A stretch of DNA of 61,522 nt from an uncultured bacterium (GTDB lineage Bacteria; Bacillota_I; Bacilli_A; RFN20; CAG-826). Where the stretch lies: NCBI GenBank assembly GCA_949290395.1, contig CASERQ010000006.1, positions 1 to 61,522 of the forward strand. Reading direction: 5' to 3'. The notes below the pieces were generated by a model. The model saw only the letters and a program-made list of their open reading frames with translations, was not told the DNA's origin and made no database searches. Positions within the stretch are counted from its first letter, which is position 1. Each line of letters begins with the position of its first letter. The position numbers were made by a program, and so were the translations under genes. Shown piece by piece: positions 1-61,522 of this stretch.

Positions 1-641
1 TCCTTGGTTGGTATTTAGAAGAAAGTTTCATAAACAAGGTTACTTTTCCTTTTGAAGTCACAAAAGATCAAACTTTATATGCTAAATGGGAAGAAAATAT
101 TCCTGCAGCAATAAACTTTAACGTTAATGAAGAAGGCGTTTTAACTAGTGTCGAAGGAATTAGTGAAGTTAATAATGAAGTAGAAATTCCTTCAAAAGTT
201 AATAATATTGATGTGGTAGAAATCGGCGATGAAGTTTTTGCTAATAATTTATTTATTAAAAAGCTTGTTATACCAGAAAGCGTAAAAAGTCTTGGTAATA
301 AAATGTGTTATGGCGCAAAAAATCTTGAAGAAGTAGTTTTGCCAAATAATATAACTGTAATTCCTGATTATGCATTTGAAAGCTGTTCTTCATTAACAAA
401 CATTAATATTCCTACTTCACTTGTACAAATAAGAGCAAACGCTTTTTCTCAAACTGCTTTAAAAGAGTTTATTGCACCTGAAACTTTAAAAGAAATATGG
501 CTTTATGCTTTTAAAGATGCAAAAGAATTAAGAAATGTTGAACTTAAAAATGTCACTGAAATAGGAGACATGGTTTTTGAAAATTGCGAAAAACTCGAAT
601 CTATTGTTATCCCTGAAACACTTGAAGAAATTGGTGCATGA
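1..641 (+). CDS. BspA-like leucine-rich-repeat surface protein, 5' partial, frameshifted
   Basis: Open from the left edge (reading frame starts at base 3), so the true start lies outside the window and the Met at 213 is internal. The first ~35 residues end in YAKW and look like an InlB/Listeria-Bacteroides (Flg_new) repeat. The rest is a series of ~23-residue LRR_5 (BspA-type) repeats with recurring patterns such as VVIPESV, IPDYAFESCSSL and IGDMVFENC. Proteins of this family are secreted and bind host or bacterial surfaces. The frame is closed by a TGA at 639-641 that exists only because of a 16-bp tandem duplication (623-654); removing one copy joins it in frame to the next entry. Family is confident; ligand unknown. 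Confidence 0.85.
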   Translation, partial: LGWYLEESFINKVTFPFEVTKDQTLYAKWEENIPAAINFNVNEEGVLTSVEGISEVNNEVEIPSKVNNIDVVEIGDEVFANNLFIKKLVIPESVKSLGNKMCYGAKNLEEVVLPNNITVIPDYAFESCSSLTNINIPTSLVQIRANAFSQTALKEFIAPETLKEIWLYAFKDAKELRNVELKNVTEIGDMVFENCEKLESIVIPETLEEIGA

Positions 642-1584
642 AGAAATTGGTGCAAGTGTCTTTGGAGGATGCTCCTCTCTTCAAGATATTGATTTACCTA
701 ATAAACCTCTTGCACTTGATCATAATACTTTTTACGGCTCTGCTTATTATGAAGATAAAAGTAATTGGGAAAATGGAGTTTTATATGTAGACAATTATCT
801 TTTAGCTATCAATAGTGACTTTTTGAATTTAAGTCAATATAAAGTTAAAGAAGGGACAATTGCCATTGCTAATAACGCTTTTTTAAATAATGCGAAAAAT
901 TTAACTAAAATTACTCTTCCTGAAGGTTTAATACTAATTGGGGACAAAGCTTTTTCTAATTTATATAAGTTAGAGTCAGTTAATATTCCTTCTTCGGTTG
1001 ATACAATTGGCTATAATGCTTTTGCGTCAACTGGAATTTCTAATAATAGTACAAATTGGAGCGATAATGGACTTTATATTGATGGCTGGTTAGTTAATGT
1101 TCAAAATACAAAAATTAGTGCATTTGAAGTGAAAGAAGGAACAATTGGTGTTTCTAATGGTAGTGATGTTAGCTTTATCCCATCAAGAGCTAGAAAAATA
1201 ACAAAACTTACTCTCCCTGCATCATTAAGATATATTGGTAAAAATAGTTTCAAGCAACTTACTTCGATAAAAGAAATTTCTTTAGGGGGTTCTTTGGAGT
1301 TTATTAAAGAAGGTGCTTTTGCTGTATGTTCTAGTTTAGAAAAGGTAAATTTAGATGAATGTACAAATTTAGCATTAATTGGTGATCAAGCTTTTAGCCA
1401 AGCAAAGATAAGCGAGATTACAATTTCAGAAAGTGTTTTAGAAATGGGCGAACTTGTTTTCAATCAAAATCGAGCCAATTTAATAGTGCATTGTATGGTA
1501 AGTGAAAAACCAGCTAGTTGGGATAGTAATTGGGATTTCACATATAACGAGCAATATAAGATTACAGTTGAATGGAAAAAATAA
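577..1584 (+). CDS. BspA-like leucine-rich-repeat protein, C-terminal part after frameshift
   Basis: Continuation of the previous protein in another frame. The homologous sequence begins at about base 640 (EEIGASVFGGCSSL); the ATG at 577 is only the first start available in this frame, and residues 1-21 from it are out-of-frame noise. More LRR_5 repeats follow (IGDKAFSNLYKLESV, IPSSVDTIGYNAFAS, IGKNSFKQLTSI), and the protein ends in ITVEWKK without a membrane anchor or sorting signal. Whether this fragment is translated on its own is doubtful, since there is no good ribosome-binding site at 577. It is read best as the 3' half of a gene interrupted by a small duplication, which may be reversible or a sequencing/assembly error. 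Confidence 0.75.
   Translation: MKIAKNSNLLLSLKHLKKLVHEEIGASVFGGCSSLQDIDLPNKPLALDHNTFYGSAYYEDKSNWENGVLYVDNYLLAINSDFLNLSQYKVKEGTIAIANNAFLNNAKNLTKITLPEGLILIGDKAFSNLYKLESVNIPSSVDTIGYNAFASTGISNNSTNWSDNGLYIDGWLVNVQNTKISAFEVKEGTIGVSNGSDVSFIPSRARKITKLTLPASLRYIGKNSFKQLTSIKEISLGGSLEFIKEGAFAVCSSLEKVNLDECTNLALIGDQAFSQAKISEITISESVLEMGELVFNQNRANLIVHCMVSEKPASWDSNWDFTYNEQYKITVEWKK
623..654 (+). repeat. 16-bp perfect tandem duplication that shifts the LRR frame
   Basis: Copies at 623-638 and 639-654 are both TGAAGAAATTGGTGCA. Sixteen is not a multiple of three, so the second copy shifts the frame by one and creates the TGA at 639-641. With a single copy the two LRR halves read through as one protein (ETLEEIGASVFGG). 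Confidence 0.95.
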
Positions 1585-1637
1585 ATTTAAAATTGAATTT
1601 TATCATAAGAAACTTAAAATATAATTGGAGTATGGTT

Positions 1638-3272
1638 ATGAAATCTAAAAATGTTTTATTGTTATCATTATCTTTGGTTTTAAGTAGCGGAGTTCTTGTT
1701 TCTTGCGTTAATGAAGATGAGAAAATTTTAGATATTATCGAAACAAGTCTTGAACTATACGAAGGAGAAAATTACACATTAGATGTTGAAACTTTTAATT
1801 TATCTGGAGATTTAGTGTTTTCATCAAGCGATGAAAATGTTGCTAAAGTTGATAATAAAGGAAAGATTACTGCTTTAAAAGAAGGCGAAACCTACATTAA
1901 AGTTTCTAATGGCGAATTAACTGATTCTTTGCATTTAGTTGTTAAAAAAGATGTTGAACTTGAAACATTCAACATTTCTATAACAAAAGATAGTTTAAGT
2001 GTTGGTGAATCTACTTTAATTGAAGTTGACATTATTCCTAATGAATATTTAGAAAACGTAACTTACGAAATTAAAGAAGGCAAAGATTTAATTGAAATTA
2101 AAGATAGAAAAATAACTGCTCTAAAATCTGGAGAAGTTAGTCTTGTTGCTAAATGTGGGGCACAATATTCTAATGAAGTCACATTAACTATTTATGATTT
2201 TACAGCACAAGTTTTTAATAAAGAACTCGCCCCTGGTAGAAGTTTTGTTATTCGCACTAGTTTAGAAGATAATGAAATTAATTCAGATACAGTTGATGAA
2301 GTCGAAATTCAAGATCCTAGTATTTGTAAATATACTGGAGCCCAATATGGAACTTTGTATTTTGAAGCTTTAAAAGGCGGAAAGACAACTTTAGTTATTA
2401 AATTAAAAGATGGTAGAAAATCAAATAAAGTTGAAGTCATTGTAGAAAGCGAAAATAATTATGATGATATAACTAAAGAGGAATTCTATGCTAACTATAC
2501 AAGAGCTACTGATCCATTTGATGCAAAAACTCGCACTAGACATCATTTAATGAGTGGCGATATTTCTACGCAAGATCAAGAACCAACAATCGAAGAAGAA
2601 AGACCTATTCGTAATGGCGAATTTATTAAGCACAGCCCTAATTCTTATGCAGTAGCAGCTTTATTTCATACTGTAGTCGATAGTGAAGGATATGCTGCTT
2701 TTGATGTATATAAAGATGGAGCATATGTAACTCTTGAAGAAGTTGCAGCTTATATATTTGCTTTTGGCGATGTACCTCCTAACTATTATGAAGATCGTTA
2801 TAATTATCCAGAGCCTTACGAGTCACCATGGGGCGAGTATTTAAGGCTTAACAACTCTCCTTTTTCAGGCGATACCTCGGATTATCCTTATGAGCCAGAA
2901 TTACCACGTATTTCTGGAAATGGGGGAGACCTTGTTTATTATGAAGTTGATATTGGAACAACTGGAACAGATTGTGATCCTAACTATGAAACACGTGAAT
3001 ATAATGATGGTAATTCTATTGTTAGAGGTGCTGCTCGCATTGTTTATTCAGCAAGATACACTAATGGCAAACCAATAACTGATCCTGACGACCGTTATGT
3101 TTTTTATACTTATAACCATTACAATGATTTCCAAGAATATTTAAATTATGAAAACGGTTGGGGTGAAATGTTTGGAAATGTTTCGGCCGGTAACGAGTTA
3201 AATGAACACGATAGACACAATCCGCCAACAGAATATCCTGAAGTAGTGGCTGATTCGCTTACAGGTTTTTAA
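1638..3272 (+). CDS. lipoprotein with Big_2-type Ig domains and C-terminal barnase-like RNase domain
   Basis: The start at 1638 is chosen because GGAG (1627-1630) lies 7 bases upstream and gives a clean lipoprotein signal peptide with lipobox LVSC (Cys23); upstream in-frame ATGs at 1572 and 1632 fit worse. Residues ~30-275 contain two or three bacterial Ig-like (Big_2) domains (VFSSSDENVAKVDNKGKI is diagnostic). The C-terminal ~170 residues resemble the barnase/RNase N1 family: VAAYIFAFGDVPPNY matches the N-terminal helix, YYEVDIG carries a Glu (436) at the catalytic Glu73 position, VRGAARIVYS holds Arg463 and Arg467 with the same spacing as Arg83/Arg87, and NHYNDF gives His494 for His102. 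Two insertions (~17 and ~12 residues) separate these blocks. No barstar-like gene is seen nearby. Nuclease activity is inference. Confidence 0.75.
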   Translation: MKSKNVLLLSLSLVLSSGVLVSCVNEDEKILDIIETSLELYEGENYTLDVETFNLSGDLVFSSSDENVAKVDNKGKITALKEGETYIKVSNGELTDSLHLVVKKDVELETFNISITKDSLSVGESTLIEVDIIPNEYLENVTYEIKEGKDLIEIKDRKITALKSGEVSLVAKCGAQYSNEVTLTIYDFTAQVFNKELAPGRSFVIRTSLEDNEINSDTVDEVEIQDPSICKYTGAQYGTLYFEALKGGKTTLVIKLKDGRKSNKVEVIVESENNYDDITKEEFYANYTRATDPFDAKTRTRHHLMSGDISTQDQEPTIEEERPIRNGEFIKHSPNSYAVAALFHTVVDSEGYAAFDVYKDGAYVTLEEVAAYIFAFGDVPPNYYEDRYNYPEPYESPWGEYLRLNNSPFSGDTSDYPYEPELPRISGNGGDLVYYEVDIGTTGTDCDPNYETREYNDGNSIVRGAARIVYSARYTNGKPITDPDDRYVFYTYNHYNDFQEYLNYENGWGEMFGNVSAGNELNEHDRHNPPTEYPEVVADSLTGF

Positions 3273-3361
3273 AAAGAAAAAATTTGATTAATCGAAGCAT
3301 TATTTTTTAATTCTTTTATGTAACATTTTATGTATGAATTATGTAAGAAGAAGCAAATTTG

Positions 3362-3370
3362 TGCTACAAT
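3362..3370 (+). promoter_or_regulatory. extended -10 promoter of fic gene
   Basis: TGCTACAAT at 3362-3370 is an extended -10 box (TGn + TACAAT). The predicted start of transcription near 3377 leaves a very short leader before AAGG (3381-3384). No convincing -35 is seen. Confidence 0.5.
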
Positions 3371-3389
3371 ATGTTTATAAAAGGTATTC

Positions 3390-4382
3390 GTGACAATGTA
3401 TAAACCACCATTTTCTTTAACAAATAAAATGTTAAGTAGTTCGATTAACATTAGTGAAAAAATTACAAAATTATCAGCATTCAAAAGCTTAAGAAAAATG
3501 CCTATTTTAAGAAGAAATAATCATATCAAGTCAATTCAATCTTCGCTTGCAATTGAAGCTAATTCATTAACCTTGAAGGAAGTTAAAGACGTTATTGACG
3601 GTAAAGTTGTTATTGGGCCTCAAAATGAAATTTTAGAAGTTAAAAATGCTGATAATGCATATAAAAAAGTAGATGATTTAGATCCATACTCAGAAAAAGA
3701 TCTAATTGCAGTTCATCAAATTTTTACAAAAGGGCTAATAGAAGACAAAGGCTATCGAAATAATAACGAAGGAGTTTTTGATGGCGGAAAAGTTATTTTC
3801 GCTGCGCCTCCTCCTAATATGGTGCCGACTTTGATGCATAATCTCTTTTCTTGGTTAAAAGATGATAATGAAACGCCTATTTTAATAAAATCATGTGTAT
3901 TTCATTATGAATTTGTTTTTATTCATCCTTTTAGTGACGGAAACGGAAGAACTGCAAGGTTTTGGCAAAACTTGATTTTAAGCAAATGGAATAAAGTATT
4001 CAGTTATGTCCCTATAGAATTGGAGATAAAAAACTACCAAAATGAATATTATGAAGCGATAAGTACATCTCATTTAAATGGCGATTCAAATGCTTTTGTT
4101 GAACTCATGCTTGAATTAATAGAAAAAAGCATTGATAAAATGCTTGTTACTTTAGAAAAGGAAAAAAGGACAATATCGTCAGAAGTGAATAGGTTATTAG
4201 ACGTGATGGAATATGATGTTTCTTACAGCGCTTTAGAATTAATAAAACTACTTGATATCAAAAGTAGAGACACTCTTAGAAATACTTATCTAAATCCTGC
4301 AATTGAGAATGGACTAGTAGAAATGTCTAATCGAAATAATCCAAAATCCAAAAATCAAAAATATATTAAAAAATGGAATTAA
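3390..4382 (+). CDS. Fic domain protein (class II, N-terminal inhibitory helix)
   Basis: Fic enzymes transfer AMP (or another phosphate-containing group) to hydroxyl side chains of target proteins. The core motif HPFSDGNGRTAR (residues ~179-190) is complete, including the catalytic His and the phosphate-binding GNGR. An N-terminal SLAIEAN matches the inhibitory helix (S/T)xxxE(G/N), with Ala instead of Gly after the Glu, so self-inhibition is likely retained. The C-terminal ~90 residues look like the winged helix common in this subgroup. GTG at 3390 lies 5 bases after AAGG; ATG at 3396 (MYKPPFSL) is the family-typical start and equally possible. It stands alone, next to a kinase remnant, in an accessory stretch. 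Confidence 0.92.
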   Translation: MTMYKPPFSLTNKMLSSSINISEKITKLSAFKSLRKMPILRRNNHIKSIQSSLAIEANSLTLKEVKDVIDGKVVIGPQNEILEVKNADNAYKKVDDLDPYSEKDLIAVHQIFTKGLIEDKGYRNNNEGVFDGGKVIFAAPPPNMVPTLMHNLFSWLKDDNETPILIKSCVFHYEFVFIHPFSDGNGRTARFWQNLILSKWNKVFSYVPIELEIKNYQNEYYEAISTSHLNGDSNAFVELMLELIEKSIDKMLVTLEKEKRTISSEVNRLLDVMEYDVSYSALELIKLLDIKSRDTLRNTYLNPAIENGLVEMSNRNNPKSKNQKYIKKWN

Positions 4383-4494
4383 ATTTACCATATTTGCTAT
4401 TTTTGATATATTCTTAACTTTAAAAATAAGAATTTTGTTTTTTTTTAGAAATCGCATGAAATTTTGTTGTTTTTTGCTTTCAGTTTAAAATTTT

Positions 4495-4540
4495 AAGTTA
4501 AGTTGTAAAATAAAAATGATATTCAATTGCAACTTAACTT
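4495..4540 (+). other. 11-bp perfect inverted repeat, terminator or operator
   Basis: AAGTTAAGTTG (4495-4505) and CAACTTAACTT (4530-4540) are perfect complements around a 24-base loop, followed by TTT. It lies 110 bases after fic and 20 before the kinase remnant. It may end fic transcription or be a two-site operator. Confidence 0.5.
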
Positions 4541-4561
4541 TTTAGAGATTAAAGCTATATT

Positions 4562-4895
4562 ATGAAACTCATAGACTTTACTAAGTGTAAAAGCAGCAAG
4601 ATATTTTATAGTAGCTCTGAGAGAAAACTTGGCATCGTATTTAACGATGATTTTTATATGCTTAAGTTTCAAAAAAATACTGTTTTTGGTTTTCGTTATA
4701 ATCACATTTCCGAATTTATTGGTTCGCATGTTTATGTTATGCTTGGAATTAATTGTCAGGAAACATTTTTAGGAATTTATAATGGGATATGTCTTTATAG
4801 GTGGCGTTGAAAAACCTAATGATATTTTGAACAATCCTAAGTTAAATGAAGCTTACGAAATGGAAAAAACATTAAGTAAACATGATTTATACTAA
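4562..4895 (+). pseudogene. decayed HipA/CtkA-like kinase, N-terminal lobe only
   Basis: 4562-4810 reads 82 residues that match the N-lobe opening of HipA-domain (CtkA-type) Ser/Thr kinases: MKLIDFTKCK at the start, then ISEFIGSHVYVMLGINCQ and ETFLGIYNG. Complete members have about 300 residues; here the catalytic lobe is absent. At about 4782 another frame takes over for 37 codons (ATG 4782, stop 4893-4895), which I do not recognise; it may be a frameshifted continuation or unrelated. The piece sits beside a Fic gene and between two inverted repeats. I read it as a remnant; a functional 82-residue product is possible but unlikely. Confidence 0.6.
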
Positions 4896-4899
4896 AGAC

Positions 4900-4941
4900 G
4901 AAGTCGACAAAAACCAAAGAACTTGGAAAATTGTCGACTTC
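4900..4941 (+). other. 11-bp perfect hairpin without T-tract
   Basis: GAAGTCGACAA (4900-4910) pairs with TTGTCGACTTC (4931-4941). An inner CCAA/TTGG (4914-4917/4923-4926) extends the stem past small A bulges. No T-run follows on either strand, so a simple intrinsic terminator is not obvious; an RNA structure or operator is possible. Confidence 0.5.
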
Positions 4942-5045
4942 TAATAAACTAATAGATAACAAAAGTTAGTATATAATTAAATTTCATAATGGATTAACTA
5001 GTTTTATTGGAACCTATTATAAGGTAAGGAAAGGCGGTTAAAATT

Positions 5046-6002
5046 ATGTTTTGCGATTATGGGAAAGAAAATTTAGGTAAACGAAAAGAAATACTTAATG
5101 ATTTACTCGATATTTGGGAAAGCGCAGTAAGAGCTACTCATACTTTTTTAAGTGAAAGTGATATAGAAGAAATAAAAAAAGTAGTACCTTTAGCTATTGA
5201 GAACGTTGAAAGATTGATTGTTACTGGCTTCACGTCTAAACCTGTTGGTTTTATTGGAATTAACGGCAAAAAAATTGAAATGCTATTTATTCATAATAAA
5301 TATAGAGGTAGAGGGTTTGGCTCCGAGTTAATAAATTATGTTCTAACAAATTTTCACTGTGACGAAGTTTGCGTCAATGAAGCTAATGAAGGAGCTCATG
5401 GATTCTATAAAATTAAGGATTTTGTCGATGTTGACAGACATGAATTAGATGAAGATGGACGTCCTTTTCCAATTATTGTTATGAAAAGAGAATATTATGA
5501 ATTTGCTGCCTCATATTATGATTCACCTATTGGAAAAATGTTAATAGTTTCTGATATTGAAGGTTTAAAAGGACTCTATTTTGTTGGCCAAGAAAATTAC
5601 CTAAGAAATATAAAGGGCGAAATTAAGTTTATAGATACTTATATTAATAACAAAGTTAAAAAGCGGCTTGATAATTATTTTGACCATAAAAAGACAGATA
5701 TAAACTTTAATATGGTGCTTGAAGGTACCGATTTTGAGCGTGATGTTTGGAGAGCTTTATCAACTGTAAGTTATGGGGAAACGATTACATATGGTGAACT
5801 TGCAAAAATAGTAGAAAAGATTTTTAATCGAAAAAATGTTTCGCCTAGAGCAGTTGGAAGAGCATTAGGAAAAAATCCAATTTCGATCATATTACCTTGT
5901 CATCGTGTCATTGGACAAAATAATTCACTCACTGGATATGCAGGTGGATTAGAAAGAAAAAAGTGGCTTCTTAATTTTGAGAAACAAGAGCCAACAGATT
6001 GA
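5046..6002 (+). CDS. ogt: GNAT acetyltransferase fused to methylated-DNA-protein cysteine methyltransferase
   Basis: Two domains. Residues ~1-150 are a GNAT N-acetyltransferase with the acetyl-CoA loop YRGRGFGSEL and the NEANEGAHGFYKIKDF stretch typical of YjaB/YafP-type enzymes. Residues ~155-315 are an O6-alkylguanine-DNA alkyltransferase (Ogt/MGMT): SPRAVGRALGKNP followed by PCHRVIG, with the alkyl-accepting Cys at ~285, then the GYAGGLERKK closing motif. The alkyltransferase repairs O6-methylguanine in a single-use reaction; the acetyltransferase substrate is unknown. The reading frame is continuous with no break at the join. The fusion is not one I know as a standard arrangement. Terminated by the hairpin at 6015-6052. 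Confidence 0.93.
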   Translation: MFCDYGKENLGKRKEILNDLLDIWESAVRATHTFLSESDIEEIKKVVPLAIENVERLIVTGFTSKPVGFIGINGKKIEMLFIHNKYRGRGFGSELINYVLTNFHCDEVCVNEANEGAHGFYKIKDFVDVDRHELDEDGRPFPIIVMKREYYEFAASYYDSPIGKMLIVSDIEGLKGLYFVGQENYLRNIKGEIKFIDTYINNKVKKRLDNYFDHKKTDINFNMVLEGTDFERDVWRALSTVSYGETITYGELAKIVEKIFNRKNVSPRAVGRALGKNPISIILPCHRVIGQNNSLTGYAGGLERKKWLLNFEKQEPTD

Positions 6003-6014
6003 TATTTGAGTAAA

Positions 6015-6052
6015 TTTTTCAAAAACCTTAGATTTGCAAGGTTTTTGAAAAA
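6015..6052 (+). terminator. intrinsic terminator after GNAT-Ogt
   Basis: A 15-bp perfect inverted repeat, TTTTTCAAAAACCTT (6015-6029) and AAGGTTTTTGAAAAA (6038-6052), with an 8-base loop. A/T-rich flanks on both sides would let it work in both directions. Confidence 0.8.
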
Positions 6053-6170
6053 ACTAAACAAAAACTAAAAATTATTTCAGCAAGATTTATTTATAAAAAG
6101 TTAATTTTTTGATACTCAATGTGTCATAATCGTGCATTTGCATTTAAGGTGCTAATTATTTATTATTTTT

Positions 6171-6878
6171 ATGATGTTTAGCAACAAATTAAATTTAGAC
6201 AAAAACTTTATTGATATAGTTAACTTACTTAGAATTGATAACGATAAGATTCGTTATGATGCAAGTTTTTTTGAAAATATAAATAATTTTAGTGCCGAAG
6301 AAGAAATTAGTGATGAAAGTGTAATTTCTCAAAGTAATAATGACGATATAATTGAAATTTTTAGAAATTTAAAAAATGGTAGCGAAAAGGCATTTAGCTT
6401 ATTTTATGAAAAAACTTTTAAGAGCGTTTATTATAAACTTTTAACTTATGTTAAAAATCCAGAAACGGCTAACGATTTATCTCAAGATGTTTATTTAGAA
6501 TTTTATAAAAATGCCAAAAGAATTAAAGAAGATAAATCCTGTGTTACTTTTTTATTTATAATGGTTAAAAATATCGCTTTAAATTATTTAAGATTAACTA
6601 AAAACAATTTAGAGTTTGATGATTCGATAGATATGGGGCTTGAAGAAGATAATAAACTTGACGTTAATCTTATTTTTGCTCTTTTACGTGATGAAATTAA
6701 AGTTAATGAAAAAGACGAAGACATTCTCTTACTTCATGTTATCCAAGGTTATTCATTCAATGATATTGCAGCAATGTATGACTGCAATTTAAATACAGTT
6801 ATTACAAAATATAATCGAACTATAAAAAAGATTCAAAAATATTTTATTGAGAAAGGAGGAGCTTTGAATGATATTTGA
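6171..6878 (+). CDS. ECF-like sigma-70 family factor
   Basis: Residues ~60-135 form sigma region 2 (GSEKAFSLFYEKTF, then ANDLSQDVYLEFYKN) and ~180-225 region 4 (GYSFNDIAAMYDCNLNTV, a helix-turn-helix for the -35). Regions 3 and 1.1 are absent, as in ECF factors. An unusual ~55-residue acidic N-terminal extension precedes region 2. The last 11 bases overlap the next gene, a one-pass membrane protein, which is the classic sigma/anti-sigma arrangement. There is no ribosome-binding site at a normal distance; TATTAT at 6161-6166 lies 5 bases before the ATG, so a leaderless message is possible. Target genes are unknown. Confidence 0.85.
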   Translation: MMFSNKLNLDKNFIDIVNLLRIDNDKIRYDASFFENINNFSAEEEISDESVISQSNNDDIIEIFRNLKNGSEKAFSLFYEKTFKSVYYKLLTYVKNPETANDLSQDVYLEFYKNAKRIKEDKSCVTFLFIMVKNIALNYLRLTKNNLEFDDSIDMGLEEDNKLDVNLIFALLRDEIKVNEKDEDILLLHVIQGYSFNDIAAMYDCNLNTVITKYNRTIKKIQKYFIEKGGALNDI

Positions 6879-8745
6879 TGAAAAGAAGTTCAAAGAAGAA
6901 CTCCTTAATAACCCAAAAATTGAAAATAACTACGCTAAAATCATAGATAAAATTCATAAAGAAAATATTGAGATGCTCGAACCTGAATATTCTCTTTTTG
7001 ATAAATTTAAAGATATTTTAAGTAGTAAGAAAGTTAAAATTGGCGTTTTATCAACTGCTGGAATTTTAATTGTTGTTGGGGCAACTCTTGGCGGTTTATT
7101 ACCAAACCTTGGTGGACCTACGCCAACTGTTAAAGTGCCACCTACATTTTTAGGCATCTCTTTAAAGAAAGCTAGTGAGATACCAAACGAAGCTTTTAAT
7201 TTTAACTATAAAGATTTAGCTAATAATATTGAAATAGAAGAAAACGAAAAGATTGTTTTAGATCTTTCTTTTAATAACCCTGATAGTTTAGAGATTTCTT
7301 CATTTAAAATTTCAAGAAACGAAGAAGAAGCTACTGAATATACTGCTGAAGACTATTTAGAAGGCTCAAATTATTCCCACATTTATGTTGATGCTGGAAT
7401 TATGGATACAGATGAAGTTACTTTTAAAGTAAGCGATCTTCTTTATCTTGATGAAAATGGAGTTACAAATGATGTTTTAATTGAAGGAGAGACAAGTTTA
7501 GATTTGAAAGTTCCTGTGATCGACCCAATTCCTGATACAGACCCAGAACCAGATCCTAATCCTGAAGAGCCAGAGGAACCAGAAGAAGAATATCATGAGG
7601 CTGTTCTTACAAAGATAAATAGTGAAATCAATATTGATTCAGCAAAATACGATTTTAATTTAGTTGATGTTGATTCAACTTTAAGTAATGCAAAAGCTTA
7701 TCTATATGAAGGAAGTAATGAAATTGGAAATCAAGACATTACACTTTCTGAAAATTTTTCTGTAAGTTTTAATGGACTCACTGAAAATAAAGAATATCGA
7801 ATTCAAATTCAAGCCGATAAAGCTTTAAAAGATGGATCCACAAATAGAAACGCCCTTCTTTTCTCTGAAAGTTTTACAACGATTTCTTATTTTGATAGCT
7901 TTGACATTGAAGAAAGCTATACTTCGGCAAATTTAGTATTCACTAATTTAAGAGATGATGTAAGCATCGATAAAGTTGATGTTTATAGTGAAAATAGTAT
8001 TGTAAGTACTTTAGATGATATTACAGGAGATGAAGTTAGCATTCCTGATTTATTATCGAATCATGCATACGAATTACGTGCAACTTTATCAATAAACAAT
8101 GAACATCCATTAGAAATTAGAAGAACATTTAATACTTTAACTTATGATGTACCAACTTTTGAAATTGGTTCAGTAGTTCCAGGCGTGGATAGAGTAGATT
8201 TTACTTATAGAATTAATGACCCACATGATTTAGGCGATGTTACAAACGTTGAACTTTATAAAGGCGAAGAGTTTATAAAGAATACAACAGGATCATTTTT
8301 TGGGTCTCTTGAAGGCGGAACTTCTTATGTAATCAGAGTTACATATGAATATGATTTATTAGATGGAACAGGCCCAAAGATTATTACTGATAGCGAAATA
8401 TTCACTACACAGACTTTCTCTCTTTCAATTAGAGCTATAAGTACATCTGCTTCTTCTTCAGGTAATAGAGTAATTGTAGGGGCTTCTTATTATGTATCAA
8501 TTGCAATTAATAACGCTACTAGAGTAGAAGTTAAGACTTTTGTTATTAATGGAGAAAGTTATAATGCGGTTTTAACAAATCAATTTGAAAAAAATGAATA
8601 TCGTATTGATATGACAGCACCAAGTGAACCTTCTTTTGAAACTTTTGAGATTACAGGGTGCACTTATGAACTTAATGGCACAACTCATGATTATACGTTT
8701 GAAGAGCCTGGTAAATATCAACTTGAATTCTTCTATATGGGATAA
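6868..8745 (+). CDS. putative anti-sigma membrane protein with extracellular FN3-like repeats
   Basis: Residues 1-~55 are cytosolic and charged, ~57-80 form one transmembrane helix (VKIGVLSTAGILIVVGATLG), and the rest faces outward. A first beta-rich region (~95-220) is followed by a Pro/Asp/Glu linker (DTDPEPDPNPEEPEEPEEEY) and then about three ~95-residue fibronectin-III-like repeats (ending ~330, ~425, ~520) plus a C-terminal beta domain. The ribosome-binding site AAAGGAGG lies inside the end of the sigma gene and the genes overlap by 11 bases, so they are translationally coupled. No zinc-binding HxxxCxxC anti-sigma motif is present; the anti-sigma role rests on position and topology. Confidence 0.65.
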   Translation: MIFDEKKFKEELLNNPKIENNYAKIIDKIHKENIEMLEPEYSLFDKFKDILSSKKVKIGVLSTAGILIVVGATLGGLLPNLGGPTPTVKVPPTFLGISLKKASEIPNEAFNFNYKDLANNIEIEENEKIVLDLSFNNPDSLEISSFKISRNEEEATEYTAEDYLEGSNYSHIYVDAGIMDTDEVTFKVSDLLYLDENGVTNDVLIEGETSLDLKVPVIDPIPDTDPEPDPNPEEPEEPEEEYHEAVLTKINSEINIDSAKYDFNLVDVDSTLSNAKAYLYEGSNEIGNQDITLSENFSVSFNGLTENKEYRIQIQADKALKDGSTNRNALLFSESFTTISYFDSFDIEESYTSANLVFTNLRDDVSIDKVDVYSENSIVSTLDDITGDEVSIPDLLSNHAYELRATLSINNEHPLEIRRTFNTLTYDVPTFEIGSVVPGVDRVDFTYRINDPHDLGDVTNVELYKGEEFIKNTTGSFFGSLEGGTSYVIRVTYEYDLLDGTGPKIITDSEIFTTQTFSLSIRAISTSASSSGNRVIVGASYYVSIAINNATRVEVKTFVINGESYNAVLTNQFEKNEYRIDMTAPSEPSFETFEITGCTYELNGTTHDYTFEEPGKYQLEFFYMG

Positions 8746-8814
8746 TTGCCATATTTATCGATTTTTTTAATAATTTTATAACTCAAAAAAATTTTTTAAA
8801 AAATTTAAAATAAT

Positions 8815-8830
8815 GTGAAATATTTTTCAC
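8815..8830 (+). promoter_or_regulatory. small inverted repeat upstream of HTH gene
   Basis: GTGAAA-N4-TTTCAC lies 21 bases before the start of the small HTH gene. It could be an operator for that gene; a chance repeat in A/T-rich DNA is also possible. Confidence 0.3.
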
Positions 8831-8851
8831 CTTTTAGTTGTCTTTGTAAGT

Positions 8852-9076
8852 ATGAATACAAATATTGCAGTTTTAACTATTTTTAAAATGGTACTTAGAA
8901 GAGAAAAATTTAATACTAATGACCTTGTTAGGATTACAGGTTGTTCAAAAAGAACGTGTTTTCGTTACATTAAAGACATTAAACAGTTTGTAAAAGATAA
9001 CACACGTTACGAATTACATTATTCGGCCAAACTTAAGAGCTTTGTTTTAATTGAAGCAAAACCTAAAGCAAAGTAA
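8852..9076 (+). CDS. small helix-turn-helix protein
   Basis: 74 residues. FNTNDLVRITGCSKRTCFRY followed by IKDIKQFV is a winged-helix/HTH of the kind found at the N-terminus of DeoR and WYL-type regulators; the short tail (YSAKLKSFVLIE) completes the wing. There is no effector domain, so it is either a minimal DNA-binding protein or what remains of a longer regulator. No clear ribosome-binding site precedes the ATG. It lies between the sigma/anti-sigma pair and the serpin gene, on the same strand but with its own spacing. Confidence 0.6.
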   Translation: MNTNIAVLTIFKMVLRREKFNTNDLVRITGCSKRTCFRYIKDIKQFVKDNTRYELHYSAKLKSFVLIEAKPKAK

Positions 9077-9098
9077 CTTTTTTATCCTCCTAACAAAT

Positions 9099-9126
9099 TG
9101 GGTTGACTTGCTAAACCCCAATTTTT
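9099..9126 (+). terminator. intrinsic terminator after small HTH gene
   Basis: AAATTGGG and CCCAATTT pair around a ~13-base loop and run into a T tract ending near 9127, directly upstream of the serpin promoter. Confidence 0.65.
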
Positions 9127-9132
9127 TAGTTG

Positions 9133-9141
9133 TGCTATAAT
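9133..9141 (+). promoter_or_regulatory. extended -10 promoter of serpin gene
   Basis: TGCTATAAT is a perfect extended -10 box. The start of transcription near 9148 precedes TGAGG (9151-9155) and ATG 9163. Confidence 0.7.
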
Positions 9142-9162
9142 GATAAAAACTGAGGTAGAGTT

Positions 9163-10473
9163 ATGCTTTTTAAAAGATCATTTAAAGTTTTAACGATTTT
9201 TTCGACGTTCTTACTAACATTATCTTCTTGCTCAGGAGGCAATGCTAAACTTTTGTTTGAAGCGAAAAAAGAAAACGAACATCTTTCAACTAATTTAGAT
9301 TTTGATAAAGGATATTTAAAAATTTTAGAAAGTGTAAATAGTTTTTCGAGTAAAGTCTCTCCTTTAACTTATGATAATTATGCAAGAGACAAAAACGAAA
9401 ACTTTGTTTGCTCACCTATTTCTATTTATATGGCTTTATCGATGGCTCAAGAAGCAGGGCTTAATGAAACTCGTGAAGAGATTCTAGACTCATTAGAAAT
9501 AGATCATGAAACATTGAAATCTCGTTTTAATGATCTTTATAGTGATTTAATTTATGAAACAGAAACTGCCAAATTAAATCTCACGAATTCCATTTGGCTT
9601 ACCTCAAATTTAGAATATAAAGATGAAGGATTAAAAAATTTAGCTTCTTTTTATAACACTGATTCATATCAAGCTGATTTTTTAAATGACAATAAAGGCG
9701 CTAATGAAGCAATTAGATATTATATTAAAGAAAAAACAAATGATTTAATTGATATTAATTTGAATGCGCCTGATGTCACAACATATATCTTGCTAAACAC
9801 CTTATACTTAAAAGATAATTGGCTCGAATTTGGCGAAGAATTAGACTATTATCCTAATAAAGTCGCTTTTAAAAATTATGATGGGACAACAAGTAATGTC
9901 CAATTATTAGAACATGGTTACCAATTCGGTGCGATCTATGATGGCGGTGATTTTAAAGCCGTAAGAATTACAACAGATGCTAATTACACTCTTAAATTTA
10001 TAGTTCCAGATAAAGGAGTTGACGTTAAAGATGTTTTTAACGAAGCAAATTTAAAATATTTAAATAACGTTTCAAATGAACCTTTTGATGGTTATGATAA
10101 AAAAACTAATACATACTATTATACAAACGTTATTTTTCCAGAATTCGAGGCAAGTTTTAACGATAATATCAAAGGAATGTTAATTAATGATTTAAATATC
10201 AAATCTTTATTTGAGCAAAAAGTTGGCGAATCTACTATTTTAGCGGATAATATCGTGAATTATTGTAGTGAGGTTCGTCACGTTTCTAAATTAAAGGTCG
10301 ATAAAAAAGGGATTGAAGGAGCGGCGATTACAGCGATAATAATGGCTGGGAGTGCAGAACTAGAACCAAAAAATGAAGTCTTTCAAGACTTTATTGTAGA
10401 TAGAGCGTTTGGCTTCACTTTAACTGATTCTAGTGGCATTAATTTATTTAGTGGAATAGTTAAAAACGTATAA
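9163..10473 (+). CDS. serpin-family protease inhibitor, lipoprotein
   Basis: Signal peptide with lipobox LSSC (Cys23) predicts a membrane-anchored surface protein. The serpin fold is recognisable from FVCSPISIYMALSMAQEA, from LNTLYLKDNW, and from the C-terminal block DRAFGFTLTDSSGINLFSG. Serpins trap serine or cysteine proteases by insertion of a cleaved reactive loop. The hinge KKGIEGAAITA (residues ~381-391) fits the inhibitory pattern of small residues at P12-P9, though P14 is Ile rather than Thr/Ser. Counting from P15 Gly, P1 falls at about Ser397 (GSAE), which would suit an elastase- or subtilisin-like protease; P1 by counting is approximate. Gut bifidobacterial serpins inhibit host elastases, a plausible parallel. 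Confidence 0.9.
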   Translation: MLFKRSFKVLTIFSTFLLTLSSCSGGNAKLLFEAKKENEHLSTNLDFDKGYLKILESVNSFSSKVSPLTYDNYARDKNENFVCSPISIYMALSMAQEAGLNETREEILDSLEIDHETLKSRFNDLYSDLIYETETAKLNLTNSIWLTSNLEYKDEGLKNLASFYNTDSYQADFLNDNKGANEAIRYYIKEKTNDLIDINLNAPDVTTYILLNTLYLKDNWLEFGEELDYYPNKVAFKNYDGTTSNVQLLEHGYQFGAIYDGGDFKAVRITTDANYTLKFIVPDKGVDVKDVFNEANLKYLNNVSNEPFDGYDKKTNTYYYTNVIFPEFEASFNDNIKGMLINDLNIKSLFEQKVGESTILADNIVNYCSEVRHVSKLKVDKKGIEGAAITAIIMAGSAELEPKNEVFQDFIVDRAFGFTLTDSSGINLFSGIVKNV

Positions 10474-10556
10474 AATAATTTGGTTTTGCAAGGTTATTTT
10501 ATAACATTATAAAGTGTTACTTTTTAAAATACGTATTTTTTATAGCGATAAAGTTT

Positions 10557-10584
10557 TTGCTATAGACTTTATTAATGCTATAAT
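10557..10584 (+). promoter_or_regulatory. promoter of HTH membrane protein
   Basis: -35 TTGCTA (10557-10562), 16-base spacer, extended -10 TGC+TATAAT (10576-10584). GAGG at 10590-10593 and ATG at 10599 follow directly. Confidence 0.65.
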
Positions 10585-10598
10585 TTTTTGAGGAAATT

Positions 10599-11189
10599 AT
10601 GACACTCGGTGAAAAAGTTAAAAGTTTAAGAAATGAAGCTAATCTATCGCTTGAAGATATAGCAACTAAAACAAATATTAAAGAAAAGAAATTAAAAAAA
10701 CTTGAAAGAAATCTTTATATTCCTGATCGCGAAGAAATCCAAAAAATCGCGTATGTTTTTAATTTAGAAGAAAAAGAATTAATGGATGAAGAAACAATAA
10801 AAGATACTTCAAGGACAGAAGTATCAATTTCGCCTTATAACTTTATATTTTGGGTGATGAATCTTATTGTTTTTCTTTTCTTTTTAATAGTCGCTTTTAT
10901 TCCTTCGCTTGCTGTAAATGTTAACGAAAATTCATTACTTTATAGTTTTGATTCCTTATTAATGCATTTTGGAAACCCACTAATAAGAATTACTTATCCT
11001 TTTTCAGTTGTTGGGTTCATCATCTCATCTCTTTTAATCATTCAAAGATATTTTAAAAAGATTAATCTTAGCGAAAGAGCGATACAAATTTTAAATTTAG
11101 CTTTACTTTTAATTTTGATACTTGTTGTTGTAACAATTTTTACTGTAATTATTGTTTATCAAGTTAATTTTGTAGATATCGTGATTTAA
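10599..11189 (+). CDS. XRE-type HTH domain fused to three-helix membrane protein
   Basis: Residues 1-~65 are a Cro/CI-type helix-turn-helix (LGEKVKSLRNEANLSLEDIA, then LERNLYIPDREEIQKIA). After a short linker come about three transmembrane segments (~85-108, ~130-152, ~165-192). Proteins with a cytosolic XRE domain tethered to a membrane bundle occur widely in Bacillota and are mostly uncharacterised; a membrane-signal-dependent regulator is the usual guess. It ends 11 bases before the first M18 aminopeptidase, whose GGAGGG ribosome-binding site follows at once, so co-transcription is likely. Confidence 0.75.
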   Translation: MTLGEKVKSLRNEANLSLEDIATKTNIKEKKLKKLERNLYIPDREEIQKIAYVFNLEEKELMDEETIKDTSRTEVSISPYNFIFWVMNLIVFLFFLIVAFIPSLAVNVNENSLLYSFDSLLMHFGNPLIRITYPFSVVGFIISSLLIIQRYFKKINLSERAIQILNLALLLILILVVVTIFTVIIVYQVNFVDIVI

Positions 11190-11199
11190 GGAGGGAAAA

Positions 11200-12525
11200 A
11201 TGGAAAGTACATTAAACAATGAATTAATTGATTTTTTAAATCGAGCTCATAATGAATATTTAGCAACTTATGAGATTAAAAATATTTTACTTGAAAATGA
11301 TTTTGAAGAAGTTAAAGAAAATGAAGTTTGGAATTTAAAACCTAATTCAAAATATTTTTTAACACGTAACGATAATTCTTGCATTGCCTTCATTACACCT
11401 TCAAAAGTCCGCAAAAATCAATTATTTTTTAAAATTATTTCGTCTCATCTTGATTCGCCTTGCTTAAAACTTAAGTCAAATTCAATTATTTTAGATAGTA
11501 GTTCTAATTTAGAAAAACATCGTATTGAAGTTTATGGAGGATTAATCAGACAAAGTTTTGTTGACCGCCCACTAGGACTTGCTGGTAGAGTTGTTGTAAA
11601 AACTAATAATGGCATTGAATCAAGAATTTTTGATTCTTGTAAAGCAATTGCAATTATTCCAAATGTTGCAATTCACCAAAACCGTGAAATTAATGATGGC
11701 TTCAAATATAATCCTCATGTTGATCTTTTACCTATTGTAGGAGGTGCTGAAACTATCGAACCACTTTTAGATTCTTATATAAAGGATAAATTTAAAGATG
11801 TAGGTGAAGTTTTAAGTTACGATTTATATTTTTATAACTTTGATAAAGCCCAACATATAGGAATTAATGATGATTTTATTAGCGGAGCTAAAGAAGATGA
11901 CTTAGCTAACGCATTTTTATCTTTAAAAGCATTACTTGAAACGAGCAGAAAAGAAGAAGATCCTTCAATTTTAGTTTCAGCTTTCTTCAATAATGAAGAA
12001 ACAGGTTCATTATCTTTTTCAGGAGCAGATAGTGATTTACTTGAAAACACTTTAAAAAGAATTGGACTTTCTTTTGATTTAAATGAAGAAGAATATTTAA
12101 TTTCGCTTAAAAAATCTTTTGCTTTAAGCGCGGATAATGGACATGCAGTTCACCCATATCATCCAGAACTTAGTGATGATATTAATAAATGTCAGTTAAA
12201 TAAAGGCCCAATGATTAAGTTTAATTCCAACATGGCTTATACAAGTGATGCACTTACTTCCTCATTTGTAATTTCTTTATGTAAAAAATGTGGAGTTAAA
12301 TACCAAGTTTTCCATAATAGAAGTGATCAAAGAGGTGGTTCAACCTTAGGTAATATTTCAATTTCTCATCTTTCAATTTTAACTTGTGATATTGGATTAC
12401 CTCAACTTGCGATGCATTCCTCTTTTGAAACAATGGGAAGCGAAGATACAATGATGATGCTTAAATTAATGAGTGCTTTTTATCAAACAAATTTCCGTGT
12501 TGATAATGGCGTTATCTATATATAA
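11200..12525 (+). CDS. apeB: M18 family aminopeptidase (ApeB/aspartyl aminopeptidase type)
   Basis: A dinuclear zinc exopeptidase that removes N-terminal (often acidic) residues from peptides in the cytosol. The metal and catalytic motifs are in order: HLDSPCLKLK (first His ligand), GAKEDDLANA (bridging Asp), NNEETGS (catalytic Glu pair), ALSADNGHAVHP (Asp), and AMHSSFETMG near the C-terminus (last His). At 441 residues it is of normal length. No signal peptide. It is followed after ~80 bases by a second, divergent M18 enzyme with its own promoter-like sequence. Confidence 0.93.
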   Translation: MESTLNNELIDFLNRAHNEYLATYEIKNILLENDFEEVKENEVWNLKPNSKYFLTRNDNSCIAFITPSKVRKNQLFFKIISSHLDSPCLKLKSNSIILDSSSNLEKHRIEVYGGLIRQSFVDRPLGLAGRVVVKTNNGIESRIFDSCKAIAIIPNVAIHQNREINDGFKYNPHVDLLPIVGGAETIEPLLDSYIKDKFKDVGEVLSYDLYFYNFDKAQHIGINDDFISGAKEDDLANAFLSLKALLETSRKEEDPSILVSAFFNNEETGSLSFSGADSDLLENTLKRIGLSFDLNEEEYLISLKKSFALSADNGHAVHPYHPELSDDINKCQLNKGPMIKFNSNMAYTSDALTSSFVISLCKKCGVKYQVFHNRSDQRGGSTLGNISISHLSILTCDIGLPQLAMHSSFETMGSEDTMMMLKLMSAFYQTNFRVDNGVIYI

Positions 12526-12570
12526 AGATAATAGGTAATTTTTTTATCATTTTTAAAGACAAAAAAATTT

Positions 12571-12583
12571 TATAATTTATAAT
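12571..12583 (+). promoter_or_regulatory. tandem TATAAT boxes before second M18 gene
   Basis: TATAAT occurs at 12571-12576 and again at 12578-12583, 20-35 bases before the start codon. The first is better placed relative to GGAGG (12592-12596). No good -35. Confidence 0.4.
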
Positions 12584-12604
12584 TTCTTGTTGGAGGTAAT
12601 GGTT

Positions 12605-13972
12605 ATGTATAACAAATATGCTTATGAAAAATATAGTGGAGACAAAAACATTGAATTAGAAAAATTTTCTAAAGATTATATTGATTTCCTTTCTGTTTCT
12701 AAAACAGAACGTATTTTTACTAAAAATTCTGTAAAGCTTGCTGAAGAATTTGGCTTTAAAAATATTAATGAAGTTAAATCTTTAAAAGCTGGGGACAAAG
12801 TTTATTCGGTTAATAGAGGAAAAAACGTTGCTCTTTTTGTTATTGGTAAGGAAGATTTAGTAAATGGTATCAATATTTTAGGAGCTCACATTGATTCACC
12901 TCGTTTAGATATCAAACAAAATCCTTTATATGAATCAACAAACTTTGCACTTTTAGATACTCACTATTATGGTGGAGTAAAAAAATATCAATGGGTTACA
13001 ATTCCACTTGCTTTATATGGAACCGTTTATAAAAAAGATGGAAGCGAAGTTGAAATTGCAATTGGCGATAAAGAAGGTGATCCAGTTTTTGGAATTAGTG
13101 ATTTATTAATTCACCTTTCTGGTGATCAACTTCAAAAAACAGCTGCAAAAGTTATCGAAGGCGAAGATTTAGATCTTACTGTTGGCTCTTTGCCAATCAA
13201 AGATGGCGAAAAAGATTCTGTTAAAGCAAACATCTTAAGAATCTTAAAAGAAAACTATGCAATTGAAGAAGATGATTTTGCAAGTGCTGAACTTGAAGTA
13301 GTTCCAGCTGGAAGAGCTAGAGAATATGGTCTAGACAGAAGCATGATTGCTGGTTATGGGCATGATGATAAAGTTTGTGCTTATACTTCTTTAAGAGCGA
13401 TTCTTGAAACAAGTGCTCCAGAAAGAACAGCTTGTTGCATCTTAGTTGATAAAGAAGAAATTGGTTCAGTTGGAGCAACTGGTGCTCAATCAAGATATTT
13501 TGAAAACTTAATAGCAGAAGTTATGAACTTAAAAGGAGAATATTCTGAACTTGCTTTAAGAAGATGCTTAACAAATTCAAGAATGTTATCAAGTGATGTT
13601 TCAGCTGGAGTTGATCCATTATTCCTTGGCGTTAATGAACTCAAAAATAGTGCATATTTAAATAAAGGTATTGTCTTTAATAAATATACTGGTGCAAGAG
13701 GAAAGAGCGGATGTAATGATGCTTCTCCAAAATTCATTGCTCATTTAAGAAATATTCTTGATGAAGATGGTGTATATTATCAAACAGCCGAACTTGGAAA
13801 AGTTGATCAAGGAGGCGGCGGAACAATCGCTTATATCCTTGCAAACTTAAATATGGATGTAATTGATGCAGGAATTGCAGTCTTAAATATGCATGCTCCT
13901 ATGGAAATAGTAAGTAAGATTGATGTTTATGAAGCCTATCTTGCTTATAAAACATTCTTAATTAAAGGTTAA
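12605..13972 (+). CDS. M18 family aminopeptidase, second paralogue
   Basis: The start at 12605 is preferred because GGAGG at 12592-12596 then has an 8-base spacing; the ATG at 12599 would be only 2 bases away. Metal and catalytic motifs: GAHIDSPRLD, GYGHDDKVCAYTSL, DKEEIGSVGATGAQS (catalytic Glu pair), SSDVSAGVDP and LNMHAPMEIVSK. This is the ~460-residue clade found in Clostridia and Thermotoga-like genomes, clearly different in sequence from the enzyme encoded upstream. Two M18 enzymes side by side suggest strong use of peptides as nutrients. Closed by the terminator at 13980-14019. Confidence 0.93.
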   Translation: MYNKYAYEKYSGDKNIELEKFSKDYIDFLSVSKTERIFTKNSVKLAEEFGFKNINEVKSLKAGDKVYSVNRGKNVALFVIGKEDLVNGINILGAHIDSPRLDIKQNPLYESTNFALLDTHYYGGVKKYQWVTIPLALYGTVYKKDGSEVEIAIGDKEGDPVFGISDLLIHLSGDQLQKTAAKVIEGEDLDLTVGSLPIKDGEKDSVKANILRILKENYAIEEDDFASAELEVVPAGRAREYGLDRSMIAGYGHDDKVCAYTSLRAILETSAPERTACCILVDKEEIGSVGATGAQSRYFENLIAEVMNLKGEYSELALRRCLTNSRMLSSDVSAGVDPLFLGVNELKNSAYLNKGIVFNKYTGARGKSGCNDASPKFIAHLRNILDEDGVYYQTAELGKVDQGGGGTIAYILANLNMDVIDAGIAVLNMHAPMEIVSKIDVYEAYLAYKTFLIKG

Positions 13973-13979
13973 TGAAATT

Positions 13980-14019
13980 AAAAAATCAGACAGTCTTAAA
14001 AAGATTTGTCTGATTTTTT
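13980..14019 (+). terminator. intrinsic terminator after M18 gene
   Basis: AAAAAATCAGACA (13980-13992) pairs with TGTCTGATTTTTT (14007-14019), with a run of T continuing to 14020. Confidence 0.9.
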
Positions 14020-14057
14020 TATTAAGAGCTGAAAATTTATATTCCTAAAGAAAATAA

Positions 14058-14080
14058 AAATCCCTGCTAAACAGGGATTT
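14058..14080 (-). terminator. terminator of tRNA-Val (minus strand)
   Basis: AAATCCCTG and CAGGGATTT pair around a 5-base loop. On the minus strand the stem is followed by TTTATTTTC, just downstream of tRNA-Val. Confidence 0.85.
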
Positions 14081-14091
14081 AATTTTTAATT

Positions 14092-14167
14092 TGGTGGGTA
14101 CTATAGGGATCGAACCTATGACCTTCTGTACGTCAAACAGATGCTCTCCCAGCTGAGCTAAATACCC
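14092..14167 (-). tRNA. tRNA-Val (anticodon GAC), CCA encoded
   Basis: The reverse strand folds as a 76-base cloverleaf: acceptor GGGTATT/AGTACCC (one G-T pair), D arm GCTC/GAGC, anticodon stem TCTGT/ACAGA with loop TTGACGT (anticodon GAC, reads GUC/GUU), T arm ATAGG-TTCGATC-CCTAT, and an encoded CCA at 14092-14094. It has its own promoter and terminator, so it is a single-gene unit. The ~440-base gap between M18 and the CvpA-like gene otherwise holds only these signals and A/T-rich DNA. Confidence 0.95.
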
Positions 14168-14178
14168 AACGCCTGTAT

Positions 14179-14207
14179 ATAATATCATAGGGGCAGAAGC
14201 CTTGCAA
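14179..14207 (-). promoter_or_regulatory. promoter of tRNA-Val
   Basis: On the minus strand: -35 TTGCAA (14202-14207), 17-base spacer, -10 TATTAT (14179-14184), 11 bases before the mature tRNA. An A/T-rich stretch lies upstream of the -35. Confidence 0.75.
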
Positions 14208-14412
14208 GAAAAAATTAAAAAAATTTTTAAAATATTTTTTGACTGTGTGAAAGTTTTAACACCCTAATTTTTCAAGAATTTTTAGCTCATATTCACTAAT
14301 TTTTTTATTTTTGAGAAAAATGCCCGAAAATAACCTTTTTACATAAAAAAAGTTTTAAAAACTCATTTTTTTTCTTTATTTTTTCTAAATCAAACAATAA
14401 AATATAGTTAAT

Positions 14413-15300
14413 ATGATCAACGTAGATCTAATTTTAATAATATGTGTCTGCCTTGGTTTTTTAGGAGGCATCATTCGAGGTTGGTGGAGAAGCTTTATTG
14501 GCGCTCTTGTTTTAGTTGCTGTAACAGGCATTCTTTACTTTGGTCTTTATGACTTTGCATGGCAATGGATGCAATATGATAGCCTCGAATTCCTTGCAAA
14601 AACCTTTAATTTTGATTTATCTTACACGATTGAAGAGTTTGGACTCACAATCAGATTGACCAATTTTAAAGATACATTCTTATATTTACAAAACGTTGGT
14701 TTAGATCCTGTTTTATTAAATGCTACTAGTGAAGGTGTTTCAAAATCACTTGTTGGTATTGTTGGATTTTTAATTATCGTTCTTGGATCATTCTTATTTT
14801 CCATTATTCTTTATTGGGTACTCCTTAAATGGATTATGCCTAAAAAACTTAGAAAAAAGGGTTTATTTTCCCGCTTAATTGGTGGAATTATTGGTGCAGT
14901 TGAACTTGGTGCAATTTGCTTAATATTCCTTCAATTCACAGGAAATTTAATCGTACCACTTGAAAACGTAATTCTTCCAGAACTTACAAATAAAGAAAGC
15001 GAACTTTATCAATTATTAATTTCAGCTCAAATCGCAGTTAGCGATATTGATATGATTGTGAACATTTTGACTAATGTTAGTAAATTCTTAAATCCTATTT
15101 CTCAAGAATCTAATATTGTCAGAGCGCTTTATGAAAATTTAAACAATATGGGACTAAGTCCTTTCAATACAATTTCTGTTAACGTTATTGATGAAAACGG
15201 TGCAAAAGTTGAAATTCCATTCAAGGATGCTTTCACCGATATGCTTGATAACTTAGTAGAAGTTGGAGTTGGAAAACTGAATACCTTATTGGGAGCTTAA
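14413..15300 (+). CDS. CvpA-like membrane protein
   Basis: Four or so hydrophobic segments (~4-42, ~105-140, ~150-180). The opening, GFLGGIIRGWWRSFIGALVL, is the hallmark of the CvpA (colicin V production) family, and GLFSRLIGGIIGAVELGAI resembles its last conserved helix pair. At 295 residues it is longer than classical CvpA (~160-180) because of an extracellular loop (~45-100) and a C-terminal domain. Function in this family is unclear, with links to envelope integrity. It is the first gene of an apparent three-gene operon with the two large proteins that follow. There is no ribosome-binding site; -10-like boxes at 14398-14408 sit 5-10 bases before the ATG. Confidence 0.65.
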   Translation: MINVDLILIICVCLGFLGGIIRGWWRSFIGALVLVAVTGILYFGLYDFAWQWMQYDSLEFLAKTFNFDLSYTIEEFGLTIRLTNFKDTFLYLQNVGLDPVLLNATSEGVSKSLVGIVGFLIIVLGSFLFSIILYWVLLKWIMPKKLRKKGLFSRLIGGIIGAVELGAICLIFLQFTGNLIVPLENVILPELTNKESELYQLLISAQIAVSDIDMIVNILTNVSKFLNPISQESNIVRALYENLNNMGLSPFNTISVNVIDENGAKVEIPFKDAFTDMLDNLVEVGVGKLNTLLGA

Positions 15301-15319
15301 TACGGGGGAGGGACCTAAC

Positions 15320-17470
15320 ATGAAGAAAAACCGTGTTTTAAGAAACTGGATTATCACCGGGTTAGTTTGCCTTGTGATTACTCTAGGCGTACTCGTAGTA
15401 GGCATGCTCTTCACAGATCCTAGTGTTTTTGGCTTAGACTTGACCGAAGGCGCTAGTCTTGGTGCAATTGCCTGGCTACCTGCCTTTACTTACAAAGGTT
15501 TAGGACATTTCTATGGTAATGGCCTTGAAGAAATGTTCACAGCCATGTTCAGTGAAGTTGGATGGACATCATTAGGACGTATCATCGACAATGTTATTTG
15601 GTGGCTAGTTGTTGTTATCTGTCTTGTATTCTTTATTACAATTTTAGTTAAAGCAATTAGAAGAAAAAGTGGAAAATATATCTGGTTTGCAGTATTTTTC
15701 TTCCTTTTCTCAGTAGTTTGCGTTGGTTGTACTACAGGCTATTATTTTGCAAGACACATCGATTGGTCATTAGAAGGAACAAAAGTAATTAGTGAAGGAT
15801 TTGTTGGCGGAACCGCACATTATGATCATATTTCCTTTATAACTGCTTATGTAAACGCTCTAGTTCCTGGACTTTATTCAAAAGCACCAGCTGCTGCTTC
15901 AGCAAATGAATTTGCTTGGGTCGTTAGTGTTTTAACTTGGGTTTTATCTTTAGCAGTTATTATTACAATAGTTGCTTATCTTGGAATGGCATTTACTGTT
16001 ATTAGAAGATTAAGAAAACCAGTTGAAGAAGTTGTTGAAGAACCAGTTCAAGTTGCAGAACCTGTCGTTGAACCAGAAGTTGCTCCAGTTGAAGAAAAGA
16101 AAAAAGGTATTCTTGTTGTCAGAAGATTTGACAAATACGGAAACCATGGACCACTTGTTGAAGTTGGCGAAGAAGATTATCCACGTAAACCAATTAAAGC
16201 AAAACCTTTAACAATCGAAGATGTTAAAAGAGTTATTCAAGAAGAAGTAGAAAAAGCTGAAGCTAGAAGAATCGTTGAAGAATATAAGAACGAAAAGCAA
16301 GCTCAAGCTATTGCTGCTGCTATTGTTAAAGCAAGTGGAAAGAGCGAAACAACCTCTGTTCCAGTTGTATCACAAGCTGTTGAAGGCAAAAAAGAAGAAG
16401 GAAAAGTCTATCCTTCACCTGTAATTTTTGCGATGCCAACAGACGTTAAAGAAGAAGGCGAAAAAGTTGAAGAAGCCGTTGAAAAACCTGTAGCTCCTAA
16501 AAAAGAAAACAAAGGTTTAACAGAAGATCAAGTAAAAGAAATTATTGCTAGCGAAATTAGAGAAGCTCTCAAAGATTTCGTTATCAAACATGAAAAAGTT
16601 GTTGAAAAACAAGTTGAAGTAAAAGTTCCTGCTAAAGAACCAATTGCTGAAGAAGTTAAAGAAGAACCAGCACCTGTTGAAGAAGTAAAAGCGGAAGAAA
16701 CAAAAGAAGAAACTGTTACTGAAACTGTTGTTGAAACAAATCCAATCGTCGAAGAAAAAGTTAGCGAAGAAGTCGTTACTGAAGAAGTAAAACCAGTTGA
16801 AACTCCTGTCGAAGAGACAAAAGTCGAAGAAGTTAAAGAAGAAGTTCCTGCTGAAGAAGTTAAGGAAGAAGTCGCTAGCGAACCAGTTGTTGAAGAAGTA
16901 AAAGAAGAACCAGCACCTGTTGAAGAAGCAAAAGAAGAAACACCAGCTCCAGAAGTCAAAGAAGAACCTGTAGTTGAAAGTGTTGTTGCTCCTGTTGCTG
17001 AAACAACTGAGAAGCCAAAAATTATCAGAATTCCATTCACAACCAGAATGCTTGAAGCTGATCAAGATTTAAAAGATGCTTATAATCACATCAAATCACT
17101 CCTTAAATCTTATGGTTTAAACAACAGAGTTGCTAATGGTGGTGATTCATTCAGATTACATAGAGTTACATATTGTAAGATCACTATTGCTGGAAAATCA
17201 TTAAAATTATACCTTGCTCTAGATCCAAAAGATTATGTTGACACAACATATCCTGTAAAAGATGCAAGTAGCAAAAACTTATATAAAGAAACTCCACTTG
17301 TTTTCAAAGTTAAGAGTGGTCTCAGCTTAAGAAGAGCTGAAGAATTAATCAGAGACTGTATGGATAAACATGGTCTCGAACAAATCGATCAAATCCAACC
17401 TCATGATTGGGTTAGTGAACTCACAAACGAAGCTGTCGAAGATGATGGCGATGTTGGTGACGAAGAATAA
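15320..17470 (+). CDS. four-helix membrane protein with disordered acidic region and uncharacterised C-terminal domain (paralogue A)
   Basis: Residues ~10-32, ~92-115, ~122-145 and ~205-230 are transmembrane. Residues ~230-570 are low-complexity Glu/Val/Lys/Pro sequence, broken by two short predicted helices of one type (LTIEDVKRVIQEEVEKAEAR at ~296; LTEDQVKEIIASEIREAL at ~400). The final ~125 residues form a compact domain (HRVTYCKITIAGKSLKLYLALD, then LSLRRAEELIRDCM). I have seen similar C-terminal domains in uncharacterised proteins of gut Bacillota but know no function. A strong GGGGGAGGG ribosome-binding site and a G+C-richer start suggest high expression. The next gene is a full-length paralogue. 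Confidence 0.7.
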   Translation: MKKNRVLRNWIITGLVCLVITLGVLVVGMLFTDPSVFGLDLTEGASLGAIAWLPAFTYKGLGHFYGNGLEEMFTAMFSEVGWTSLGRIIDNVIWWLVVVICLVFFITILVKAIRRKSGKYIWFAVFFFLFSVVCVGCTTGYYFARHIDWSLEGTKVISEGFVGGTAHYDHISFITAYVNALVPGLYSKAPAAASANEFAWVVSVLTWVLSLAVIITIVAYLGMAFTVIRRLRKPVEEVVEEPVQVAEPVVEPEVAPVEEKKKGILVVRRFDKYGNHGPLVEVGEEDYPRKPIKAKPLTIEDVKRVIQEEVEKAEARRIVEEYKNEKQAQAIAAAIVKASGKSETTSVPVVSQAVEGKKEEGKVYPSPVIFAMPTDVKEEGEKVEEAVEKPVAPKKENKGLTEDQVKEIIASEIREALKDFVIKHEKVVEKQVEVKVPAKEPIAEEVKEEPAPVEEVKAEETKEETVTETVVETNPIVEEKVSEEVVTEEVKPVETPVEETKVEEVKEEVPAEEVKEEVASEPVVEEVKEEPAPVEEAKEETPAPEVKEEPVVESVVAPVAETTEKPKIIRIPFTTRMLEADQDLKDAYNHIKSLLKSYGLNNRVANGGDSFRLHRVTYCKITIAGKSLKLYLALDPKDYVDTTYPVKDASSKNLYKETPLVFKVKSGLSLRRAEELIRDCMDKHGLEQIDQIQPHDWVSELTNEAVEDDGDVGDEE

Positions 17471-17488
17471 TGAAAGGGGGAAATTAAG

Positions 17489-19810
17489 ATGAAAAAAGGT
17501 AAATTAGTTAAATCATTTGTTTTCAGTCTTGTTTTTACCGTACTTTTATTTGGACTTATCGTTATTGGCTGGGGTAGTGCTTTAGAATCCTGGGGCGATT
17601 CTTTCCCAGGTGCATTTGAAGCTTTAGGCTTAGGCAAACCATTATTTGATAATTCACTTGGAGATACATTTGCTTTTGCACCAGCTTTCTTAGATGCCAC
17701 CGCACTTTTATTTGGTATTAATAGAATTCCTTTTGAAAATTCTTATCTTGGTGCAGTTATTAGTGGAGATGCTTTCAAAAATGTTACTTCATTTAGTGTC
17801 TCCTTATTACCATTTATATTCTTCTGGGTAATTGCAATTGCTTTTGTTATTGGACTTATTGTTATTATTGTTCAAACCATTACTCATAAGAGTGCAGGTC
17901 GTCTTTGGTTCATCCTTTGGGACGTTATCGTTGGCGCAACTGCAATGTATGCTTGTGTTGCTCTTTCTGTTTTTATTGCAGGACCAAGAGGACTTGAAGT
18001 CTATAATCCACAAGTTTATTGGCAAAATGGTTATGGTTATGCATTCTTAGTTAATGTTTGGAGCTTATTCGGTGAAGGATTTAATTGGGGAGAACAATGG
18101 AGACAAGCAGTTGCTTATATTGTTGTTTTCGCAATTAACTTAGTTATTGCATTCCTTATCTTAGCTAGCTTAATCACAGCTCTTGTATTCTACATTCAAC
18201 AATTTGTTTATACTCATTCTCATAAATATGACTATCTCACAAGAAGAGAAAGAAAAGAGAAAGTTAAATATTATAAACAACACGGATTTAAGAATATTAA
18301 CGATCAAAAGAAAGGCGAAAAAGCTCCTGAACATGCTCAACCTCAAGTTGCTTACGCTGCAGCTCAAGGTCAACCTTATCCATATGCTCCATATGGTTAT
18401 CCAATGGTTCAACCAACTGTTGCTCCAGTTCAACCAGCTGGCGGAAACGTTGTCCAAACAGGTAATAACGCTCCATTAATCGTTCAATACATTACTACAA
18501 GTGGTGAAGAAAAATTAAAGAGTTCAAAACCTGAAACAGAAACTGCTGGATTATATGGAAGTAGAAATGTTCATGTAGAACCAGTTAATAGCTTGACAAG
18601 AGACGACATTAAAGATGCAGTTATTGATGTTTTAAGAGAAAATGATCTTTTAAGAAATATCAATGTTGCTCCAGTCGTTCCTACACCTGCTCCTGAAGCA
18701 AAAGAAGAAAGAATCGAAGATAGATTTGATGTCTTAACTATCGATGATTTAAAAGATTTAATTAGAGAAACAGTTGGCGTTAAAGAAGAAAAAACTGAAG
18801 AAGTCGCTACTGAAGAAGATGTCAGAAGACTTATTAGCGAAGCTTTAGTCAAAGATGCTCCTAAAGCAGAACCTGTAAGAGAAACTCCTGTTGAAACTGC
18901 TAAAGTTGCTGAACCAGTTGAAAAAGAAGTTTCACCAATCGTTGTTGCAATGCCAGCAAAGATTAAAGAAGAAGTCACTCCTGAAACTCCTGCAGTTGAA
19001 GAAGTCGAAGAAGAAAGAATTACTGAAGATGATTTAAGAGCTCTTGTTAGAGAACAACTCACTGAAGCTTTAAAAGATATTAAAGTTGAAGAAGTTGAAA
19101 CTGTTAAAGAAGTTCCGGTTTATGTCGAAGAAAAAGCTCCTGTCATCAAGGAAGTCGTTAAAGAAGTTCCTGTAATTAAAGAAGTAGTTAAGGAAGTTCC
19201 AGTTGTTAAAGAAGTTCCTGTCGTTAAAGAAGTTGTAAAAGAAGTTGAAGTTCCTGTTGTTAAAGAAGTCGTTAAAGAAGTAGCACCAGAACCTCGAGTC
19301 GAAGTTACTCCAAAACCAAAACCAGAACCAGTTAAACGTCCTTTAATTAAACAACCAGAAGTTAGAGGAAAAGAGACAGTTCTTGAAAAAGGCGAAGCTG
19401 TTAAACTAAATTTTGCTGAAAGAGTTTTAACAGGCGGAAGTGAAATCGTTCTTGCTTACAACAACTTAAAGAACTTACTTATGTCTTATGGAATGAAAGA
19501 TAGAGTATCTTCAACAGGCGATACATTTAGAGCTCATAAAGTTACCTATTGTAAGATCACAATGAGTGGGCAACACTTAAAACTCTACCTTGCACTCGAT
19601 CCAAATGATTATAAGAATTCTGCAATCCCAGTTGGTGATGCAAGCTTCAAAGAAATTTATAAAGACATTCCTTTAGTCTTTAGAGTCAAATCAGATCTTT
19701 CCTTAAGAAGAGCAAGAGATCTCATTAATGACTGTATGAGACAAAAAGGTGTTGAACAAATCGGGCCTGAAGAAAACGTCGATTGGGCAAGCCAACTTAA
19801 AAATAACTAG
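17489..19810 (+). CDS. four-helix membrane protein with repeat region and uncharacterised C-terminal domain (paralogue B)
   Basis: Same plan as the gene before it: four hydrophobic segments (~8-28, ~105-130, ~137-160, ~205-235), a basic patch (RRERKEKVKYYKQHG), a Pro/Tyr/Gln stretch (~285-330), an acidic disordered region, and the same C-terminal domain (HKVTYCKITMSGQHLKLYLA, then LSLRRARDLINDCM). The linker carries four copies of the short helix (LTRDDIKDAVIDVLREN ~369, LTIDDLKDLIRETVG ~416, TEEDVRRLISEALV ~441, ITEDDLRALVREQLTEAL ~510) and a Val-Lys-Glu-Val repeat tract. The ribosome-binding site GAAAGGGGG lies 18 bases after paralogue A stops. Function unknown; paired membrane scaffolds are my inference. 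Confidence 0.7.
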   Translation: MKKGKLVKSFVFSLVFTVLLFGLIVIGWGSALESWGDSFPGAFEALGLGKPLFDNSLGDTFAFAPAFLDATALLFGINRIPFENSYLGAVISGDAFKNVTSFSVSLLPFIFFWVIAIAFVIGLIVIIVQTITHKSAGRLWFILWDVIVGATAMYACVALSVFIAGPRGLEVYNPQVYWQNGYGYAFLVNVWSLFGEGFNWGEQWRQAVAYIVVFAINLVIAFLILASLITALVFYIQQFVYTHSHKYDYLTRRERKEKVKYYKQHGFKNINDQKKGEKAPEHAQPQVAYAAAQGQPYPYAPYGYPMVQPTVAPVQPAGGNVVQTGNNAPLIVQYITTSGEEKLKSSKPETETAGLYGSRNVHVEPVNSLTRDDIKDAVIDVLRENDLLRNINVAPVVPTPAPEAKEERIEDRFDVLTIDDLKDLIRETVGVKEEKTEEVATEEDVRRLISEALVKDAPKAEPVRETPVETAKVAEPVEKEVSPIVVAMPAKIKEEVTPETPAVEEVEEERITEDDLRALVREQLTEALKDIKVEEVETVKEVPVYVEEKAPVIKEVVKEVPVIKEVVKEVPVVKEVPVVKEVVKEVEVPVVKEVVKEVAPEPRVEVTPKPKPEPVKRPLIKQPEVRGKETVLEKGEAVKLNFAERVLTGGSEIVLAYNNLKNLLMSYGMKDRVSSTGDTFRAHKVTYCKITMSGQHLKLYLALDPNDYKNSAIPVGDASFKEIYKDIPLVFRVKSDLSLRRARDLINDCMRQKGVEQIGPEENVDWASQLKNN
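19103..19284 (+). repeat. tandem repeat encoding (P-V-V/I-K-E-V-V-K-E-V)n
   Basis: About six imperfect copies of a 10-residue unit, PVVKEVVKEV, at residues ~539-598 of paralogue B. The DNA copies vary at third positions (GTC/GTT/GTA), so the repeat is old or under protein-level selection rather than a recent DNA expansion. Confidence 0.8.
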
Positions 19811-19827
19811 TTTTAAGTAAAATAATT

Positions 19828-19856
19828 AAAGTCGCTTGAGAAATTCAAGCGACTTT
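19828..19856 (+). terminator. strong intrinsic terminator of the CvpA/paralogue operon
   Basis: AAAGTCGCTTGA and TCAAGCGACTTT form a perfect 12-bp stem with a 5-base loop, followed by TTATG. Confidence 0.92.
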
Positions 19857-19927
19857 TTATGTTCTCTTTTTGATACTATCAATTTTTAAAGATACCAATA
19901 TTGTCTTATTTTTAACCACTTTATTTA

Positions 19928-19936
19928 TGGTATAAT
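19928..19936 (+). promoter_or_regulatory. extended -10 promoter of tdk
   Basis: TGGTATAAT is a full extended -10 box 26 bases before ATG 19962; AAGGAAA lies between. Confidence 0.65.
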
Positions 19937-19961
19937 TTTATTCAGTGAAGGAAACAAAAAT

Positions 19962-20540
19962 ATGGGACATGACGATATTGAAATTGGCTGTATAGAAATG
20001 ATTACAGGACCAATGTTTGCTGGTAAAAGTGAAGAATTATTAAGAAGAATAAATAGATTAAAATACGCTAAGAAAAAGTTTTTAGTTTTTAAACCAACAA
20101 TAGATGATCGTTATAGTGAAACTGAGGTTGTTTCTCATAGTAAAAGAAGTTCAAAAGCTATTCCAATTGCTCATTCTAAAGATATTTATAAATATATTGA
20201 TAACACTTTAGATTGCGTTTGTATCGATGAAGTACAATTTTTTGATAAAGATATAATTGAAGTTGCTGATTATCTTGCAAATAAAGGTGTGAGAGTAATT
20301 TGCGCTGGTTTAGATTGCGATTTTAAAGGCGATCCATTCCCAATTAGTGCAAAATTACTTGCAAAAGCTGAATATGTTACGAAATTAACTGCTATTTGCT
20401 GCGTTTGTGGAAGAGAAGCTACAATGACTCAAAGATTAATAGATGGGGTACCAGCAAGCAAAAAAGATCCTGTTGTTTTAGTAGGAGCTAGTGAATCATA
20501 TGAAGCACGTTGCAGACACTGCCATGTTGTAAAAGACTAA
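19962..20540 (+). CDS. tdk: thymidine kinase (type II)
   Basis: Phosphorylates thymidine with ATP in pyrimidine salvage. The P-loop [11 protein letters not shown] is at residues ~16-26; DEVQFF gives the Walker-B Asp and the general region of the catalytic Glu; [11 protein letters not shown] is the lasso entry. Four Cys/His in CCVCG and CRHCH form the structural zinc site of type II enzymes. 192 residues is normal. The salvage partner pyrimidine-nucleoside phosphorylase is at 59898-61196. Co-transcription with the downstream CNNM genes is possible but those have their own -10-like box. Confidence 0.96.
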
Positions 20541-20549
20541 ACCTTGCTA

Positions 20550-20555
20550 TATAAT
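20550..20555 (+). promoter_or_regulatory. -10 box directly before CNNM gene
   Basis: TATAAT ends 10 bases before ATG 20566, predicting an mRNA leader of only 2-4 bases. No ribosome-binding site is present. Confidence 0.45.
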
Positions 20556-20565
20556 TTAAATTAAT

Positions 20566-21690
20566 ATGTCGCCGAGTAGTTTTCAGTGTCTAGCAGATGC
20601 AGTTGAAGAGCCGCTTAATATGGTCTGGGGAATGCCAGACTATGTTTGCTGGATTATTATAGGAATTTGTTTAATTATTAGTGGAATTTTCAGTGCTTCT
20701 GAAAACGCTTTTTCAAATTGCAATAAATATCATTTTAAAGTTTTAGCCGATGAAGGCAAGTTTACAGCAAAAATTATTGTTAGACTTGTTGAAAAGTTTG
20801 ACTCAACTTTAGTCACAGTTTTAGTTGGCAATAATATTGTTCAAACTTTAATGACTTATTTAAGTGCGATGCTTTTTTATAATATTTGTTTGATGTATGG
20901 GCTTGGAAGCGGTGTTGAAGCTGTTTTATCAACAGTAGTAATGGCACTTTTAATTTATATTGTTAGCGACACTGTTCCTAAAATTATTTCAAAACAAATT
21001 CCAAATAAACTCGTCTATGTTTTAGCTTATCCAATCGCTTTTGTTGGGATTTTGCTTTATCCTTTCTCACTTATTTTTAAACTTATTTTAAAAGCAGTTC
21101 ATAAAATATTTAAAATTAAGGAAGACAATATTCTTACAAAAGATGATTTTATTTTACAAGCCGATGAAGCAGTAAGCGAAGAAACTCAAGAAGAGGAAGA
21201 AGAGGAAACTGAAGAGTTTTTTGAGCCTAATGAACTTCAGCTTTTAAATAGAGCTTTTTACTTTGATTCAATTTATGTAAAAGAAGTTTTAACTCCTAGA
21301 GAAAAGATATTTGCAATTGATATTGAAGGATTAACCTGTGATAAATTAAATCAAATAATTTTAAATACAACTTTTTCTAGAATCCCTGTTTATGAAGGAA
21401 GTTTAGATAATATTATTGGTATTATTACTGTTAAAAATTATTTCAAAGAATATTCTGAAGATCCACATTTAAATATAAGAAGTATTTTATCAAAACCATT
21501 ATTTGTCAATTACACCGATAAAGTTGATGATATTTTCCGCTCTTTTAATAAAGAAAAGAAACACATTGCTATTGTTAAAGAAAATGACAAGGTCGTTGGA
21601 ATGATCACGATGGAAGATGTTTTAGAAGAGTTAGTTGGCGAAATTAATGAGAAAAATACAAATATGCTAAAAGAGGCCACTAGAAAATGA
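20566..21690 (+). CDS. CNNM/CorC-type transporter (DUF21 + CBS pair), short form
   Basis: The N-terminal DUF21/CNNM membrane domain spans ~35-185 (IIGICLIISGIFSASENAFS is the typical opening, then TVPKIISKQIPNK). Two CBS domains follow (~235-365), including VLTPREKIFAIDIEG and ITMEDVLEELVGEI. The CorC_HlyC domain that normally ends the protein is missing, because the stop comes straight after the second CBS. CNNM proteins move or sense Mg2+. The stop overlaps the next gene's ATG by 4 bases, and that gene is the full-length paralogue, so a heterodimer is likely. Confidence 0.9.
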   Translation: MSPSSFQCLADAVEEPLNMVWGMPDYVCWIIIGICLIISGIFSASENAFSNCNKYHFKVLADEGKFTAKIIVRLVEKFDSTLVTVLVGNNIVQTLMTYLSAMLFYNICLMYGLGSGVEAVLSTVVMALLIYIVSDTVPKIISKQIPNKLVYVLAYPIAFVGILLYPFSLIFKLILKAVHKIFKIKEDNILTKDDFILQADEAVSEETQEEEEEETEEFFEPNELQLLNRAFYFDSIYVKEVLTPREKIFAIDIEGLTCDKLNQIILNTTFSRIPVYEGSLDNIIGIITVKNYFKEYSEDPHLNIRSILSKPLFVNYTDKVDDIFRSFNKEKKHIAIVKENDKVVGMITMEDVLEELVGEINEKNTNMLKEATRK

Positions 21691-23003
21691 ACAGAATAGG
21701 TTTAATCATTGCATATTGTATAGTTTTAATTGTTTTGCTTTTCTTAAGTTTCTTATTTTCTAGCGCTGATATGAGCTATGGGAGTGCAAGTTTAATAAAA
21801 CTTGAAGCAATTCATAGAGAAAATGAAAGTAAAAAGTCTAATTTTTATGCTTATAAATTATCTAAAAATTATGACAAAACCATTTCCACTATCTTACTTT
21901 TAAACGATACAGTTAATGCTGGTTTAGATTCTATTTCAACTCTTGTTGGCGTTAATTTGTGTTTTTTAGTCTTAGGCGAAACTGAGGCTGCTAATATAAG
22001 TAGTGAAGTTTGGGGTTTAATTGCCTCTTTTATTTGCTTATTTATTAAAATTACTTTTGGTGAAATTATTGCTAAATCAATTGGTAAAATTTATAACTAC
22101 AAACTTTGTGCTTTATATTCACGTGTTTTAAACGTTTTAAATTATGTTTTTTATCCAATCACAATTCTTGTTTCAGGGTTTGGCACTTTAGTTTCTTATC
22201 CAATTAGAAATGTTGAAGATATTAAGATTTCTGAAGAAGAACTTCACGAAATGGTTGATGAAATTGAAGATAGTGGCTTAGTTAACGAAGAAAAAGCTGA
22301 TATCTTACATGGCACTATCGATTATGCAGAAACTGAAGCTTATGAAATTATGACGCCAAGAGTCAACGTTTTAGCGGTCGATGTAGAAGAAGAAATTGAT
22401 GATATTTTAAAGAATAAAGATATTTTTACTTACTCTAGAATCCCAGTTTATGAAGAAAGTATTGATAATATTTTGGGCTATGTTTTAACTAAATCTCTTG
22501 TTAGAGCTAAACTTGAAAATTCTTCAGTAACAATTAGAGATTTAATAATTCCAGCTTTAACTTTCCCTCGTTCAACTGAAATCAACGACATTTTAATTGA
22601 GTTTAAAAGAACTAAACAACATTTTGCTGTTATTTTGGATGAATATGGTGGCGTTGAAGGTGTTTTAACAATGGAAGATATTTTAGAAGAAATTGTTGGA
22701 GAAATTTGGGATGAGTCAGATGATATTTCTTCCCCTTATTCAAAGAAAAATGATGGCACCTATATTATCGATGGAAAAATGAATTTAGAGGATTTTTGCG
22801 AGCTTTTTGATTTAGATTACGATGATATTGAGACAGATTATGTAACAATTGGAGGCTTTTGTATCGACTTACTTGATGATAAATTTGCTTCTATAAATAC
22901 TGAAATTACATACAAAAATTTAACGATGAAAGTTATTGCAATTGATGAAAAACACACTATTGAAAAACTTCTTGTTAAAGTTAATGAGCCTAGTGAAGAA
23001 TAG
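21687..23003 (+). CDS. CNNM/CorC-type transporter (DUF21 + CBS + CorC_HlyC)
   Basis: DUF21 membrane domain ~1-190 (LFLSFLFSSADMSYGSASL, then ITFGEIIAKSIGK), CBS pair ~205-335 (IMTPRVNVLAVDVEEEID; VILDEYGGVEGVLTMEDILE), and a C-terminal CorC_HlyC domain ~345-430 (GTYIIDGKMNLEDFCELF, then YVTIGGFCIDLL). Length 438 is normal for the family. Probable Mg2+ transporter or regulator at the membrane, coupled with the short paralogue upstream. Its 3' end overlaps the 3' end of the opposing kinase gene by 14 bases. Confidence 0.92.
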   Translation: MNRIGLIIAYCIVLIVLLFLSFLFSSADMSYGSASLIKLEAIHRENESKKSNFYAYKLSKNYDKTISTILLLNDTVNAGLDSISTLVGVNLCFLVLGETEAANISSEVWGLIASFICLFIKITFGEIIAKSIGKIYNYKLCALYSRVLNVLNYVFYPITILVSGFGTLVSYPIRNVEDIKISEEELHEMVDEIEDSGLVNEEKADILHGTIDYAETEAYEIMTPRVNVLAVDVEEEIDDILKNKDIFTYSRIPVYEESIDNILGYVLTKSLVRAKLENSSVTIRDLIIPALTFPRSTEINDILIEFKRTKQHFAVILDEYGGVEGVLTMEDILEEIVGEIWDESDDISSPYSKKNDGTYIIDGKMNLEDFCELFDLDYDDIETDYVTIGGFCIDLLDDKFASINTEITYKNLTMKVIAIDEKHTIEKLLVKVNEPSEE

Positions 23004-23529
23004 TTTTTATTTTATCTTTATATATTGAATTTATTTTATTGCTCAGCTCTTCTAGGGTTGAGTTTTTATTTTCAATTATAAAATCTGTTTTTATGTTATC
23101 GTTAAAAACTTTTCTATCGTTAATAATTCTTTTTTTAATGTCTTCTTTTTTATCGCCTCTTGAAATCATTCTTTCGAGGCGTTCGTTTTCACCACTTTTT
23201 ATATAAAAAGAAATAAAAGAAGGATCATTTAATGCTTTAAAAGCTTCAAGTCCTTTAGGTTCAACAATTAAAACTTTATTATCACCAGCTTCGCTTTTAT
23301 AAGAACCATATAAATTATCATTATAATTAACGTATTCTATAAATAGATTATTTTTAATGTCTTCCTTAAATTTTTCTTTAGAAACAAAATAATAATCAAC
23401 GGAATTAATTTCGCCAATTCTTTTATCTCTTGTAGTGGTTGTTACAAATTTTTTGTAGCCAAAATTAGAGATTAATAGTTTTGCAATCTCTGTTTTTCCA
23501 CTTGCGCTAGGTCCTACTAAAATAATCAT
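22990..23529 (-). CDS. guanylate kinase-like protein
   Basis: P-loop GPSASGKT at residues ~6-13; TTTRDKRIGEINSVDYYFVS is the GMP-binding motif that follows it in guanylate kinases (consensus TTRxxRxGExxGxDYxFV); EYVNYNDNLYGSYK covers the next GMP-binding segment; RGDKKEDIKKRI is the lid end. At 179 residues it is ~25 shorter than typical Gmk, so it may be a divergent Gmk or a second, related kinase. Transcribed against its neighbours, convergent with the CNNM gene and divergent from the pilus locus. Confidence 0.8.
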   Translation of the reverse strand: MIILVGPSASGKTEIAKLLISNFGYKKFVTTTTRDKRIGEINSVDYYFVSKEKFKEDIKNNLFIEYVNYNDNLYGSYKSEAGDNKVLIVEPKGLEAFKALNDPSFISFYIKSGENERLERMISRGDKKEDIKKRIINDRKVFNDNIKTDFIIENKNSTLEELSNKINSIYKDKIKTILH

Positions 23530-23599
23530 TTTAAATTTTTAAAAATTTTTTTAATTTTTTTTGAATTCCTCATGTTGTATATAGTGAGGAGGTGGTTAG

Positions 23600-24712
23600 A
23601 TGAAAAGATTTATCCTAAGCACGATTACAATTTTACCAACACTAGGATGTTTGTTTTCGCCACAAGAAAATTTTAACACCATAAAGAATGTTAAAAAAGC
23701 AAATTCATCTGAGTTTGAAGCAAGAGAATATCAGACAATCTCAAATGATCTTTATGATGTTTTCTTAGGAAATTTTGACATTAATTTAACGAATTTTTAT
23801 GAGAAAGATGTTTTAAGTTTCAACTTAACTTTTACAAAACCAACAAGCTTAATTAGGGCGTATCATGTATTTCTACTTGATGGGGAGAAAAATCTAGTTT
23901 CAACGTTAAAAGATGGAACAATTGACGCAGTAACTCATGAATATACGACCAAAGTGGATCTTTATCAAAGCGAAATTAATGAATTAGGGAACACATATTA
24001 TATTCGAATCGCCGGAAGCGACTCTATTAAAAGACCATACCAGATGATAAGAGAGTACATAGAATTTCCTTTATCAAATGTGAAAAATCTTGTGATGGAT
24101 TCGAATTATTTAGAGTATGTAACCGGAGTGAGTTACGACACAAGGACACTTACAATAAATAGAGAATATATAAAACTTAATAACATTGAAAAGGATATTT
24201 ATTTAGATCTTTATTATCGTTTTCATTTGCATGATATAAATGCTGAATTTTATGTAAAAAGTTTTTCTGATGTAAGAAACTCGAAAAAATATCTTTATAT
24301 TCATGATCCAAATAGGCTTTATAATCTAGCATTTCAAGAAACTGAGGAGTTTCCAGGTTACTCAATGGCAGCAACTTTTTTTGAAATCACAAAAAATAAG
24401 ACAATGACTGATTTTTCCTTATCAAATAATTTTTATGTTGATCAATTAACCGGTCTTATGAGTTTAAGAAGAGGTCAATTTACAAATTATTTTAAAACTA
24501 GTTATTTCCTTTATATGCCTTTTAACTACTATAAAGATTTTAAAGATACAAAGATGATTTTTAGAATCAAGGATTTTGGCGCTCCAAAATGCAACATTCT
24601 TTATTATTTTACTCTTCATTACGCAGAAAATTTTATAAGCGATACTTATACCGTAATCGGAGAAGAAGGAAAGAAAGACTGGGGCGGCTATATGGTTGAG
24701 GTAAAAATATGA
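23600..24712 (+). CDS. secreted protein of unknown function, first gene of the Tad-like locus
   Basis: N-terminal signal sequence (MKRFILSTITILPTLGC; a weak lipobox TLGC at Cys17 is possible), then ~350 residues without further membrane segments, rich in Tyr, Asn and Phe and probably beta-rich. I recognise no domain. A strong GAGGAGG ribosome-binding site precedes the ATG. It overlaps the next gene by ATGA (4 bases) and leads a run of seven tightly packed genes that contains the pilus ATPase and platform proteins, so a surface or tip component of the pilus is a reasonable guess, no more. Confidence 0.55.
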   Translation: MKRFILSTITILPTLGCLFSPQENFNTIKNVKKANSSEFEAREYQTISNDLYDVFLGNFDINLTNFYEKDVLSFNLTFTKPTSLIRAYHVFLLDGEKNLVSTLKDGTIDAVTHEYTTKVDLYQSEINELGNTYYIRIAGSDSIKRPYQMIREYIEFPLSNVKNLVMDSNYLEYVTGVSYDTRTLTINREYIKLNNIEKDIYLDLYYRFHLHDINAEFYVKSFSDVRNSKKYLYIHDPNRLYNLAFQETEEFPGYSMAATFFEITKNKTMTDFSLSNNFYVDQLTGLMSLRRGQFTNYFKTSYFLYMPFNYYKDFKDTKMIFRIKDFGAPKCNILYYFTLHYAENFISDTYTVIGEEGKKDWGGYMVEVKI

Positions 24713-25107
24713 GCAGTGCAATTATATTTTTCTCATTCCTTTTATTAACATCATTAACTAATGTTTTAGGAATCTCAGTAAATGGCATGTCCATTAATAG
24801 AATCTTTAATAATTTACCAATTGGTTTAATAACCTCAGCCGTTTCACCTCTTGATTCAACAGGAAATGTTGCACCTCATTTCGACCGAGCAGCTCTTGAA
24901 AAAAACGTAAAAAATTATTTATCGAAAAGTCTTGATCCATATATTGAAAGTTACAAAATTAGTTTTCGATATTTTAAGGTAAGCGATGGCGAGTATGTAA
25001 TTGATAGTTCGTCTCTTCCACAAAATGTAGATATTCATTTTAAGTGTACTTATTGCGCATATATAAATTTTGATGGATATAGATCTTTTAGGATAGAAAG
25101 GAAATAA
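24709..25107 (+). CDS. small membrane-anchored protein, candidate minor pilin
   Basis: 132 residues. A hydrophobic N-terminal helix (AIIFFSFLLLTSLTNVLGI) is followed by ~110 extracellular residues including two Cys (KCTYC). This shape, one N-terminal helix then a small globular part, is that of TadE/TadF-type pseudopilins, but no family motif is clear. ATGA overlap with the gene before, 2-base gap to the ATPase gene after. Belongs to the Tad-like operon by position. Confidence 0.5.
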   Translation: MSSAIIFFSFLLLTSLTNVLGISVNGMSINRIFNNLPIGLITSAVSPLDSTGNVAPHFDRAALEKNVKNYLSKSLDPYIESYKISFRYFKVSDGEYVIDSSSLPQNVDIHFKCTYCAYINFDGYRSFRIERK

Positions 25108-25109
25108 TA

Positions 25110-26162
25110 ATGAACACAAAATTAATCGAATTTATTGAAACAAGTTTTTTAAACCCACTTTTAGAAAAAGAAAGTATCACCGATATTTCTTATAATGGTG
25201 AAGCGATTTTTTACCAGGATAATAATTTAGGAAGAGCAAAAAGTGATATTCAGGTAACAAATGAAGAAGTTTATGCGTTTTTAAGACAAATTGCGAATCT
25301 AACAGACCAACAATTTTCATTTGCTAATCCAATTTTAGATGTAAGCGTTGGGCGATATAGAATTAGTGCTCTTCATTCTTCTTTAGCAAGAAAAAATAAG
25401 GAAAAAGTCTATAATTTTTCAATTAGAATTGGGATTGATACTTTAAGAATTAAAGATGATGGAAGTTTTATAAATAAAAAAGCATTGACTCTACTTGATG
25501 AAGCAATTGATAAAAGATGTTCTATTGTAATTGCAGGGAAAACAGGAGCTGGTAAAACAGAGTTTCAAAAGTTTTTAATCTCGAGAATGAAGGAAAATAC
25601 GAGAATCATTTTAGTCGATAACATCAACGAATTTGAGACGAATTACTTTAAAGATAATTTAGATAGTCAAACCTGGCTTGTAAATAATCAGAAAAATAAT
25701 TTTGATGATTTAATTAAAAACGCTTTAAGAAGTAATCCAGATTGGCTGGTTGTCGGAGAAGTAAGAGGCGAAGAAATGAAAGCTTGTTTAAATTCCACTA
25801 TGTCAGGCTCTCCAACTATAACAACAATGCATGCAAGAGACGCTGAAAGTGTATATCACAGAATTGCAAGAATGTGCATGATTAATTCTAAAAATTTAGA
25901 GTTTGATGAAACTTTACAAGACGTTAAAGAACATTTTAAATTTGTGGTTTATGTAAAAAGAGTCTTTGACAGTAAAAAAGGGAGCTATGTAAGATACGTT
26001 GATTCGATATCAACAAACGATAATGGAAAGTATGTTGAACTTTATAAATATCCATCAACTTTTAAGAGATTACCTTCTGAATTAAGGACTTATTTAGAGA
26101 TGTCTCTTGTTGAGTTTAATAAATTTAATAGGACTTTTGCGGGGTTAAAGAATGAAAATTAG
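25110..26162 (+). CDS. CpaF/TadA-like secretion ATPase
   Basis: Powers pilus assembly as a cytosolic hexamer. Walker A GKTGAGKTEF is at ~142-151, preceded by the N-terminal domain (SFANPILDVSVGRYRISA). The Asp box (ILVDNINEFE), Walker B (SNPDWLVVGEVRGEE) and His box (TTMHARDAESVYHRI) are all recognisable. 350 residues, the length of compact TadA enzymes without the long N-terminal extension of CpaF. It overlaps the TadB-like gene by 11 bases. Conjugative or type II ATPases are alternatives, but the neighbours favour Tad. Confidence 0.9.
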   Translation: MNTKLIEFIETSFLNPLLEKESITDISYNGEAIFYQDNNLGRAKSDIQVTNEEVYAFLRQIANLTDQQFSFANPILDVSVGRYRISALHSSLARKNKEKVYNFSIRIGIDTLRIKDDGSFINKKALTLLDEAIDKRCSIVIAGKTGAGKTEFQKFLISRMKENTRIILVDNINEFETNYFKDNLDSQTWLVNNQKNNFDDLIKNALRSNPDWLVVGEVRGEEMKACLNSTMSGSPTITTMHARDAESVYHRIARMCMINSKNLEFDETLQDVKEHFKFVVYVKRVFDSKKGSYVRYVDSISTNDNGKYVELYKYPSTFKRLPSELRTYLEMSLVEFNKFNRTFAGLKNEN

Positions 26163-26934
26163 ACATTTTATATATATTTTAGTTTCTTTTGTTCTCGCAA
26201 TAAGTAACTTATTAATTGCGCAAAACATCATTACAACGGTTGTTGTTTTAATTCTTTCTTTAGTAATATTTTTCGTAATTTATGAGAGAGATTATACAAA
26301 GTATAAAAGAAATTTGTCGCGCTCTTATGAAGCGATAAATTACATGAATAACTTTATTATTTCTTTAAGCGTTAATCCAAGTTTAGTCCATGCTTTTGAA
26401 AACGCTAGAAATAGTGCATCAAGCGAACTTAAGTTACAAATTGATTCATTAAAACATCTTACAATCGAAGAGCAGATTGCTTATTTATATAGATATTTTG
26501 AACTACCGATTTATGGTGTGTTTGTAAATGTTATTAAGCAATACGTATTTAATGGTGGAGATATTTTAGATATTTCTCAAACACTCATGAGAGATTCTCG
26601 TGAACTAGAAGACCGACTTCTAAATTATGAAAAAATGAGTAGAAGAGCTTTCTTTGAATTTATTACAAGCCGGGCGCTTACCTTTGTTATTTTATTTATT
26701 CTTCAATTTTCAATAAGTACTATTTATAAATCGATAGCAACAATTGCTAATTACCCAGTTTTGATTCTTATCTTTTATCTAATTTTCTCAATGGTTTTCA
26801 TTCTCATGATTTATAGAACTTATGACATTACATTTATGACGAAAGGAGATTCTTATGTTAAAGAAGCAAAAGCAAAAAATGCTAAAACTAAATCTAGATC
26901 CAAAAAAAGAATTTTTAAAGCTCGTAATAGGTAA
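26152..26934 (+). CDS. TadB-like inner-membrane platform protein
   Basis: 260 residues. Two N-terminal transmembrane segments (~5-45), a cytosolic helical domain (YEAINYMNNFIISLSVNPSL, with GGDILDISQTLMRDSRELE typical of T2SSF/TadB), and C-terminal membrane segments (~180-225). Platform proteins of this kind convert ATPase motion into pilin insertion. The 3' end of its frame, coding a very basic tail, overlaps the next gene by 80 bases. Confidence 0.75.
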   Translation: MKIRHFIYILVSFVLAISNLLIAQNIITTVVVLILSLVIFFVIYERDYTKYKRNLSRSYEAINYMNNFIISLSVNPSLVHAFENARNSASSELKLQIDSLKHLTIEEQIAYLYRYFELPIYGVFVNVIKQYVFNGGDILDISQTLMRDSRELEDRLLNYEKMSRRAFFEFITSRALTFVILFILQFSISTIYKSIATIANYPVLILIFYLIFSMVFILMIYRTYDITFMTKGDSYVKEAKAKNAKTKSRSKKRIFKARNR

Positions 26935-27526
26935 TTTATTAATCGTTGTAATTTCGATTTTATTAATATTTTTTCTTAAATCTTTATTTTATTTAGCTGT
27001 TCTAGTTCTTGGGGTTATTTTATTCACTTATTGTTTCTTTTATCGCTATGATCAAATTGAAGACAATAAAAGGAGAAAATTAGAAATTGAGTTTGTTGAA
27101 GTATTTTCTTATTTAAGAATTTATTTAGTAAATAAAGAAACTGTTTATACGGCTTTAAAGAAGGCAAATGAATATACTTCAAAAGAAATGAACAAATTAA
27201 TTAATAACTTTTTGATAAAAATTGATGAAGATAAATCTATTTTGCCATTTCTTGAATTTGGAAGATATTTTAAAAATAAAACGATAGAAGAAGTTATGAT
27301 TTCTCTTTATCAAATGATTGATGGTGGTTATACCGATAATTATTTAAATCAATTCATACTTATTTTTGAAAACTTAAGAAAAAGAACAAATGAAGAAAAT
27401 TCCCATCATCGTCTTAAAAAATTACAAAATTTAAATTTGCTTTCTCTTGTTGGAAGTGGGTATCTCATGATGGTAATGCTTATTGTAATTGTTTCTATAA
27501 TAGGAGAATTAACAAATGGGTTCTAA
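26855..27526 (+). CDS. TadC-like inner-membrane platform protein
   Basis: 223 residues with a T2SSF-like layout: N-terminal membrane pair (~22-62), helical cytosolic domain (FVEVFSYLRIYLVNKETVYT, then MISLYQMIDGGYTDNYL), and one C-terminal helix (~195-220). The start at 26855 is supported by AAAGGAG at 26842-26848, although it lies 80 bases inside the TadB-like gene; both frames encode Lys-rich segments there. Weak in sequence but unmistakable in position as the second platform protein. Confidence 0.7.
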   Translation: MLKKQKQKMLKLNLDPKKEFLKLVIGNLLIVVISILLIFFLKSLFYLAVLVLGVILFTYCFFYRYDQIEDNKRRKLEIEFVEVFSYLRIYLVNKETVYTALKKANEYTSKEMNKLINNFLIKIDEDKSILPFLEFGRYFKNKTIEEVMISLYQMIDGGYTDNYLNQFILIFENLRKRTNEENSHHRLKKLQNLNLLSLVGSGYLMMVMLIVIVSIIGELTNGF

Positions 27527-27860
27527 ATTAGGAGTAATGTTATCTTTAATATTTTTCTTCTATGCTTTCTTGTTTGCTAGTGACTTTATCATGATTCAAT
27601 TAACCTACACATCACTTGATGCGTTGTCAACAAGTGTAAGTTATAAAATCTCAAAAAGTGGAGAAATAAACGAAGATATTAAAGTTTTCGTAAAAGAAGA
27701 ACTAAATGCAGATATTAAACCAGTAGGAGCGTCTTCATCTTATGAAGAAGGTTCGATGTTAGGGTACTATCTTATAAAAGAGTACAAGCCAATTGCTTAT
27801 GATAGTGAACCATTATCGATTAAGATCAAACGCTATGCTGTGGTTAATATATATAAATAG
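27516..27860 (+). CDS. small membrane-anchored protein, candidate TadE-like pseudopilin
   Basis: 114 residues: one N-terminal hydrophobic helix (MLSLIFFFYAFLFASDFI) and a ~85-residue extracellular part. It overlaps the TadC-like gene by 11 bases and precedes the pilin-like gene by 25 bases. Topology and position match TadE/TadF-type minor pilins; sequence similarity is not obvious to me. Confidence 0.55.
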   Translation: MGSKLGVMLSLIFFFYAFLFASDFIMIQLTYTSLDALSTSVSYKISKSGEINEDIKVFVKEELNADIKPVGASSSYEEGSMLGYYLIKEYKPIAYDSEPLSIKIKRYAVVNIYK

Positions 27861-27885
27861 ACTTTATGTAAGAGGAGGATTTTAA

Positions 27886-28071
27886 ATGTCAGAAATTAAA
27901 GGTCAATTATTAGGAATTGTATTAGTTGTTGCAATTTTTGGAGCAGTAGCGGGAGTTTTGTTAGGTGCTTTTAACACAGCAGCTGAAAATACTACTGAAA
28001 AAATCACTGCCGATCCAGAAATTGTTGCTCCAAGCGAAGCACATGCAGCAAATGATTTATTAACTTTCTAA
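27886..28071 (+). CDS. candidate major pilin of the Tad-like locus
   Basis: 61 residues. Short polar N-terminus (MSEIKGQ), then a ~25-residue hydrophobic helix rich in Ala, Gly and Val (LLGIVLVVAIFGAVAGVLLG), then a hydrophilic tail: the size and form of Flp-type pilins. KGQ at residues 5-7 resembles the class III signal peptides of archaeal pilins and archaellins (cut between G and Q), and differs from the G-x-x-x-x-E-Y of classical Flp pilins. AAGAGGAGG is a very strong ribosome-binding site, as expected for an abundant subunit. No prepilin peptidase is found in the window. Confidence 0.6.
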   Translation: MSEIKGQLLGIVLVVAIFGAVAGVLLGAFNTAAENTTEKITADPEIVAPSEAHAANDLLTF

Positions 28072-28104
28072 TATCAAAAATATAAGTTTCAAAGTAATAA
28101 AAAA

Positions 28105-28137
28105 ACTCCCTTAGGAATCTTAATTTTTCGAGGGAGT
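28105..28137 (-). terminator. terminator of the tRNA-Asn/Glu unit
   Basis: ACTCCCT and AGGGAGT pair around a long (19-base) loop. On the minus strand the stem is followed by TTTTTTATT, directly downstream of tRNA-Glu. Confidence 0.7.
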
Positions 28138-28149
28138 AAAAATTTAATT

Positions 28150-28226
28150 TGGTGACCTATACGGGATTCGAACCCATGAATGCATGCGTGAAAGGCATGT
28201 GAGTTAAGCCACTTCTCCAATAGGCC
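28150..28226 (-). tRNA. tRNA-Glu (anticodon TTC), CCA encoded
   Basis: Reverse-strand cloverleaf: acceptor GGCCTAT/ATAGGTC with one wobble pair, anticodon stem CATGC/GCATG with loop CTTTCAC (anticodon TTC), T arm CGGGATTCGAACCC on the plus strand, CCA at 28150-28152. Very close to standard Bacillota tRNA-Glu. Transcribed after tRNA-Asn, 9 bases apart. Confidence 0.96.
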
Positions 28227-28235
28227 ATATGTGCG

Positions 28236-28310
28236 TGGCGCTGACTATAGGATTCGAACCTACAACCGATCGGTTAACAGCCGATTGCTCTACCGTTGAG
28301 CTAAGTCAGC
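28236..28310 (-). tRNA. tRNA-Asn (anticodon GTT), CCA encoded
   Basis: Reverse-strand cloverleaf: acceptor GCTGACT/AGTCAGC, anticodon stem ATCGG/CCGAT with loop CTGTTAA (anticodon GTT), discriminator G, CCA at 28236-28238. First gene of a two-tRNA unit driven by the promoter at 28320-28357. Confidence 0.96.
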
Positions 28311-28319
28311 ACAACTGAC

Positions 28320-28357
28320 GCTCAATAATACTATCACAAAACTGAAAAATGACGCAA
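28320..28357 (-). promoter_or_regulatory. stable-RNA promoter of tRNA-Asn/Glu
   Basis: Minus strand: -35 TTGCGT (28352-28357), 18-base spacer, -10 TAGTAT (28328-28333), then TATTGAGC down to 28320. An A-tract-rich UP-like stretch (TTTTCAAAAAAAATTAAAA) lies upstream. The same words occur before the rRNA leader at 61365-61401. Confidence 0.8.
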
Positions 28358-28384
28358 TAGTTTTTTTAATTTTTTTTGAAAATT

Positions 28385-28609
28385 TTAAGCAATTTTATTA
28401 AGGATTAAATTGAAAAGTTCACCAACAGTTTTAAGGTCGTTAATTTCGTCAGATTCAAAAGCGATTCCATAACGATCTTCGAGTTCTAATAAGAAAGAGA
28501 CAACATCTAAAGAATCTAAACCATATGTAGCAAGTGTTGCATCTTTGTCGATGGATTCAATATGTAACTTTTCTTTAATTAAATTTTCTAATTCAGCTCT
28601 TTTATCCAT
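28385..28609 (-). CDS. acpP: acyl carrier protein
   Basis: 74 residues, acidic, with the 4'-phosphopantetheine attachment motif GLDSLD (Ser33). The start at 28609 is chosen because GGAAGGTG lies 4-11 bases upstream on the minus strand; the longer frame to 28666 adds residues not typical of the family. Carries acyl chains in fatty acid and phospholipid synthesis; the activating enzyme AcpS is at 55283-55600 and PlsC at 57742-58518. No other fatty-acid gene adjoins it. The tRNA promoter lies just beyond its stop. Confidence 0.93.
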   Translation of the reverse strand: MDKRAELENLIKEKLHIESIDKDATLATYGLDSLDVVSFLLELEDRYGIAFESDEINDLKTVGELFNLILNKIA

Positions 28610-28725
28610 AAAGCACCTTCCTTTTGTCTCTTTATTGTAAACACATTGAAACAAAATATCAAACACGGAAGAGCCCTCATAAAATCATTTTTTCTAAAAA
28701 CCTTGCAGAACTAATGTTTTTTAGT

Positions 28726-28754
28726 AAAAATTCAAGTAACAAATTTGAATTTTT
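28726..28754 (+). other. 10-bp inverted repeat upstream of GNAT gene
   Basis: AAAAATTCAA and TTGAATTTTT pair around a 9-base loop and run into ATTG. It lies 30 bases before the GNAT start, over the likely -35, so it may be an operator; with no + strand gene upstream it is unlikely to be needed as a + strand terminator. Confidence 0.4.
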
Positions 28755-28782
28755 ATTGTATATTATTTCTTGAGGATTTCTT

Positions 28783-29271
28783 ATGGAGTATTTAAAGGCA
28801 AGAAAAGAAGATGTTAAGGAATGCGTTCAACTTAAAAAAGAAGTTTTAAAACGTTTAGCGGAAGAAGGTCTTAACATTCGGGATGAAAGGTATCCAAGTG
28901 ATGAATTAATCGAAGAAGACATAATAAACGGAAAAACTAGAATCATAAAAGAAAATGATGAAATAATTGCTTTTGCAACTTTTGAAGATACTCTTGAAGA
29001 ATTTGGTGAATACATTTTTGAAGAAGAAAATTTAGCATGTTTTTCTCGACTTATGGTTAAAACTGGCCATTTAAGGAAACATGTTGCTCAGAATTTAATT
29101 AAAGGAATTATTAATGAAGCAAAAGAAAGAGGTTATAACGGAGTTGGAATCCTTGTTCATCCAATTAACATAAACGCACTCAAAATGTATGAAAAACTTG
29201 GCTTTAAATTTGAGAAGCGAAAAGAGTATGAATTTGGAGTTTTTGACTCTTATATTTATATAGATAAGTAA
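28783..29271 (+). CDS. GNAT family N-acetyltransferase
   Basis: 162 residues. The GNAT fold is shown by CFSRLMVKTGHLRKHVAQNL (strand 4 and the acetyl-CoA loop, with RKHVAQ in place of the usual R/QxxGxG/A) and by NINALKMYEKLGFKFE near the C-terminus. Substrate unknown; small-molecule or protein N-acetylation is typical. TGAGGA precedes the ATG. Single gene between acpP and the EF-G-like gene. Confidence 0.82.
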   Translation: MEYLKARKEDVKECVQLKKEVLKRLAEEGLNIRDERYPSDELIEEDIINGKTRIIKENDEIIAFATFEDTLEEFGEYIFEEENLACFSRLMVKTGHLRKHVAQNLIKGIINEAKERGYNGVGILVHPININALKMYEKLGFKFEKRKEYEFGVFDSYIYIDK

Positions 29272-29355
29272 TATTTAATTAAGAAGCAAAAAATAGCATA
29301 ACTATAATGTTTTTCTTTATCTTTTCATAGTTTTATATTAATCTATTTACATAAG

Positions 29356-29369
29356 TGTAAGCGCTTACA
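29356..29369 (+). promoter_or_regulatory. perfect cre-like palindrome (CcpA/LacI-family operator)
   Basis: TGTAAGCGCTTACA is a perfect 14-bp palindrome that fits the catabolite-responsive element consensus TGWNANCGNTNWCA. It ends 1 base before AGGAGG and 17 bases before ATG 29387, downstream of any likely -10, which is a position where bound repressor would block transcription. Confidence 0.75.
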
Positions 29370-29386
29370 TAGGAGGAATAATTGCT

Positions 29387-31447
29387 ATGATCTATGAAGC
29401 AAAAAATATTAGGAACGTGGCTTTGTTTGGCCACCAAGGAAGTGGAAAAACATCTTTGGTGGAGTCACTTTATGCAGCAGTAAACCAAACAGAAAAAGGA
29501 TCGGTTGAAAAAGGTAACACTATTAGTGATTATCAAAAAGAAGAAAAGAAGAGACTTTCTTCTATCTCAACATCAATCGTTCCACTTTTTTATAATGATT
29601 TTAAAATTAATTTACTTGATGTACCTGGAAACGATGATTTCGTCGGTGAAGAAATTGCTGTAACTCACTCTGTTAAAGGTGCAATTTTAATGATTGATGC
29701 CTCAAGTGGTATTCAAGTAGGAACAATTAAAGCCTTTAAACTTTTAAAAAGAAGAGGTATCCCATTCATAATTTATGTAAATAAAATGGACAAAGGTTAT
29801 CCAAATTATGAAGAAATCTTAGAACAAATTACTAAAACCTTTGGAAAAACCTGTATTCCATTTACTTTACCATTAGGTCACGCAGATCAATTTGATGGAT
29901 TTATTAACTGTGTTGAATTAAAAGCTAGAAAATATAATGGTAAAGATTGTGTCGATGATGTAATTCATGAAGACAAAAAAGCAAAAGTTTTTGAACTTTA
30001 TAATAGTATTTGTGAAGCGGTTGCTTTAACTGATGATGCTTTACTTGATAAGTTCTTCTCTGGAACACCTTTAACAAAAGAAGAAATTCAAACTGGTTTA
30101 AGAAAAGGTGTATTAAATGCAGAAATTTATCCAATTATTTTTGGTAGTGCACAAAATAATATTGGTATCAATACATTAATTAGAATGCTTATTGACTATA
30201 TGCCAGCGCCAAATGATTTAAAACCATATGTTGGTTTTGATGATGATGGTAAAGAAATAAGTAGAAAAACTGATAAAGATGAACCATTCTCGGGTTATGT
30301 CTTTAAGACCTTAATCGATCAATATCTTGGGCAAATTAATTTTGTAAAAATTGATAGTGGCATTTTAAGAAATGGTCAAGAAGTTTATGTTGCAAATCTT
30401 AATAAAAACGTCAAAATTGCAAGCTTAAATTCTATTTGCGGCAATAATTTAACCCAAATTGATGAAGCTGGAGCAGGCGATATTGTTGCAATTACTAAGA
30501 CAACCGAACTTGAAACATCTCATTCTTTATCTGATAAAGATAATCATATTCGTTATAAAGAAACAACTTTCCCAACTGCCGTTATCTTTAAGGCTCTTGT
30601 CACTAAGGATAAGAAAGATGATGAAAAATTATCAAATGCTCTCTCTAAAGTTTTAAAAGAAGATAAGACACTTGAAGTAAAAAGAAATAACGAAACAAAG
30701 CAACTTTTATTAGGTGGATTAAGTGAAACTCATATTAACTTTATTCTTTCAAAGATTAAAGGAACTTATGGAGTTGAAGTTTCAACAACAGAACAAAAGA
30801 TTTGTTATCGTGAAACAATTACAAAAGAAGCAATTGGAAATGGTAGATACATTAAACAATCTGGTGGAAGTGGCTTCTATGGCGTTGTTCAAATGAAATT
30901 CATGCCAAGTGATAAGATTGAATTTACTGAAGAAATTTTTGGTGGCGCAGTTCCTAAAAACTATTTCCCATCAATTGAAAAAGGTTTCTACGAAGCATTA
31001 AATGAAGGTTTACTTGCTGGCTTCCCAGTTATTAACTGTAAAACTGTTCTATTAGATGGTAAATATCACCCAGTCGATTCAAACGAACTTGCATTTAAGA
31101 TGGCTGCAATCTTAGCTTTTAAGGATGCTTATATGAACGCAGCTCCAACTATTTTAGAGCCTATTTTAATGGTCAATATTTATATTGATAATAAATATCT
31201 TGGTGATGTTTTAAACGATCTCAACTCAAGAAGAGGAAGAATACAAAACATTGTTGATAAAGAAAACGACACAACTATGGTTGAAGTTCTTTTACCAGAA
31301 GCTGAGACTTTAGATTACGTCACAAAACTTAAAGTTTTAACTCAAGGTAGTGGCTACTTCAATAGAAGCTTCTATTCATATGAAGAAGTCCCACATCAAC
31401 TCCGTGAGAAAGTGATTAAAGAAAATTCACTTTTAAACAATAAATAG
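29387..31447 (+). CDS. elongation factor G-like GTPase (EF-G2 type)
   Basis: 686 residues with the five-domain EF-G layout: P-loop GHQGSGKT (~15-22), G3 DVPGNDDF (~78-85), G4 NKMD, domain II (FSGYVFKTLIDQYLGQINFV), domain IV (GSGFYGVVQMKFMP) and domain V (EPILMVNIYIDNKYLGDVLN). It differs from canonical translocase EF-G: the DTPGHxDF motif has Asn in place of the catalytic His, and the switch I RGITI element is not recognisable (KRLSSISTSIV). This suits the EF-G-like FusA2 group, whose role in translation or stress is poorly known. The usual str-operon neighbours are absent, and a cre palindrome lies upstream. Confidence 0.88.
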   Translation: MIYEAKNIRNVALFGHQGSGKTSLVESLYAAVNQTEKGSVEKGNTISDYQKEEKKRLSSISTSIVPLFYNDFKINLLDVPGNDDFVGEEIAVTHSVKGAILMIDASSGIQVGTIKAFKLLKRRGIPFIIYVNKMDKGYPNYEEILEQITKTFGKTCIPFTLPLGHADQFDGFINCVELKARKYNGKDCVDDVIHEDKKAKVFELYNSICEAVALTDDALLDKFFSGTPLTKEEIQTGLRKGVLNAEIYPIIFGSAQNNIGINTLIRMLIDYMPAPNDLKPYVGFDDDGKEISRKTDKDEPFSGYVFKTLIDQYLGQINFVKIDSGILRNGQEVYVANLNKNVKIASLNSICGNNLTQIDEAGAGDIVAITKTTELETSHSLSDKDNHIRYKETTFPTAVIFKALVTKDKKDDEKLSNALSKVLKEDKTLEVKRNNETKQLLLGGLSETHINFILSKIKGTYGVEVSTTEQKICYRETITKEAIGNGRYIKQSGGSGFYGVVQMKFMPSDKIEFTEEIFGGAVPKNYFPSIEKGFYEALNEGLLAGFPVINCKTVLLDGKYHPVDSNELAFKMAAILAFKDAYMNAAPTILEPILMVNIYIDNKYLGDVLNDLNSRRGRIQNIVDKENDTTMVEVLLPEAETLDYVTKLKVLTQGSGYFNRSFYSYEEVPHQLREKVIKENSLLNNK

Positions 31448-31475
31448 TTGAGTTTTGCAAACTTTTTAGTAAATT

Positions 31476-31536
31476 AAGGTATTTTTCAATCGTGAAATTT
31501 TAGGGAAATTTTCTCATTTTAAATAGAAAATACCTT
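31476..31536 (+). terminator. probable terminator after EF-G-like gene
   Basis: AAGGTATTTT (31476-31485) and AAAATACCTT (31527-31536) form a perfect 10-bp stem with a 41-base loop, followed by TTT. The long loop makes it less certain. The right arm overlaps the dxs -35. Confidence 0.5.
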
Positions 31537-31552
31537 TTTACTTGTTTATAAT
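31524..31552 (+). promoter_or_regulatory. promoter of dxs, predicts leaderless mRNA
   Basis: -35 TAGAAA (31524-31529), 17-base spacer, -10 TATAAT (31547-31552). Counting the usual 7 bases puts +1 exactly on the A of ATG 31559. No ribosome-binding site precedes the gene. Confidence 0.65.
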
Positions 31553-31558
31553 AACTCT

Positions 31559-33313
31559 ATGGCCGAGAAATTTGTTCTAGACGAAAATTTTGATTTTCAT
31601 ATCATTCCTAAATTATCTAATAGTGAGTTAAATGAACTATCAAAAGAGATTAAACAACTCATTATTGATAAATGTTCAGAATATGGAGGACATCTCTCTT
31701 CTAATTTAGGAATTACAAATTTAACAATTGCACTTTTTAAAAGTTTTGATTTTGATAAGGACAAAATCATTTTTGATATTGGTCATAATTCTTATCCTTA
31801 TAAAATTTTAACAGGAAGACCATTAACAAAATTAAGACAAGCGAATGGAATTGATGGATTCCAAAAAATTAATGAATCGAAATATGATGTTTATGATGCA
31901 GGTCACTCTTCAACAAGTTTAAGCGCTGCGCTTGGATTTGCCAAAGTAAGAGATTTAAAAAAAGAAAATTATAATGTAATTGCTTTTGTTGGCGATGGCG
32001 GAGTAGCTAATGGGCTTTGTTTTGAGGCTTTAAATAATCTTGTTACTGTAAATACAAAAATTATCATTATTTTAAACGATAATGAAATGTCAATTTCACC
32101 TACTACAGGTGGCTTAAGTGCTATTTTAAAAGGCATAAGAAAAAACCCTGTTGTGAAGATCGTTTTTAAAGATGCAAATTTTGAATATTATGGACCAATT
32201 GATGGCGATAATTTTGACCAACTTACTAAAGGATTTGAAAAAGCTAAGAAAAGTAAAAGAAGTGTAATCTTACATGTTAAAACTGCAAAAGGTGAAGGTT
32301 ATAAATATGCAGAAGATGATAGTGTAGGCGAATATCACTTTGTAAATCCTTTTGACAAAGCAACAGGAAAACTTAAAAATTTATTGCCAGCTAAGAACAT
32401 TTCTTTTTCTGAAGTTTTCGCTAAACTTTTAAAAGAAGACATGGAAAAAGATAAAAATACTATTGCAATTTGTCCGTCAACTACGGTCGGCGCAAAAGTT
32501 ACTGATATTTTTAATGAATTTGAAGGCAGAGCCTTTGATGTAGGAATTAGTGAAGAACATTCTGCGATTTTTGCAAATGCATTTGGAGTTAATGATTACC
32601 ATACATATTTATTAATGTATTCAACATTTTTACAAAGAGCTTATGACGAATTGCTTCACGATGTTGCTAGATCAAATAAACACGTTACTCTTTTAATCGA
32701 TCGTTGTGGACTTATTGGACATGATGGAGAAACTCATCAAGGCATTTACGATGATGGATTTTTCTATTCAATACCTAATTTTGTTTTAGCGATGCCAAAA
32801 AACGAGGAAGATGCTGTTAAGCTTTTTAAATACGCAAAAACTTACAAGCATCCTTTAGCTATTAGATATCCAGCAAATTATTTAGATAATGGCATTAAGC
32901 TAGGCGCAAAAGAAATTAACGATAGAAAATTTGAATTACTTAAAAAAGGAACAAATAAGAATCTAGCTATCGTTAGTGTCGGACCTCACACATTAGATAT
33001 ATATAAGAATTTAAAAAATGAAGATTTAACAATTTATAATGCTCTTTTCTTAAAAGGTTATGATGAAGAATCTCCTAATGAACTCCTATCTTTTAAAGAA
33101 GTTTTTATTTATGATGCTTATGGCTTAGAAAATGGTTTTGCTTCTAATCTTGTTTTAGATTTAATTAAGAGAAACTATAAAGGAAAAATCACAGTTAGAG
33201 CACTTCCAAACGAATTCATTACAAAAGATGATGTCATTGCTCAAGAAAGAAAATTCTCTGTTGATGTAGATTCAGTAACTAAGGAAATTTTAAAGATAAA
33301 TCATGGAAGTTAA
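31559..33313 (+). CDS. dxs: 1-deoxy-D-xylulose-5-phosphate synthase
   Basis: First enzyme of the MEP isoprenoid route: joins pyruvate and glyceraldehyde 3-phosphate using thiamine diphosphate. Seen are GGHLSSNLG (active-site His), GHNSYPYKILTGR, AGHSSTSLSAALGFA, the ThDP motif GDGGVANGLCFEALNN, the catalytic Glu in ISEEHSAIFANAFG, and IDRCGLIGHDGETHQG. 584 residues is somewhat short (usual ~620-640). Its end overlaps ispH by 11 bases, so dxs-ispH-uppS form one isoprenoid operon. Confidence 0.96.
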   Translation: MAEKFVLDENFDFHIIPKLSNSELNELSKEIKQLIIDKCSEYGGHLSSNLGITNLTIALFKSFDFDKDKIIFDIGHNSYPYKILTGRPLTKLRQANGIDGFQKINESKYDVYDAGHSSTSLSAALGFAKVRDLKKENYNVIAFVGDGGVANGLCFEALNNLVTVNTKIIIILNDNEMSISPTTGGLSAILKGIRKNPVVKIVFKDANFEYYGPIDGDNFDQLTKGFEKAKKSKRSVILHVKTAKGEGYKYAEDDSVGEYHFVNPFDKATGKLKNLLPAKNISFSEVFAKLLKEDMEKDKNTIAICPSTTVGAKVTDIFNEFEGRAFDVGISEEHSAIFANAFGVNDYHTYLLMYSTFLQRAYDELLHDVARSNKHVTLLIDRCGLIGHDGETHQGIYDDGFFYSIPNFVLAMPKNEEDAVKLFKYAKTYKHPLAIRYPANYLDNGIKLGAKEINDRKFELLKKGTNKNLAIVSVGPHTLDIYKNLKNEDLTIYNALFLKGYDEESPNELLSFKEVFIYDAYGLENGFASNLVLDLIKRNYKGKITVRALPNEFITKDDVIAQERKFSVDVDSVTKEILKINHGS

Positions 33314-34166
33314 GATTATTGAACCTATAAGTTTTTGCTTTGGAGTAAAAAGAGCAATTGATTTACTAGACAAAATAGTTGAAGAAAATAAAACTAGAAA
33401 TTTAATACTTTTTGGAGAATTGATTCATAATAATTTAGTTATTGAAAACCTAAAAAATAAGGGTATTAAAGTAATGAATTTTACAGAAAACACTGCAGAA
33501 ACCCTATTAAATTCATTAAAAGAGAATGATTTAATCATTTTTAGCGCACATGGTCATAATAAAAAATACGAAGAAATTTTGAATAAGAAAGGTATTAAAT
33601 TTTTTGATACAACTTGTCCAATTGTTGAAACTAATTTAAGGAAAATAGAAAAAAATAATGGAGCCATTATTTTTATTGGAAAAGCTGGTCACCCAGAAAC
33701 CATCGCGAGTCTTTCTCGCTCAAAAAATATCTTTTTGTATGATATAAATAGTGAATTTGACTACAAGAAAATCGATAAAAACATAAAAGAAGTTTATGTT
33801 ATGAATCAAACTACTTTATCTTTTCTTGAACTTGAAAGAATTTTTAAAGATATAAAAGAGCATTTTCCAAATGCTCATTTTAGTGATGAAATTTGTAATG
33901 CGAGTAGAATAAGACAAGAGAAAATGACAACTCTTGATTCAAGTTTTGATTTAGTTTTAATTCTAGGAGATAAAAAGAGTTCGAATACGACAAAACTTTA
34001 TGATTTATCCAATAAAAATAAAAGTCATGATACGTTTTTTGTTAGTGAGATACTAGATTTAGAGAAAATAGATTTTTCAAAATACAAAAAAGTTGCAATT
34101 TTTAGCGGAACAAGTTGTCCAATGGAATTTATAGAAGAAGTGAAAAAGAAAGTGGAGGAAATTTAA
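33303..34166 (+). CDS. ispH: 4-hydroxy-3-methylbut-2-enyl diphosphate reductase
   Basis: Last MEP enzyme: an iron-sulfur reductase giving IPP and DMAPP. The three cluster Cys are present in their motifs, FCFGVKRAID (Cys12), DTTCPIVETN (Cys105) and DEICNASRIRQ; GHPETI holds the substrate-binding His and catalytic Glu; SSNTTKLYDL and SGTSCPMEFIEEV complete the family pattern. 287 residues is normal. It overlaps dxs, and uppS starts at the base after its stop. Confidence 0.96.
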   Translation: MEVKIIEPISFCFGVKRAIDLLDKIVEENKTRNLILFGELIHNNLVIENLKNKGIKVMNFTENTAETLLNSLKENDLIIFSAHGHNKKYEEILNKKGIKFFDTTCPIVETNLRKIEKNNGAIIFIGKAGHPETIASLSRSKNIFLYDINSEFDYKKIDKNIKEVYVMNQTTLSFLELERIFKDIKEHFPNAHFSDEICNASRIRQEKMTTLDSSFDLVLILGDKKSSNTTKLYDLSNKNKSHDTFFVSEILDLEKIDFSKYKKVAIFSGTSCPMEFIEEVKKKVEEI

Positions 34167-34889
34167 ATGGAAAAATTTGAATTGAAAAAGCCAATTAATC
34201 ATATCGCTTTTATTATGGATGGTAACGGAAGATGGGCTAAAAGACGCATGATGCCTAGAACTTATGGACATAAAGTCGCTTGTAAAAGAATCATTGAAAT
34301 TGTCCGTTTCTTAAAAGAGATAAATGTTAAAGCGATTTCTTTATATGCTTTTTCTACTGAAAACTGGAATAGACCAAAAGATGAAATTGATAAACTTTTT
34401 GAATATCTAGAAGAATTTTTTGATGAATATATCCAAGAATTTATTAACTATAAATGTAAGATTATTGTTTCTGGAGATATCTCAAAATTGCCTGAGAAAA
34501 CTCAAAAAATAGTGCAAAAAGCTATTGAAATCACAAAAGATTTCCATGATTATATCTTTAATATCTGTTTAAACTATGGTGGAAGACAAGAAATTGTAAG
34601 AGCTTGTAAACTAGCTTATGAAGACATTAAAGAAGGCAAAATTACGGAAAAAGATTTAAATATAGATACTTTCAAAAATTATTTATACACACATGATCTC
34701 CCTGAAATTGATTTAATGATTAGAACAAGTGGAGAGCAAAGAATCTCAAACTTTTTAATGTATCAACTTGCCTATACTGAGTTTATTTTTACCAAAACTT
34801 GTTGGCCTGATTTTACGCCAGAAAAACTCAAAGAATGCCTTAAAGAATACGAAACTCGTGACCGTAGATTTGGGGCAATTAAAGAATAA
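34167..34889 (+). CDS. uppS: undecaprenyl diphosphate synthase
   Basis: Adds eight isoprene units to farnesyl diphosphate to build the C55 carrier for cell-wall precursors. The catalytic Asp is in IMDGNGRWAKRR (~Asp18); SLYAFSTENWNRP and IRTSGEQRISNFLMYQLAYTE are family signatures. 240 residues is normal. GGAGG overlaps the end of ispH. Its product is recycled by UppP (45955-46854). The cdsA/dxr/rseP genes that often follow uppS in Bacillota are not here. Confidence 0.97.
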   Translation: MEKFELKKPINHIAFIMDGNGRWAKRRMMPRTYGHKVACKRIIEIVRFLKEINVKAISLYAFSTENWNRPKDEIDKLFEYLEEFFDEYIQEFINYKCKIIVSGDISKLPEKTQKIVQKAIEITKDFHDYIFNICLNYGGRQEIVRACKLAYEDIKEGKITEKDLNIDTFKNYLYTHDLPEIDLMIRTSGEQRISNFLMYQLAYTEFIFTKTCWPDFTPEKLKECLKEYETRDRRFGAIKE

Positions 34890-34926
34890 ATTGACGATTT
34901 TTCTTATTATCTTTATATAAAGCATC

Positions 34927-34955
34927 TTGACAATCATTTTTAAAATCGCTTTAAT
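34927..34955 (+). promoter_or_regulatory. promoter of the rimP-nusA-infB operon
   Basis: -35 TTGACA (34927-34932, consensus), 17-base spacer, -10 TTTAAT (34950-34955, 5/6). The start of transcription near 34962 leaves a ~66-base leader containing a terminator-like hairpin. Confidence 0.75.
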
Positions 34956-34985
34956 TTTAGCAGATAAGTTAATTATCAGTCGTTA

Positions 34986-35013
34986 GAGTACCTGAGGGTA
35001 TTCTTATTTTTTT
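34986..35013 (+). terminator. weak intrinsic terminator in the nusA operon leader (attenuator candidate)
   Basis: GAGTACC (34986-34992) and GGTATTC (34997-35003) form a 7-bp stem with one G-U pair and loop TGAG, followed by TTATTTTTTT (U tract interrupted by A). It lies between the promoter at 34927-34955 and the rimP start, so it acts inside the operon's own leader. Confidence 0.7.
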
Positions 35014-35027
35014 AAAAGGGGTATTTA

Positions 35028-35483
35028 ATGGAAGAAATTAAATCAGTCGAAACTGGCTTGAAGGAAGCTCTTAAATCTATTAACTGCGAATTATATTTCT
35101 TTAAGTATATTGCAAAGACTAAAGTCCTTGAAATTATCGTTGATCGAGATGAAGACTTTAACTTCGATGCAATTGAAGAAGTATCTAAGTTTATTAGTGA
35201 TTATCTCGATCTCCATGATTTCACAGAAGATTCTTACACGCTTGATGTTTCATCTTTAGGAGCTGAAAAGCCAATAAAATTAGAAAAACTAGATAAATAT
35301 GTTGGTAAATACGTAAATTTACATCTATCTCATCCTTATAAAGGTGAAAATATTTTAGAAGGCGATTTAGAATATTGCGACGATGATAAGTTAATTTTAT
35401 CTTATAGAAACAAAACTAAATTAATTAAATGTGAAATTAAAAGGGACACAGTTGATAAAGCCCGTTTAGCAATTAAATTTTAA
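35028..35483 (+). CDS. rimP: ribosome maturation factor RimP
   Basis: 151 residues. Needed for 30S subunit maturation. The N-terminal domain carries KVLEIIVDRDEDFNFDAIEE and the typical YTLDVSSLGAEKPIK (consensus Y.LEVSSPGxxRPL); the C-terminal SH3-like domain follows (GKYVNLHL, then EGDLEYCDDDKLIL). First gene of the conserved rimP-nusA operon, 17 bases before nusA. AAAAGGGG precedes the ATG. Confidence 0.93.
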   Translation: MEEIKSVETGLKEALKSINCELYFFKYIAKTKVLEIIVDRDEDFNFDAIEEVSKFISDYLDLHDFTEDSYTLDVSSLGAEKPIKLEKLDKYVGKYVNLHLSHPYKGENILEGDLEYCDDDKLILSYRNKTKLIKCEIKRDTVDKARLAIKF

Positions 35484-35500
35484 TAGTAGAGGAAGTAAGT

Positions 35501-37240
35501 ATGAACAAAAAGAGATTTCTTGAAACAATTGGTGAAATGTATACATCAAAAGGTGTAGACAGTGAAGTTTTAGCAGATGCTTTAAAAGAAAGTTTTAGAT
35601 TAGCTTTTGCTAAAAAGATTGAAGATGAATATAAAATTGATAAAAAACCTAGCAAAGCTTCATCTCAAAATAAAGATAAACCAGCTGTAAAATTACCAGA
35701 TGCTTTAATTAGAGTTGAAATTGATTTCAATAAAGCAAAAATCGAATGTTATAGACAATGGTTAGTTGTAAATGATGATGATGTTCAAGATGATTACATT
35801 GAAATTGGCTTAAGTGATGCTAAAGAAAAAGATTCCAAGCTTGCTCCAGGCGATTATTACGAAGAAGAATTATCATTAGATTCTTTAAAAGAAAAAGATA
35901 TTTCTCGTTTTAAATCATGTTTTGTTCAAAAAATTAATAAAGCTGAAAAAGATGCTTTACTTGCTACATTTGCTAATAAAATTGGAACTATTGTTACAGG
36001 TACTGTTGAAAAATGTGATTCCCACTCTGTTATTGTTGAACTTGGTAAAACAACTGCAACCTTATTCCAAAAAGATTTAATTGGTGATGAAAAGTTCAAT
36101 CAAGGTGAAAGTATTAGAGTTTATGTTGAAGGAATTGGCAAAGACGATAAGAAAGGTTCCCTTGTTAAAATTTCAAGAAGCTGCAACGGCTACTTAAGAT
36201 GCTTATTTGAAAATGAAATTCACGAAATTTATGATGGCACAGTTATCATAAAATACGTTGAAAGAATTCCAGGAAGAAGAGCAAAAGTTTGTGTCTATTC
36301 AAATGATCCAAATGTTGATCCAAGCGGCGCATGTATTGGTGAAAAAGGTAATAGAATTCAAAATATCGTTACTCAACTTGGAAATGCAAAAGATAGCAAG
36401 GAAAAAATTGATGTTGTTACATGGAATCCAAATTTAGGACTCTTTGTCGCTGAACTTTTAAAACCTGGTAAAGTTCTTGGAATGAATATTGATGAAGAAA
36501 AGAAAGAAATCACTGTTGTAACAGATGATGATACTCTCAATATTGCAATCGGCTTTAAAGGAACAAACGTTGTTTTAGCAAGAAAGATCACCGGTTATCA
36601 AATTAAAGTAATTGATGAAACAACTGCAAGCAACGAAGGTATCGAATATAAATTAATCGAAGACTACGCAATCGAAGCTAAAGAGGAAGAAAGAAAGAGA
36701 TTCAGAGAAAAACAACAAGAAGCTATTAAATCTAGAACTGGTGTCAGTGTTAATGATGAAGAAGAAGTTCTTGATAAAGATGCTGATCTTGAAGAAGATA
36801 TTCCAGTTGTTGAAGAGGTGGTTGAAGAAGAAAAAGTCGAAGAAACTCCTGTTGCTCAAGAGCCTGTTCAAGAAGAAAAAGTTGAGATTAGCGATGAAAT
36901 CGCTAAAGAAGAACCTGTTGTTGAAGTTAAAAAGGTTAAAGAAGAAGAACCTATTGAATTTAAAGAAGTTAAGACAACTACAACTCTTGAATCCTTAGAA
37001 AAATCCTTGGAAGAAGAAAAGAAAGATAAAGCTTCCAACAAAAAATCCTTCAAGAAAAAGAAGAAAGATTATAAGAAGGAAGAAGATGATGAGGACGAAA
37101 AGGAAGAAAAGAGAATCGTTCAAAAAATGGATATCTATACCGACGAAGAACTCGAAGCTTTCGAAAACGAAGAAGATGAGTACGAGGATGAAGAAGATTA
37201 TTCCGAGTACGATGATGATGATTACTACGAGGATAGATAA
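35501..37240 (+). CDS. nusA: transcription termination/antitermination protein NusA, with long acidic tail
   Basis: Domains in order: RNA-polymerase-binding N-terminal domain (~1-145, with a Lys-rich insertion at ~46-65), S1 (~160-235; GTIVTGTVEKCDSHSVIVEL), KH1 (~240-310; DPSGACIGEKGNRIQNIV) and KH2 (~315-385; NIAIGFKGTNVVLARKITG). The remaining ~190 residues are a Glu/Val/Lys/Asp-rich disordered tail ending in a run of Asp, Glu and Tyr, absent from B. subtilis NusA (371 residues). NusA binds RNA polymerase and promotes pausing and hairpin termination; it probably acts on its own leader terminator. The stop overlaps the ylxR start by one base. Confidence 0.95.
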   Translation: MNKKRFLETIGEMYTSKGVDSEVLADALKESFRLAFAKKIEDEYKIDKKPSKASSQNKDKPAVKLPDALIRVEIDFNKAKIECYRQWLVVNDDDVQDDYIEIGLSDAKEKDSKLAPGDYYEEELSLDSLKEKDISRFKSCFVQKINKAEKDALLATFANKIGTIVTGTVEKCDSHSVIVELGKTTATLFQKDLIGDEKFNQGESIRVYVEGIGKDDKKGSLVKISRSCNGYLRCLFENEIHEIYDGTVIIKYVERIPGRRAKVCVYSNDPNVDPSGACIGEKGNRIQNIVTQLGNAKDSKEKIDVVTWNPNLGLFVAELLKPGKVLGMNIDEEKKEITVVTDDDTLNIAIGFKGTNVVLARKITGYQIKVIDETTASNEGIEYKLIEDYAIEAKEEERKRFREKQQEAIKSRTGVSVNDEEEVLDKDADLEEDIPVVEEVVEEEKVEETPVAQEPVQEEKVEISDEIAKEEPVVEVKKVKEEEPIEFKEVKTTTTLESLEKSLEEEKKDKASNKKSFKKKKKDYKKEEDDEDEKEEKRIVQKMDIYTDEELEAFENEEDEYEDEEDYSEYDDDDYYEDR

Positions 37241-37500
37241 TGAAGAAAAAACCTACTAGAAAATGTTTAGCAACTAATGAGGTCTTTAATAAGGAAGATC
37301 TCTTTAGAGTTGTTAGATCGCCTAATGGGGAAATTTCGTTAGACATGACTGGTAAGGCTAATGGACGTGGAGCTTATATTTCTAAATCTATTGAAGCAAT
37401 TGAAAAAGCTAGAAAATCTAAATGTTTAGACAAAGCTTTAGAAACAGAGGTTCCTAACGAAATATATAATCGTATGATTTTATTCTTAAATATGAAGTAA
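37240..37500 (+). CDS. ylxR: YlxR family RNA-binding protein
   Basis: 86 residues. RKCLATNEVFNKEDLFRVVR and GRGAYISKSIEAIEKARKSK match the YlxR (DUF448) fold found between nusA and infB in Bacillota; the usual second Cys of RxCxxC is Thr here. Reported as an RNA-binding or RNase P-associated protein in related bacteria. The L7Ae-like ylxQ that often follows is missing. GGAGGG for infB starts directly after the stop. Confidence 0.9.
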   Translation: MKKKPTRKCLATNEVFNKEDLFRVVRSPNGEISLDMTGKANGRGAYISKSIEAIEKARKSKCLDKALETEVPNEIYNRMILFLNMK

Positions 37501-37513
37501 GGAGGGTTTAGAT

Positions 37514-39358
37514 TTGAAGAAACAAATTAATAAGAAAAACACACAAAGAGAGACTAACATCCCTGTAAAGAAAAATTCACAACAAAATTTAAATAAGATT
37601 AATAATGGTGTATTTGTTTTCACTAGATCACTTACTGTTGGTGAACTTGCTAAAGAATTAAATGTTAATGCTAGTGATATCATTAAAAAATTATTCTTAC
37701 AAAAAAAGCTTGTCACTATTAATCAATATTTAGATGATGAAACAATCGGAGAGCTTTGTTTAGAGTTTGGTTACGATTTCAAAAAAGAAGAAATTATTAA
37801 CGAAGAAGACTTTGAAAAAGCTCAAATTGAAGATAAAGAAGAAGATCTTGTTGAAAGACCTCCTGTTGTTACAGTCATGGGACACGTTGACCATGGTAAA
37901 ACAACCTTAATTGACGCAATTAGAAATTCTAACCTCGCTGCAAGCGAAGTTGGTGGAATTTCTCAAGAAATTGGTGCTTATCAAAAAGTTGTCAATGGAA
38001 GAAAAATTACTTTCATTGATACTCCAGGGCATGAAGCTTTCTCCGCAATGAGAAGTAGAGGAGCAAGTGTTACTGATATTGTTGTTCTTGTTGTTGCTTC
38101 TGATGATGGCGTTATGCCTCAAACAATTGAAGCTATCGACCACGCAAAAGCAGCTAAAGTCCCAATTATTGTTGCGATTAATAAAATTGATGCTCCTGGT
38201 TCAAACCCAGAAAAAGTTCTTAACGAACTTATGCAACACGATGTTATCGCTGAAAAGTTTGGTGGTGATGTCTTAACCTGCGAAATCAGTGCTAAAAAGA
38301 AAATTGGTATTAATGATTTACTTGAAGACATTCTTCTCCAAGCTGAAATGCTACAATTAAGAGCAAATCCAAAACGTTACGCAATTGGTACTGTTCTTGA
38401 AGCTGAACTTGATAAAGGTGAAGGTCCAAAAGCCACACTTTTAGTCCAAAATGGTACTTTATATAACAATGACTATGTTGTTGTTGGTACAGCTTATGGA
38501 AAAGTTAGAAGAATGACTAACGAATTCAAACAAGTTATTAAAGAAGTTGGTCCTGGCACACCATGTAGTGTAATTGGTTTAAGTGAAGTTCCTTTAGCTG
38601 GCGATAGATTTATGGCTTTCCCAACTGAAAAACAAGCTAAAGATATCGCTGAAAAAAGAAAACTCAAGAAAGTTCAAGAAGAAAGAGCTGCTTCAAATGG
38701 CGTCTCTTCTCTCGATGACTTATATTCAAAAATTAGTGAAGGTCAACTTGCTCAAATTAATATAGTTTTAAAAACAGATTCTACAGGGAGTGCTGAAGCT
38801 GTTAAAGGTTCACTTGAAAAACTTAATAACGAACAAGTTAAAGTTAACGTTATTAGAGCGGCAGCTGGTGCAATAACTGAAAGTGATATTTTACTTGCTA
38901 GTGCATCTGATGCAATTATATATGGTTTCAATGTTAGACCAAGCGCAATGATTAGAAAGAAAGCCGAAGAGGAAGGCGTTGAAATCAGACTTCATAGAAT
39001 TATCTACGCATTAACTGAAGAAATGGAAGATGCAATTAAAGGTAAAATGAAGAAAGAAGAAGTCGAAAGCGTCATTGGCCAAGCTGAAGTTAGAAATGTC
39101 TTTAAAATTTCTAAAGTTGGTGAAATTGCTGGATGTATGGTTACAGACGGTTCCATTAAGATGAATGCAAAATGCCGTGTATTACGTGATGGCGCAATCG
39201 TTTACGAAGGAACAATTGAATCCTTAAAACGTTTTAAAGACGATGCTAAAGAAGTAAAACAAGGTTATGAATGTGGCTTAAGAGTTTCAAATTATAACGA
39301 TATTCATGAAGGTGATATCGTCGAATGTTACGAAATGAAGGAAAAAGACAATGCCTAA
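37514..39358 (+). CDS. infB: translation initiation factor IF-2
   Basis: Starts with TTG (37514), placed 7 bases after GGAGGG (37501-37506). 614 residues with a short N-terminal domain (IF2_N at ~40-90, [18 protein letters not shown]), then the GTPase domain: [17 protein letters not shown] (catalytic His present), NKID, followed by the beta-barrel and the fMet-tRNA-binding C-terminal domains ([19 protein letters not shown]). Brings initiator tRNA to the 30S subunit. The last 8 bases overlap rbfA. Confidence 0.97.
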
Positions 39359-39728
39359 AAGTAATAAAGACGTTGAAAAAATTAAAAGTTTGATTGCTAG
39401 AAACGTTAAAGATATTGTTTCTCAAGAAATCAGCAATGAAAATCTTGGTTTTATGACAATCACTAACGTTGAAGTTAGTAGTGATCATTCTTATTGTAAA
39501 ATCTTTGTTTCGTTTTTAAACAATGCTAAACATAGTTTAGAAACTTTGAATAGAGCGAAGGGCTATGTAAGAAGTCAACTTGCAAAAAGAGTTCACTTCA
39601 GAAGAGTTCCTGAAATAAGCTTTGTCTTAGATGATACTTTTGAAAAGCAAGCTCGCTTTGAAAAATTATTAAACAAAGATAAAGAAGAAATTGAATCAAT
39701 TAAAGAATTAGAAGAGAGTCTTAAATAA
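39351..39728 (+). CDS. rbfA: ribosome-binding factor A
   Basis: 125 residues, KH-like fold. EISNENLGFMTITNVEVSSD and KRVHFRRVPEISFVLDDTFE are family motifs. Cold-adaptation and 16S 5'-end maturation factor. Last gene of the rimP operon; its final codons lie inside a terminator stem shared with the convergent ttcA-like gene. Confidence 0.95.
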   Translation: MPKSNKDVEKIKSLIARNVKDIVSQEISNENLGFMTITNVEVSSDHSYCKIFVSFLNNAKHSLETLNRAKGYVRSQLAKRVHFRRVPEISFVLDDTFEKQARFEKLLNKDKEEIESIKELEESLK

Positions 39729-39742
39729 GATTCTCTTTTTTT
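39714..39742 (+). terminator. terminator overlapping the 3' ends of rbfA and ttcA
   Basis: GAGAGTCTTA (39714-39723) pairs with TAAGATTCTC (39726-39735, one G-U), followed by seven T (39736-39742). It contains the stop codons of both convergent genes, which overlap at 39721-39728. Confidence 0.8.
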
Positions 39743-40872
39743 AATAATGCATCCAAATTTCGAGGGTTCATGCTTAATACGTATGAACCATTTTTATTTT
39801 CAAAATGCATTCTTCTAGCTTCTTTAAAATATTTTCTTTTTTTAAGCGAAAAAGTAATTGGATTTACTTTTTTAGAAATATTCCAATAAAGTTTAAAAAC
39901 AAAAGGAATGAAGTAATTTTCTTCTTTAACCCATATATTTTCGATCACGAAATCTTTTTCTTTGTTGGTTAAAAGTAAGATTCCAACTAGTTCATCGTTT
40001 AAAAATAAATGAAAATGAATTGATTTTTTGCTTGTATTGATTGGCGTCTTTAAATGAGCGAATTCTTCAAAAACCTCGCAAAAGTCGTTTATTTTTTTGT
40101 AATAAAGCCCAGCACTGTTTACTTTATTTTCTTTATGTAAAAACAAAACATTAAATTGTTCTTCATTTTCAAGCATTGTTAAAAAGTTGTCGTAACTTGA
40201 TGGAAATTCTTTGTTTAAAGAAAGAATTATTTTTTTAATATCTTCTCTTTTGGTCTTTTTATCATTAGGACAATTGCTAGGGAAAATTGGTATATCTTTT
40301 TCTTTTATTAATCTAACAATTTCTTTTTCATCGATGTATATAAATGGACGAATGAAAGTGATTTCTTCGTTTTCTAAAAACATCTTTGGTTCAAAAGTTG
40401 CGATTCGCCCGCCATATAGTTCGTTTAAAAACAAGGTTTCAATTGCGTCTGATTTATGATGAGCAAAACTAACTTTATTGCAGTTTAATTCTTTAGCCTT
40501 TTTGTTAATTATAGCTTTTTTCATTCTTGAACAAATTGAACAAGGAAGAAGAGTTTTGTTTTGAAGTTTTCTTTGCTCTTCTAAAATTTCATAAACTGTT
40601 TTTCCATCGGCAATGATAAGTTCTAAACCTAAAGAAGAACAATATTCTTCCATTTCTTTTGAACTATAATTAGGAAAACCTAAATCTATATTTATAGGAA
40701 TTATTTCAAAATTTATTTTGCTAAATCTTTTATATAAAGAAAGAGCATATAAAAGAGCCATGGAATCTTTTCCACCACTTACACCAAGTGCGATTCTATC
40801 TCCATCAGAAATTAAGTTAAAATCTTCATCAGCTCTTTTGATACTAGCTAAAACAATTCTTATCGCATCCAT
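39721..40872 (-). CDS. ttcA: TtcA-like tRNA thiolation enzyme with C-terminal extension
   Basis: PP-loop ATP pyrophosphatase: LGVSGGKDSMALLYAL holds the SGGKDS motif (~33-38). PCSICSRMKK gives the CxxC pair and FPSNCPND the third Cys of the iron-sulfur TtcA/TtuA family, and SFAHHKSDAIETLFLNELYG is the family core; this separates it from TilS, which lacks the Cys. Probable 2-thiolation of tRNA (s2C32 in TtcA). The last ~120 residues (~265-383; FHLFLNDELVGILLL) are not part of TtcA and resemble a small GNAT-like alpha/beta domain, a weak match. TAAT-rich DNA directly before the ATG suggests a leaderless start. Confidence 0.85.
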   Translation of the reverse strand: MDAIRIVLASIKRADEDFNLISDGDRIALGVSGGKDSMALLYALSLYKRFSKINFEIIPINIDLGFPNYSSKEMEEYCSSLGLELIIADGKTVYEILEEQRKLQNKTLLPCSICSRMKKAIINKKAKELNCNKVSFAHHKSDAIETLFLNELYGGRIATFEPKMFLENEEITFIRPFIYIDEKEIVRLIKEKDIPIFPSNCPNDKKTKREDIKKIILSLNKEFPSSYDNFLTMLENEEQFNVLFLHKENKVNSAGLYYKKINDFCEVFEEFAHLKTPINTSKKSIHFHLFLNDELVGILLLTNKEKDFVIENIWVKEENYFIPFVFKLYWNISKKVNPITFSLKKRKYFKEARRMHFENKNGSYVLSMNPRNLDALLKKENLI

Positions 40873-40969
40873 GCTATTAATTATTCTTTATTTTGTTTCG
40901 TTTGAAAACAAAAATAATACGAATAAAAAGGAATTTTTCATAATATTTAAGTTTTTCACGATGTCGCTT

Positions 40970-40991
40970 AATTTAATTTTAAAATTAAATT
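40970..40991 (+). promoter_or_regulatory. 22-bp perfect A/T palindrome over the ribF -35
   Basis: Two 11-base halves (AATTTAATTTT and its exact complement) meet at 40980/40981. The predicted ribF -35 (TTTAAA, 40978-40983) is at the centre. An operator is possible; chance is not excluded in A/T-rich DNA. Confidence 0.4.
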
Positions 40992-41006
40992 ACTTTGTCT
41001 TATAAT
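40978..41006 (+). promoter_or_regulatory. promoter of ribF, predicts leaderless mRNA
   Basis: -35 TTTAAA (4/6), 17-base spacer, -10 TATAAT (41001-41006), then 7 bases to ATG 41014. No ribosome-binding site. Confidence 0.6.
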
Positions 41007-41013
41007 AATTTTC

Positions 41014-41916
41014 ATGGAAGTTATATTTTTAAAAGATTTTAACGATATTAAAAAAGATATTGAAGATTTAGGGCTAGTATTAGGCTTTTTTGATGGTGTT
41101 CATGTTGGGCACGTTCAACTTATCAACTTTGCAAGACAAAATACTAAAAAAGGGTCACTTGGCGTTTTTACCTTTGATAAACCTTTAAAAACCATTGAAG
41201 GTTCATTGATGAATATTGAAGATAAAATCGAAGCAATGAGAAGACTTGATGTCGATTATCTCTTCGTTGTTCAATGCGATGATAATTTTAAAGAGATGAG
41301 TTATGTAAAATTCGTCGATACAGTTTTAAAAGTTTTTAATCCATCAAAAATTTTCTGTGGACCTGATTTTAAATTTGGTTATGAAGCAAAAGGTGATGTT
41401 AACTATTTGAAACAAAGATTTGGACAAGTTTATGTTTTAAATTATGTTAATGATCATAATGAAAATAAAATTTCTAGCACTCAAATTAAAGAGCTTATTA
41501 AAAGTGGTGATATGAAAGAAGCCAACATTTATTTAGGACACCCTTATAAAATTCATGGCGCTGTCGTTCATGGATTAAATAATGGTGAAATTATTGGTTT
41601 TCCAACTGCTAACTTACTTCCATCTACAGATTATGTGATTCCAAAAAATGGCGTTTATTTTACAAAAGTAAAAATAAATGGTGAACTCTATATTTCTGTA
41701 ACAAATATTGGAACGCATCCAACAATTGAAAAGTTAAATCAAGCAACAATTGAAACATTTGTTATCGATTATAAAGATTCAATTTATGGCGAAAATATTG
41801 ATTTATATTTCTATAATAGAGAAAGAGATGAAGTTAAATTTAACAGCATCGATGAATTAAAAGCAAAAATTGAAGAAGATGTCGAAAACTGCAAAAATTA
41901 CTTTTTCTTCAAATAA
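41014..41916 (+). CDS. ribF: bifunctional riboflavin kinase / FAD synthetase
   Basis: N-terminal FMN adenylyltransferase (~1-165): LGFFDGVHVGHVQL carries the HxGH nucleotidyltransferase motif and ISSTQIKELIKSG follows. C-terminal riboflavin kinase (~175-300): GFPTANLLP with the Mg/ATP-binding PTAN, GVYFTKVKING, and TNIGTHPTI. Converts riboflavin to FMN and FAD. 300 residues is normal. There is no FMN riboswitch upstream, only a 140-base divergent spacer shared with ttcA. Confidence 0.96.
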   Translation: MEVIFLKDFNDIKKDIEDLGLVLGFFDGVHVGHVQLINFARQNTKKGSLGVFTFDKPLKTIEGSLMNIEDKIEAMRRLDVDYLFVVQCDDNFKEMSYVKFVDTVLKVFNPSKIFCGPDFKFGYEAKGDVNYLKQRFGQVYVLNYVNDHNENKISSTQIKELIKSGDMKEANIYLGHPYKIHGAVVHGLNNGEIIGFPTANLLPSTDYVIPKNGVYFTKVKINGELYISVTNIGTHPTIEKLNQATIETFVIDYKDSIYGENIDLYFYNRERDEVKFNSIDELKAKIEEDVENCKNYFFFK

Positions 41917-42036
41917 ATTTTGTTGCTATTAAGTTGCAAATTTGATAGTTTATTAGGGCTACATTAAACCATGTTTAACGAATCTCCAACGTTTTACATA
42001 GTTTATTGCGAATATTAGTGAAAGGAGAAATTAAAA
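41917..42036 (+). promoter_or_regulatory. rpsO leader with hairpins, possible S15 autoregulatory site
   Basis: A 120-base leader precedes rpsO. It contains a TTAAAC-CAT-GTTTAA hairpin (41964-41978) and a possible AACG/CGTT pairing (41977-41993) before AAAGGAG. S15 represses its own mRNA in several bacteria through structured leaders of differing form; whether this one does is unknown. Confidence 0.35.
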
Positions 42037-42306
42037 ATGGCATTAGAAAAGAAAGTTAAAGCTGAAGTTGTAAAGAAATTTGGTGCTAACGAAAAAGACA
42101 CAGGTTCTGTTCAAGTCCAAGTCGCTTTACTCACAAAAAGAATTCAAGATTTAACAGCTCACTTAAAAAAGAATGACAAAGACCACACAGCAAGAAGAAG
42201 TCTACTTATCCTTGTTGGTCAAAGAAAATCATTACTTTCTTACCTTGAAAAGCAAGATAGAGATGCTTACTTAAAGCTCATTGCTGAACTCGGATTAAGA
42301 AAATAA
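42037..42306 (+). CDS. rpsO: 30S ribosomal protein S15
   Basis: 89 residues, the standard length. DTGSVQVQVALLTKRIQDLT, then HLKKNDKDHTARRSLLILVG and RKSLLSYL, are near-consensus S15. Binds the 16S central domain early in 30S assembly. GAAAGGAG precedes the ATG. A strong terminator follows; pnp, its usual neighbour, is 5 kb downstream here. Confidence 0.98.
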   Translation: MALEKKVKAEVVKKFGANEKDTGSVQVQVALLTKRIQDLTAHLKKNDKDHTARRSLLILVGQRKSLLSYLEKQDRDAYLKLIAELGLRK

Positions 42307-42325
42307 GAAATGAAAGTTCATTAAA

Positions 42326-42354
42326 AAGGCTCTATAATTTATAGAGTCTTTTTT
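42326..42354 (+). terminator. strong terminator after rpsO
   Basis: AAGGCTCTATA (42326-42336) and TATAGAGTCTT (42340-42350, one G-U) with a 3-base loop, then T to 42354. The stem itself contains TATAAT at 42333-42338, a possible -10 for the next gene. Confidence 0.85.
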
Positions 42355-42358
42355 ATTT

Positions 42359-44104
42359 ATGGTAAGTTCGTACTCTTATATTAAATACTTTAAGAAGGAA
42401 TTTATATTAGGTCCTACTTTTAAAATGCTTGAAGTAGCTTTTGAGTTACTTATGCCATTTCTAATGTCTTATATAATTGACACAGGCATTATGGCTGCCG
42501 AACAATATGGAGACTATACAAAAATTGTTTTACCTGGAATCATTATTTTTCTTTTTGCTGTTTTAGGACTTTGTTCAACTCTTGTTTGTCAACATTTTGC
42601 TTCCATTGCTTCTCAAGGATTTGGAACGCGACTTAGAAATGCACTTTTTGAAAAAATAATGAATATGTCTTTAAGAAATGTTGAACTTATTGGCAAAGGA
42701 AACTTAAACACTGCTTTAAGTAATGATATCAATCGTCTGCAGGTTTCAGTTGCGATGATGATTCGACTGGTTTTAAGAGCGCCAGCCATTGTTATTGGTT
42801 CATTGATTTGTGCTTTTATTATTGACTGGCAAGTAGCGTTAATCTTTTTGGGGGTTGTTGTTTTAATTTCTATAGTTTTATTTATTATTTTGTTTTTATC
42901 ATCAAAAAAAGTTGTTCTTATTCAAAAGAAAGTTGATGAACTTGTAACTTTAACAAATGATTCTTTAAATGGCATGAGAGTTATTAAAGCATTCAATAAC
43001 GAAAAAGTAGAAGTTAATAAATTTAAAAACAAAACCAAAAGTTATTATGATGAGATGAAAAGCGTCAACTTCATTAATGCTTTAACAAATCCATTAACTT
43101 TTTTAATTATTAATATTGCAATTTTACTTGTTGTTTATTTCTCAAAAGATCAAATAATTTATGAAGGAATATTAACAACAGGTGAACTTACAAGTTTAAT
43201 TCAATACCTCAATCAATGTTTCGTTGCTTTAATTGCAGTTAGTAATTTAGTAATTATTTTTACTCGAGCATTTGCTAGTAAAAAAAGAGTAGATTATCTA
43301 CTCAATTTAAAAGAAGATTTAGAAAATAATCCTAAATTTGCGCCATTTTCTATTCAAAATGGAGAAAATTTAATCAAGTTTGATGATGTTAGTTTTCATT
43401 ATAATGAGGGTGAAAATAATGTCGTTAAAAACTTAAATTTTGATATTTTTAAAGGCGAAAAAGTTGGAATAATTGGCGGAACCGGAAGTGGTAAAACTAC
43501 ACTCATAAAACTTATTGAAAGATTTTTTGATAGAAGTAACGGAACCATTTTTTATAAAAGTAAAGATATCAAAGATTATGATTTAAACGCACTTCATCAA
43601 GAAATAAGTTTAGTTAATCAAAAAGCAGTTCTTTTTAAAGGTACAATCAGATCTAACTTACAAATTGCTAAAAAAGATGCTACAGAAGAAGAGATGATAG
43701 AAGCTTTAAAAGAAGCCTGCGCTTATGATTTTGTAAAAAAATTCCCTGATTTTTTAGACCATGAAGTTGAAGAAAGTGGAAAGAATTTTAGTGGTGGCCA
43801 AAGACAAAGACTTTCAATTGCTCGCGCTCTTCTTAAAAAATCAGAGATTTTAATTTTAGACGATTCAACAAGCGCTCTAGATTATTTAACTGAAAAAGAA
43901 CTTAAAAATAATGTTTTTCATAAGAGTGATTTAACAACACTTGTTATTGCTCAAAGAGTTTCATCAATTATAAACTGCGACAAAATTATTGTTATGTATC
44001 ATGGTGAAGTTGAAAATATTGGAACTCATGAAGAACTTTTAAAGAAGAGTTCGGTTTATAAAGAAATTTATCTTTCACAATATGGAGAAGAAAATGTCAA
44101 TTAA
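42359..44104 (+). CDS. ABC exporter half-transporter, degenerate-site subunit
   Basis: 581 residues: six-helix exporter membrane domain (~15-310) plus ATPase domain. Walker A GGTGSGKTT, Q-loop LVNQKAVLF, signature FSGGQRQRLS, Walker B ILILDDSTSALD. The residue after the Walker-B Asp is Asp instead of the catalytic Glu, as in the non-catalytic half of BmrCD/LmrCD-type heterodimers. The partner overlaps its end. Substrate (drug, lipid or peptide) cannot be told. No ribosome-binding site: the ATG is 4 bases after the rpsO terminator. Confidence 0.92.
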   Translation: MVSSYSYIKYFKKEFILGPTFKMLEVAFELLMPFLMSYIIDTGIMAAEQYGDYTKIVLPGIIIFLFAVLGLCSTLVCQHFASIASQGFGTRLRNALFEKIMNMSLRNVELIGKGNLNTALSNDINRLQVSVAMMIRLVLRAPAIVIGSLICAFIIDWQVALIFLGVVVLISIVLFIILFLSSKKVVLIQKKVDELVTLTNDSLNGMRVIKAFNNEKVEVNKFKNKTKSYYDEMKSVNFINALTNPLTFLIINIAILLVVYFSKDQIIYEGILTTGELTSLIQYLNQCFVALIAVSNLVIIFTRAFASKKRVDYLLNLKEDLENNPKFAPFSIQNGENLIKFDDVSFHYNEGENNVVKNLNFDIFKGEKVGIIGGTGSGKTTLIKLIERFFDRSNGTIFYKSKDIKDYDLNALHQEISLVNQKAVLFKGTIRSNLQIAKKDATEEEMIEALKEACAYDFVKKFPDFLDHEVEESGKNFSGGQRQRLSIARALLKKSEILILDDSTSALDYLTEKELKNNVFHKSDLTTLVIAQRVSSIINCDKIIVMYHGEVENIGTHEELLKKSSVYKEIYLSQYGEENVN

Positions 44105-45860
44105 GGCGAGATTATTTACATATATTAAAAGATATCCTCTTTATTTAGTTTTTTCTTTATTTGCTGCTTTGATTTTTGTTACGGCTATGTGTATCACTCC
44201 ATATCTTGTTGGAAAAGCAATTGATGAGATAACTTATTTCCTCCAAGATAATACTGTGGATTTAAGTTGCAATTTCTTATTTTACCTTATTTTTGCAGGG
44301 ATTTTAGTTGTATTGGTTCTAATTTTTGAATTTTTATTTGAATATATTAACTCTATTTTTGTTGAAAAAATTAGTAAAGATTTAAAAGATGATGTCTTTA
44401 CAAAACTTAACGAAGTCCCAATTTCATATATTGATCAAAACGCTCATGGCGACCTTGTTTCAAGGGTTATCAATGATACAGACAATATTAATGTTGCTTT
44501 AGTGAGTGGTTTCAGACAGCTTTATCAAGGCATCATCCAAATTCTTGTAACTTTTATTGTTATGTTTATTTTGAACTGGATTTTAGGAATTGTAGTTGTT
44601 GTTTTAACACCTCTTGGATTTTTAATTTCTTATAAATTAGCTCATAAAACCAATAAATATTTTAAGGGCCAAGCTAAAATTGTTGGGGAACTAGGAGCAA
44701 CAAGCCTTGAATATATTAATAATATTGACCTTGTTAAATCCTATAAGTTCGAAAAAGAAATTATTGATGAATTTGCTTCAAAAAATGCAGATTTATATAA
44801 AGTTGGACAAAAAGCTCAATTTTCTGGTAGTTTAACGAACCCAATTACTCGTCTTATTAATAATTCAACCTATGCAATTGTTGGAATGATAGCTGCAGTT
44901 TTATGTGCCCTTTCTTTCAACAATAGTTCAATGATTTTAGGAGCCAGTTGTACAGTTGGAACAGTTTTGACTTTTATCCAATTTTCGAACCAATTTGCAA
45001 AACCATTTAATGAAATATCAAGTTGCATCCCGGAAATTCAAACCGGATATTCTTCACTTTTAAGATTAAATAAGATTTTAAACGAAGACAACGATGTTAA
45101 TTTAGGTAAAGAAAATTTAGGAGAAGAAGTGAAAACTATTGATTTTAATAATATAAGTTTTGGCTACGAAAAAGATAAAATTATTATAAAAGATTTTAAT
45201 GTTAACATCAAAGAAGGCGAAAAAATTGCGATTGTTGGGCCTACAGGGTGTGGAAAAACAACTATTATTAATTTATTGCTTCGTTTTTATGATCCGGTTT
45301 CTGGAAATATTTCTTTTAATAACGTCGATACAAAAGATATTAAGAAAGAAAGTTTAAGAAGTGTCTTTGGAATGGTTTTACAAGATACATGGATTTTTTC
45401 TGGGACAGTTAGAGAAAATATAACTTATGCAAAAAGAGATGCAAGCGAAGAAGATATTATAGAGGCTTGTAAAAAGAGTAATTGCTTAGATTTTATTGAA
45501 CGTTTACCAAATGGATTCGATACTTATATTGATGATTATTCTGGACTTAGTGTTGGACAAAAACAACTTATTTCAATTGCTCGAGTTATGCTAGTTAATC
45601 CTAAGATTATGATTCTTGATGAAGCAACAAGTAACATCGATACAAGAACCGAAATGAAAATTTCAAAAGCTTTCAACATCTTAATGAAAGGTAAAACTTC
45701 CTTTGTTATTGCTCATAGATTATCGACAATTGTAAATAGCGATCTCATCCTTGTTATGAAAGATGGAGCCATAATTGAACAAGGTAAACACGAAGAATTA
45801 CTTAATAAAAAAGGTTTCTATTATGAACTATATAATGCTCAATACGCTCAAAATAATTGA
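44094..45860 (+). CDS. ABC exporter half-transporter, catalytic subunit
   Basis: The start at 44094 (MSIKARLFTY) has GGAG at 44086-44089 and is preferred over the ATG at 44082; it overlaps the previous gene by 11 bases. Six-helix membrane domain, then Walker A GPTGCGKTT, Q-loop VLQDTWIFSG, signature LSVGQKQLIS, Walker B IMILDEATSNID with the catalytic Glu, and H-loop AHRL. Together with the previous protein it forms a heterodimeric multidrug/lipid-type exporter of the LmrCD/BmrCD class. Substrate unknown. Confidence 0.93.
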   Translation: MSIKARLFTYIKRYPLYLVFSLFAALIFVTAMCITPYLVGKAIDEITYFLQDNTVDLSCNFLFYLIFAGILVVLVLIFEFLFEYINSIFVEKISKDLKDDVFTKLNEVPISYIDQNAHGDLVSRVINDTDNINVALVSGFRQLYQGIIQILVTFIVMFILNWILGIVVVVLTPLGFLISYKLAHKTNKYFKGQAKIVGELGATSLEYINNIDLVKSYKFEKEIIDEFASKNADLYKVGQKAQFSGSLTNPITRLINNSTYAIVGMIAAVLCALSFNNSSMILGASCTVGTVLTFIQFSNQFAKPFNEISSCIPEIQTGYSSLLRLNKILNEDNDVNLGKENLGEEVKTIDFNNISFGYEKDKIIIKDFNVNIKEGEKIAIVGPTGCGKTTIINLLLRFYDPVSGNISFNNVDTKDIKKESLRSVFGMVLQDTWIFSGTVRENITYAKRDASEEDIIEACKKSNCLDFIERLPNGFDTYIDDYSGLSVGQKQLISIARVMLVNPKIMILDEATSNIDTRTEMKISKAFNILMKGKTSFVIAHRLSTIVNSDLILVMKDGAIIEQGKHEELLNKKGFYYELYNAQYAQNN

Positions 45861-45937
45861 GATTTGCAGGGTTTTTGATTCCGATATATATTATTTTTCT
45901 CATTATTAAAAGTTATTTAAAGTAAAAACTAATATGA

Positions 45938-45943
45938 TATAAT
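45938..45943 (+). promoter_or_regulatory. -10 box of uppP
   Basis: TATAAT ends 11 bases before ATG 45955, so the mRNA leader would be about 5 bases or none. No ribosome-binding site. Confidence 0.5.
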
Positions 45944-45954
45944 AATCACTGCTT

Positions 45955-46854
45955 ATGGAAGTCTTTATCGTAATTTTACAAGCACTACTTTATGGCGTAG
46001 TAGAAGGCATAACTGAATGGCTTCCAATTTCTTCAACTGGACATTTAATAATTCTTGATAGTGCATTTAAACTTAATGAAACTTATCCAGAATTTTGGGA
46101 TTTCTTTTTAGTTGTCATTCAACTTGGAGCGATTCTAGCTGTTATTGTTAGATTTTTTAAAGAACTTAATCCAATTAATCCTAAACTTAATAAAGAAGAA
46201 AGAAATACAATTTGGAAAACTTGGCTTAAAATTTTAATTGGCGTAATTCCAGTAGCTTTTATTGCATTAATTTTAGAATTTACTGGTGCTTCAGATTACT
46301 TAGATAACACACTAGTTGTTGCAATCGCACTTTTAATTTATGGCATTATTTTTATTGTTTTAGAAACATTTATAAAAAAAGATCAAAAGAATTTCTTTAT
46401 TGCTAGAGAAGTTGGTCTTTTACCAAGCGGAGCAACTTATTTTAAATATGATTCAACCAAAGATTTAACTTATAAAATTGCTTTCTTTATTGGATGCGCG
46501 CAAATTTTAAGTTTAATTCCTGGTACTTCAAGAAGTGGCGTAACAATTGTTGCTGCTCTTTTACTTGGCTGTTCTAGAACTTGTGGAGCTGAATATAGTT
46601 TTTATCTTTCAATTCCTGTAATGCTTGGAGCAAGTTTTCTTAAATTTATTTCTTTTATGACAAGTGGAGTTACATGGGATTTAAACATGACACTTTATCT
46701 TGTTTTTGGCTTGTTATCAGCGTTTATTACTTCTCTAATTATCATTAATACTTTAATGAAATTTGTTAAGAAACATACTTTCATTGGGTTTGGATATTAT
46801 AGAATTCTACTTGCTGTAGTTTTATTTATTCTTTTTGGAGTTGGGGTTTTATAA
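45955..46854 (+). CDS. uppP: undecaprenyl-diphosphatase UppP/BacA
   Basis: Polytopic membrane protein of 299 residues with both catalytic signatures: VEGITEWLPISSTGHLI (Glu-rich motif, ~18-34) and IPGTSRSGVTIVAALLLG (PGxSRSG). Dephosphorylates undecaprenyl diphosphate so that the lipid carrier can be reused; often confers bacitracin tolerance. Complements uppS in this window. The next gene begins two bases after its stop codon. Confidence 0.97.
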   Translation: MEVFIVILQALLYGVVEGITEWLPISSTGHLIILDSAFKLNETYPEFWDFFLVVIQLGAILAVIVRFFKELNPINPKLNKEERNTIWKTWLKILIGVIPVAFIALILEFTGASDYLDNTLVVAIALLIYGIIFIVLETFIKKDQKNFFIAREVGLLPSGATYFKYDSTKDLTYKIAFFIGCAQILSLIPGTSRSGVTIVAALLLGCSRTCGAEYSFYLSIPVMLGASFLKFISFMTSGVTWDLNMTLYLVFGLLSAFITSLIIINTLMKFVKKHTFIGFGYYRILLAVVLFILFGVGVL

Positions 46855-46855
46855 A

Positions 46856-47530
46856 ATGGCAAATAATTACAAAATTATCGATATTGATACGTGGAATCGT
46901 AAATCACAATATTTATGGTTTAATTCATTTATGAATCCAACATATGGGATTGATGTCAAGATGGATGTTACGAATCTTGTCAATTATTCTAAAAAAACTA
47001 AGACTTCATTTTTTATTAACTTTTTGTACTGTTTAACTGTAGCTTTAAATGAAGTTGAAGAATTTAGGCTTCGTTATGTAAATGGAGAAGTTCGTTTATA
47101 TGATTACATTAATCCAACTTACACCATTAAATGTATCGATGGAACATATAATAATGGCAGACACGAATTCACAAAAAGCTACTCAGTTTTTTATAAAAGA
47201 ACAAAAGAAGTGTTAGATTTTCAGAAAAATAACACAAATCATCGCGAAAACTATAATGATAGTGCTTTTTATGATGAATTTTATTTCTCATGTTTAACTA
47301 ATCTTGATTTTATTGGTATGACTCATCCAATGACTTACACTGATAAATCTTCTCAAAGTTGTACAAGAGCCCTTTGGGGTAAATATAGCCTTGAAAATGA
47401 TAGATACAAAATGACTTTAAACTTAACCGCTTCCCATGCACTTGTTGATGGAATGCCAATGGCAGAAGGCTTTAATTTAACCCAGTTTATAATTGATAAT
47501 TTCGAAACTTTCATCAAAGAAAATAATTAA
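46856..47530 (+). CDS. chloramphenicol acetyltransferase-like (type A) acyltransferase
   Basis: The start at 46856 (MANNYKIIDI) gives 224 residues, the usual type A CAT size. YKIIDIDTWNRKSQYLWFNS resembles the CAT opening, FRLRYVNGEVRLYDYINPTY the strand-rich middle, and SHALVDGMP (His ~194) corresponds to the catalytic HHxxxDG block, with Ser in place of the first His. The catalytic His and Asp-Gly are kept, so an acetyl-CoA-dependent acyltransferase is likely; chloramphenicol as substrate is not established. It may be co-transcribed with uppP. Confidence 0.8.
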   Translation: MANNYKIIDIDTWNRKSQYLWFNSFMNPTYGIDVKMDVTNLVNYSKKTKTSFFINFLYCLTVALNEVEEFRLRYVNGEVRLYDYINPTYTIKCIDGTYNNGRHEFTKSYSVFYKRTKEVLDFQKNNTNHRENYNDSAFYDEFYFSCLTNLDFIGMTHPMTYTDKSSQSCTRALWGKYSLENDRYKMTLNLTASHALVDGMPMAEGFNLTQFIIDNFETFIKENN

Positions 47531-47556
47531 ATTTTAGTAAAATTTAATGGTGACTT

Positions 47557-47584
47557 TTTCAAGCCTATAACTTGAAATTTTTTT
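47557..47584 (+). terminator. terminator after CAT-like gene
   Basis: TTTCAAG (47557-47563) and CTTGAAA (47571-47577), loop of 7, followed by seven T. Confidence 0.8.
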
Positions 47585-47656
47585 AATGTTTTTTTAAGTG
47601 AAATCTTGTCCTAATAAGTGTAAAATACTTTTGTTTATATTGTTAGGAAAAAAGAG

Positions 47657-50008
47657 ATGAAAAAAGTATTTGAATTAGAATTTTTTGGAAAAAAGCTTGT
47701 TGTTGAAACTGGCGAAATTGCCAAACAAGCAGATGGTGCAGTATTTGTAAGATTTAATGATACTGTCGTTTTATCAACAGTTTGTTGTAGTGATGAACCA
47801 AAAGAAGGAGATTTCTTTCCTTTAACTGTTGGTTATGAGGAAAAACAATACGCTATTGGAAGAATTCCTGGCGGATTTTTACGTAGAGAAGGTAGACCTG
47901 GAGAACATGCAACTTTAACTGCAAGATTAATTGATCGTCCAATTCGACCAATGTTCCCAGAAGGATTTAGAAATGAAGTCCAAATTGTTAACACAGTCAT
48001 GAGCGTCGATCTTGATGCAACTCCTGAAATGACAGCTATGTTTGGCTCTTCATTAGCACTTTCAATCAGTGATATTCCTTTTGATGGACCAATTGCTGGA
48101 GTTTATGTTGGAAGAGTTAATGGCGAATTCGTTATTAATCCAAGTGTTGAAGAAAGAGAAAAAAGCGATCTTAATTTAGCAGTTGCTGGTACAGCAGAAG
48201 CTATCAACATGGTTGAAGCAGGTGCTAATGAATTAAGTGAAGATGTAATGCTTGATGCTATCATGTTTGGTCATGAAGCAATCAAAAAGTTATGCAACTT
48301 CCAAAAAGAAATCGCTAACGAAATCGGAAAAGCAAAAAGAGAAGTTTCTTTATATGCTCCAGACGAAGTCATCAAAAACGATATTTATTCAAGAATTTAT
48401 GACAAAATGGTCAAATCAATCTCCATTTTCGATAAACTTGAAAGACAAAACGCAATTGATGCTCTTAAAAAAGAAATTATCGATGACTATGATGCAAGAA
48501 GTTATAAAGATGAAAAAGATCACCGTTTAACAATGCTCATGGTTAACGACATCTTAGAAAAGATGGTCGCTGACGAAGTTAGAAGATTAATTACAGTTGA
48601 AAAAATCAGACCTGATGGAAGAAAAGTCGATGAAATTAGACCACTTGATGCAAAAGTAGATTTACTTCCTAGAGTTCACGGCTCTGCAATGTTTACAAGA
48701 GGCCAAACTCAAGTTATCTCAACTTGTACATTAGGTATTAAAGATGATGAACAAATCTTAGAAAGTTTATCTCCAGAAGATCACAAGAGATGGATGCATC
48801 ATTATAATTTCCCACCTTTCTCAGTTGGTGAAATTGGTAGAATGGGAACTCCAGGCAGAAGAGAAATTGGGCACGGTGCTTTAGGAGAAAGAGCTTTAAG
48901 TTATGTTCTCCCAAGTGAAGATGAATTCCCATACACAATAAGATGTGTTGCAGAAGTTTGTGAATCAAATGGTTCCTCTTCTCAAGCTTCAATATGTGCT
49001 TCGTGTATGGCTTTAATGGCAGCAGGTGTTCCAATTAAGAGAATGGTTAGTGGAATTGCAATGGGCTTAATTACAAGTGGACCACTTGATGGAAATCACC
49101 CTTATACAATCCTTACAGATATTCAAGGCTTAGAAGATCACTTTGGAGATATGGACTTCAAAGTTGCTGGAACAGAAGTTGGTGTTACCGCTTTACAAAT
49201 GGATATTAAAATTAAAGGTGTTACTAGAGAGATTTTACATGATGCTTTAATGCAAGCTCATAATGCAAGAGCAGAAATTAGAGAAGTTATGTCAAAAGCA
49301 ATTAGTGAACCAAGAAAAGAATTATCTGAATACGCTCCTAAGTTTGAAACATTCTACATCGACAAAGATAAGATCAAAGATGTTATTGGAAGTGGCGGAA
49401 AAGTTATTAATGACATTATCGAAAGATGTAACGATGTTAAAATCGATATCGAAGATGATGGAAAAGTTACAATTTACCATACTGATAAAGATTCAATCGC
49501 TAAAGCAAAAGGAATTATTGAAAGCATTGTTAGAGAAGTTGAAGTTGGTGAAGTTTTTGAAGGCGAAGTTACTCGTGTTGAAAACTATGGCGCTTTCGTA
49601 AAATTATTTGGTGATAAAGAAGGCTTATGCCATGTCTCCGCTTTAAGTAATGGATATGTTAAAGACGCTCATGATTTTGTTAAAGTAGGCGACACTTTAA
49701 AGGTTAAAGTAATCGATGTTGACGATCATGGAAAAATCAAATTATCCCACAAAGAATTTGATGATACTGTAAGCGAAAAACCTAATGATAACTTCAAAAA
49801 ACCTGCAGAACGCAAAGATTTTTCTAAAAAACCACACTCAAATCCAAGAAATAAAAACTTTGAAAGAAAAGAAAAAAAAGAAAATGATTTAGATGGTTTT
49901 AAAGAATTCAAGAAAGAAGAAGTATTAGCTACTCCAAAAAAAGAAGAACCAAAAGTTGAAGCTGAAGAAAAGAAAAGTGGATTATTTGGTTTCTTAAAGA
50001 AAAAATAA
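47657..50008 (+). CDS. pnp: polyribonucleotide nucleotidyltransferase (PNPase)
   Basis: 3'-5' phosphorolytic exoribonuclease. First RNase PH domain ~1-215 ([20 protein letters not shown]), helical domain, second RNase PH domain ~310-540 ([16 protein letters not shown], then [18 protein letters not shown] in divergent form, MDFKVAGT), KH ([15 protein letters not shown], ~573-587) and S1 ([20 protein letters not shown], ~630-700). A basic/acidic tail of ~75 residues ends the protein. Upstream of yfcE (1-base gap) and the RNase J-like gene. Confidence 0.97.
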
Positions 50009-50009
50009 G

Positions 50010-50558
50010 ATGAAGATTTTAATTGCTAGCGATTTACATGGTTCAGTTGAATCTAGTAATAAAATTCTTGAATTAGATTCTAAATTTAATTTTGAAAAAA
50101 TAATTTTACTTGGTGATATTAATTTTAGCGGAGCACGTAACGTGCCTCCGCAAGATTATTATCCAATTTCAGTTTGTGAAAACTTATCAAAAGTAAAAGA
50201 CAAACTTGAAATCATTCGCGGTAATTGTGATTCAAGAGTCGATGAATTTGTTTTTGGAATCAAATTTGAAGACTTAAAACATATTAAAATTGGAAATCAT
50301 CGAGTTATTCTTACTCACGGTGATTTATATAACGAAGAAAACTTGCTTTTAATGCGTGGCGATATTTTTATGTATGGCCACACACATATTTTTGAACTTG
50401 AAAAGAGAAATGATGGTTATTATGTTTTAAATCCAGGGAGTTTAACTTTGCCTAAAAATAATAACCCAAAAACATACGCAATCTATGATTTAGATAAAGA
50501 AGAAATCACCCTTTATGATATTAATGATAAAGTTTTAAAAACTCTTGAACTTAACTAA
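50010..50558 (+). CDS. yfcE: YfcE/MJ0936-type metallophosphodiesterase
   Basis: 182 residues with the calcineurin-like motifs in order: ASDLHGS (DxH), LLGDINF (GD), IRGNCDS (GNxD variant), THGDLYN and YGHTHIF (GHxH). Hydrolyses phosphodiesters with Mn2+ in related proteins; the cellular substrate is unknown. One base separates it from pnp, so the two are co-transcribed. Confidence 0.93.
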   Translation: MKILIASDLHGSVESSNKILELDSKFNFEKIILLGDINFSGARNVPPQDYYPISVCENLSKVKDKLEIIRGNCDSRVDEFVFGIKFEDLKHIKIGNHRVILTHGDLYNEENLLLMRGDIFMYGHTHIFELEKRNDGYYVLNPGSLTLPKNNNPKTYAIYDLDKEEITLYDINDKVLKTLELN

Positions 50559-50591
50559 TTATTTTTATATATTAAGCACGTAAATAGAAAT

Positions 50592-52280
50592 ATGGATAAA
50601 ATTAAAATTTTAGCCCTTGGTGGCTTAGACGAGGACGGCAAAGATCTTTATATTATCGAAATTAACGATGATATTTTTGTAATTGGCGCAGGATTTAAAT
50701 ACCCTACAAAAAATACCCCTGGTATTGATTTTATTATTGCTAATTTTGACTATCTTAAAAATAATAAAGACCGTGTAAAAGCATATATTTTACCAAAAGG
50801 TAAAGAAAATAGTTTTGGTGCACTTCCTTATATTATTCAAGAAGTACCAGCACCAGTTTATTGTACAAAGTTGACTTCAATTTATTTGGATTTATTTACC
50901 AAATTTAGACAAATTAAATATGAATATGATTATCATTTTGTAAGTTTACCTGCAGAACTTGAAATTGCTGACCATAAAATGATTTTCTTTTCAACTTGCG
51001 CTTCAATGCCTTCAACTTTTGGAATCTGCATTAAAACGGATTTAGGAAATATCGTTTATAGTGGCGATTTCATTGTTGAATATGCAAATAACAAATACTT
51101 CAAACTTGATTTAAACACATTAGGTAAAATTTCTGAAAACCCTACTTGTGTTTTACTTGGTGAATCAGTTTGTGCAACAAAACCAGGCTATTGTTCACCA
51201 AGTCATAAAATCTACAACCATTTAGAGAGCCAATTTAAATCAGCTCCTGGTAGAATTTTTGTTGCTTTATCAAGCGATAATTTATATCACATTGATGAAG
51301 TTTTCAGAGCTTGTGCAGAACACAATAAAAAGATTTGTTTATATGATGATACTTCTAAATGGATTTATAACCTTAAAAAATATGAAGAAAATCCTTACTT
51401 TAATTCAAAAAATATTGTTCCAATTGAAGATATATTAAGAATTAAGGATCAAGATCTTGTTATTTTACTTTCTGATTCAGGAGATAAGATTTACGACAAA
51501 ATTTCTCTTCTTGCAAATGGAGAAAACGAAGAAAAACAAGTTCGTTTAGGTGAAAACGATACTTTCTTTATTGGTTGCCCTGCAAATGATAATAACGAAG
51601 TCATCGCAACAAGTACTATCGATGAAGTTTATAAAAGTGGATGTCACGTTTACTATTTAACAAGAAAATCTTTAGGTAAAATGCATGCTTATGAAGAAGA
51701 TATTAAGATGCTTCTTTCCTTACTTAAACCAAAATATTATTTCCCAATTGAAGGATACTATGTCAATCTCTTAGAAAACGCAAAACTTGCATATGATATG
51801 AGAATTGGTTTAACTCATAGAAATATTTTCCTTCTTGATAATGGTCATTCGTTACTTATTGATGAAAAAGGCGCAAGCGTTGACTTTAACACTAGCGGAA
51901 ACGTTCCATTTGGTGAAGTAATGATTGATGGAATTGGCGTTGGTGATGTTGTTAATGAAATTATTTCGGAAAGAACTAGATTAAGTGAAGATGGCGTTGC
52001 TGTTTTTGGCTTAGCTATTTCTTCAAAAGAAAGAAAAATTATTGCTGGACCAGATGTACAAATGAGAGGTTTCCTTTTCTTAAAAGATAAAGAAGCTGAT
52101 ATCATGCTTAAAGAAATGACAAATATCTTTATAACAATGGTTGAAAAATGGCTTGAAACAACAAAGGATTTTGATACTAAAAAGATCGAAGAACAAATTA
52201 CAACAACTATTGCAAAATATCTTTTAAGAGGTAGCAATAGAAACCCAGTTGTTAAGCCAAATATTATCGTAATTGAATAA
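50592..52280 (+). CDS. RNase J-family protein with degenerate active site (J2-like pseudoenzyme)
   Basis: Full-length RNase J architecture (562 residues): ALGGLDEDGKDLYIIE at the start, PGIDFIIANFDYL, GNIVYSGDF, then IDGIGVGDVVNEII, ISSKERKIIAGPDVQMRGF and a C-terminal domain. The metal-binding residues are lost: the HGHEDH motif reads KGKENS (~69-74), the THS His is Cys136, and the HGEYR His is Glu387; only the Asp of SGDF (159) remains, and the GHG loop reads LGKM. RNase J2 of other Bacillota is also weak or inactive and works as a partner of J1, so a structural or RNA-guiding role is likely. It lies in an RNA-decay neighbourhood (pnp, yfcE). Confidence 0.85.
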   Translation: MDKIKILALGGLDEDGKDLYIIEINDDIFVIGAGFKYPTKNTPGIDFIIANFDYLKNNKDRVKAYILPKGKENSFGALPYIIQEVPAPVYCTKLTSIYLDLFTKFRQIKYEYDYHFVSLPAELEIADHKMIFFSTCASMPSTFGICIKTDLGNIVYSGDFIVEYANNKYFKLDLNTLGKISENPTCVLLGESVCATKPGYCSPSHKIYNHLESQFKSAPGRIFVALSSDNLYHIDEVFRACAEHNKKICLYDDTSKWIYNLKKYEENPYFNSKNIVPIEDILRIKDQDLVILLSDSGDKIYDKISLLANGENEEKQVRLGENDTFFIGCPANDNNEVIATSTIDEVYKSGCHVYYLTRKSLGKMHAYEEDIKMLLSLLKPKYYFPIEGYYVNLLENAKLAYDMRIGLTHRNIFLLDNGHSLLIDEKGASVDFNTSGNVPFGEVMIDGIGVGDVVNEIISERTRLSEDGVAVFGLAISSKERKIIAGPDVQMRGFLFLKDKEADIMLKEMTNIFITMVEKWLETTKDFDTKKIEEQITTTIAKYLLRGSNRNPVVKPNIIVIE

Positions 52281-52301
52281 AAATTAACATTAAAAAAGAC
52301 T

Positions 52302-52332
52302 AAAAATGATAGGCTTAAGGTCTATCATTTTT
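52302..52332 (+). terminator. terminator between RNase J-like gene and ftsK
   Basis: AAAAATGATAG (52302-52312) and CTATCATTTTT (52322-52332), a perfect 11-bp stem with a 9-base loop and a T tract. Confidence 0.88.
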
Positions 52333-52345
52333 TTGTCTATTTCTT

Positions 52346-52351
52346 TATAAT
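52346..52351 (+). promoter_or_regulatory. -10 box of ftsK, predicts leaderless mRNA
   Basis: TATAAT at 52346-52351 puts +1 on base 52358, the G of the GTG start codon. No ribosome-binding site and no other start nearby. Confidence 0.6.
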
Positions 52352-52357
52352 ATTTTT

Positions 52358-55279
52358 GTGAATAATTTTGGTAAAAAGATACTCGATAGAGTAAGTTTTG
52401 ATTGGACAAGAATAGCGCTTGGTTTTTTAATTTGTTTAGTTAGTGTATTTGGCGCTTTATCAAATGCACCAGTTAATGATGGATTAATTTATGTTAGTAA
52501 ATTTATCAATTGGTGTGTTTCATTTTTGGTTGGTTCAATTATGGCTTATGCCGTTTATTTTATTTGCTTTTTATATGGTTTAAAACTAATTTTTTGGAAT
52601 AAAAAACTTGCAAAACGCAATTTAAACATGACTATTTTTGGAATTGTTTTAATTGTAATTTCTTGTTTAATTCTTGTTACAAACGGGGCAGTTAATCCTG
52701 ATTTAGGTTATTTAACTTTTGCTAATTTTGGAAGTTACTTTGAAATTTCTTATATTGATTTCCCTAATGTTCCTAACTTTACAAATACTGGCATTATTGG
52801 CATGAGTCTTGTAGCTTTAATCAATTCTGGAATGACAAATATTGGTTCAAATGTAATTGGCTCAATCTTACTTGTTTTAGGCGTTGGAATTGTTCTTGGA
52901 AAACCAGTTGTAAAAGCAAGCAAAATTATTATTGATTATAAGAACCAAGTTTTTAGAAAAGATGTCAAAGAAAACAATCCAGGTTTTGATGTTGCAAAAG
53001 ATGTTGAGTATACATATAACAACGTGAACAATATCCAAGAAGTTAATCAAAATTTAAATAGCGTAACTCAACCACAAAATTTCTTAAATCAAACTTTTGA
53101 AGAGAAAAAGGTTAACGAAATAGAAGAAGAAAGAGCTCCTAACGAGGAAACTTTTATTAAAGAAGCGATAAAAGAAGATAATGAAACTGTTTTTAAAGCT
53201 AACCCAATTCAAAGTAATGTAAATCAAACAAATGGTCTTGTGAAAGCTCATTTTGATCTTGATAATGAAAAACCTGCAAATGAACAAGTTGAAGTTAAAC
53301 AAAGTGAGGTAAGCCAATTTAAAAATGAACAAACTTATGTTGAAGAAGTTCATGAAGAACCAATTTACAAAGAATCAATAAACTATGGTAATAAAGTAAC
53401 CGAAGAAACTTTAAATGCTAGCGTAAATTACCCTGAAGAAAATTATAAGGACAATTCAAATGATGGTTTCGAAGGTAATAATTTTGCTGAAAATAATAAA
53501 ATTAATGAAACATTTGAAGAACAAGTTAAATTAAGCACTCAAACTTCTATTGCAGATAGAGCAAGAACGTATGAGATGAATCATATTGCTCAAGAAGTAA
53601 GACAAACTCCAGTAAATACTCCAATTAATAATACTCCTAGAGAACCTGATCCAGTTGCTCGACCTATTCAAAAAGAAACTAGAGTCCAAAGAGCAGAACC
53701 AGTCATACAAGAAGAAAATAATTATTCCAACAAAGTTGAAATTAAAAAGAAAAAACAATATAGCGGACCTTACGTTTATCCATCAGCTGATTTACTTGAA
53801 GTTAGAGATTCTAGTAAATCTTTAGGTTCGAATACTCTTGAAAATGAAAGACGTAAAGCTATCATGAATCAAGTTTTTGCTGATTTTGGAATTGGTGCAC
53901 AAATCACAAGTTATACGATTGGACCAAGTGTTACGCGTTTTGACTTACAAATGGACAAAAACGTCTCCGTTAACGCAGTTAATAAATATATTGATGACCT
54001 TTCAATTAGACTTGGAGGTCTTGATTGTAGATTCGTTCCTATCGTTCAAGGAAAATCAACTTCAGGTATTGAAATAGCTAACTTAGAAAAAAGTGTAGTT
54101 AATTTTAAAGATTGTTTAGAGCATCTTCCAACAGGGCCGGATAAAGGACTTTATATTCCTTTTGGTCAAGATATTAGTGGAAATTATATTCACGCTGATC
54201 TTAAAGAATTTCCTCACCTTTTAGTTTGTGGTACGACTGGTAGTGGTAAATCAATTTTCATGCATAGCGTAATTATGAGTTTAATTATGCGTAATCCGGT
54301 CGACGAACTTAAATTTATCATGATTGACCCTAAAAAAGTTGAATTTGGTAAATATAAAGAAATGCCTCATTTATTATGCCCACCAATTAGCGATGCTCAT
54401 CAAGCCTACATTGCATTAAAGAAATTGTGTGATGAAATGGACCGTAGATATGGTCTTTTTGAAGACTTAGGGGTCAGTAATATCAAACAATATAATGAAG
54501 AAGCTCTTGAAAATGGGCGTGAAAAATTACCTTATATTGTCTTAATTTGTGATGAGTTTGCTGATTTGATGGATTTAAATAGAAAATGTAGCGAACCAGT
54601 TGTTAGAATCGGACAAAAAGCTAGAGCTAGTGGAATTCACATGATTATTGCTACTCAAAGACCTTCAACTAATGTCATTACAGGTACAATTAAAGCTAAC
54701 TTGCCAGTAAGGGTTGCATTATCTTGTTCATCTTATACAGATTCTATTACTGTTTTAGGAGAAGGTGGCGCAGAAAAACTTCTTGGATATGGAGATATGC
54801 TTGTCTCATGTTCATTAATATCAAAGCAAGGATTTGTTAGAATTCAGGGCTGTCTTGTTGATAACAAAGAAATTAGAAGAACGGTTGAATTTTTAAAGAG
54901 CAAATACGAACCAGAATACGATCCTAATTTCCTTAATTTAATTGAAAGATCTGCTTCACAAGTTTCTCTTGATAATAATCTAGAAGAAAAAGAAGAAGCA
55001 ACTGCCATGATTTATGCTGAAGTTAAAAAATGGGTTATGGCTCAAGAGTATACTTCAATTTCTAAAATTCAACATAACTTTAAAGTTGGATTCCCTCGTG
55101 CTACAAAGTTTTTTGAAAGACTTATAGCAGAAGGAATAGTGGAAGATTCAAAAGAATCAAATAACAGTTCAAAAGGTAGAAAAGTTCTTGTAAGAATGCA
55201 AGAAGATGACCTTTCATATAACCAAAATCCTGGTTCTATTGAACAAACAACCATGGATTATTCTTCAAAAGGTTATTAA
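52358..55279 (+). CDS. ftsK: DNA translocase FtsK/SpoIIIE
   Basis: 973 residues starting with GTG. About four N-terminal membrane helices (~20-185), a ~270-residue disordered linker rich in Asn, Glu and Gln (~215-480), then the motor: FtsK-alpha (~490-590), P-loop CGTTGSGKSIFMHSVI (~624-639), ICDEFADLMDL (Walker B), IHMIIATQRPSTNVITG, GYGDMLVS, and a C-terminal gamma winged helix (YTSISKIQHNFKVGFPRA). Pumps DNA through the closing septum. Only 3 bases separate it from acpS. Confidence 0.97.
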   Translation: MNNFGKKILDRVSFDWTRIALGFLICLVSVFGALSNAPVNDGLIYVSKFINWCVSFLVGSIMAYAVYFICFLYGLKLIFWNKKLAKRNLNMTIFGIVLIVISCLILVTNGAVNPDLGYLTFANFGSYFEISYIDFPNVPNFTNTGIIGMSLVALINSGMTNIGSNVIGSILLVLGVGIVLGKPVVKASKIIIDYKNQVFRKDVKENNPGFDVAKDVEYTYNNVNNIQEVNQNLNSVTQPQNFLNQTFEEKKVNEIEEERAPNEETFIKEAIKEDNETVFKANPIQSNVNQTNGLVKAHFDLDNEKPANEQVEVKQSEVSQFKNEQTYVEEVHEEPIYKESINYGNKVTEETLNASVNYPEENYKDNSNDGFEGNNFAENNKINETFEEQVKLSTQTSIADRARTYEMNHIAQEVRQTPVNTPINNTPREPDPVARPIQKETRVQRAEPVIQEENNYSNKVEIKKKKQYSGPYVYPSADLLEVRDSSKSLGSNTLENERRKAIMNQVFADFGIGAQITSYTIGPSVTRFDLQMDKNVSVNAVNKYIDDLSIRLGGLDCRFVPIVQGKSTSGIEIANLEKSVVNFKDCLEHLPTGPDKGLYIPFGQDISGNYIHADLKEFPHLLVCGTTGSGKSIFMHSVIMSLIMRNPVDELKFIMIDPKKVEFGKYKEMPHLLCPPISDAHQAYIALKKLCDEMDRRYGLFEDLGVSNIKQYNEEALENGREKLPYIVLICDEFADLMDLNRKCSEPVVRIGQKARASGIHMIIATQRPSTNVITGTIKANLPVRVALSCSSYTDSITVLGEGGAEKLLGYGDMLVSCSLISKQGFVRIQGCLVDNKEIRRTVEFLKSKYEPEYDPNFLNLIERSASQVSLDNNLEEKEEATAMIYAEVKKWVMAQEYTSISKIQHNFKVGFPRATKFFERLIAEGIVEDSKESNNSSKGRKVLVRMQEDDLSYNQNPGSIEQTTMDYSSKGY

Positions 55280-55282
55280 GCG

Positions 55283-55600
55283 ATGCACGTTGGTATAGAT
55301 ATGACATACATCCCTCGTTTTAAAGATGGGGAAAAACTCGCAAAAAAAATTCTTTCACAAAACGAATTAAATGAGTATTATTTATCACGTCAAAGGGACC
55401 AATATTTAGCAAGTCGCTTTGCCTTAAAAGAAGCTTTCTTAAAATCCATTAAAAAAGGAATTTTGGGAGTTGATTTATCAAAAATTGAGACGATTAAAGA
55501 AGAAAGTGGTGCAATTCATATAAAGTTTGAAGATAAAGATTATCCTGCCTCGCTTTCTCATGAAAAAGATTATTGTATTGGAGTAGTGATTTATGATTAA
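55283..55600 (+). CDS. acpS: holo-[acyl-carrier-protein] synthase
   Basis: 105 residues. Transfers 4'-phosphopantetheine from CoA to Ser33 of acyl carrier protein (28385-28609). VGIDMTYIPRF holds the Mg-binding Asp, ASRFALKEAFLKSIKKGI the conserved ARFAAKEAxxKA helix with its Glu, and ASLSHEKDYCIGVVIYD the C-terminal SHxxxxA block. Slightly short but complete. Its last 8 bases overlap the pullulanase gene. Confidence 0.93.
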   Translation: MHVGIDMTYIPRFKDGEKLAKKILSQNELNEYYLSRQRDQYLASRFALKEAFLKSIKKGILGVDLSKIETIKEESGAIHIKFEDKDYPASLSHEKDYCIGVVIYD

Positions 55601-57770
55601 CACATTCTTTGGAGCCAATTTAGTTGACTATCATACTATAAGAATCGCTATATTTTCTGAAGTAAATAAAAGCGCAAATTCACCATTTAATTTAATTATT
55701 GATAGTGAAAAAATTGTTGTACTTGAAGTTGCAAAACAAAGTTATTTAAATGGACTTTGTTTATATGAATGTCACAGTAAAGACAAGATTGAACTTGGAC
55801 ACAATTATGTAATTCAATGTCGTGATTTCGGTTCGACCTCTTTAAACGTAAATGAAGCAACAACTTTTAAATCTTTCGATATGGATTATTTCTATGAAGG
55901 AGATGATTTAGGAGCAACTTACACTAAAGAAAGAACAACTTTTAAACTTTGGGCTCCTTTAGCAAGTAAAGTTTCTTTATTTATCCGTAAAAAATCTAGT
56001 GATACATTCCTCACCTACAAAATGAAAAGAGGAGACAAAGGCGTTTATGAATTAACTCTTGAAGGTGATTATGATGGTTATATGTATCGCTATTCAGTCA
56101 CAAATAGTGGCTTAAATTTAATTACAACTGATCCTTATGCAAAAGCTTCAACTGCAAACGGAAAAGATAGCGTTGTTATCGATTTTGAAAAAACAAAAAT
56201 CAACCTTTTTGAAGAAGCTTTACCAAAATATAAAAATTATAGCGAAGCTATTATTTATGAATTCCATGTCAGAGACATGACAATTGATGAAAACACCGAT
56301 ATTCACTATAAAGGTAAATATTTAGGCTTAACCGAAGAAGGAAGAAAAACAAAAGGTGGAAATCCTGCTGGACTTGATTACATTAAATTTTTAGGACCAA
56401 CTCATGTTCAATTGCTTCCAATTTATGATTATAAAACAGTAGATGAATTAAACCCTGATTCTCAATATAATTGGGGCTATGACCCTGCTCAATATTTTGT
56501 TCCAGAAGGAAGTTATGCAACAGATCCAAATGACGGCTATTCTAGAATTATTGAGCTTAAGAAAATGATTGCAGCATTCCATCAAAATGGAATAAAAGTT
56601 AACATGGATGTTGTTTTTAACCATGTTTATTCAAGTGAATTTTCTGCTTTTGAAAAAGTAGTTCCAAATTATTATTTTAGAAAAAATAAAAACGGAACTT
56701 TATGCAATGGAAGTGGATGTGGCAATGATTTAGATACATCCCGTTCAATGGTTAGAAAAATGATCATTGATGCTCTTGTGTATTGGGTTAAAGAATTTGG
56801 AATCGATGGATATCGTTTTGATTTAATGGGCTTAATCGATATCGACACAATGAATCTTGCTGTTAGAAAAGTTAAAGAAATTAAACCTGATGCAATGCTT
56901 TATGGTGAAGGTTGGGATATGGCTACAAATCTTGCTTCTGATAAGAGAACAACCATCTATAATTCTTTCAAAACACCTCAAATAGGCTATTTTAACGATA
57001 CATTTAGAGATATTGTTAGAGGAAATAACGACTTAAAAAACAACAGCTATCCAGGATACATTTTAGGAAATACAAGTTTCTTAGAAGGATTTAAATTCTG
57101 CTATTTAGGAAGTAGCGTAAATTATTGTTATCAACCACGTTTCTTAAGTCATAATCAATCAATTAATTATGTTGAATGTCATGATAATGGAACTGTTTTT
57201 GATAAAATTACAAGACATTTTAAAGATGATCCACTTGAGAAAAAACTTAAGATTTTAAAAATGATTAATGCGGCAGTTGCTTTCTCATTTGGAATTTCTT
57301 TCTATCATTCTGGCCAAGAAATTGGTCTTTCTAAAGATATGGAAGACAACACTTATAATAAAGGTGATAAATATAACAAATTCGATTATTCAATTCTCGA
57401 TAGTAGATTCGAAGAAGCTTTATATCTTAAGAGTTTGATTAAAGGTAAGAGAGTTTATAGTTCTATTTTCTCTTTATTCGAAAGTAGCGATGATGTTGCA
57501 AGTTCTAATGAATTTGTAAATCTTGAAAATGGTGCTTTAATGATTAATATCTTCTCGCCTCATAAAAGCGAAAAATATTGCTATATCTTTAATCCAACTG
57601 ATAAAGCAATTTCTGTAACCTTTGACGATTATTATCGTCTTATCGTAGGAGAAGGTGGCTATTTAAAGAAATCTGAAATTTACATTCAAAATTTCCAATG
57701 CGATCCATATACTGCAAACGTTTTTGTGGCGAAAAATAAACATGATAAAGTACTTAAAAGTAATAATTAA
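55593..57770 (+). CDS. pulA: type I pullulanase (GH13), cytosolic
   Basis: 725 residues, no signal peptide. An N-terminal beta domain is followed by a CBM48 domain (~105-200; TTFKLWAPLASKVSLFI) and the GH13 barrel. YNWGYDPAQYFVPEGSY is the type I pullulanase signature; DVVFNHV, GYRFDLMG (nucleophile Asp), YGEGWDM (acid/base Glu) and ECHDN are the four conserved regions. Cleaves alpha-1,6 branches of glycogen, pullulan or imported limit dextrins. No other glycogen gene adjoins it. Confidence 0.95.
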   Translation: MINTFFGANLVDYHTIRIAIFSEVNKSANSPFNLIIDSEKIVVLEVAKQSYLNGLCLYECHSKDKIELGHNYVIQCRDFGSTSLNVNEATTFKSFDMDYFYEGDDLGATYTKERTTFKLWAPLASKVSLFIRKKSSDTFLTYKMKRGDKGVYELTLEGDYDGYMYRYSVTNSGLNLITTDPYAKASTANGKDSVVIDFEKTKINLFEEALPKYKNYSEAIIYEFHVRDMTIDENTDIHYKGKYLGLTEEGRKTKGGNPAGLDYIKFLGPTHVQLLPIYDYKTVDELNPDSQYNWGYDPAQYFVPEGSYATDPNDGYSRIIELKKMIAAFHQNGIKVNMDVVFNHVYSSEFSAFEKVVPNYYFRKNKNGTLCNGSGCGNDLDTSRSMVRKMIIDALVYWVKEFGIDGYRFDLMGLIDIDTMNLAVRKVKEIKPDAMLYGEGWDMATNLASDKRTTIYNSFKTPQIGYFNDTFRDIVRGNNDLKNNSYPGYILGNTSFLEGFKFCYLGSSVNYCYQPRFLSHNQSINYVECHDNGTVFDKITRHFKDDPLEKKLKILKMINAAVAFSFGISFYHSGQEIGLSKDMEDNTYNKGDKYNKFDYSILDSRFEEALYLKSLIKGKRVYSSIFSLFESSDDVASSNEFVNLENGALMINIFSPHKSEKYCYIFNPTDKAISVTFDDYYRLIVGEGGYLKKSEIYIQNFQCDPYTANVFVAKNKHDKVLKSNN

Positions 57771-58518
57771 GATATTACCAATCTTACTCTATGACTATTT
57801 TGCTCGGCTTATTAAATATTCACGCCATCCAGAAAAATATCCTTTAGAAGTAAGATTTAGAAGAATTCAAACTTTAATTATAAAAGTTTTAAACGCATTC
57901 AATGTTAAAGTTGAAAATTTTAACATTGAAGAATTTTACGAAAATTATAATCCTGATAAATCCAATTTATATGTAGCAAATCATATAAGTGATTTAGATC
58001 CTTTAATTTTTGTAGCTTTATCCAAAAAACCATTAACATTCGTTGGAAAAATCGAAATTAGAAAATATCCAATGGTGAATAGGGTAATTCGTGCTTTAGA
58101 AGGGGAATTTTTAGATAGAAATGATTTAAAACAATCATTAAGAGTCTTTAAATCTATCGAAAAGAAGATGAACGAAAAGCCAAATCTTGATTGGCTCATT
58201 TTCCCTGAAGGAACAAGAAATAGAGTGAATCCAAGCGATACAAAAGAGTTCCATTATGGAACCTTTAAAGCTGCAATGAATAGCAAGTCTGATATCAATG
58301 TGTTCTCTTTATTAGGTTCACATAGAGTTTTAGATATTAAATGTAAATTTAAAACTTATCCAGTCTCTTTAAAATTCAATCATTGCTATAAATACGAAGA
58401 ATATTCTACAAAAAAGACGGTTGAACTAAGTTCGGAAGCTTATAAAGTATGTAGAAGTGGTGTTGAATCTTTGGTTCCTGAGGATAAAAAATTAGTTGAA
58501 AAGTACAATAAAAATTAA
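57742..58518 (+). CDS. plsC: 1-acyl-sn-glycerol-3-phosphate acyltransferase (PlsC family)
   Basis: The start at 57742 (MIKYLKVIIK) opens with an N-terminal hydrophobic helix and overlaps pulA by 29 bases; no clear ribosome-binding site. The catalytic NHISDLDPL (HxxxxD, ~75-83) and FPEGTRNR (~154-161) motifs are intact. Adds the second acyl chain to lysophosphatidate in the membrane. About 258 residues is normal. Sits in one run with ftsK, acpS and pulA; together with acpS it links this operon to lipid synthesis. Its stop overlaps the opposing gene by 4 bases. Confidence 0.92.
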   Translation: MIKYLKVIIKILPILLYDYFARLIKYSRHPEKYPLEVRFRRIQTLIIKVLNAFNVKVENFNIEEFYENYNPDKSNLYVANHISDLDPLIFVALSKKPLTFVGKIEIRKYPMVNRVIRALEGEFLDRNDLKQSLRVFKSIEKKMNEKPNLDWLIFPEGTRNRVNPSDTKEFHYGTFKAAMNSKSDINVFSLLGSHRVLDIKCKFKTYPVSLKFNHCYKYEEYSTKKTVELSSEAYKVCRSGVESLVPEDKKLVEKYNKN

Positions 58519-59804
58519 TGTCTCAAACCTTTTGGATAGAAATTCTTGAGTTTTCCATCAACATATTTAACAAAACCTAGATTTATTCCTTTATATGAAA
58601 CGACGTAAAAGTCGTTTTTTATTTGAAGATTTTTACGAATTTCATCGCCGTGTATATATGCTTTAAATTCATCTTCATTAAGTCCGATTGACTTAGAACT
58701 GCTTAAGTAGTGAGCAAGTTGGAAACTTGGTTTAAAAATATTCTTGTTAATTTCACCAGCGTGAAGCCCATATCTTAAAACGTTTAATTTAGATATATCT
58801 ATAAAATTGTTATAGAAGTAAATCTGATTATTAATGATTTTTTCAGAATTCAAATAAATTGAATATTTTTGAATAATATCTTTATGAGTTATATTTTTCT
58901 TTAAATTTTTGCTATTAGTGAATGTTTCTCCCTCTTTATGAAGCAAGCAAATAAATTGTCCTTCACCTTTATATAAATTAGGAAATAGGTGAATCGCTTC
59001 AGGAAGAGCAGAAGTTCTGTAGTAACAGTATTTTTCTTCTATTTTAACTGGTTTTATATCATCAAATTGAGAAAGCGCATAAAGTATAACATCTTCATTT
59101 TCTTCTTTAGAAAAACTGCAGGTTGAATACATTAAATATCCGCCTTTTTTAAGCATTCTAATGGCGATTGTTATTAATCTTTTTTGTATTTCCTGCGCTT
59201 TTAAAACTTTATTCATTGTCCAATCTTTTTTAGCAAGATCGTTTTTTCTAAACATTGCACTACCGGAACATGGTGCGTCAAGAATGATACAATCGAATTT
59301 TTCAAGATAAGAATTATAAACTTTCTCAAAATCGTTATTAGTGACGATGACATTTCCAAAGCCTTGTCTTTCGATATTTTTCGATAGTTCAAGCGATCTT
59401 TCGTGGCTTAAATCATTTGCAATTATATTCAGATCTTGTTCATTGTTTTTGAGAAGTAGTGAAATAGTCTTGCCTCCAGGCGCAGAGCACATATCTAGAA
59501 TAGAATCACCATCTTTAGTAGGTAAATAGTATGAAACTAGTAAAGAACTAGTATCAATTAAGTAGTAAACTCCATTATCGAATAGGAAATTTTTACCCAA
59601 TTGATATTTTTCTTTATCATAATAAAATACGTTTTCCATAAACTCATGTTCTTGAATTTCAGGAAACATATTTTTAAATGCTTCTTTATCGATTTTGGTT
59701 GTATTTAAAATTAAAGAGGTTGTTCTTTTTTCTTCTTGAGCTTTTAGAAGATCTTCAATAAATTCTTGAGATAAATATTCGCTTAGATTTTCTTCAAAAT
59801 TCAT
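58515..59804 (-). CDS. rsmF: RsmF/NOL1-NOP2-Sun family RNA m5C methyltransferase
   Basis: 429 residues. SAM-binding MCSAPGGKTISLLL (~105-118), the motif IV Cys in LDAPCSGSAMFRK, and the catalytic Cys in YSTCSFSKEENEDV are all present. The C-terminal ~150 residues (~285-429) match the additional domain of the RsmF/YebU group, ending in a PUA-like segment (YKGINLGFVKYVDGKLKNFY). Methylates cytosine C5 in 16S rRNA in relatives. -10-like TATGAT at 59811-59816 (minus strand) puts +1 on the start codon: another leaderless candidate. Confidence 0.93.
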   Translation of the reverse strand: MNFEENLSEYLSQEFIEDLLKAQEEKRTTSLILNTTKIDKEAFKNMFPEIQEHEFMENVFYYDKEKYQLGKNFLFDNGVYYLIDTSSLLVSYYLPTKDGDSILDMCSAPGGKTISLLLKNNEQDLNIIANDLSHERSLELSKNIERQGFGNVIVTNNDFEKVYNSYLEKFDCIILDAPCSGSAMFRKNDLAKKDWTMNKVLKAQEIQKRLITIAIRMLKKGGYLMYSTCSFSKEENEDVILYALSQFDDIKPVKIEEKYCYYRTSALPEAIHLFPNLYKGEGQFICLLHKEGETFTNSKNLKKNITHKDIIQKYSIYLNSEKIINNQIYFYNNFIDISKLNVLRYGLHAGEINKNIFKPSFQLAHYLSSSKSIGLNEDEFKAYIHGDEIRKNLQIKNDFYVVSYKGINLGFVKYVDGKLKNFYPKGLRH

Positions 59805-59897
59805 AAAATTATCATAATTAATTTAAGCGATATTTTGAAATATTTTCGCATATTCATCGCAAGAATTTTTTTATATAATTAGAAAAAGGAAATTTAT

Positions 59898-61196
59898 ATG
59901 GATATTTTAGACATAATCGGTAAAAAAAGAGATAAAAAAGAACTTACAAGAGAAGAAATTCATTATTTTATTAAACATTATGTAGATGGTGAAATTAAAG
60001 ATTATCAAGCCAGTGCTTTATTGATGGCAATTTATTTAAATGGAATGAACGACCTTGAAATTTCTTATCTTACAGATGAAATGAAAAATAGCGGCGACAC
60101 TTTAGATTTAAGCGATATTCCTGGAATTAAAGTCGATAAACATTCAACAGGTGGCGTTGGTGATAAAGTTTCACTTGTTTTAGGACCAATGGTTGCTTCT
60201 TTAGGCGCAAAGTTAGCTAAAATGAGTGGAAGAGGTTTAGGTCATACTGGCGGAACTCTTGATAAACTTGAATCAATCCCAGGATGTCGAATTGATTTAA
60301 GTGAAGAAGAATTCAAAAAACAAGTTAGAGAAATTGGTATTGCTATTATTGGACAAAATGAAGAATTAGATCCTGCAGACAAAAAACTTTATGCTTTAAG
60401 GGATGTTACTGGTACAGTTGCTTCAATTCCTTTAATTGCTAGTAGTATTATGTCTAAAAAATTAGCAAGCGGAGCTGATTCAATATTACTTGATGTTAAA
60501 TTCGGTAGTGGCGCTTTTATGAAAAACATGAAAGATGCTAGAAAACTTGCTGTTACAATGGTTAACATCGGTAAAAACCTTGGAAAAGATGTCAAAGCAG
60601 AAGTTACTGATATGGATCAGCCTCTAGGTTACGCTGTCGGAAATAATTTAGAAGTAAAAGAAGTTATTGATACTTTACATGGACATGGTCCAAAAGATTT
60701 AACTGAACTATGTTTAAATAGTGGTTCAATTATGCTCGTTCAAGCTAAAATCTTTAATAATGAAAATGATGCTAAAATTGCTTTAAAAGAAAATATTCAA
60801 AACGGAAAAGCTTTTGAGAAATTCGTAGAATTTATTTCTAGACAAGGTGGAGACAAAGAATACTTGTATCACCCTGAAAAATTTGAAGTCGCTAGTAACA
60901 TTATTGAGCTTTATAGTAAAAAAGCAGGGTATGTTAATAGAATTGATGCTTTAACTATTGGAGAAAGTTCAATGAAATTGGGCGGCGGAAGAGAAACACT
61001 AGACGATATTATTGATATGTCAGCTGGTATTGTCTTAAACAAAAAAATTGGCGATAAGGTTGAAAAAGGTGAATTAATAGCGACCTTATATACTAATAAA
61101 GATAATACTGAAGAAATTGAAAAGAATGTTATTGAGGCTTTTGATATCAAAAAAACATTCAAGCCTAATAAGTTTGAGGGAATATTGATTGAATAA
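59898..61196 (+). CDS. pdp: pyrimidine-nucleoside phosphorylase
   Basis: 432 residues. Splits uridine or thymidine with phosphate. DKHSTGGVGDKVSLVLGP is the family signature; MSGRGLGHTGGTLDKLESIP and the phosphate-binding region follow, and VKFGSGAFMKNMKDA holds the substrate Lys. The C-terminal domain (INKKIGDKVEKGE-like, here LNKKIGDKVEKGELIATLY) is complete. AAAGGAAA precedes the ATG. Works with thymidine kinase (19962-20540) in pyrimidine salvage. Followed by a strong terminator. Confidence 0.96.
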   Translation: MDILDIIGKKRDKKELTREEIHYFIKHYVDGEIKDYQASALLMAIYLNGMNDLEISYLTDEMKNSGDTLDLSDIPGIKVDKHSTGGVGDKVSLVLGPMVASLGAKLAKMSGRGLGHTGGTLDKLESIPGCRIDLSEEEFKKQVREIGIAIIGQNEELDPADKKLYALRDVTGTVASIPLIASSIMSKKLASGADSILLDVKFGSGAFMKNMKDARKLAVTMVNIGKNLGKDVKAEVTDMDQPLGYAVGNNLEVKEVIDTLHGHGPKDLTELCLNSGSIMLVQAKIFNNENDAKIALKENIQNGKAFEKFVEFISRQGGDKEYLYHPEKFEVASNIIELYSKKAGYVNRIDALTIGESSMKLGGGRETLDDIIDMSAGIVLNKKIGDKVEKGELIATLYTNKDNTEEIEKNVIEAFDIKKTFKPNKFEGILIE

Positions 61197-61198
61197 GT

Positions 61199-61225
61199 GG
61201 AAGAGCTGATTAGCTCTTCCTTTTT
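61199..61225 (+). terminator. strong terminator after pdp
   Basis: GGAAGAGCT (61199-61207) and AGCTCTTCC (61212-61220), loop GATT, then five T. Confidence 0.93.
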
Positions 61226-61364
61226 AAAATTAAGATAATATTAATAAATATAAATTTTCTATAATAAAATCCAGCGAATTTAGATAGATTTATACCTAAA
61301 TCCACTGAATTTTTTCTTTCAAAAGAATTTTTTCAAAAAAAGATAAAAAAATTAAAAAAAACTC

Positions 61365-61401
61365 TTGCGTTAATTTTTAATAGGGAGTAGTATTATTGAG
61401 C
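61365..61401 (+). promoter_or_regulatory. stable-RNA promoter of a probable rRNA operon
   Basis: -35 TTGCGT (61365-61370), 17-base spacer, -10 TAGTAT (61388-61393), then TATTGAGC (61394-61401). A-tracts (UP-like; TTTTTTCAAAAAAAGA and AATTAAAAAAAA) lie directly upstream. Nearly the same as the tRNA-Asn/Glu promoter. Confidence 0.8.
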
Positions 61402-61522
61402 ACGCGTTAAGTGAGTAACTCGTGTGCAAGAGATCTTTGAAAACTAAATAGATGTACAAACAAACAACGTCAATTTATTAAGGAAACCAAAATTTATATT
61501 CGTCAGAATATTTTGAACTAGA
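61400..61522 (+). other. 5' leader of a probable rRNA operon (16S expected just past the right edge)
   Basis: The predicted transcript begins near 61400 with a hairpin GCACGCG/CGTGTGC (61400-61406/61421-61427), followed by GATCTTTGAAAACT (61432-61445), which closely resembles the antitermination/boxA-like leader word (CTTTGAAAACT) seen before 16S genes in Bacillota. No coding frame is present, and the 16S start motif (GAGTTTGATC) is not reached before base 61522. The rRNA identity is inference from promoter, leader words and position. Confidence 0.7.

Follow-up and report, generated by a model that had tools for sequence, protein, structure and literature searches.

A gene in the 61,522-nucleotide stretch of DNA analysed here (the window) encodes a 544-residue lipoprotein whose C-terminal domain is predicted, with good support, to adopt the barnase (microbial RNase) fold. 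Our preferred reading, to which we assign a probability of roughly 0.6, is that the protein is a surface-tethered barnase-type RNase that digests extracellular RNA for nucleotide supply. The features on which this reading is built are collected in Table 1. A literature search found no description of this lipoprotein family and none of a barnase-like ribonuclease as a surface lipoprotein.

Table 1. Features of the RNase lipoprotein gene (positions are those of the window).
Feature	Position	Strand	Basis
Whole gene, 544-residue lipoprotein with C-terminal barnase-like domain	1638..3272	+	ORF, Pfam, predicted model
Signal peptide and lipobox LVSC, lipid Cys23	1638..1706	+	Sequence; lipobox rule in relatives
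Ig-like domain 1 (Big_2), residues ~30-103	1725..1946	+	Pfam Big_2 E 7e-8; model
Probable Ig-like domain 2, residues ~110-186	1965..2195	+	Beta-rich block in full-length model, pLDDT mostly 87-93; weak Ig matches
Probable Ig-like domain 3, residues ~190-269	2205..2444	+	Model; sub-cut-off Pfam match
N-terminal extension of enzyme domain, residues 277-361 (85 residues), absent from barnase	2466..2720	+	Conserved in 80-sequence alignment; modelled with domain; barnase superposition begins at model residues 84-87
Barnase-like core, residues 361-502	2718..3143	+	VIA-align: model 85-226 to barnase 2-110
Glu436, equivalent to barnase Glu73 (general base)	2943..2945	+	106/106; ExD[IF] motif
Insertion 1, Glu to first Arg, +17 residues relative to barnase (bounds approximate)	2955..3017	+	Register; low-confidence loop, pLDDT 74-75
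Arg463, equivalent to barnase Arg83	3024..3026	+	106/106
Arg467, equivalent to barnase Arg87	3036..3038	+	106/106
Insertion 2, second Arg to His, +12 residues relative to barnase (bounds approximate)	3051..3098	+	Register
His494, equivalent to barnase His102 (general acid)	3117..3119	+	106/106
C-terminal extension, residues 503-544 (42 residues), NYxxGWGxxFGN	3144..3269	+	Conserved in 80-sequence alignment

The open frame is uninterrupted. An alternative in-frame ATG at 1572 would lengthen the product to 566 residues; we prefer the start at 1638 because GGAG precedes it (1627-1630) and because the signal peptide begins there. The lipobox named in the original prediction is present in the sequence as LVSC with Cys23, and a permissive lipobox rule is satisfied by 76 of 77 untruncated relatives. 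Under a stricter start rule, 74/77 of these relatives are lipoproteins, compared with 47/315 neighbouring ORFs, with starts allowed within 60 residues for the family and within 40 for the control ORFs. A promoter scan gave a result at chance level, and an Rfam scan returned three tRNAs only and no riboswitch.

The original prediction had proposed a barnase-like domain from the sequence and suggested structure prediction as a check. AlphaFold2 modelling of residues 277-544 with 80 sequences gave a barnase-type fold (pLDDT 90.9, pTM 0.91). The best superposition on barnase covers 99 residues at 2.3 Å with a Z score of 7.7, values under 8 being ones that a common arrangement can also produce. VIA-align, here a structural re-alignment of Foldseek candidates, ranks barnase or binase at positions 1-36 (Z 6.3-7.7, r.m.s.d. 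2.2-2.9, 92-102 aligned residues, 22-30% identity) and RNase Sa types at positions 37-50, such that rows 1-50 are all microbial RNases. We accept the barnase fold despite a Z score below 8 because the ranking is uniform, the whole barnase chain is covered and there is sequence evidence besides. By itself, Foldseek returned nothing significant: unrelated proteins head its list, the best of them at E 1.0, and RNase Sa3 stands at rank 7 with the highest listed probability, 0.20.

Searches with the single protein against Pfam, NCBIfam and PDB sequences gave sub-threshold RNase matches or none, and profiles and intermediates were needed. The Pfam Ribonuclease profile (PF00545) matches residues 429-500 of the full protein with 16.7 bits (E 0.011), below the gathering cut-off of 24 bits, and is weaker still on residues 277-544 by themselves (E 0.56). 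The same profile is matched by 80/80 family members at E values up to 10 (best 8.5e-5), with other families matched by at most three, and all 22 matches of the family profile to PDB sequences are barnase-type (best E 0.076). Shorter relatives from the same bacterial family supply the intermediates: 20 loci were fetched and 10 scanned, and six of the 10 exceed the PF00545 cut-off, the best at 40.2 bits, which closes the homology chain to barnase. A chance resemblance between unrelated proteins could appeal to the low PF00545 score and to Foldseek E values of 1 or more. It would then have to accommodate structural rows that are microbial RNases throughout, a PDB profile result of a single type, a Pfam family found in every member when the next is found in three, and intermediates above the cut-off; we consider it extremely improbable and, on this structural, profile and intermediate evidence, refuted for practical purposes.

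We aligned 106 sequences, comprising 80 from one set of relatives (A2), six from another (A1) and 20 distant relatives. Glu436, Arg463, Arg467 and His494 are invariant in 106/106. Only 11 of the 268 domain columns are fully invariant (Pro380, Asn382, Arg403, Glu436, Asp438, Arg463, Arg467, Thr491, His494, Tyr495 and Glu500), and the chance that four fixed columns would all fall among them is 1.6e-6. In the model, strand 156-162 holds Glu436, strand 191-198 starts at Arg467 just past Arg463, and strand 212-216 precedes His494 (adding 276 gives protein numbering), an order that we take to be that of barnase strands 2 to 4. The clustering of the four residues in space was viewed through the superposition and the strand register only. 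The catalytic set of the original prediction, including the NHYNDF motif at 493, is read directly in the sequence, and the barnase-like fold and active site are supported by the superposition, by invariance and by intermediates above the Pfam cut-off.

Spacing within the motif register accounts for the two insertions that had been proposed. Glu to Arg and Arg to His are each separated by 27 residues in the domain; the corresponding barnase spacings, which we take to be 10 and 15, give insertions of +17 and +12. Both insertions hold up, and the limits between which the structures superpose (model 86-226, barnase 3-110) agree with +33 in total. Two further elements, absent from the original prediction, are family-conserved extensions at the N terminus (277-361) and C terminus (503-544) of the domain.

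Arg403 (2844-2846) and Glu500 (3135-3137) are likewise invariant in 106/106 relatives. We know of no catalytic counterpart of either in barnase, and judging by the alignment the pair may constitute a family signature.

Barnase recognizes guanine through a loop, S-N-R-E, and Lys27. The SNRE loop was not found in the protein or in the A1 alignment rows. One shorter relative has GGTFQNREGYLP ahead of its ECD motif, which we take to be very like the guanine loop of barnase, and in the same comparison relatives L138 and L149 read GGTFQNREG and IGGDYFSN. Near the position of Lys27, column 387 is Lys or Arg in 81 of 106 sequences, in a register that is uncertain. An unconserved guanine loop and two insertions beside the active site would suit a domain whose catalysis has been lost or changed, the barnase fold being reused as an RNA-binding module, for instance for uptake; the OB-like proteins linked to the gene in relatives (see below) also suggest binding. 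Binding alone, however, would not demand that four catalytic residues be kept in 106/106 sequences, and we think such a reuse very unlikely.

Between the lipid anchor and the enzyme, the original prediction had placed an Ig-like (Big_2) stalk. The Big_2 match stands (residues 36-100, E 7e-8, 32.8 bits where the cut-off is 22.8), and the model of the whole protein (mean pLDDT 74, made with ten sequences) has beta-rich blocks at residues ~30-103, 110-186 and 190-269 ahead of the enzyme domain. From these blocks in the model, the stalk therefore probably consists of three Ig-like domains rather than one. Weak matches to S-layer and Hoc-like Ig domains span residues 44-186, and a sub-cut-off Pfam match, T2SS-T3SS_pil_N, covers residues 218-269. 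The stalk is variable across the family: the linker from lipid Cys to enzyme domain ranges from 41 to 802 residues, and the C-terminal enzyme domain is conserved, with a mean column identity of 57% in the 80-sequence alignment.

The domain occurs in nine of 26 genomes of the genus, as ten genes, and is absent from the other 17. A profile search of the bacterial family to which the window belongs found it in 59/224 genomes and 15/35 genera, and a scan of bacterial and archaeal genomes returned 193 relatives, 80 of which were kept. Their record titles name Bacilli, Erysipelotrichaceae, Acholeplasmatales, Clostridia, Oscillospiraceae and unplaced uncultured bacteria; where a source is named it is mostly an animal gut. 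No relative was found in plasmids or in 2.9 million viral contigs. One phage record from human faeces, PV036447.1, encodes a homologue that is 54.9% identical over 99% of the domain. There, at 11402-16879, genes for a small lipoprotein, a subtilase and the RNase lipoprotein lie between the tail genes and the tape measure gene. The phage is one of Anaeroplasmataceae, with a secreted-protein cassette inside its tail module. The cassette is likely to be lysogenic-conversion cargo, and a phage-borne homologue leaves room for a role in conflict.

Barnase is a textbook enzyme known with its inhibitor, barstar. The original prediction had seen no barstar neighbour and proposed a search of the rest of the genome. 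That search (PF01337, E≤10) gave no match in the whole genome, in which control profiles did match, and none of the 26 genus genomes has a barstar above the cut-off, so that the absence is borne out on a wider scale. Three weak PF01337 matches (E 0.09-0.41) occur in two of the 26. Barstars are found in 3/39 of the relatives' genomes and none overlaps the family loci.

These observations bear on two functions that had been offered side by side, a contact-dependent toxin and a nutrient-scavenging RNase; the second is the better supported, and the missing barstar and the constant C terminus speak against the first. In the toxin reading, the stalk would present the RNase to neighbouring cells, or a shed domain would enter them, whether by contact or after lytic release. 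Barnase-type domains are common as tips of polymorphic toxins (PMC3482391), and the phage homologue travels as tailed-phage cargo in a three-gene cassette of lipoprotein, subtilase and RNase lipoprotein. Yet no barstar is present in the genome or above the cut-off in the 26 genus genomes, the barstars in three of the 39 relatives' genomes do not overlap the family loci, no delivery module was seen beside the gene, and a conserved C terminus (57%) behind a linker of 41-802 residues is the reverse of what polymorphic toxins have. We regard an antibacterial toxin as unlikely. A prophage- or defence-linked surface RNase, spread by phage and acting on the surroundings of the host such as biofilm RNA or superinfecting particles, would fit the single phage record with its 55% identical, 99% covering homologue in a tail module, as well as the patchy presence in 9/26 genus and 59/224 family genomes. 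It is harder to reconcile with the lack of relatives in 2.9 million viral contigs or in plasmids, with the lack of a PADLOC match for the RNase, and with surroundings of the window copy in which no phage gene was recognised (most neighbours being named by eye); we consider this reading decidedly unlikely. Scavenging of extracellular RNA is favoured over a contact toxin because no barstar was found in the genome, because purC and pyrB are absent from the genus, because in one same-genus relative and in clostridial relatives the gene ends an operon with SNase genes and an ABC importer, and because the enzyme is conserved and the stalk variable. Several points count against scavenging: the window's own copy is outside such an operon, 17 of 26 genus genomes do without the gene, purC occurs in 15/39 of the relatives' genomes, and one homologue travels as prophage cargo.

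In one genome of the same genus (G002), the RNase gene is the last of a one-strand operon. Ahead of it come ABC permeases and a pair each of solute-binding and SNase lipoproteins, one of the latter matching a lamin tail below the cut-off, then a zinc-ribbon protein and a lipoprotein of 941 residues. Clostridial relatives have the same operon order. Nineteen clostridial genomes were searched for SNase. In 11/17 regions around an SNase match, the RNase gene follows downstream on the SNase strand, a count that describes one arrangement rather than a frequency because the genomes were picked on neighbourhoods already showing these genes; the remaining six regions are cut short by a contig border 1.6-3.8 kb downstream. 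Convergent behind the RNase gene are SurE in 14/80 loci and DHH phosphoesterases in 16/80, and most of the 80 loci have no such neighbour within 5 kb. SNase genes are present in 19/26 genus genomes; among the nine that carry the RNase, three gave no SNase match. The linked surface proteins are labelled OB-fold on weak grounds, namely sub-cut-off Pfam matches.

The window's own copy lies outside any SNase-ABC operon, flanked by a broken LRR gene and a Fic gene. Elsewhere in the same genome (contig C2, 57000-68000), permeases, two binding lipoproteins, an SNase lipoprotein, a zinc-ribbon protein and a repeat lipoprotein of 1032 residues are encoded on one strand, with no RNase; this ABC/SNase/OB-like group is the genome's own operon for acquiring nucleic acids. 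The window itself holds thymidine kinase and pyrimidine-nucleoside phosphorylase.

Neither purC (PF01259) nor pyrB (TIGR00670) was found in any of the 26 genus genomes, whereas all 14 control genomes have each of them; purC is present in 15/39 of the relatives' genomes. Auxotrophy failed as a discriminating test because 17 of the 26 genus genomes have no RNase and yet all 26, with or without it, have neither purC nor pyrB.

Other genes in the window deserve brief description. The LRR gene (213-1584) is of BspA type (PF13306) and is frameshifted at a perfect 16-base tandem duplication (623-654); the gene may be broken, may switch by slippage, or may owe the frameshift to misassembly. The Fic/DOC protein (3390-4382), which has a Fic-like C-terminal domain and is SoFic-like in PADLOC, starts about 118 bases past the RNase gene on the same strand. 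A Sigma-70-like factor is followed by a 625-residue protein with no Pfam match (together 6171-8745), possibly its membrane partner with extracellular repeats. A serpin (9163-10473; PF00079, E 1e-45), here in a small-genome gut bacterium, has an N-terminal LSSC lipobox by eye. A type II/IV secretion ATPase (PF00437) with membrane partners (24709-27526) is perhaps part of a Tad-like pilus cluster.

For the lipoprotein we infer that it is an active RNase exposed at the surface, and we infer its substrate and its nutritional role; the mechanism we propose is as follows. Anchored in the outer face of the membrane, the lipoprotein would use its three-domain Ig-like stalk to hold out a metal-independent barnase-type endoribonuclease. 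The chemistry is likely to be that of barnase, with Glu436 as general base, His494 as general acid, and Arg463 and Arg467 binding phosphate, and cleavage would leave 2',3'-cyclic and then 3' phosphate ends. RNA from the host, from food or from lysed bacteria would be cut at the cell surface, and the fragments passed to surface nucleases and nucleotidases before nucleosides are imported. Provided that folding takes place only after Sec export, the cell would need no inhibitor.

A broad family is predicted to carry the barnase fold on a tether at the cell exterior, with no barstar apparent. Should the activity be confirmed, it would give uncultured gut bacteria, which seem incapable of nucleotide synthesis, a concrete route of RNA feeding and tie that feeding to a testable nuclease/importer operon. 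It would also mean that export and anchoring alone can keep a potentially self-toxic enzyme safe. More tentatively, gut Bacilli and Clostridia may share a dedicated surface nucleic-acid-eating system of SNase lipoproteins, OB-like capture proteins and an ABC importer, in which the inhibitor-free, stalk-mounted barnase would be the RNA arm, a mobile accessory also carried as prophage cargo, and the missing RNA-specific counterpart of the mycoplasma SNase-ABC system; we hold this wider scheme to be possible, though somewhat short of probable.

With barnase and binase (PF00545) the protein shares the core fold over barnase 1-110, the Glu, Arg, Arg, His set, a helix 1 motif with VA.Y and P.NY, and HY..F at the catalytic His. 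Unlike them, it is a lipoprotein with an Ig stalk, +17 and +12 insertions and extensions at both ends of the domain, has no barstar, does not conserve the guanine loop and scores under the Pfam cut-off. Tox-Barnase/Imm-Barstar polymorphic toxins also carry a barnase-type domain at the C terminus of a secreted protein (PMC3482391), whereas here an immunity gene was not found, the C terminus is constant, the stalk is variable and there is no delivery domain.

The surface SNase of Mycoplasma agalactiae shares a transcript with an ABC transporter and a binding lipoprotein, and was proposed to supply that transporter with nucleotides (PMC3585158). Such ABC-operon nucleases (MAG_5040, mhp379) are, as we predict the present protein to be, surface nucleases; they belong to a small-genome relative that depends on imported nucleotide precursors, and relatives of the present gene sit in a similar operon. 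These nucleases differ in having the metal-dependent SNase fold, and the accessible parts of the two sources contain no barnase-type member (PMC3585158, PMC12115388). Within the accessible text of a mycoplasma nuclease review, no word begins with ribonuclease, RNase or barnase (PMC12115388). In Izemoplasmatales, loci for DNA degradation encode nucleases and ABC transporters together with a lamin-tail protein (PMC8289736). A locus of Hujiaoplasma nucleasis includes NrnA and an extracellular ribonuclease, and many of its genes rise on DNA and RNA (PMC10470597). These loci resemble ours in combining extracellular nucleases with ABC transporters, a lamin-tail protein and NrnA. They differ in that DNA is the main substrate described and that, in the excerpts available, the 'extracellular ribonuclease' is not identified as barnase-like (PMC8289736, PMC10470597). 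The new element is the occurrence of a stalked barnase-type lipoprotein alongside nucleases and an importer.

Follow-up and report, generated by a model that had tools for sequence, protein, structure and literature searches.

Reports on RNase J2 differ between species and describe weak activity, strong activity or a structural role. In the RNase J1 of S. epidermidis, one Mn is held by H74, H76, H142 and D164 and the other by D78, H79, D164 and H390 (PMC7864078). The staphylococcal J2 keeps H76, H78, H144 and Glu166, binds one Mn and is active in vitro (PMC7864078). In S. aureus the active site of J2 is dispensable but the protein is not, as the J2 H76A/H78A mutant shows wild-type-like growth whereas deletion of J2 makes the cells sick; the authors proposed that J2 acts structurally (PMC3937233). 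The E. faecalis J2 variants H69A and H71A are inactive, yet they bind J1 with Kd values of 81 and 89 nM (74 nM for the wild type), and J1 binding is in this sense independent of the motif-II histidines (PMC5383250). The J2 of B. subtilis lacks the signature motif, and its residual exonuclease activity was lost when the J1 motif was introduced (PMC7864078). The RNase_J_C domain is the subunit-pairing region in known RNase J proteins (PMC7864078). Pairs consisting of a dead beta-CASP paralogue and an active one are also known from INTS9/INTS11 and CPSF100/CPSF73, where motif II of INTS9 reads NYHC (PMC7980224); these pairs serve eukaryotic 3'-end processing, are distantly related to J1-J2 by fold and may work in a like manner.

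In the present work, we have analysed an RNase J gene from a window of 61,522 nucleotides (the whole stretch of DNA under analysis). The gene and its surroundings are as follows.

47657..50008, + strand: pnp, polynucleotide phosphorylase, upstream of rnjB on the same strand
50010..50558, + strand: yfcE-type metallophosphoesterase, separated by 1 base from pnp and by 33 bases from rnjB
50592..52280, + strand: rnjB, 562 aa, orthologue of RNase J2 whose metal centre is destroyed (ORF list, profile and structure-sequence matches, alignment, tree)
51963..52268, + strand: RNase_J_C C-terminal domain of the rnjB product (PF17770, residues 458-559, E 4.9e-16)
52302..52332, + strand: terminator-like hairpin after rnjB, 14 pairs then a T run; the longest stem, in a count of such matches not above chance
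52358..55279, + strand: ftsK/spoIIIE-type DNA translocase, the conserved downstream neighbour of rnjB

Translation of 50592..52280 (+) gives an ATG start and 562 codons with zero internal stops. The RNase J profile TIGR00649 matches residues 4-559 of the product (E 1.2e-95, 321 bits), a clear homology that misses the naming threshold set by the curated NCBIfam cut-off of 400 bits, and the RnjA model scores 335 bits, below its curated 820. Among Pfam domains, the beta-CASP match is weak and there is no match to the metallo-beta-lactamase domain. The closest solved structure by sequence is the S. epidermidis RNase J2, matched end to end (E 3e-92; E 2e-75 for J1). An AlphaFold2 model built from a 40-row alignment has a mean pLDDT of 88.8, with values of 92-96 in the blocks that contain the old active site, and among solved structures its fold is best matched by RNase J2 (6k6w, Z 46.4) and the J1-J2 model 9a5v. 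The S. epidermidis J2 is thus the best solved match by both sequence and fold, and the product has the RNase J layout (viz. metallo-beta-lactamase and beta-CASP regions, RNase_J_C, RNase J fold and full length). Like the staphylococcal J2, it combines a full-length RNase J fold and the loss of H390 with the presence of a J1 in the same genome. The initial annotation had described an RNase J homologue with the length and C-terminal signatures of the family, and the whole-length TIGR00649 match and the RNase_J_C domain bear this out; the generic assignment can be narrowed to RNase J2 (RnjB), which the gene is by descent.

The genome of the window (1.37 Mb, 96% complete) was searched piecewise and contains two RNase J genes only, rnjB and a J1. 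The J1 gene (G000:C3:16988-18631) adjoins a peptide-deformylase-like ORF and is intact, with all seven ligands present (HHDHHDH), as had been sought on the basis of the initial annotation; a gene for RNase Y is present in the same genome. Aligned with this J1, the rnjB product reads KKNSADE at the seven ligand positions (H74, H76, D78, H79, H142, D164 and H390), so that one ligand of seven is kept (Asp159, corresponding to D164 of J1) and six are replaced. The motifs concerned are located as follows.

50793..50813, + strand: motif II, P68-K69-G-K71-E-N73-S74, in place of T-H-G-H-E-D-H (H74 to K, H76 to K, D78 to N, H79 to S)
50994..51005, + strand: motif III, T135-C136-A137-S138, in place of [TV]-T-H-S (H142 to A)
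51060..51071, + strand: motif IV, S157-G-D159-F160, with the sole retained ligand (D164 of J1), invariant in 23/23 congeners
51663..51689, + strand: 5'-phosphate pocket region, R358-K-S-L361-G-K363-M-H365-A (J1 H364 to Leu, S366 to Lys, H368 kept)
51744..51764, + strand: post-beta-CASP motif, P385-I-E387-G-Y-Y-V, in place of P-x-H-G-E-Y-R (H390 to E)

The same alignment agrees with the earlier reading that HGHEDH had become KGKENS, that the His of HGEYR had become Glu and that the Asp of SGDF was retained. The accompanying claim that the His of THS had become Cys has to be corrected: motif III is STCASMP against TTHSIP, and the metal His is replaced by Ala137, with Cys136 taking the place of the preceding Thr. 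Cys136 was considered as a new nucleophile and set aside, as sister genera that have the His also have Cys there (their motif III reads TCH, TAH or TTH). The loss of the ligands is not a sequencing error because it is shared by all 23 congeneric RNase J2. CGG has been reported to encode Trp in some Onthovivens (PMC13092985); a recoding artefact was rejected, and the substitutions are independent of recoding, because rnjB contains no CGG and no in-frame TGA. A single CGG codon was present among eleven ORFs counted, at window positions 57805-57807 (+) in the ORF at 57724. With one of the seven ligands of the two-metal active site, the rnjB product is not classed among the active RNase J nucleases.

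The genus of the window (g1) includes Candidatus Onthovivens merdipullorum, G020:C56:25362 being the same place in JADIMY010000077.1. In all 23 of its full-length J2 proteins, motif II is K/R-x-K and H142 is replaced by A or S. The residues K71, C136, S138, D159, H365 and G388 are invariant (23/23), K69 is found in 22 of the 23 (Arg in the remaining one), N73 and E387 are each found in 21, and the old H79 position varies freely. Since the replacing residues are themselves conserved, selection keeps these new residues and not the fold alone. This conservation also bears on the possibility that the protein retains weak RNA cleavage, with one metal bound by Asp159 together with new ligands (Asn73, Glu387 or Cys136, for instance). 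Such a site could draw on residues present in 23/23 (Asp159, Cys136) and 21/23 (Glu387) congeners, and the S. epidermidis J2 is active with a single metal and a changed set of ligands (PMC7864078). More generally, broken metal motifs can leave weak activity, as in the B. subtilis J2 (PMC7864078). However, all three site-1 histidines are gone, two of them replaced by metal-repelling Lys, Cys136 is no new ligand because Cys occurs at this position in sister genera with the His, and removal of either motif-II His inactivates the E. faecalis J2 (PMC5383250). We therefore consider residual cutting very unlikely.

Close congeneric pairs gave dN/dS values of 0.05-0.20 for J2 and 0.015-0.09 for J1 in the same species pairs, values that are rough, as dS approaches or exceeds 1 for some of the pairs. 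Purifying selection acts on the gene, and a misread sequence or a pseudogene is ruled out by the 23 congeners together with dN/dS. That rnjB is on its way out, drifting towards a pseudogene under relaxed selection, could be argued from a J2 dN/dS about twice that of J1, but the ratio itself, the frame open in 23/23 congeners and the conservation of the replacing residues make this extremely improbable. The J2 proteins evolve faster than J1 and are more acidic (mean charge -13 vs. -1), features which could reflect a changed partner.

The loss of metal ligands was examined on a tree inferred after removal of the motif columns; its root is uncertain, as is the branching order among the J2 lineages. 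All J1 group together (support 100), separate from every J2, and within J2 the g1 sequences form a single branch (support 100); rows had first been sorted as J2 by the lack of at least one ligand, and the tree agrees with this sorting. H390 is lost in all 87 J2 rows, which requires one change on the tree. Elsewhere in the family, ten J2 from eight genera other than g1 retain H74, H76 and H142 with D/E at 164, and have lost H390 and H79. As these sister genera lack H390 and H79 but retain site 1, the loss of metal site 2 came before that of site 1, which broke down at the base of g1. Joint loss of H74 and H76 requires five changes on the tree in four lineages, one of which includes a row with His at one place, and all 18 rows concerned have lost H142 too.

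At least three other Bacilli lineages have, on this tree, lost the same histidines separately from g1. The families f11 and f22, which readthrough of TGA codons and genome sizes of 0.7-1.2 Mb suggest are Mycoplasma-like, have J2 with 0-1 of 7 ligands. These resemble the rnjB product in the loss of motif-II His (both in most), in the loss of H142 in all and in the presence of an intact J1, and differ from it in their independent loss, in having Asn, Asp, Ser or Gly instead of Lys-Lys and, in f22, in also lacking the Asp. Two further J2 are L097 (G030), of the same order, with none of the seven ligands (QIEATSN at the ligand positions), and L130 (G100), with one of seven (RGRTSDS). Both lie on very long branches, owing to which their exact place in the tree is unsure, neither groups with g1, and both genomes contain an intact J1. 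Every checked genome whose J2 lacks the motif-II histidines has a J1 with all seven ligands. Another decay route is seen in L222, the J2 of an Erysipelotrichaceae MAG (HHSMSNS), which retains the motif-II His and has lost H142 and D164. As a separate observation, L035 (G062, family f18) has three RNase J genes, with one in-frame TAA in a J1-type copy.

These results also delimit an earlier claim that the loss goes beyond that in known J2 proteins. It holds against the J2 whose residues were compared, those of S. epidermidis, S. aureus and E. faecalis, which keep both motif-II His, but it is not unique, as losses equal to or beyond those of g1 occur in the TGA-reading Mycoplasma-like genomes and in two other lineages. 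The rnjB product differs from the staphylococcal J2 in having lost its histidines, with the acidic residue alone kept, as Asp; it shares with the E. faecalis J2 the non-conservation of the site-2 ligands, but the latter keeps both motif-II His and weak exonuclease activity (PMC5383250). Judged by its ligand set, the rnjB product marks the end of a loss that has gone part of the way in known J2s.

In g1 and in related families the genes are repeatedly found in the order pnp-(yfcE)-rnjB-ftsK, and rnjB-ftsK is found in many J2 loci with metal ligands. Presumably, pnpA and spoIIIE flank rnjB in B. subtilis as well. The position of rnjB is an inherited J2 locus, since the gene order is common to J2s retaining their metal ligands. 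In the same region, a CatA-like acetyltransferase ORF with a TTG start is located between uppP and pnp (46835-47530, +), its match (E 1e-25) being far under the family cut-offs. The presence of pnp and yfcE directly upstream of rnjB had been taken in the initial annotation as a sign of a pseudoenzyme scaffold in an RNA-decay complex. The adjacency is confirmed by the ORF list, and a destroyed metal centre with a non-catalytic partner role remains the best explanation, but the adjacency is not evidence for such a complex, as the same order accompanies J2s that keep their metal ligands; a PNPase partnership read from gene order was set aside on the same ground. J1, rather than PNPase, is the likely partner.

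A related alternative is that the rnjB product is an RNA-binding regulator, acting alone or with another partner such as PNPase, and not a subunit of a J1 complex. The short distances between pnp, yfcE and rnjB, which share a strand, are in keeping with this, as are the acidity and faster evolution of J2. The RNA path offers a further point: the J1 S366 position is Lys in 22/23 J2 of the genus and in 0/18 J1, which may indicate changed RNA-end binding, and as H368 is kept, RNA or phosphate binding may persist. Against this, the locus is inherited and common to J2s with metal ligands, the subunit-pairing C-terminal domain is retained, and characterised J2s bind J1 tightly with no need of the active site (PMC5383250, PMC3937233). 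We regard a regulator of this kind as unlikely.

The reading that we favour, with a probability of roughly 80%, is that the rnjB product is a full pseudonuclease and a structural partner of J1, in which both the inactivity and the J1 binding are inferred. Lacking H74, H76 and H142 of site 1 and D78, H79 and H390 of site 2, the protein would hold no catalytic metal and would cut no RNA. It would pair with RNase J1, and the J1-J2 complex would perform 5'-3' RNA decay with its sole active site contributed by J1. A J1-J2 complex with one active site is the simplest account; the rnjB product has naturally lost both histidines that were mutated in S. aureus and E. faecalis. The two Lys beside the kept Asp and, usually, Glu point to a salt-bridge cluster where the metals had been, in which Lys69 and Lys71, with Asp159 and usually Glu387, would keep the site folded; the Lys69/Lys71 pocket may still hold an RNA phosphate. 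A more specific proposal, in which the Lys69-Lys71-Asp159-Glu387 cluster replaces both metals and J2 is a non-cutting clamp of the RNA 5' end that feeds J1, a metal-free use of the beta-CASP channel, is conceivable but doubtful.

In the literature searched, the coverage of which is partial, no description of metal-free J2 lineages was found. The J2 of g1 bear on the unsettled question of why Bacilli retain two RNase J proteins: in g1 and in at least three separate lineages the catalytic residues have been lost and the gene kept, which indicates that the conserved job of J2 needs no catalysis. These J2 are natural separation-of-function proteins for probing the J1-J2 partnership, and J1-J2 here would be the bacterial counterpart to pairs with the pseudonucleases INTS9 and CPSF100.
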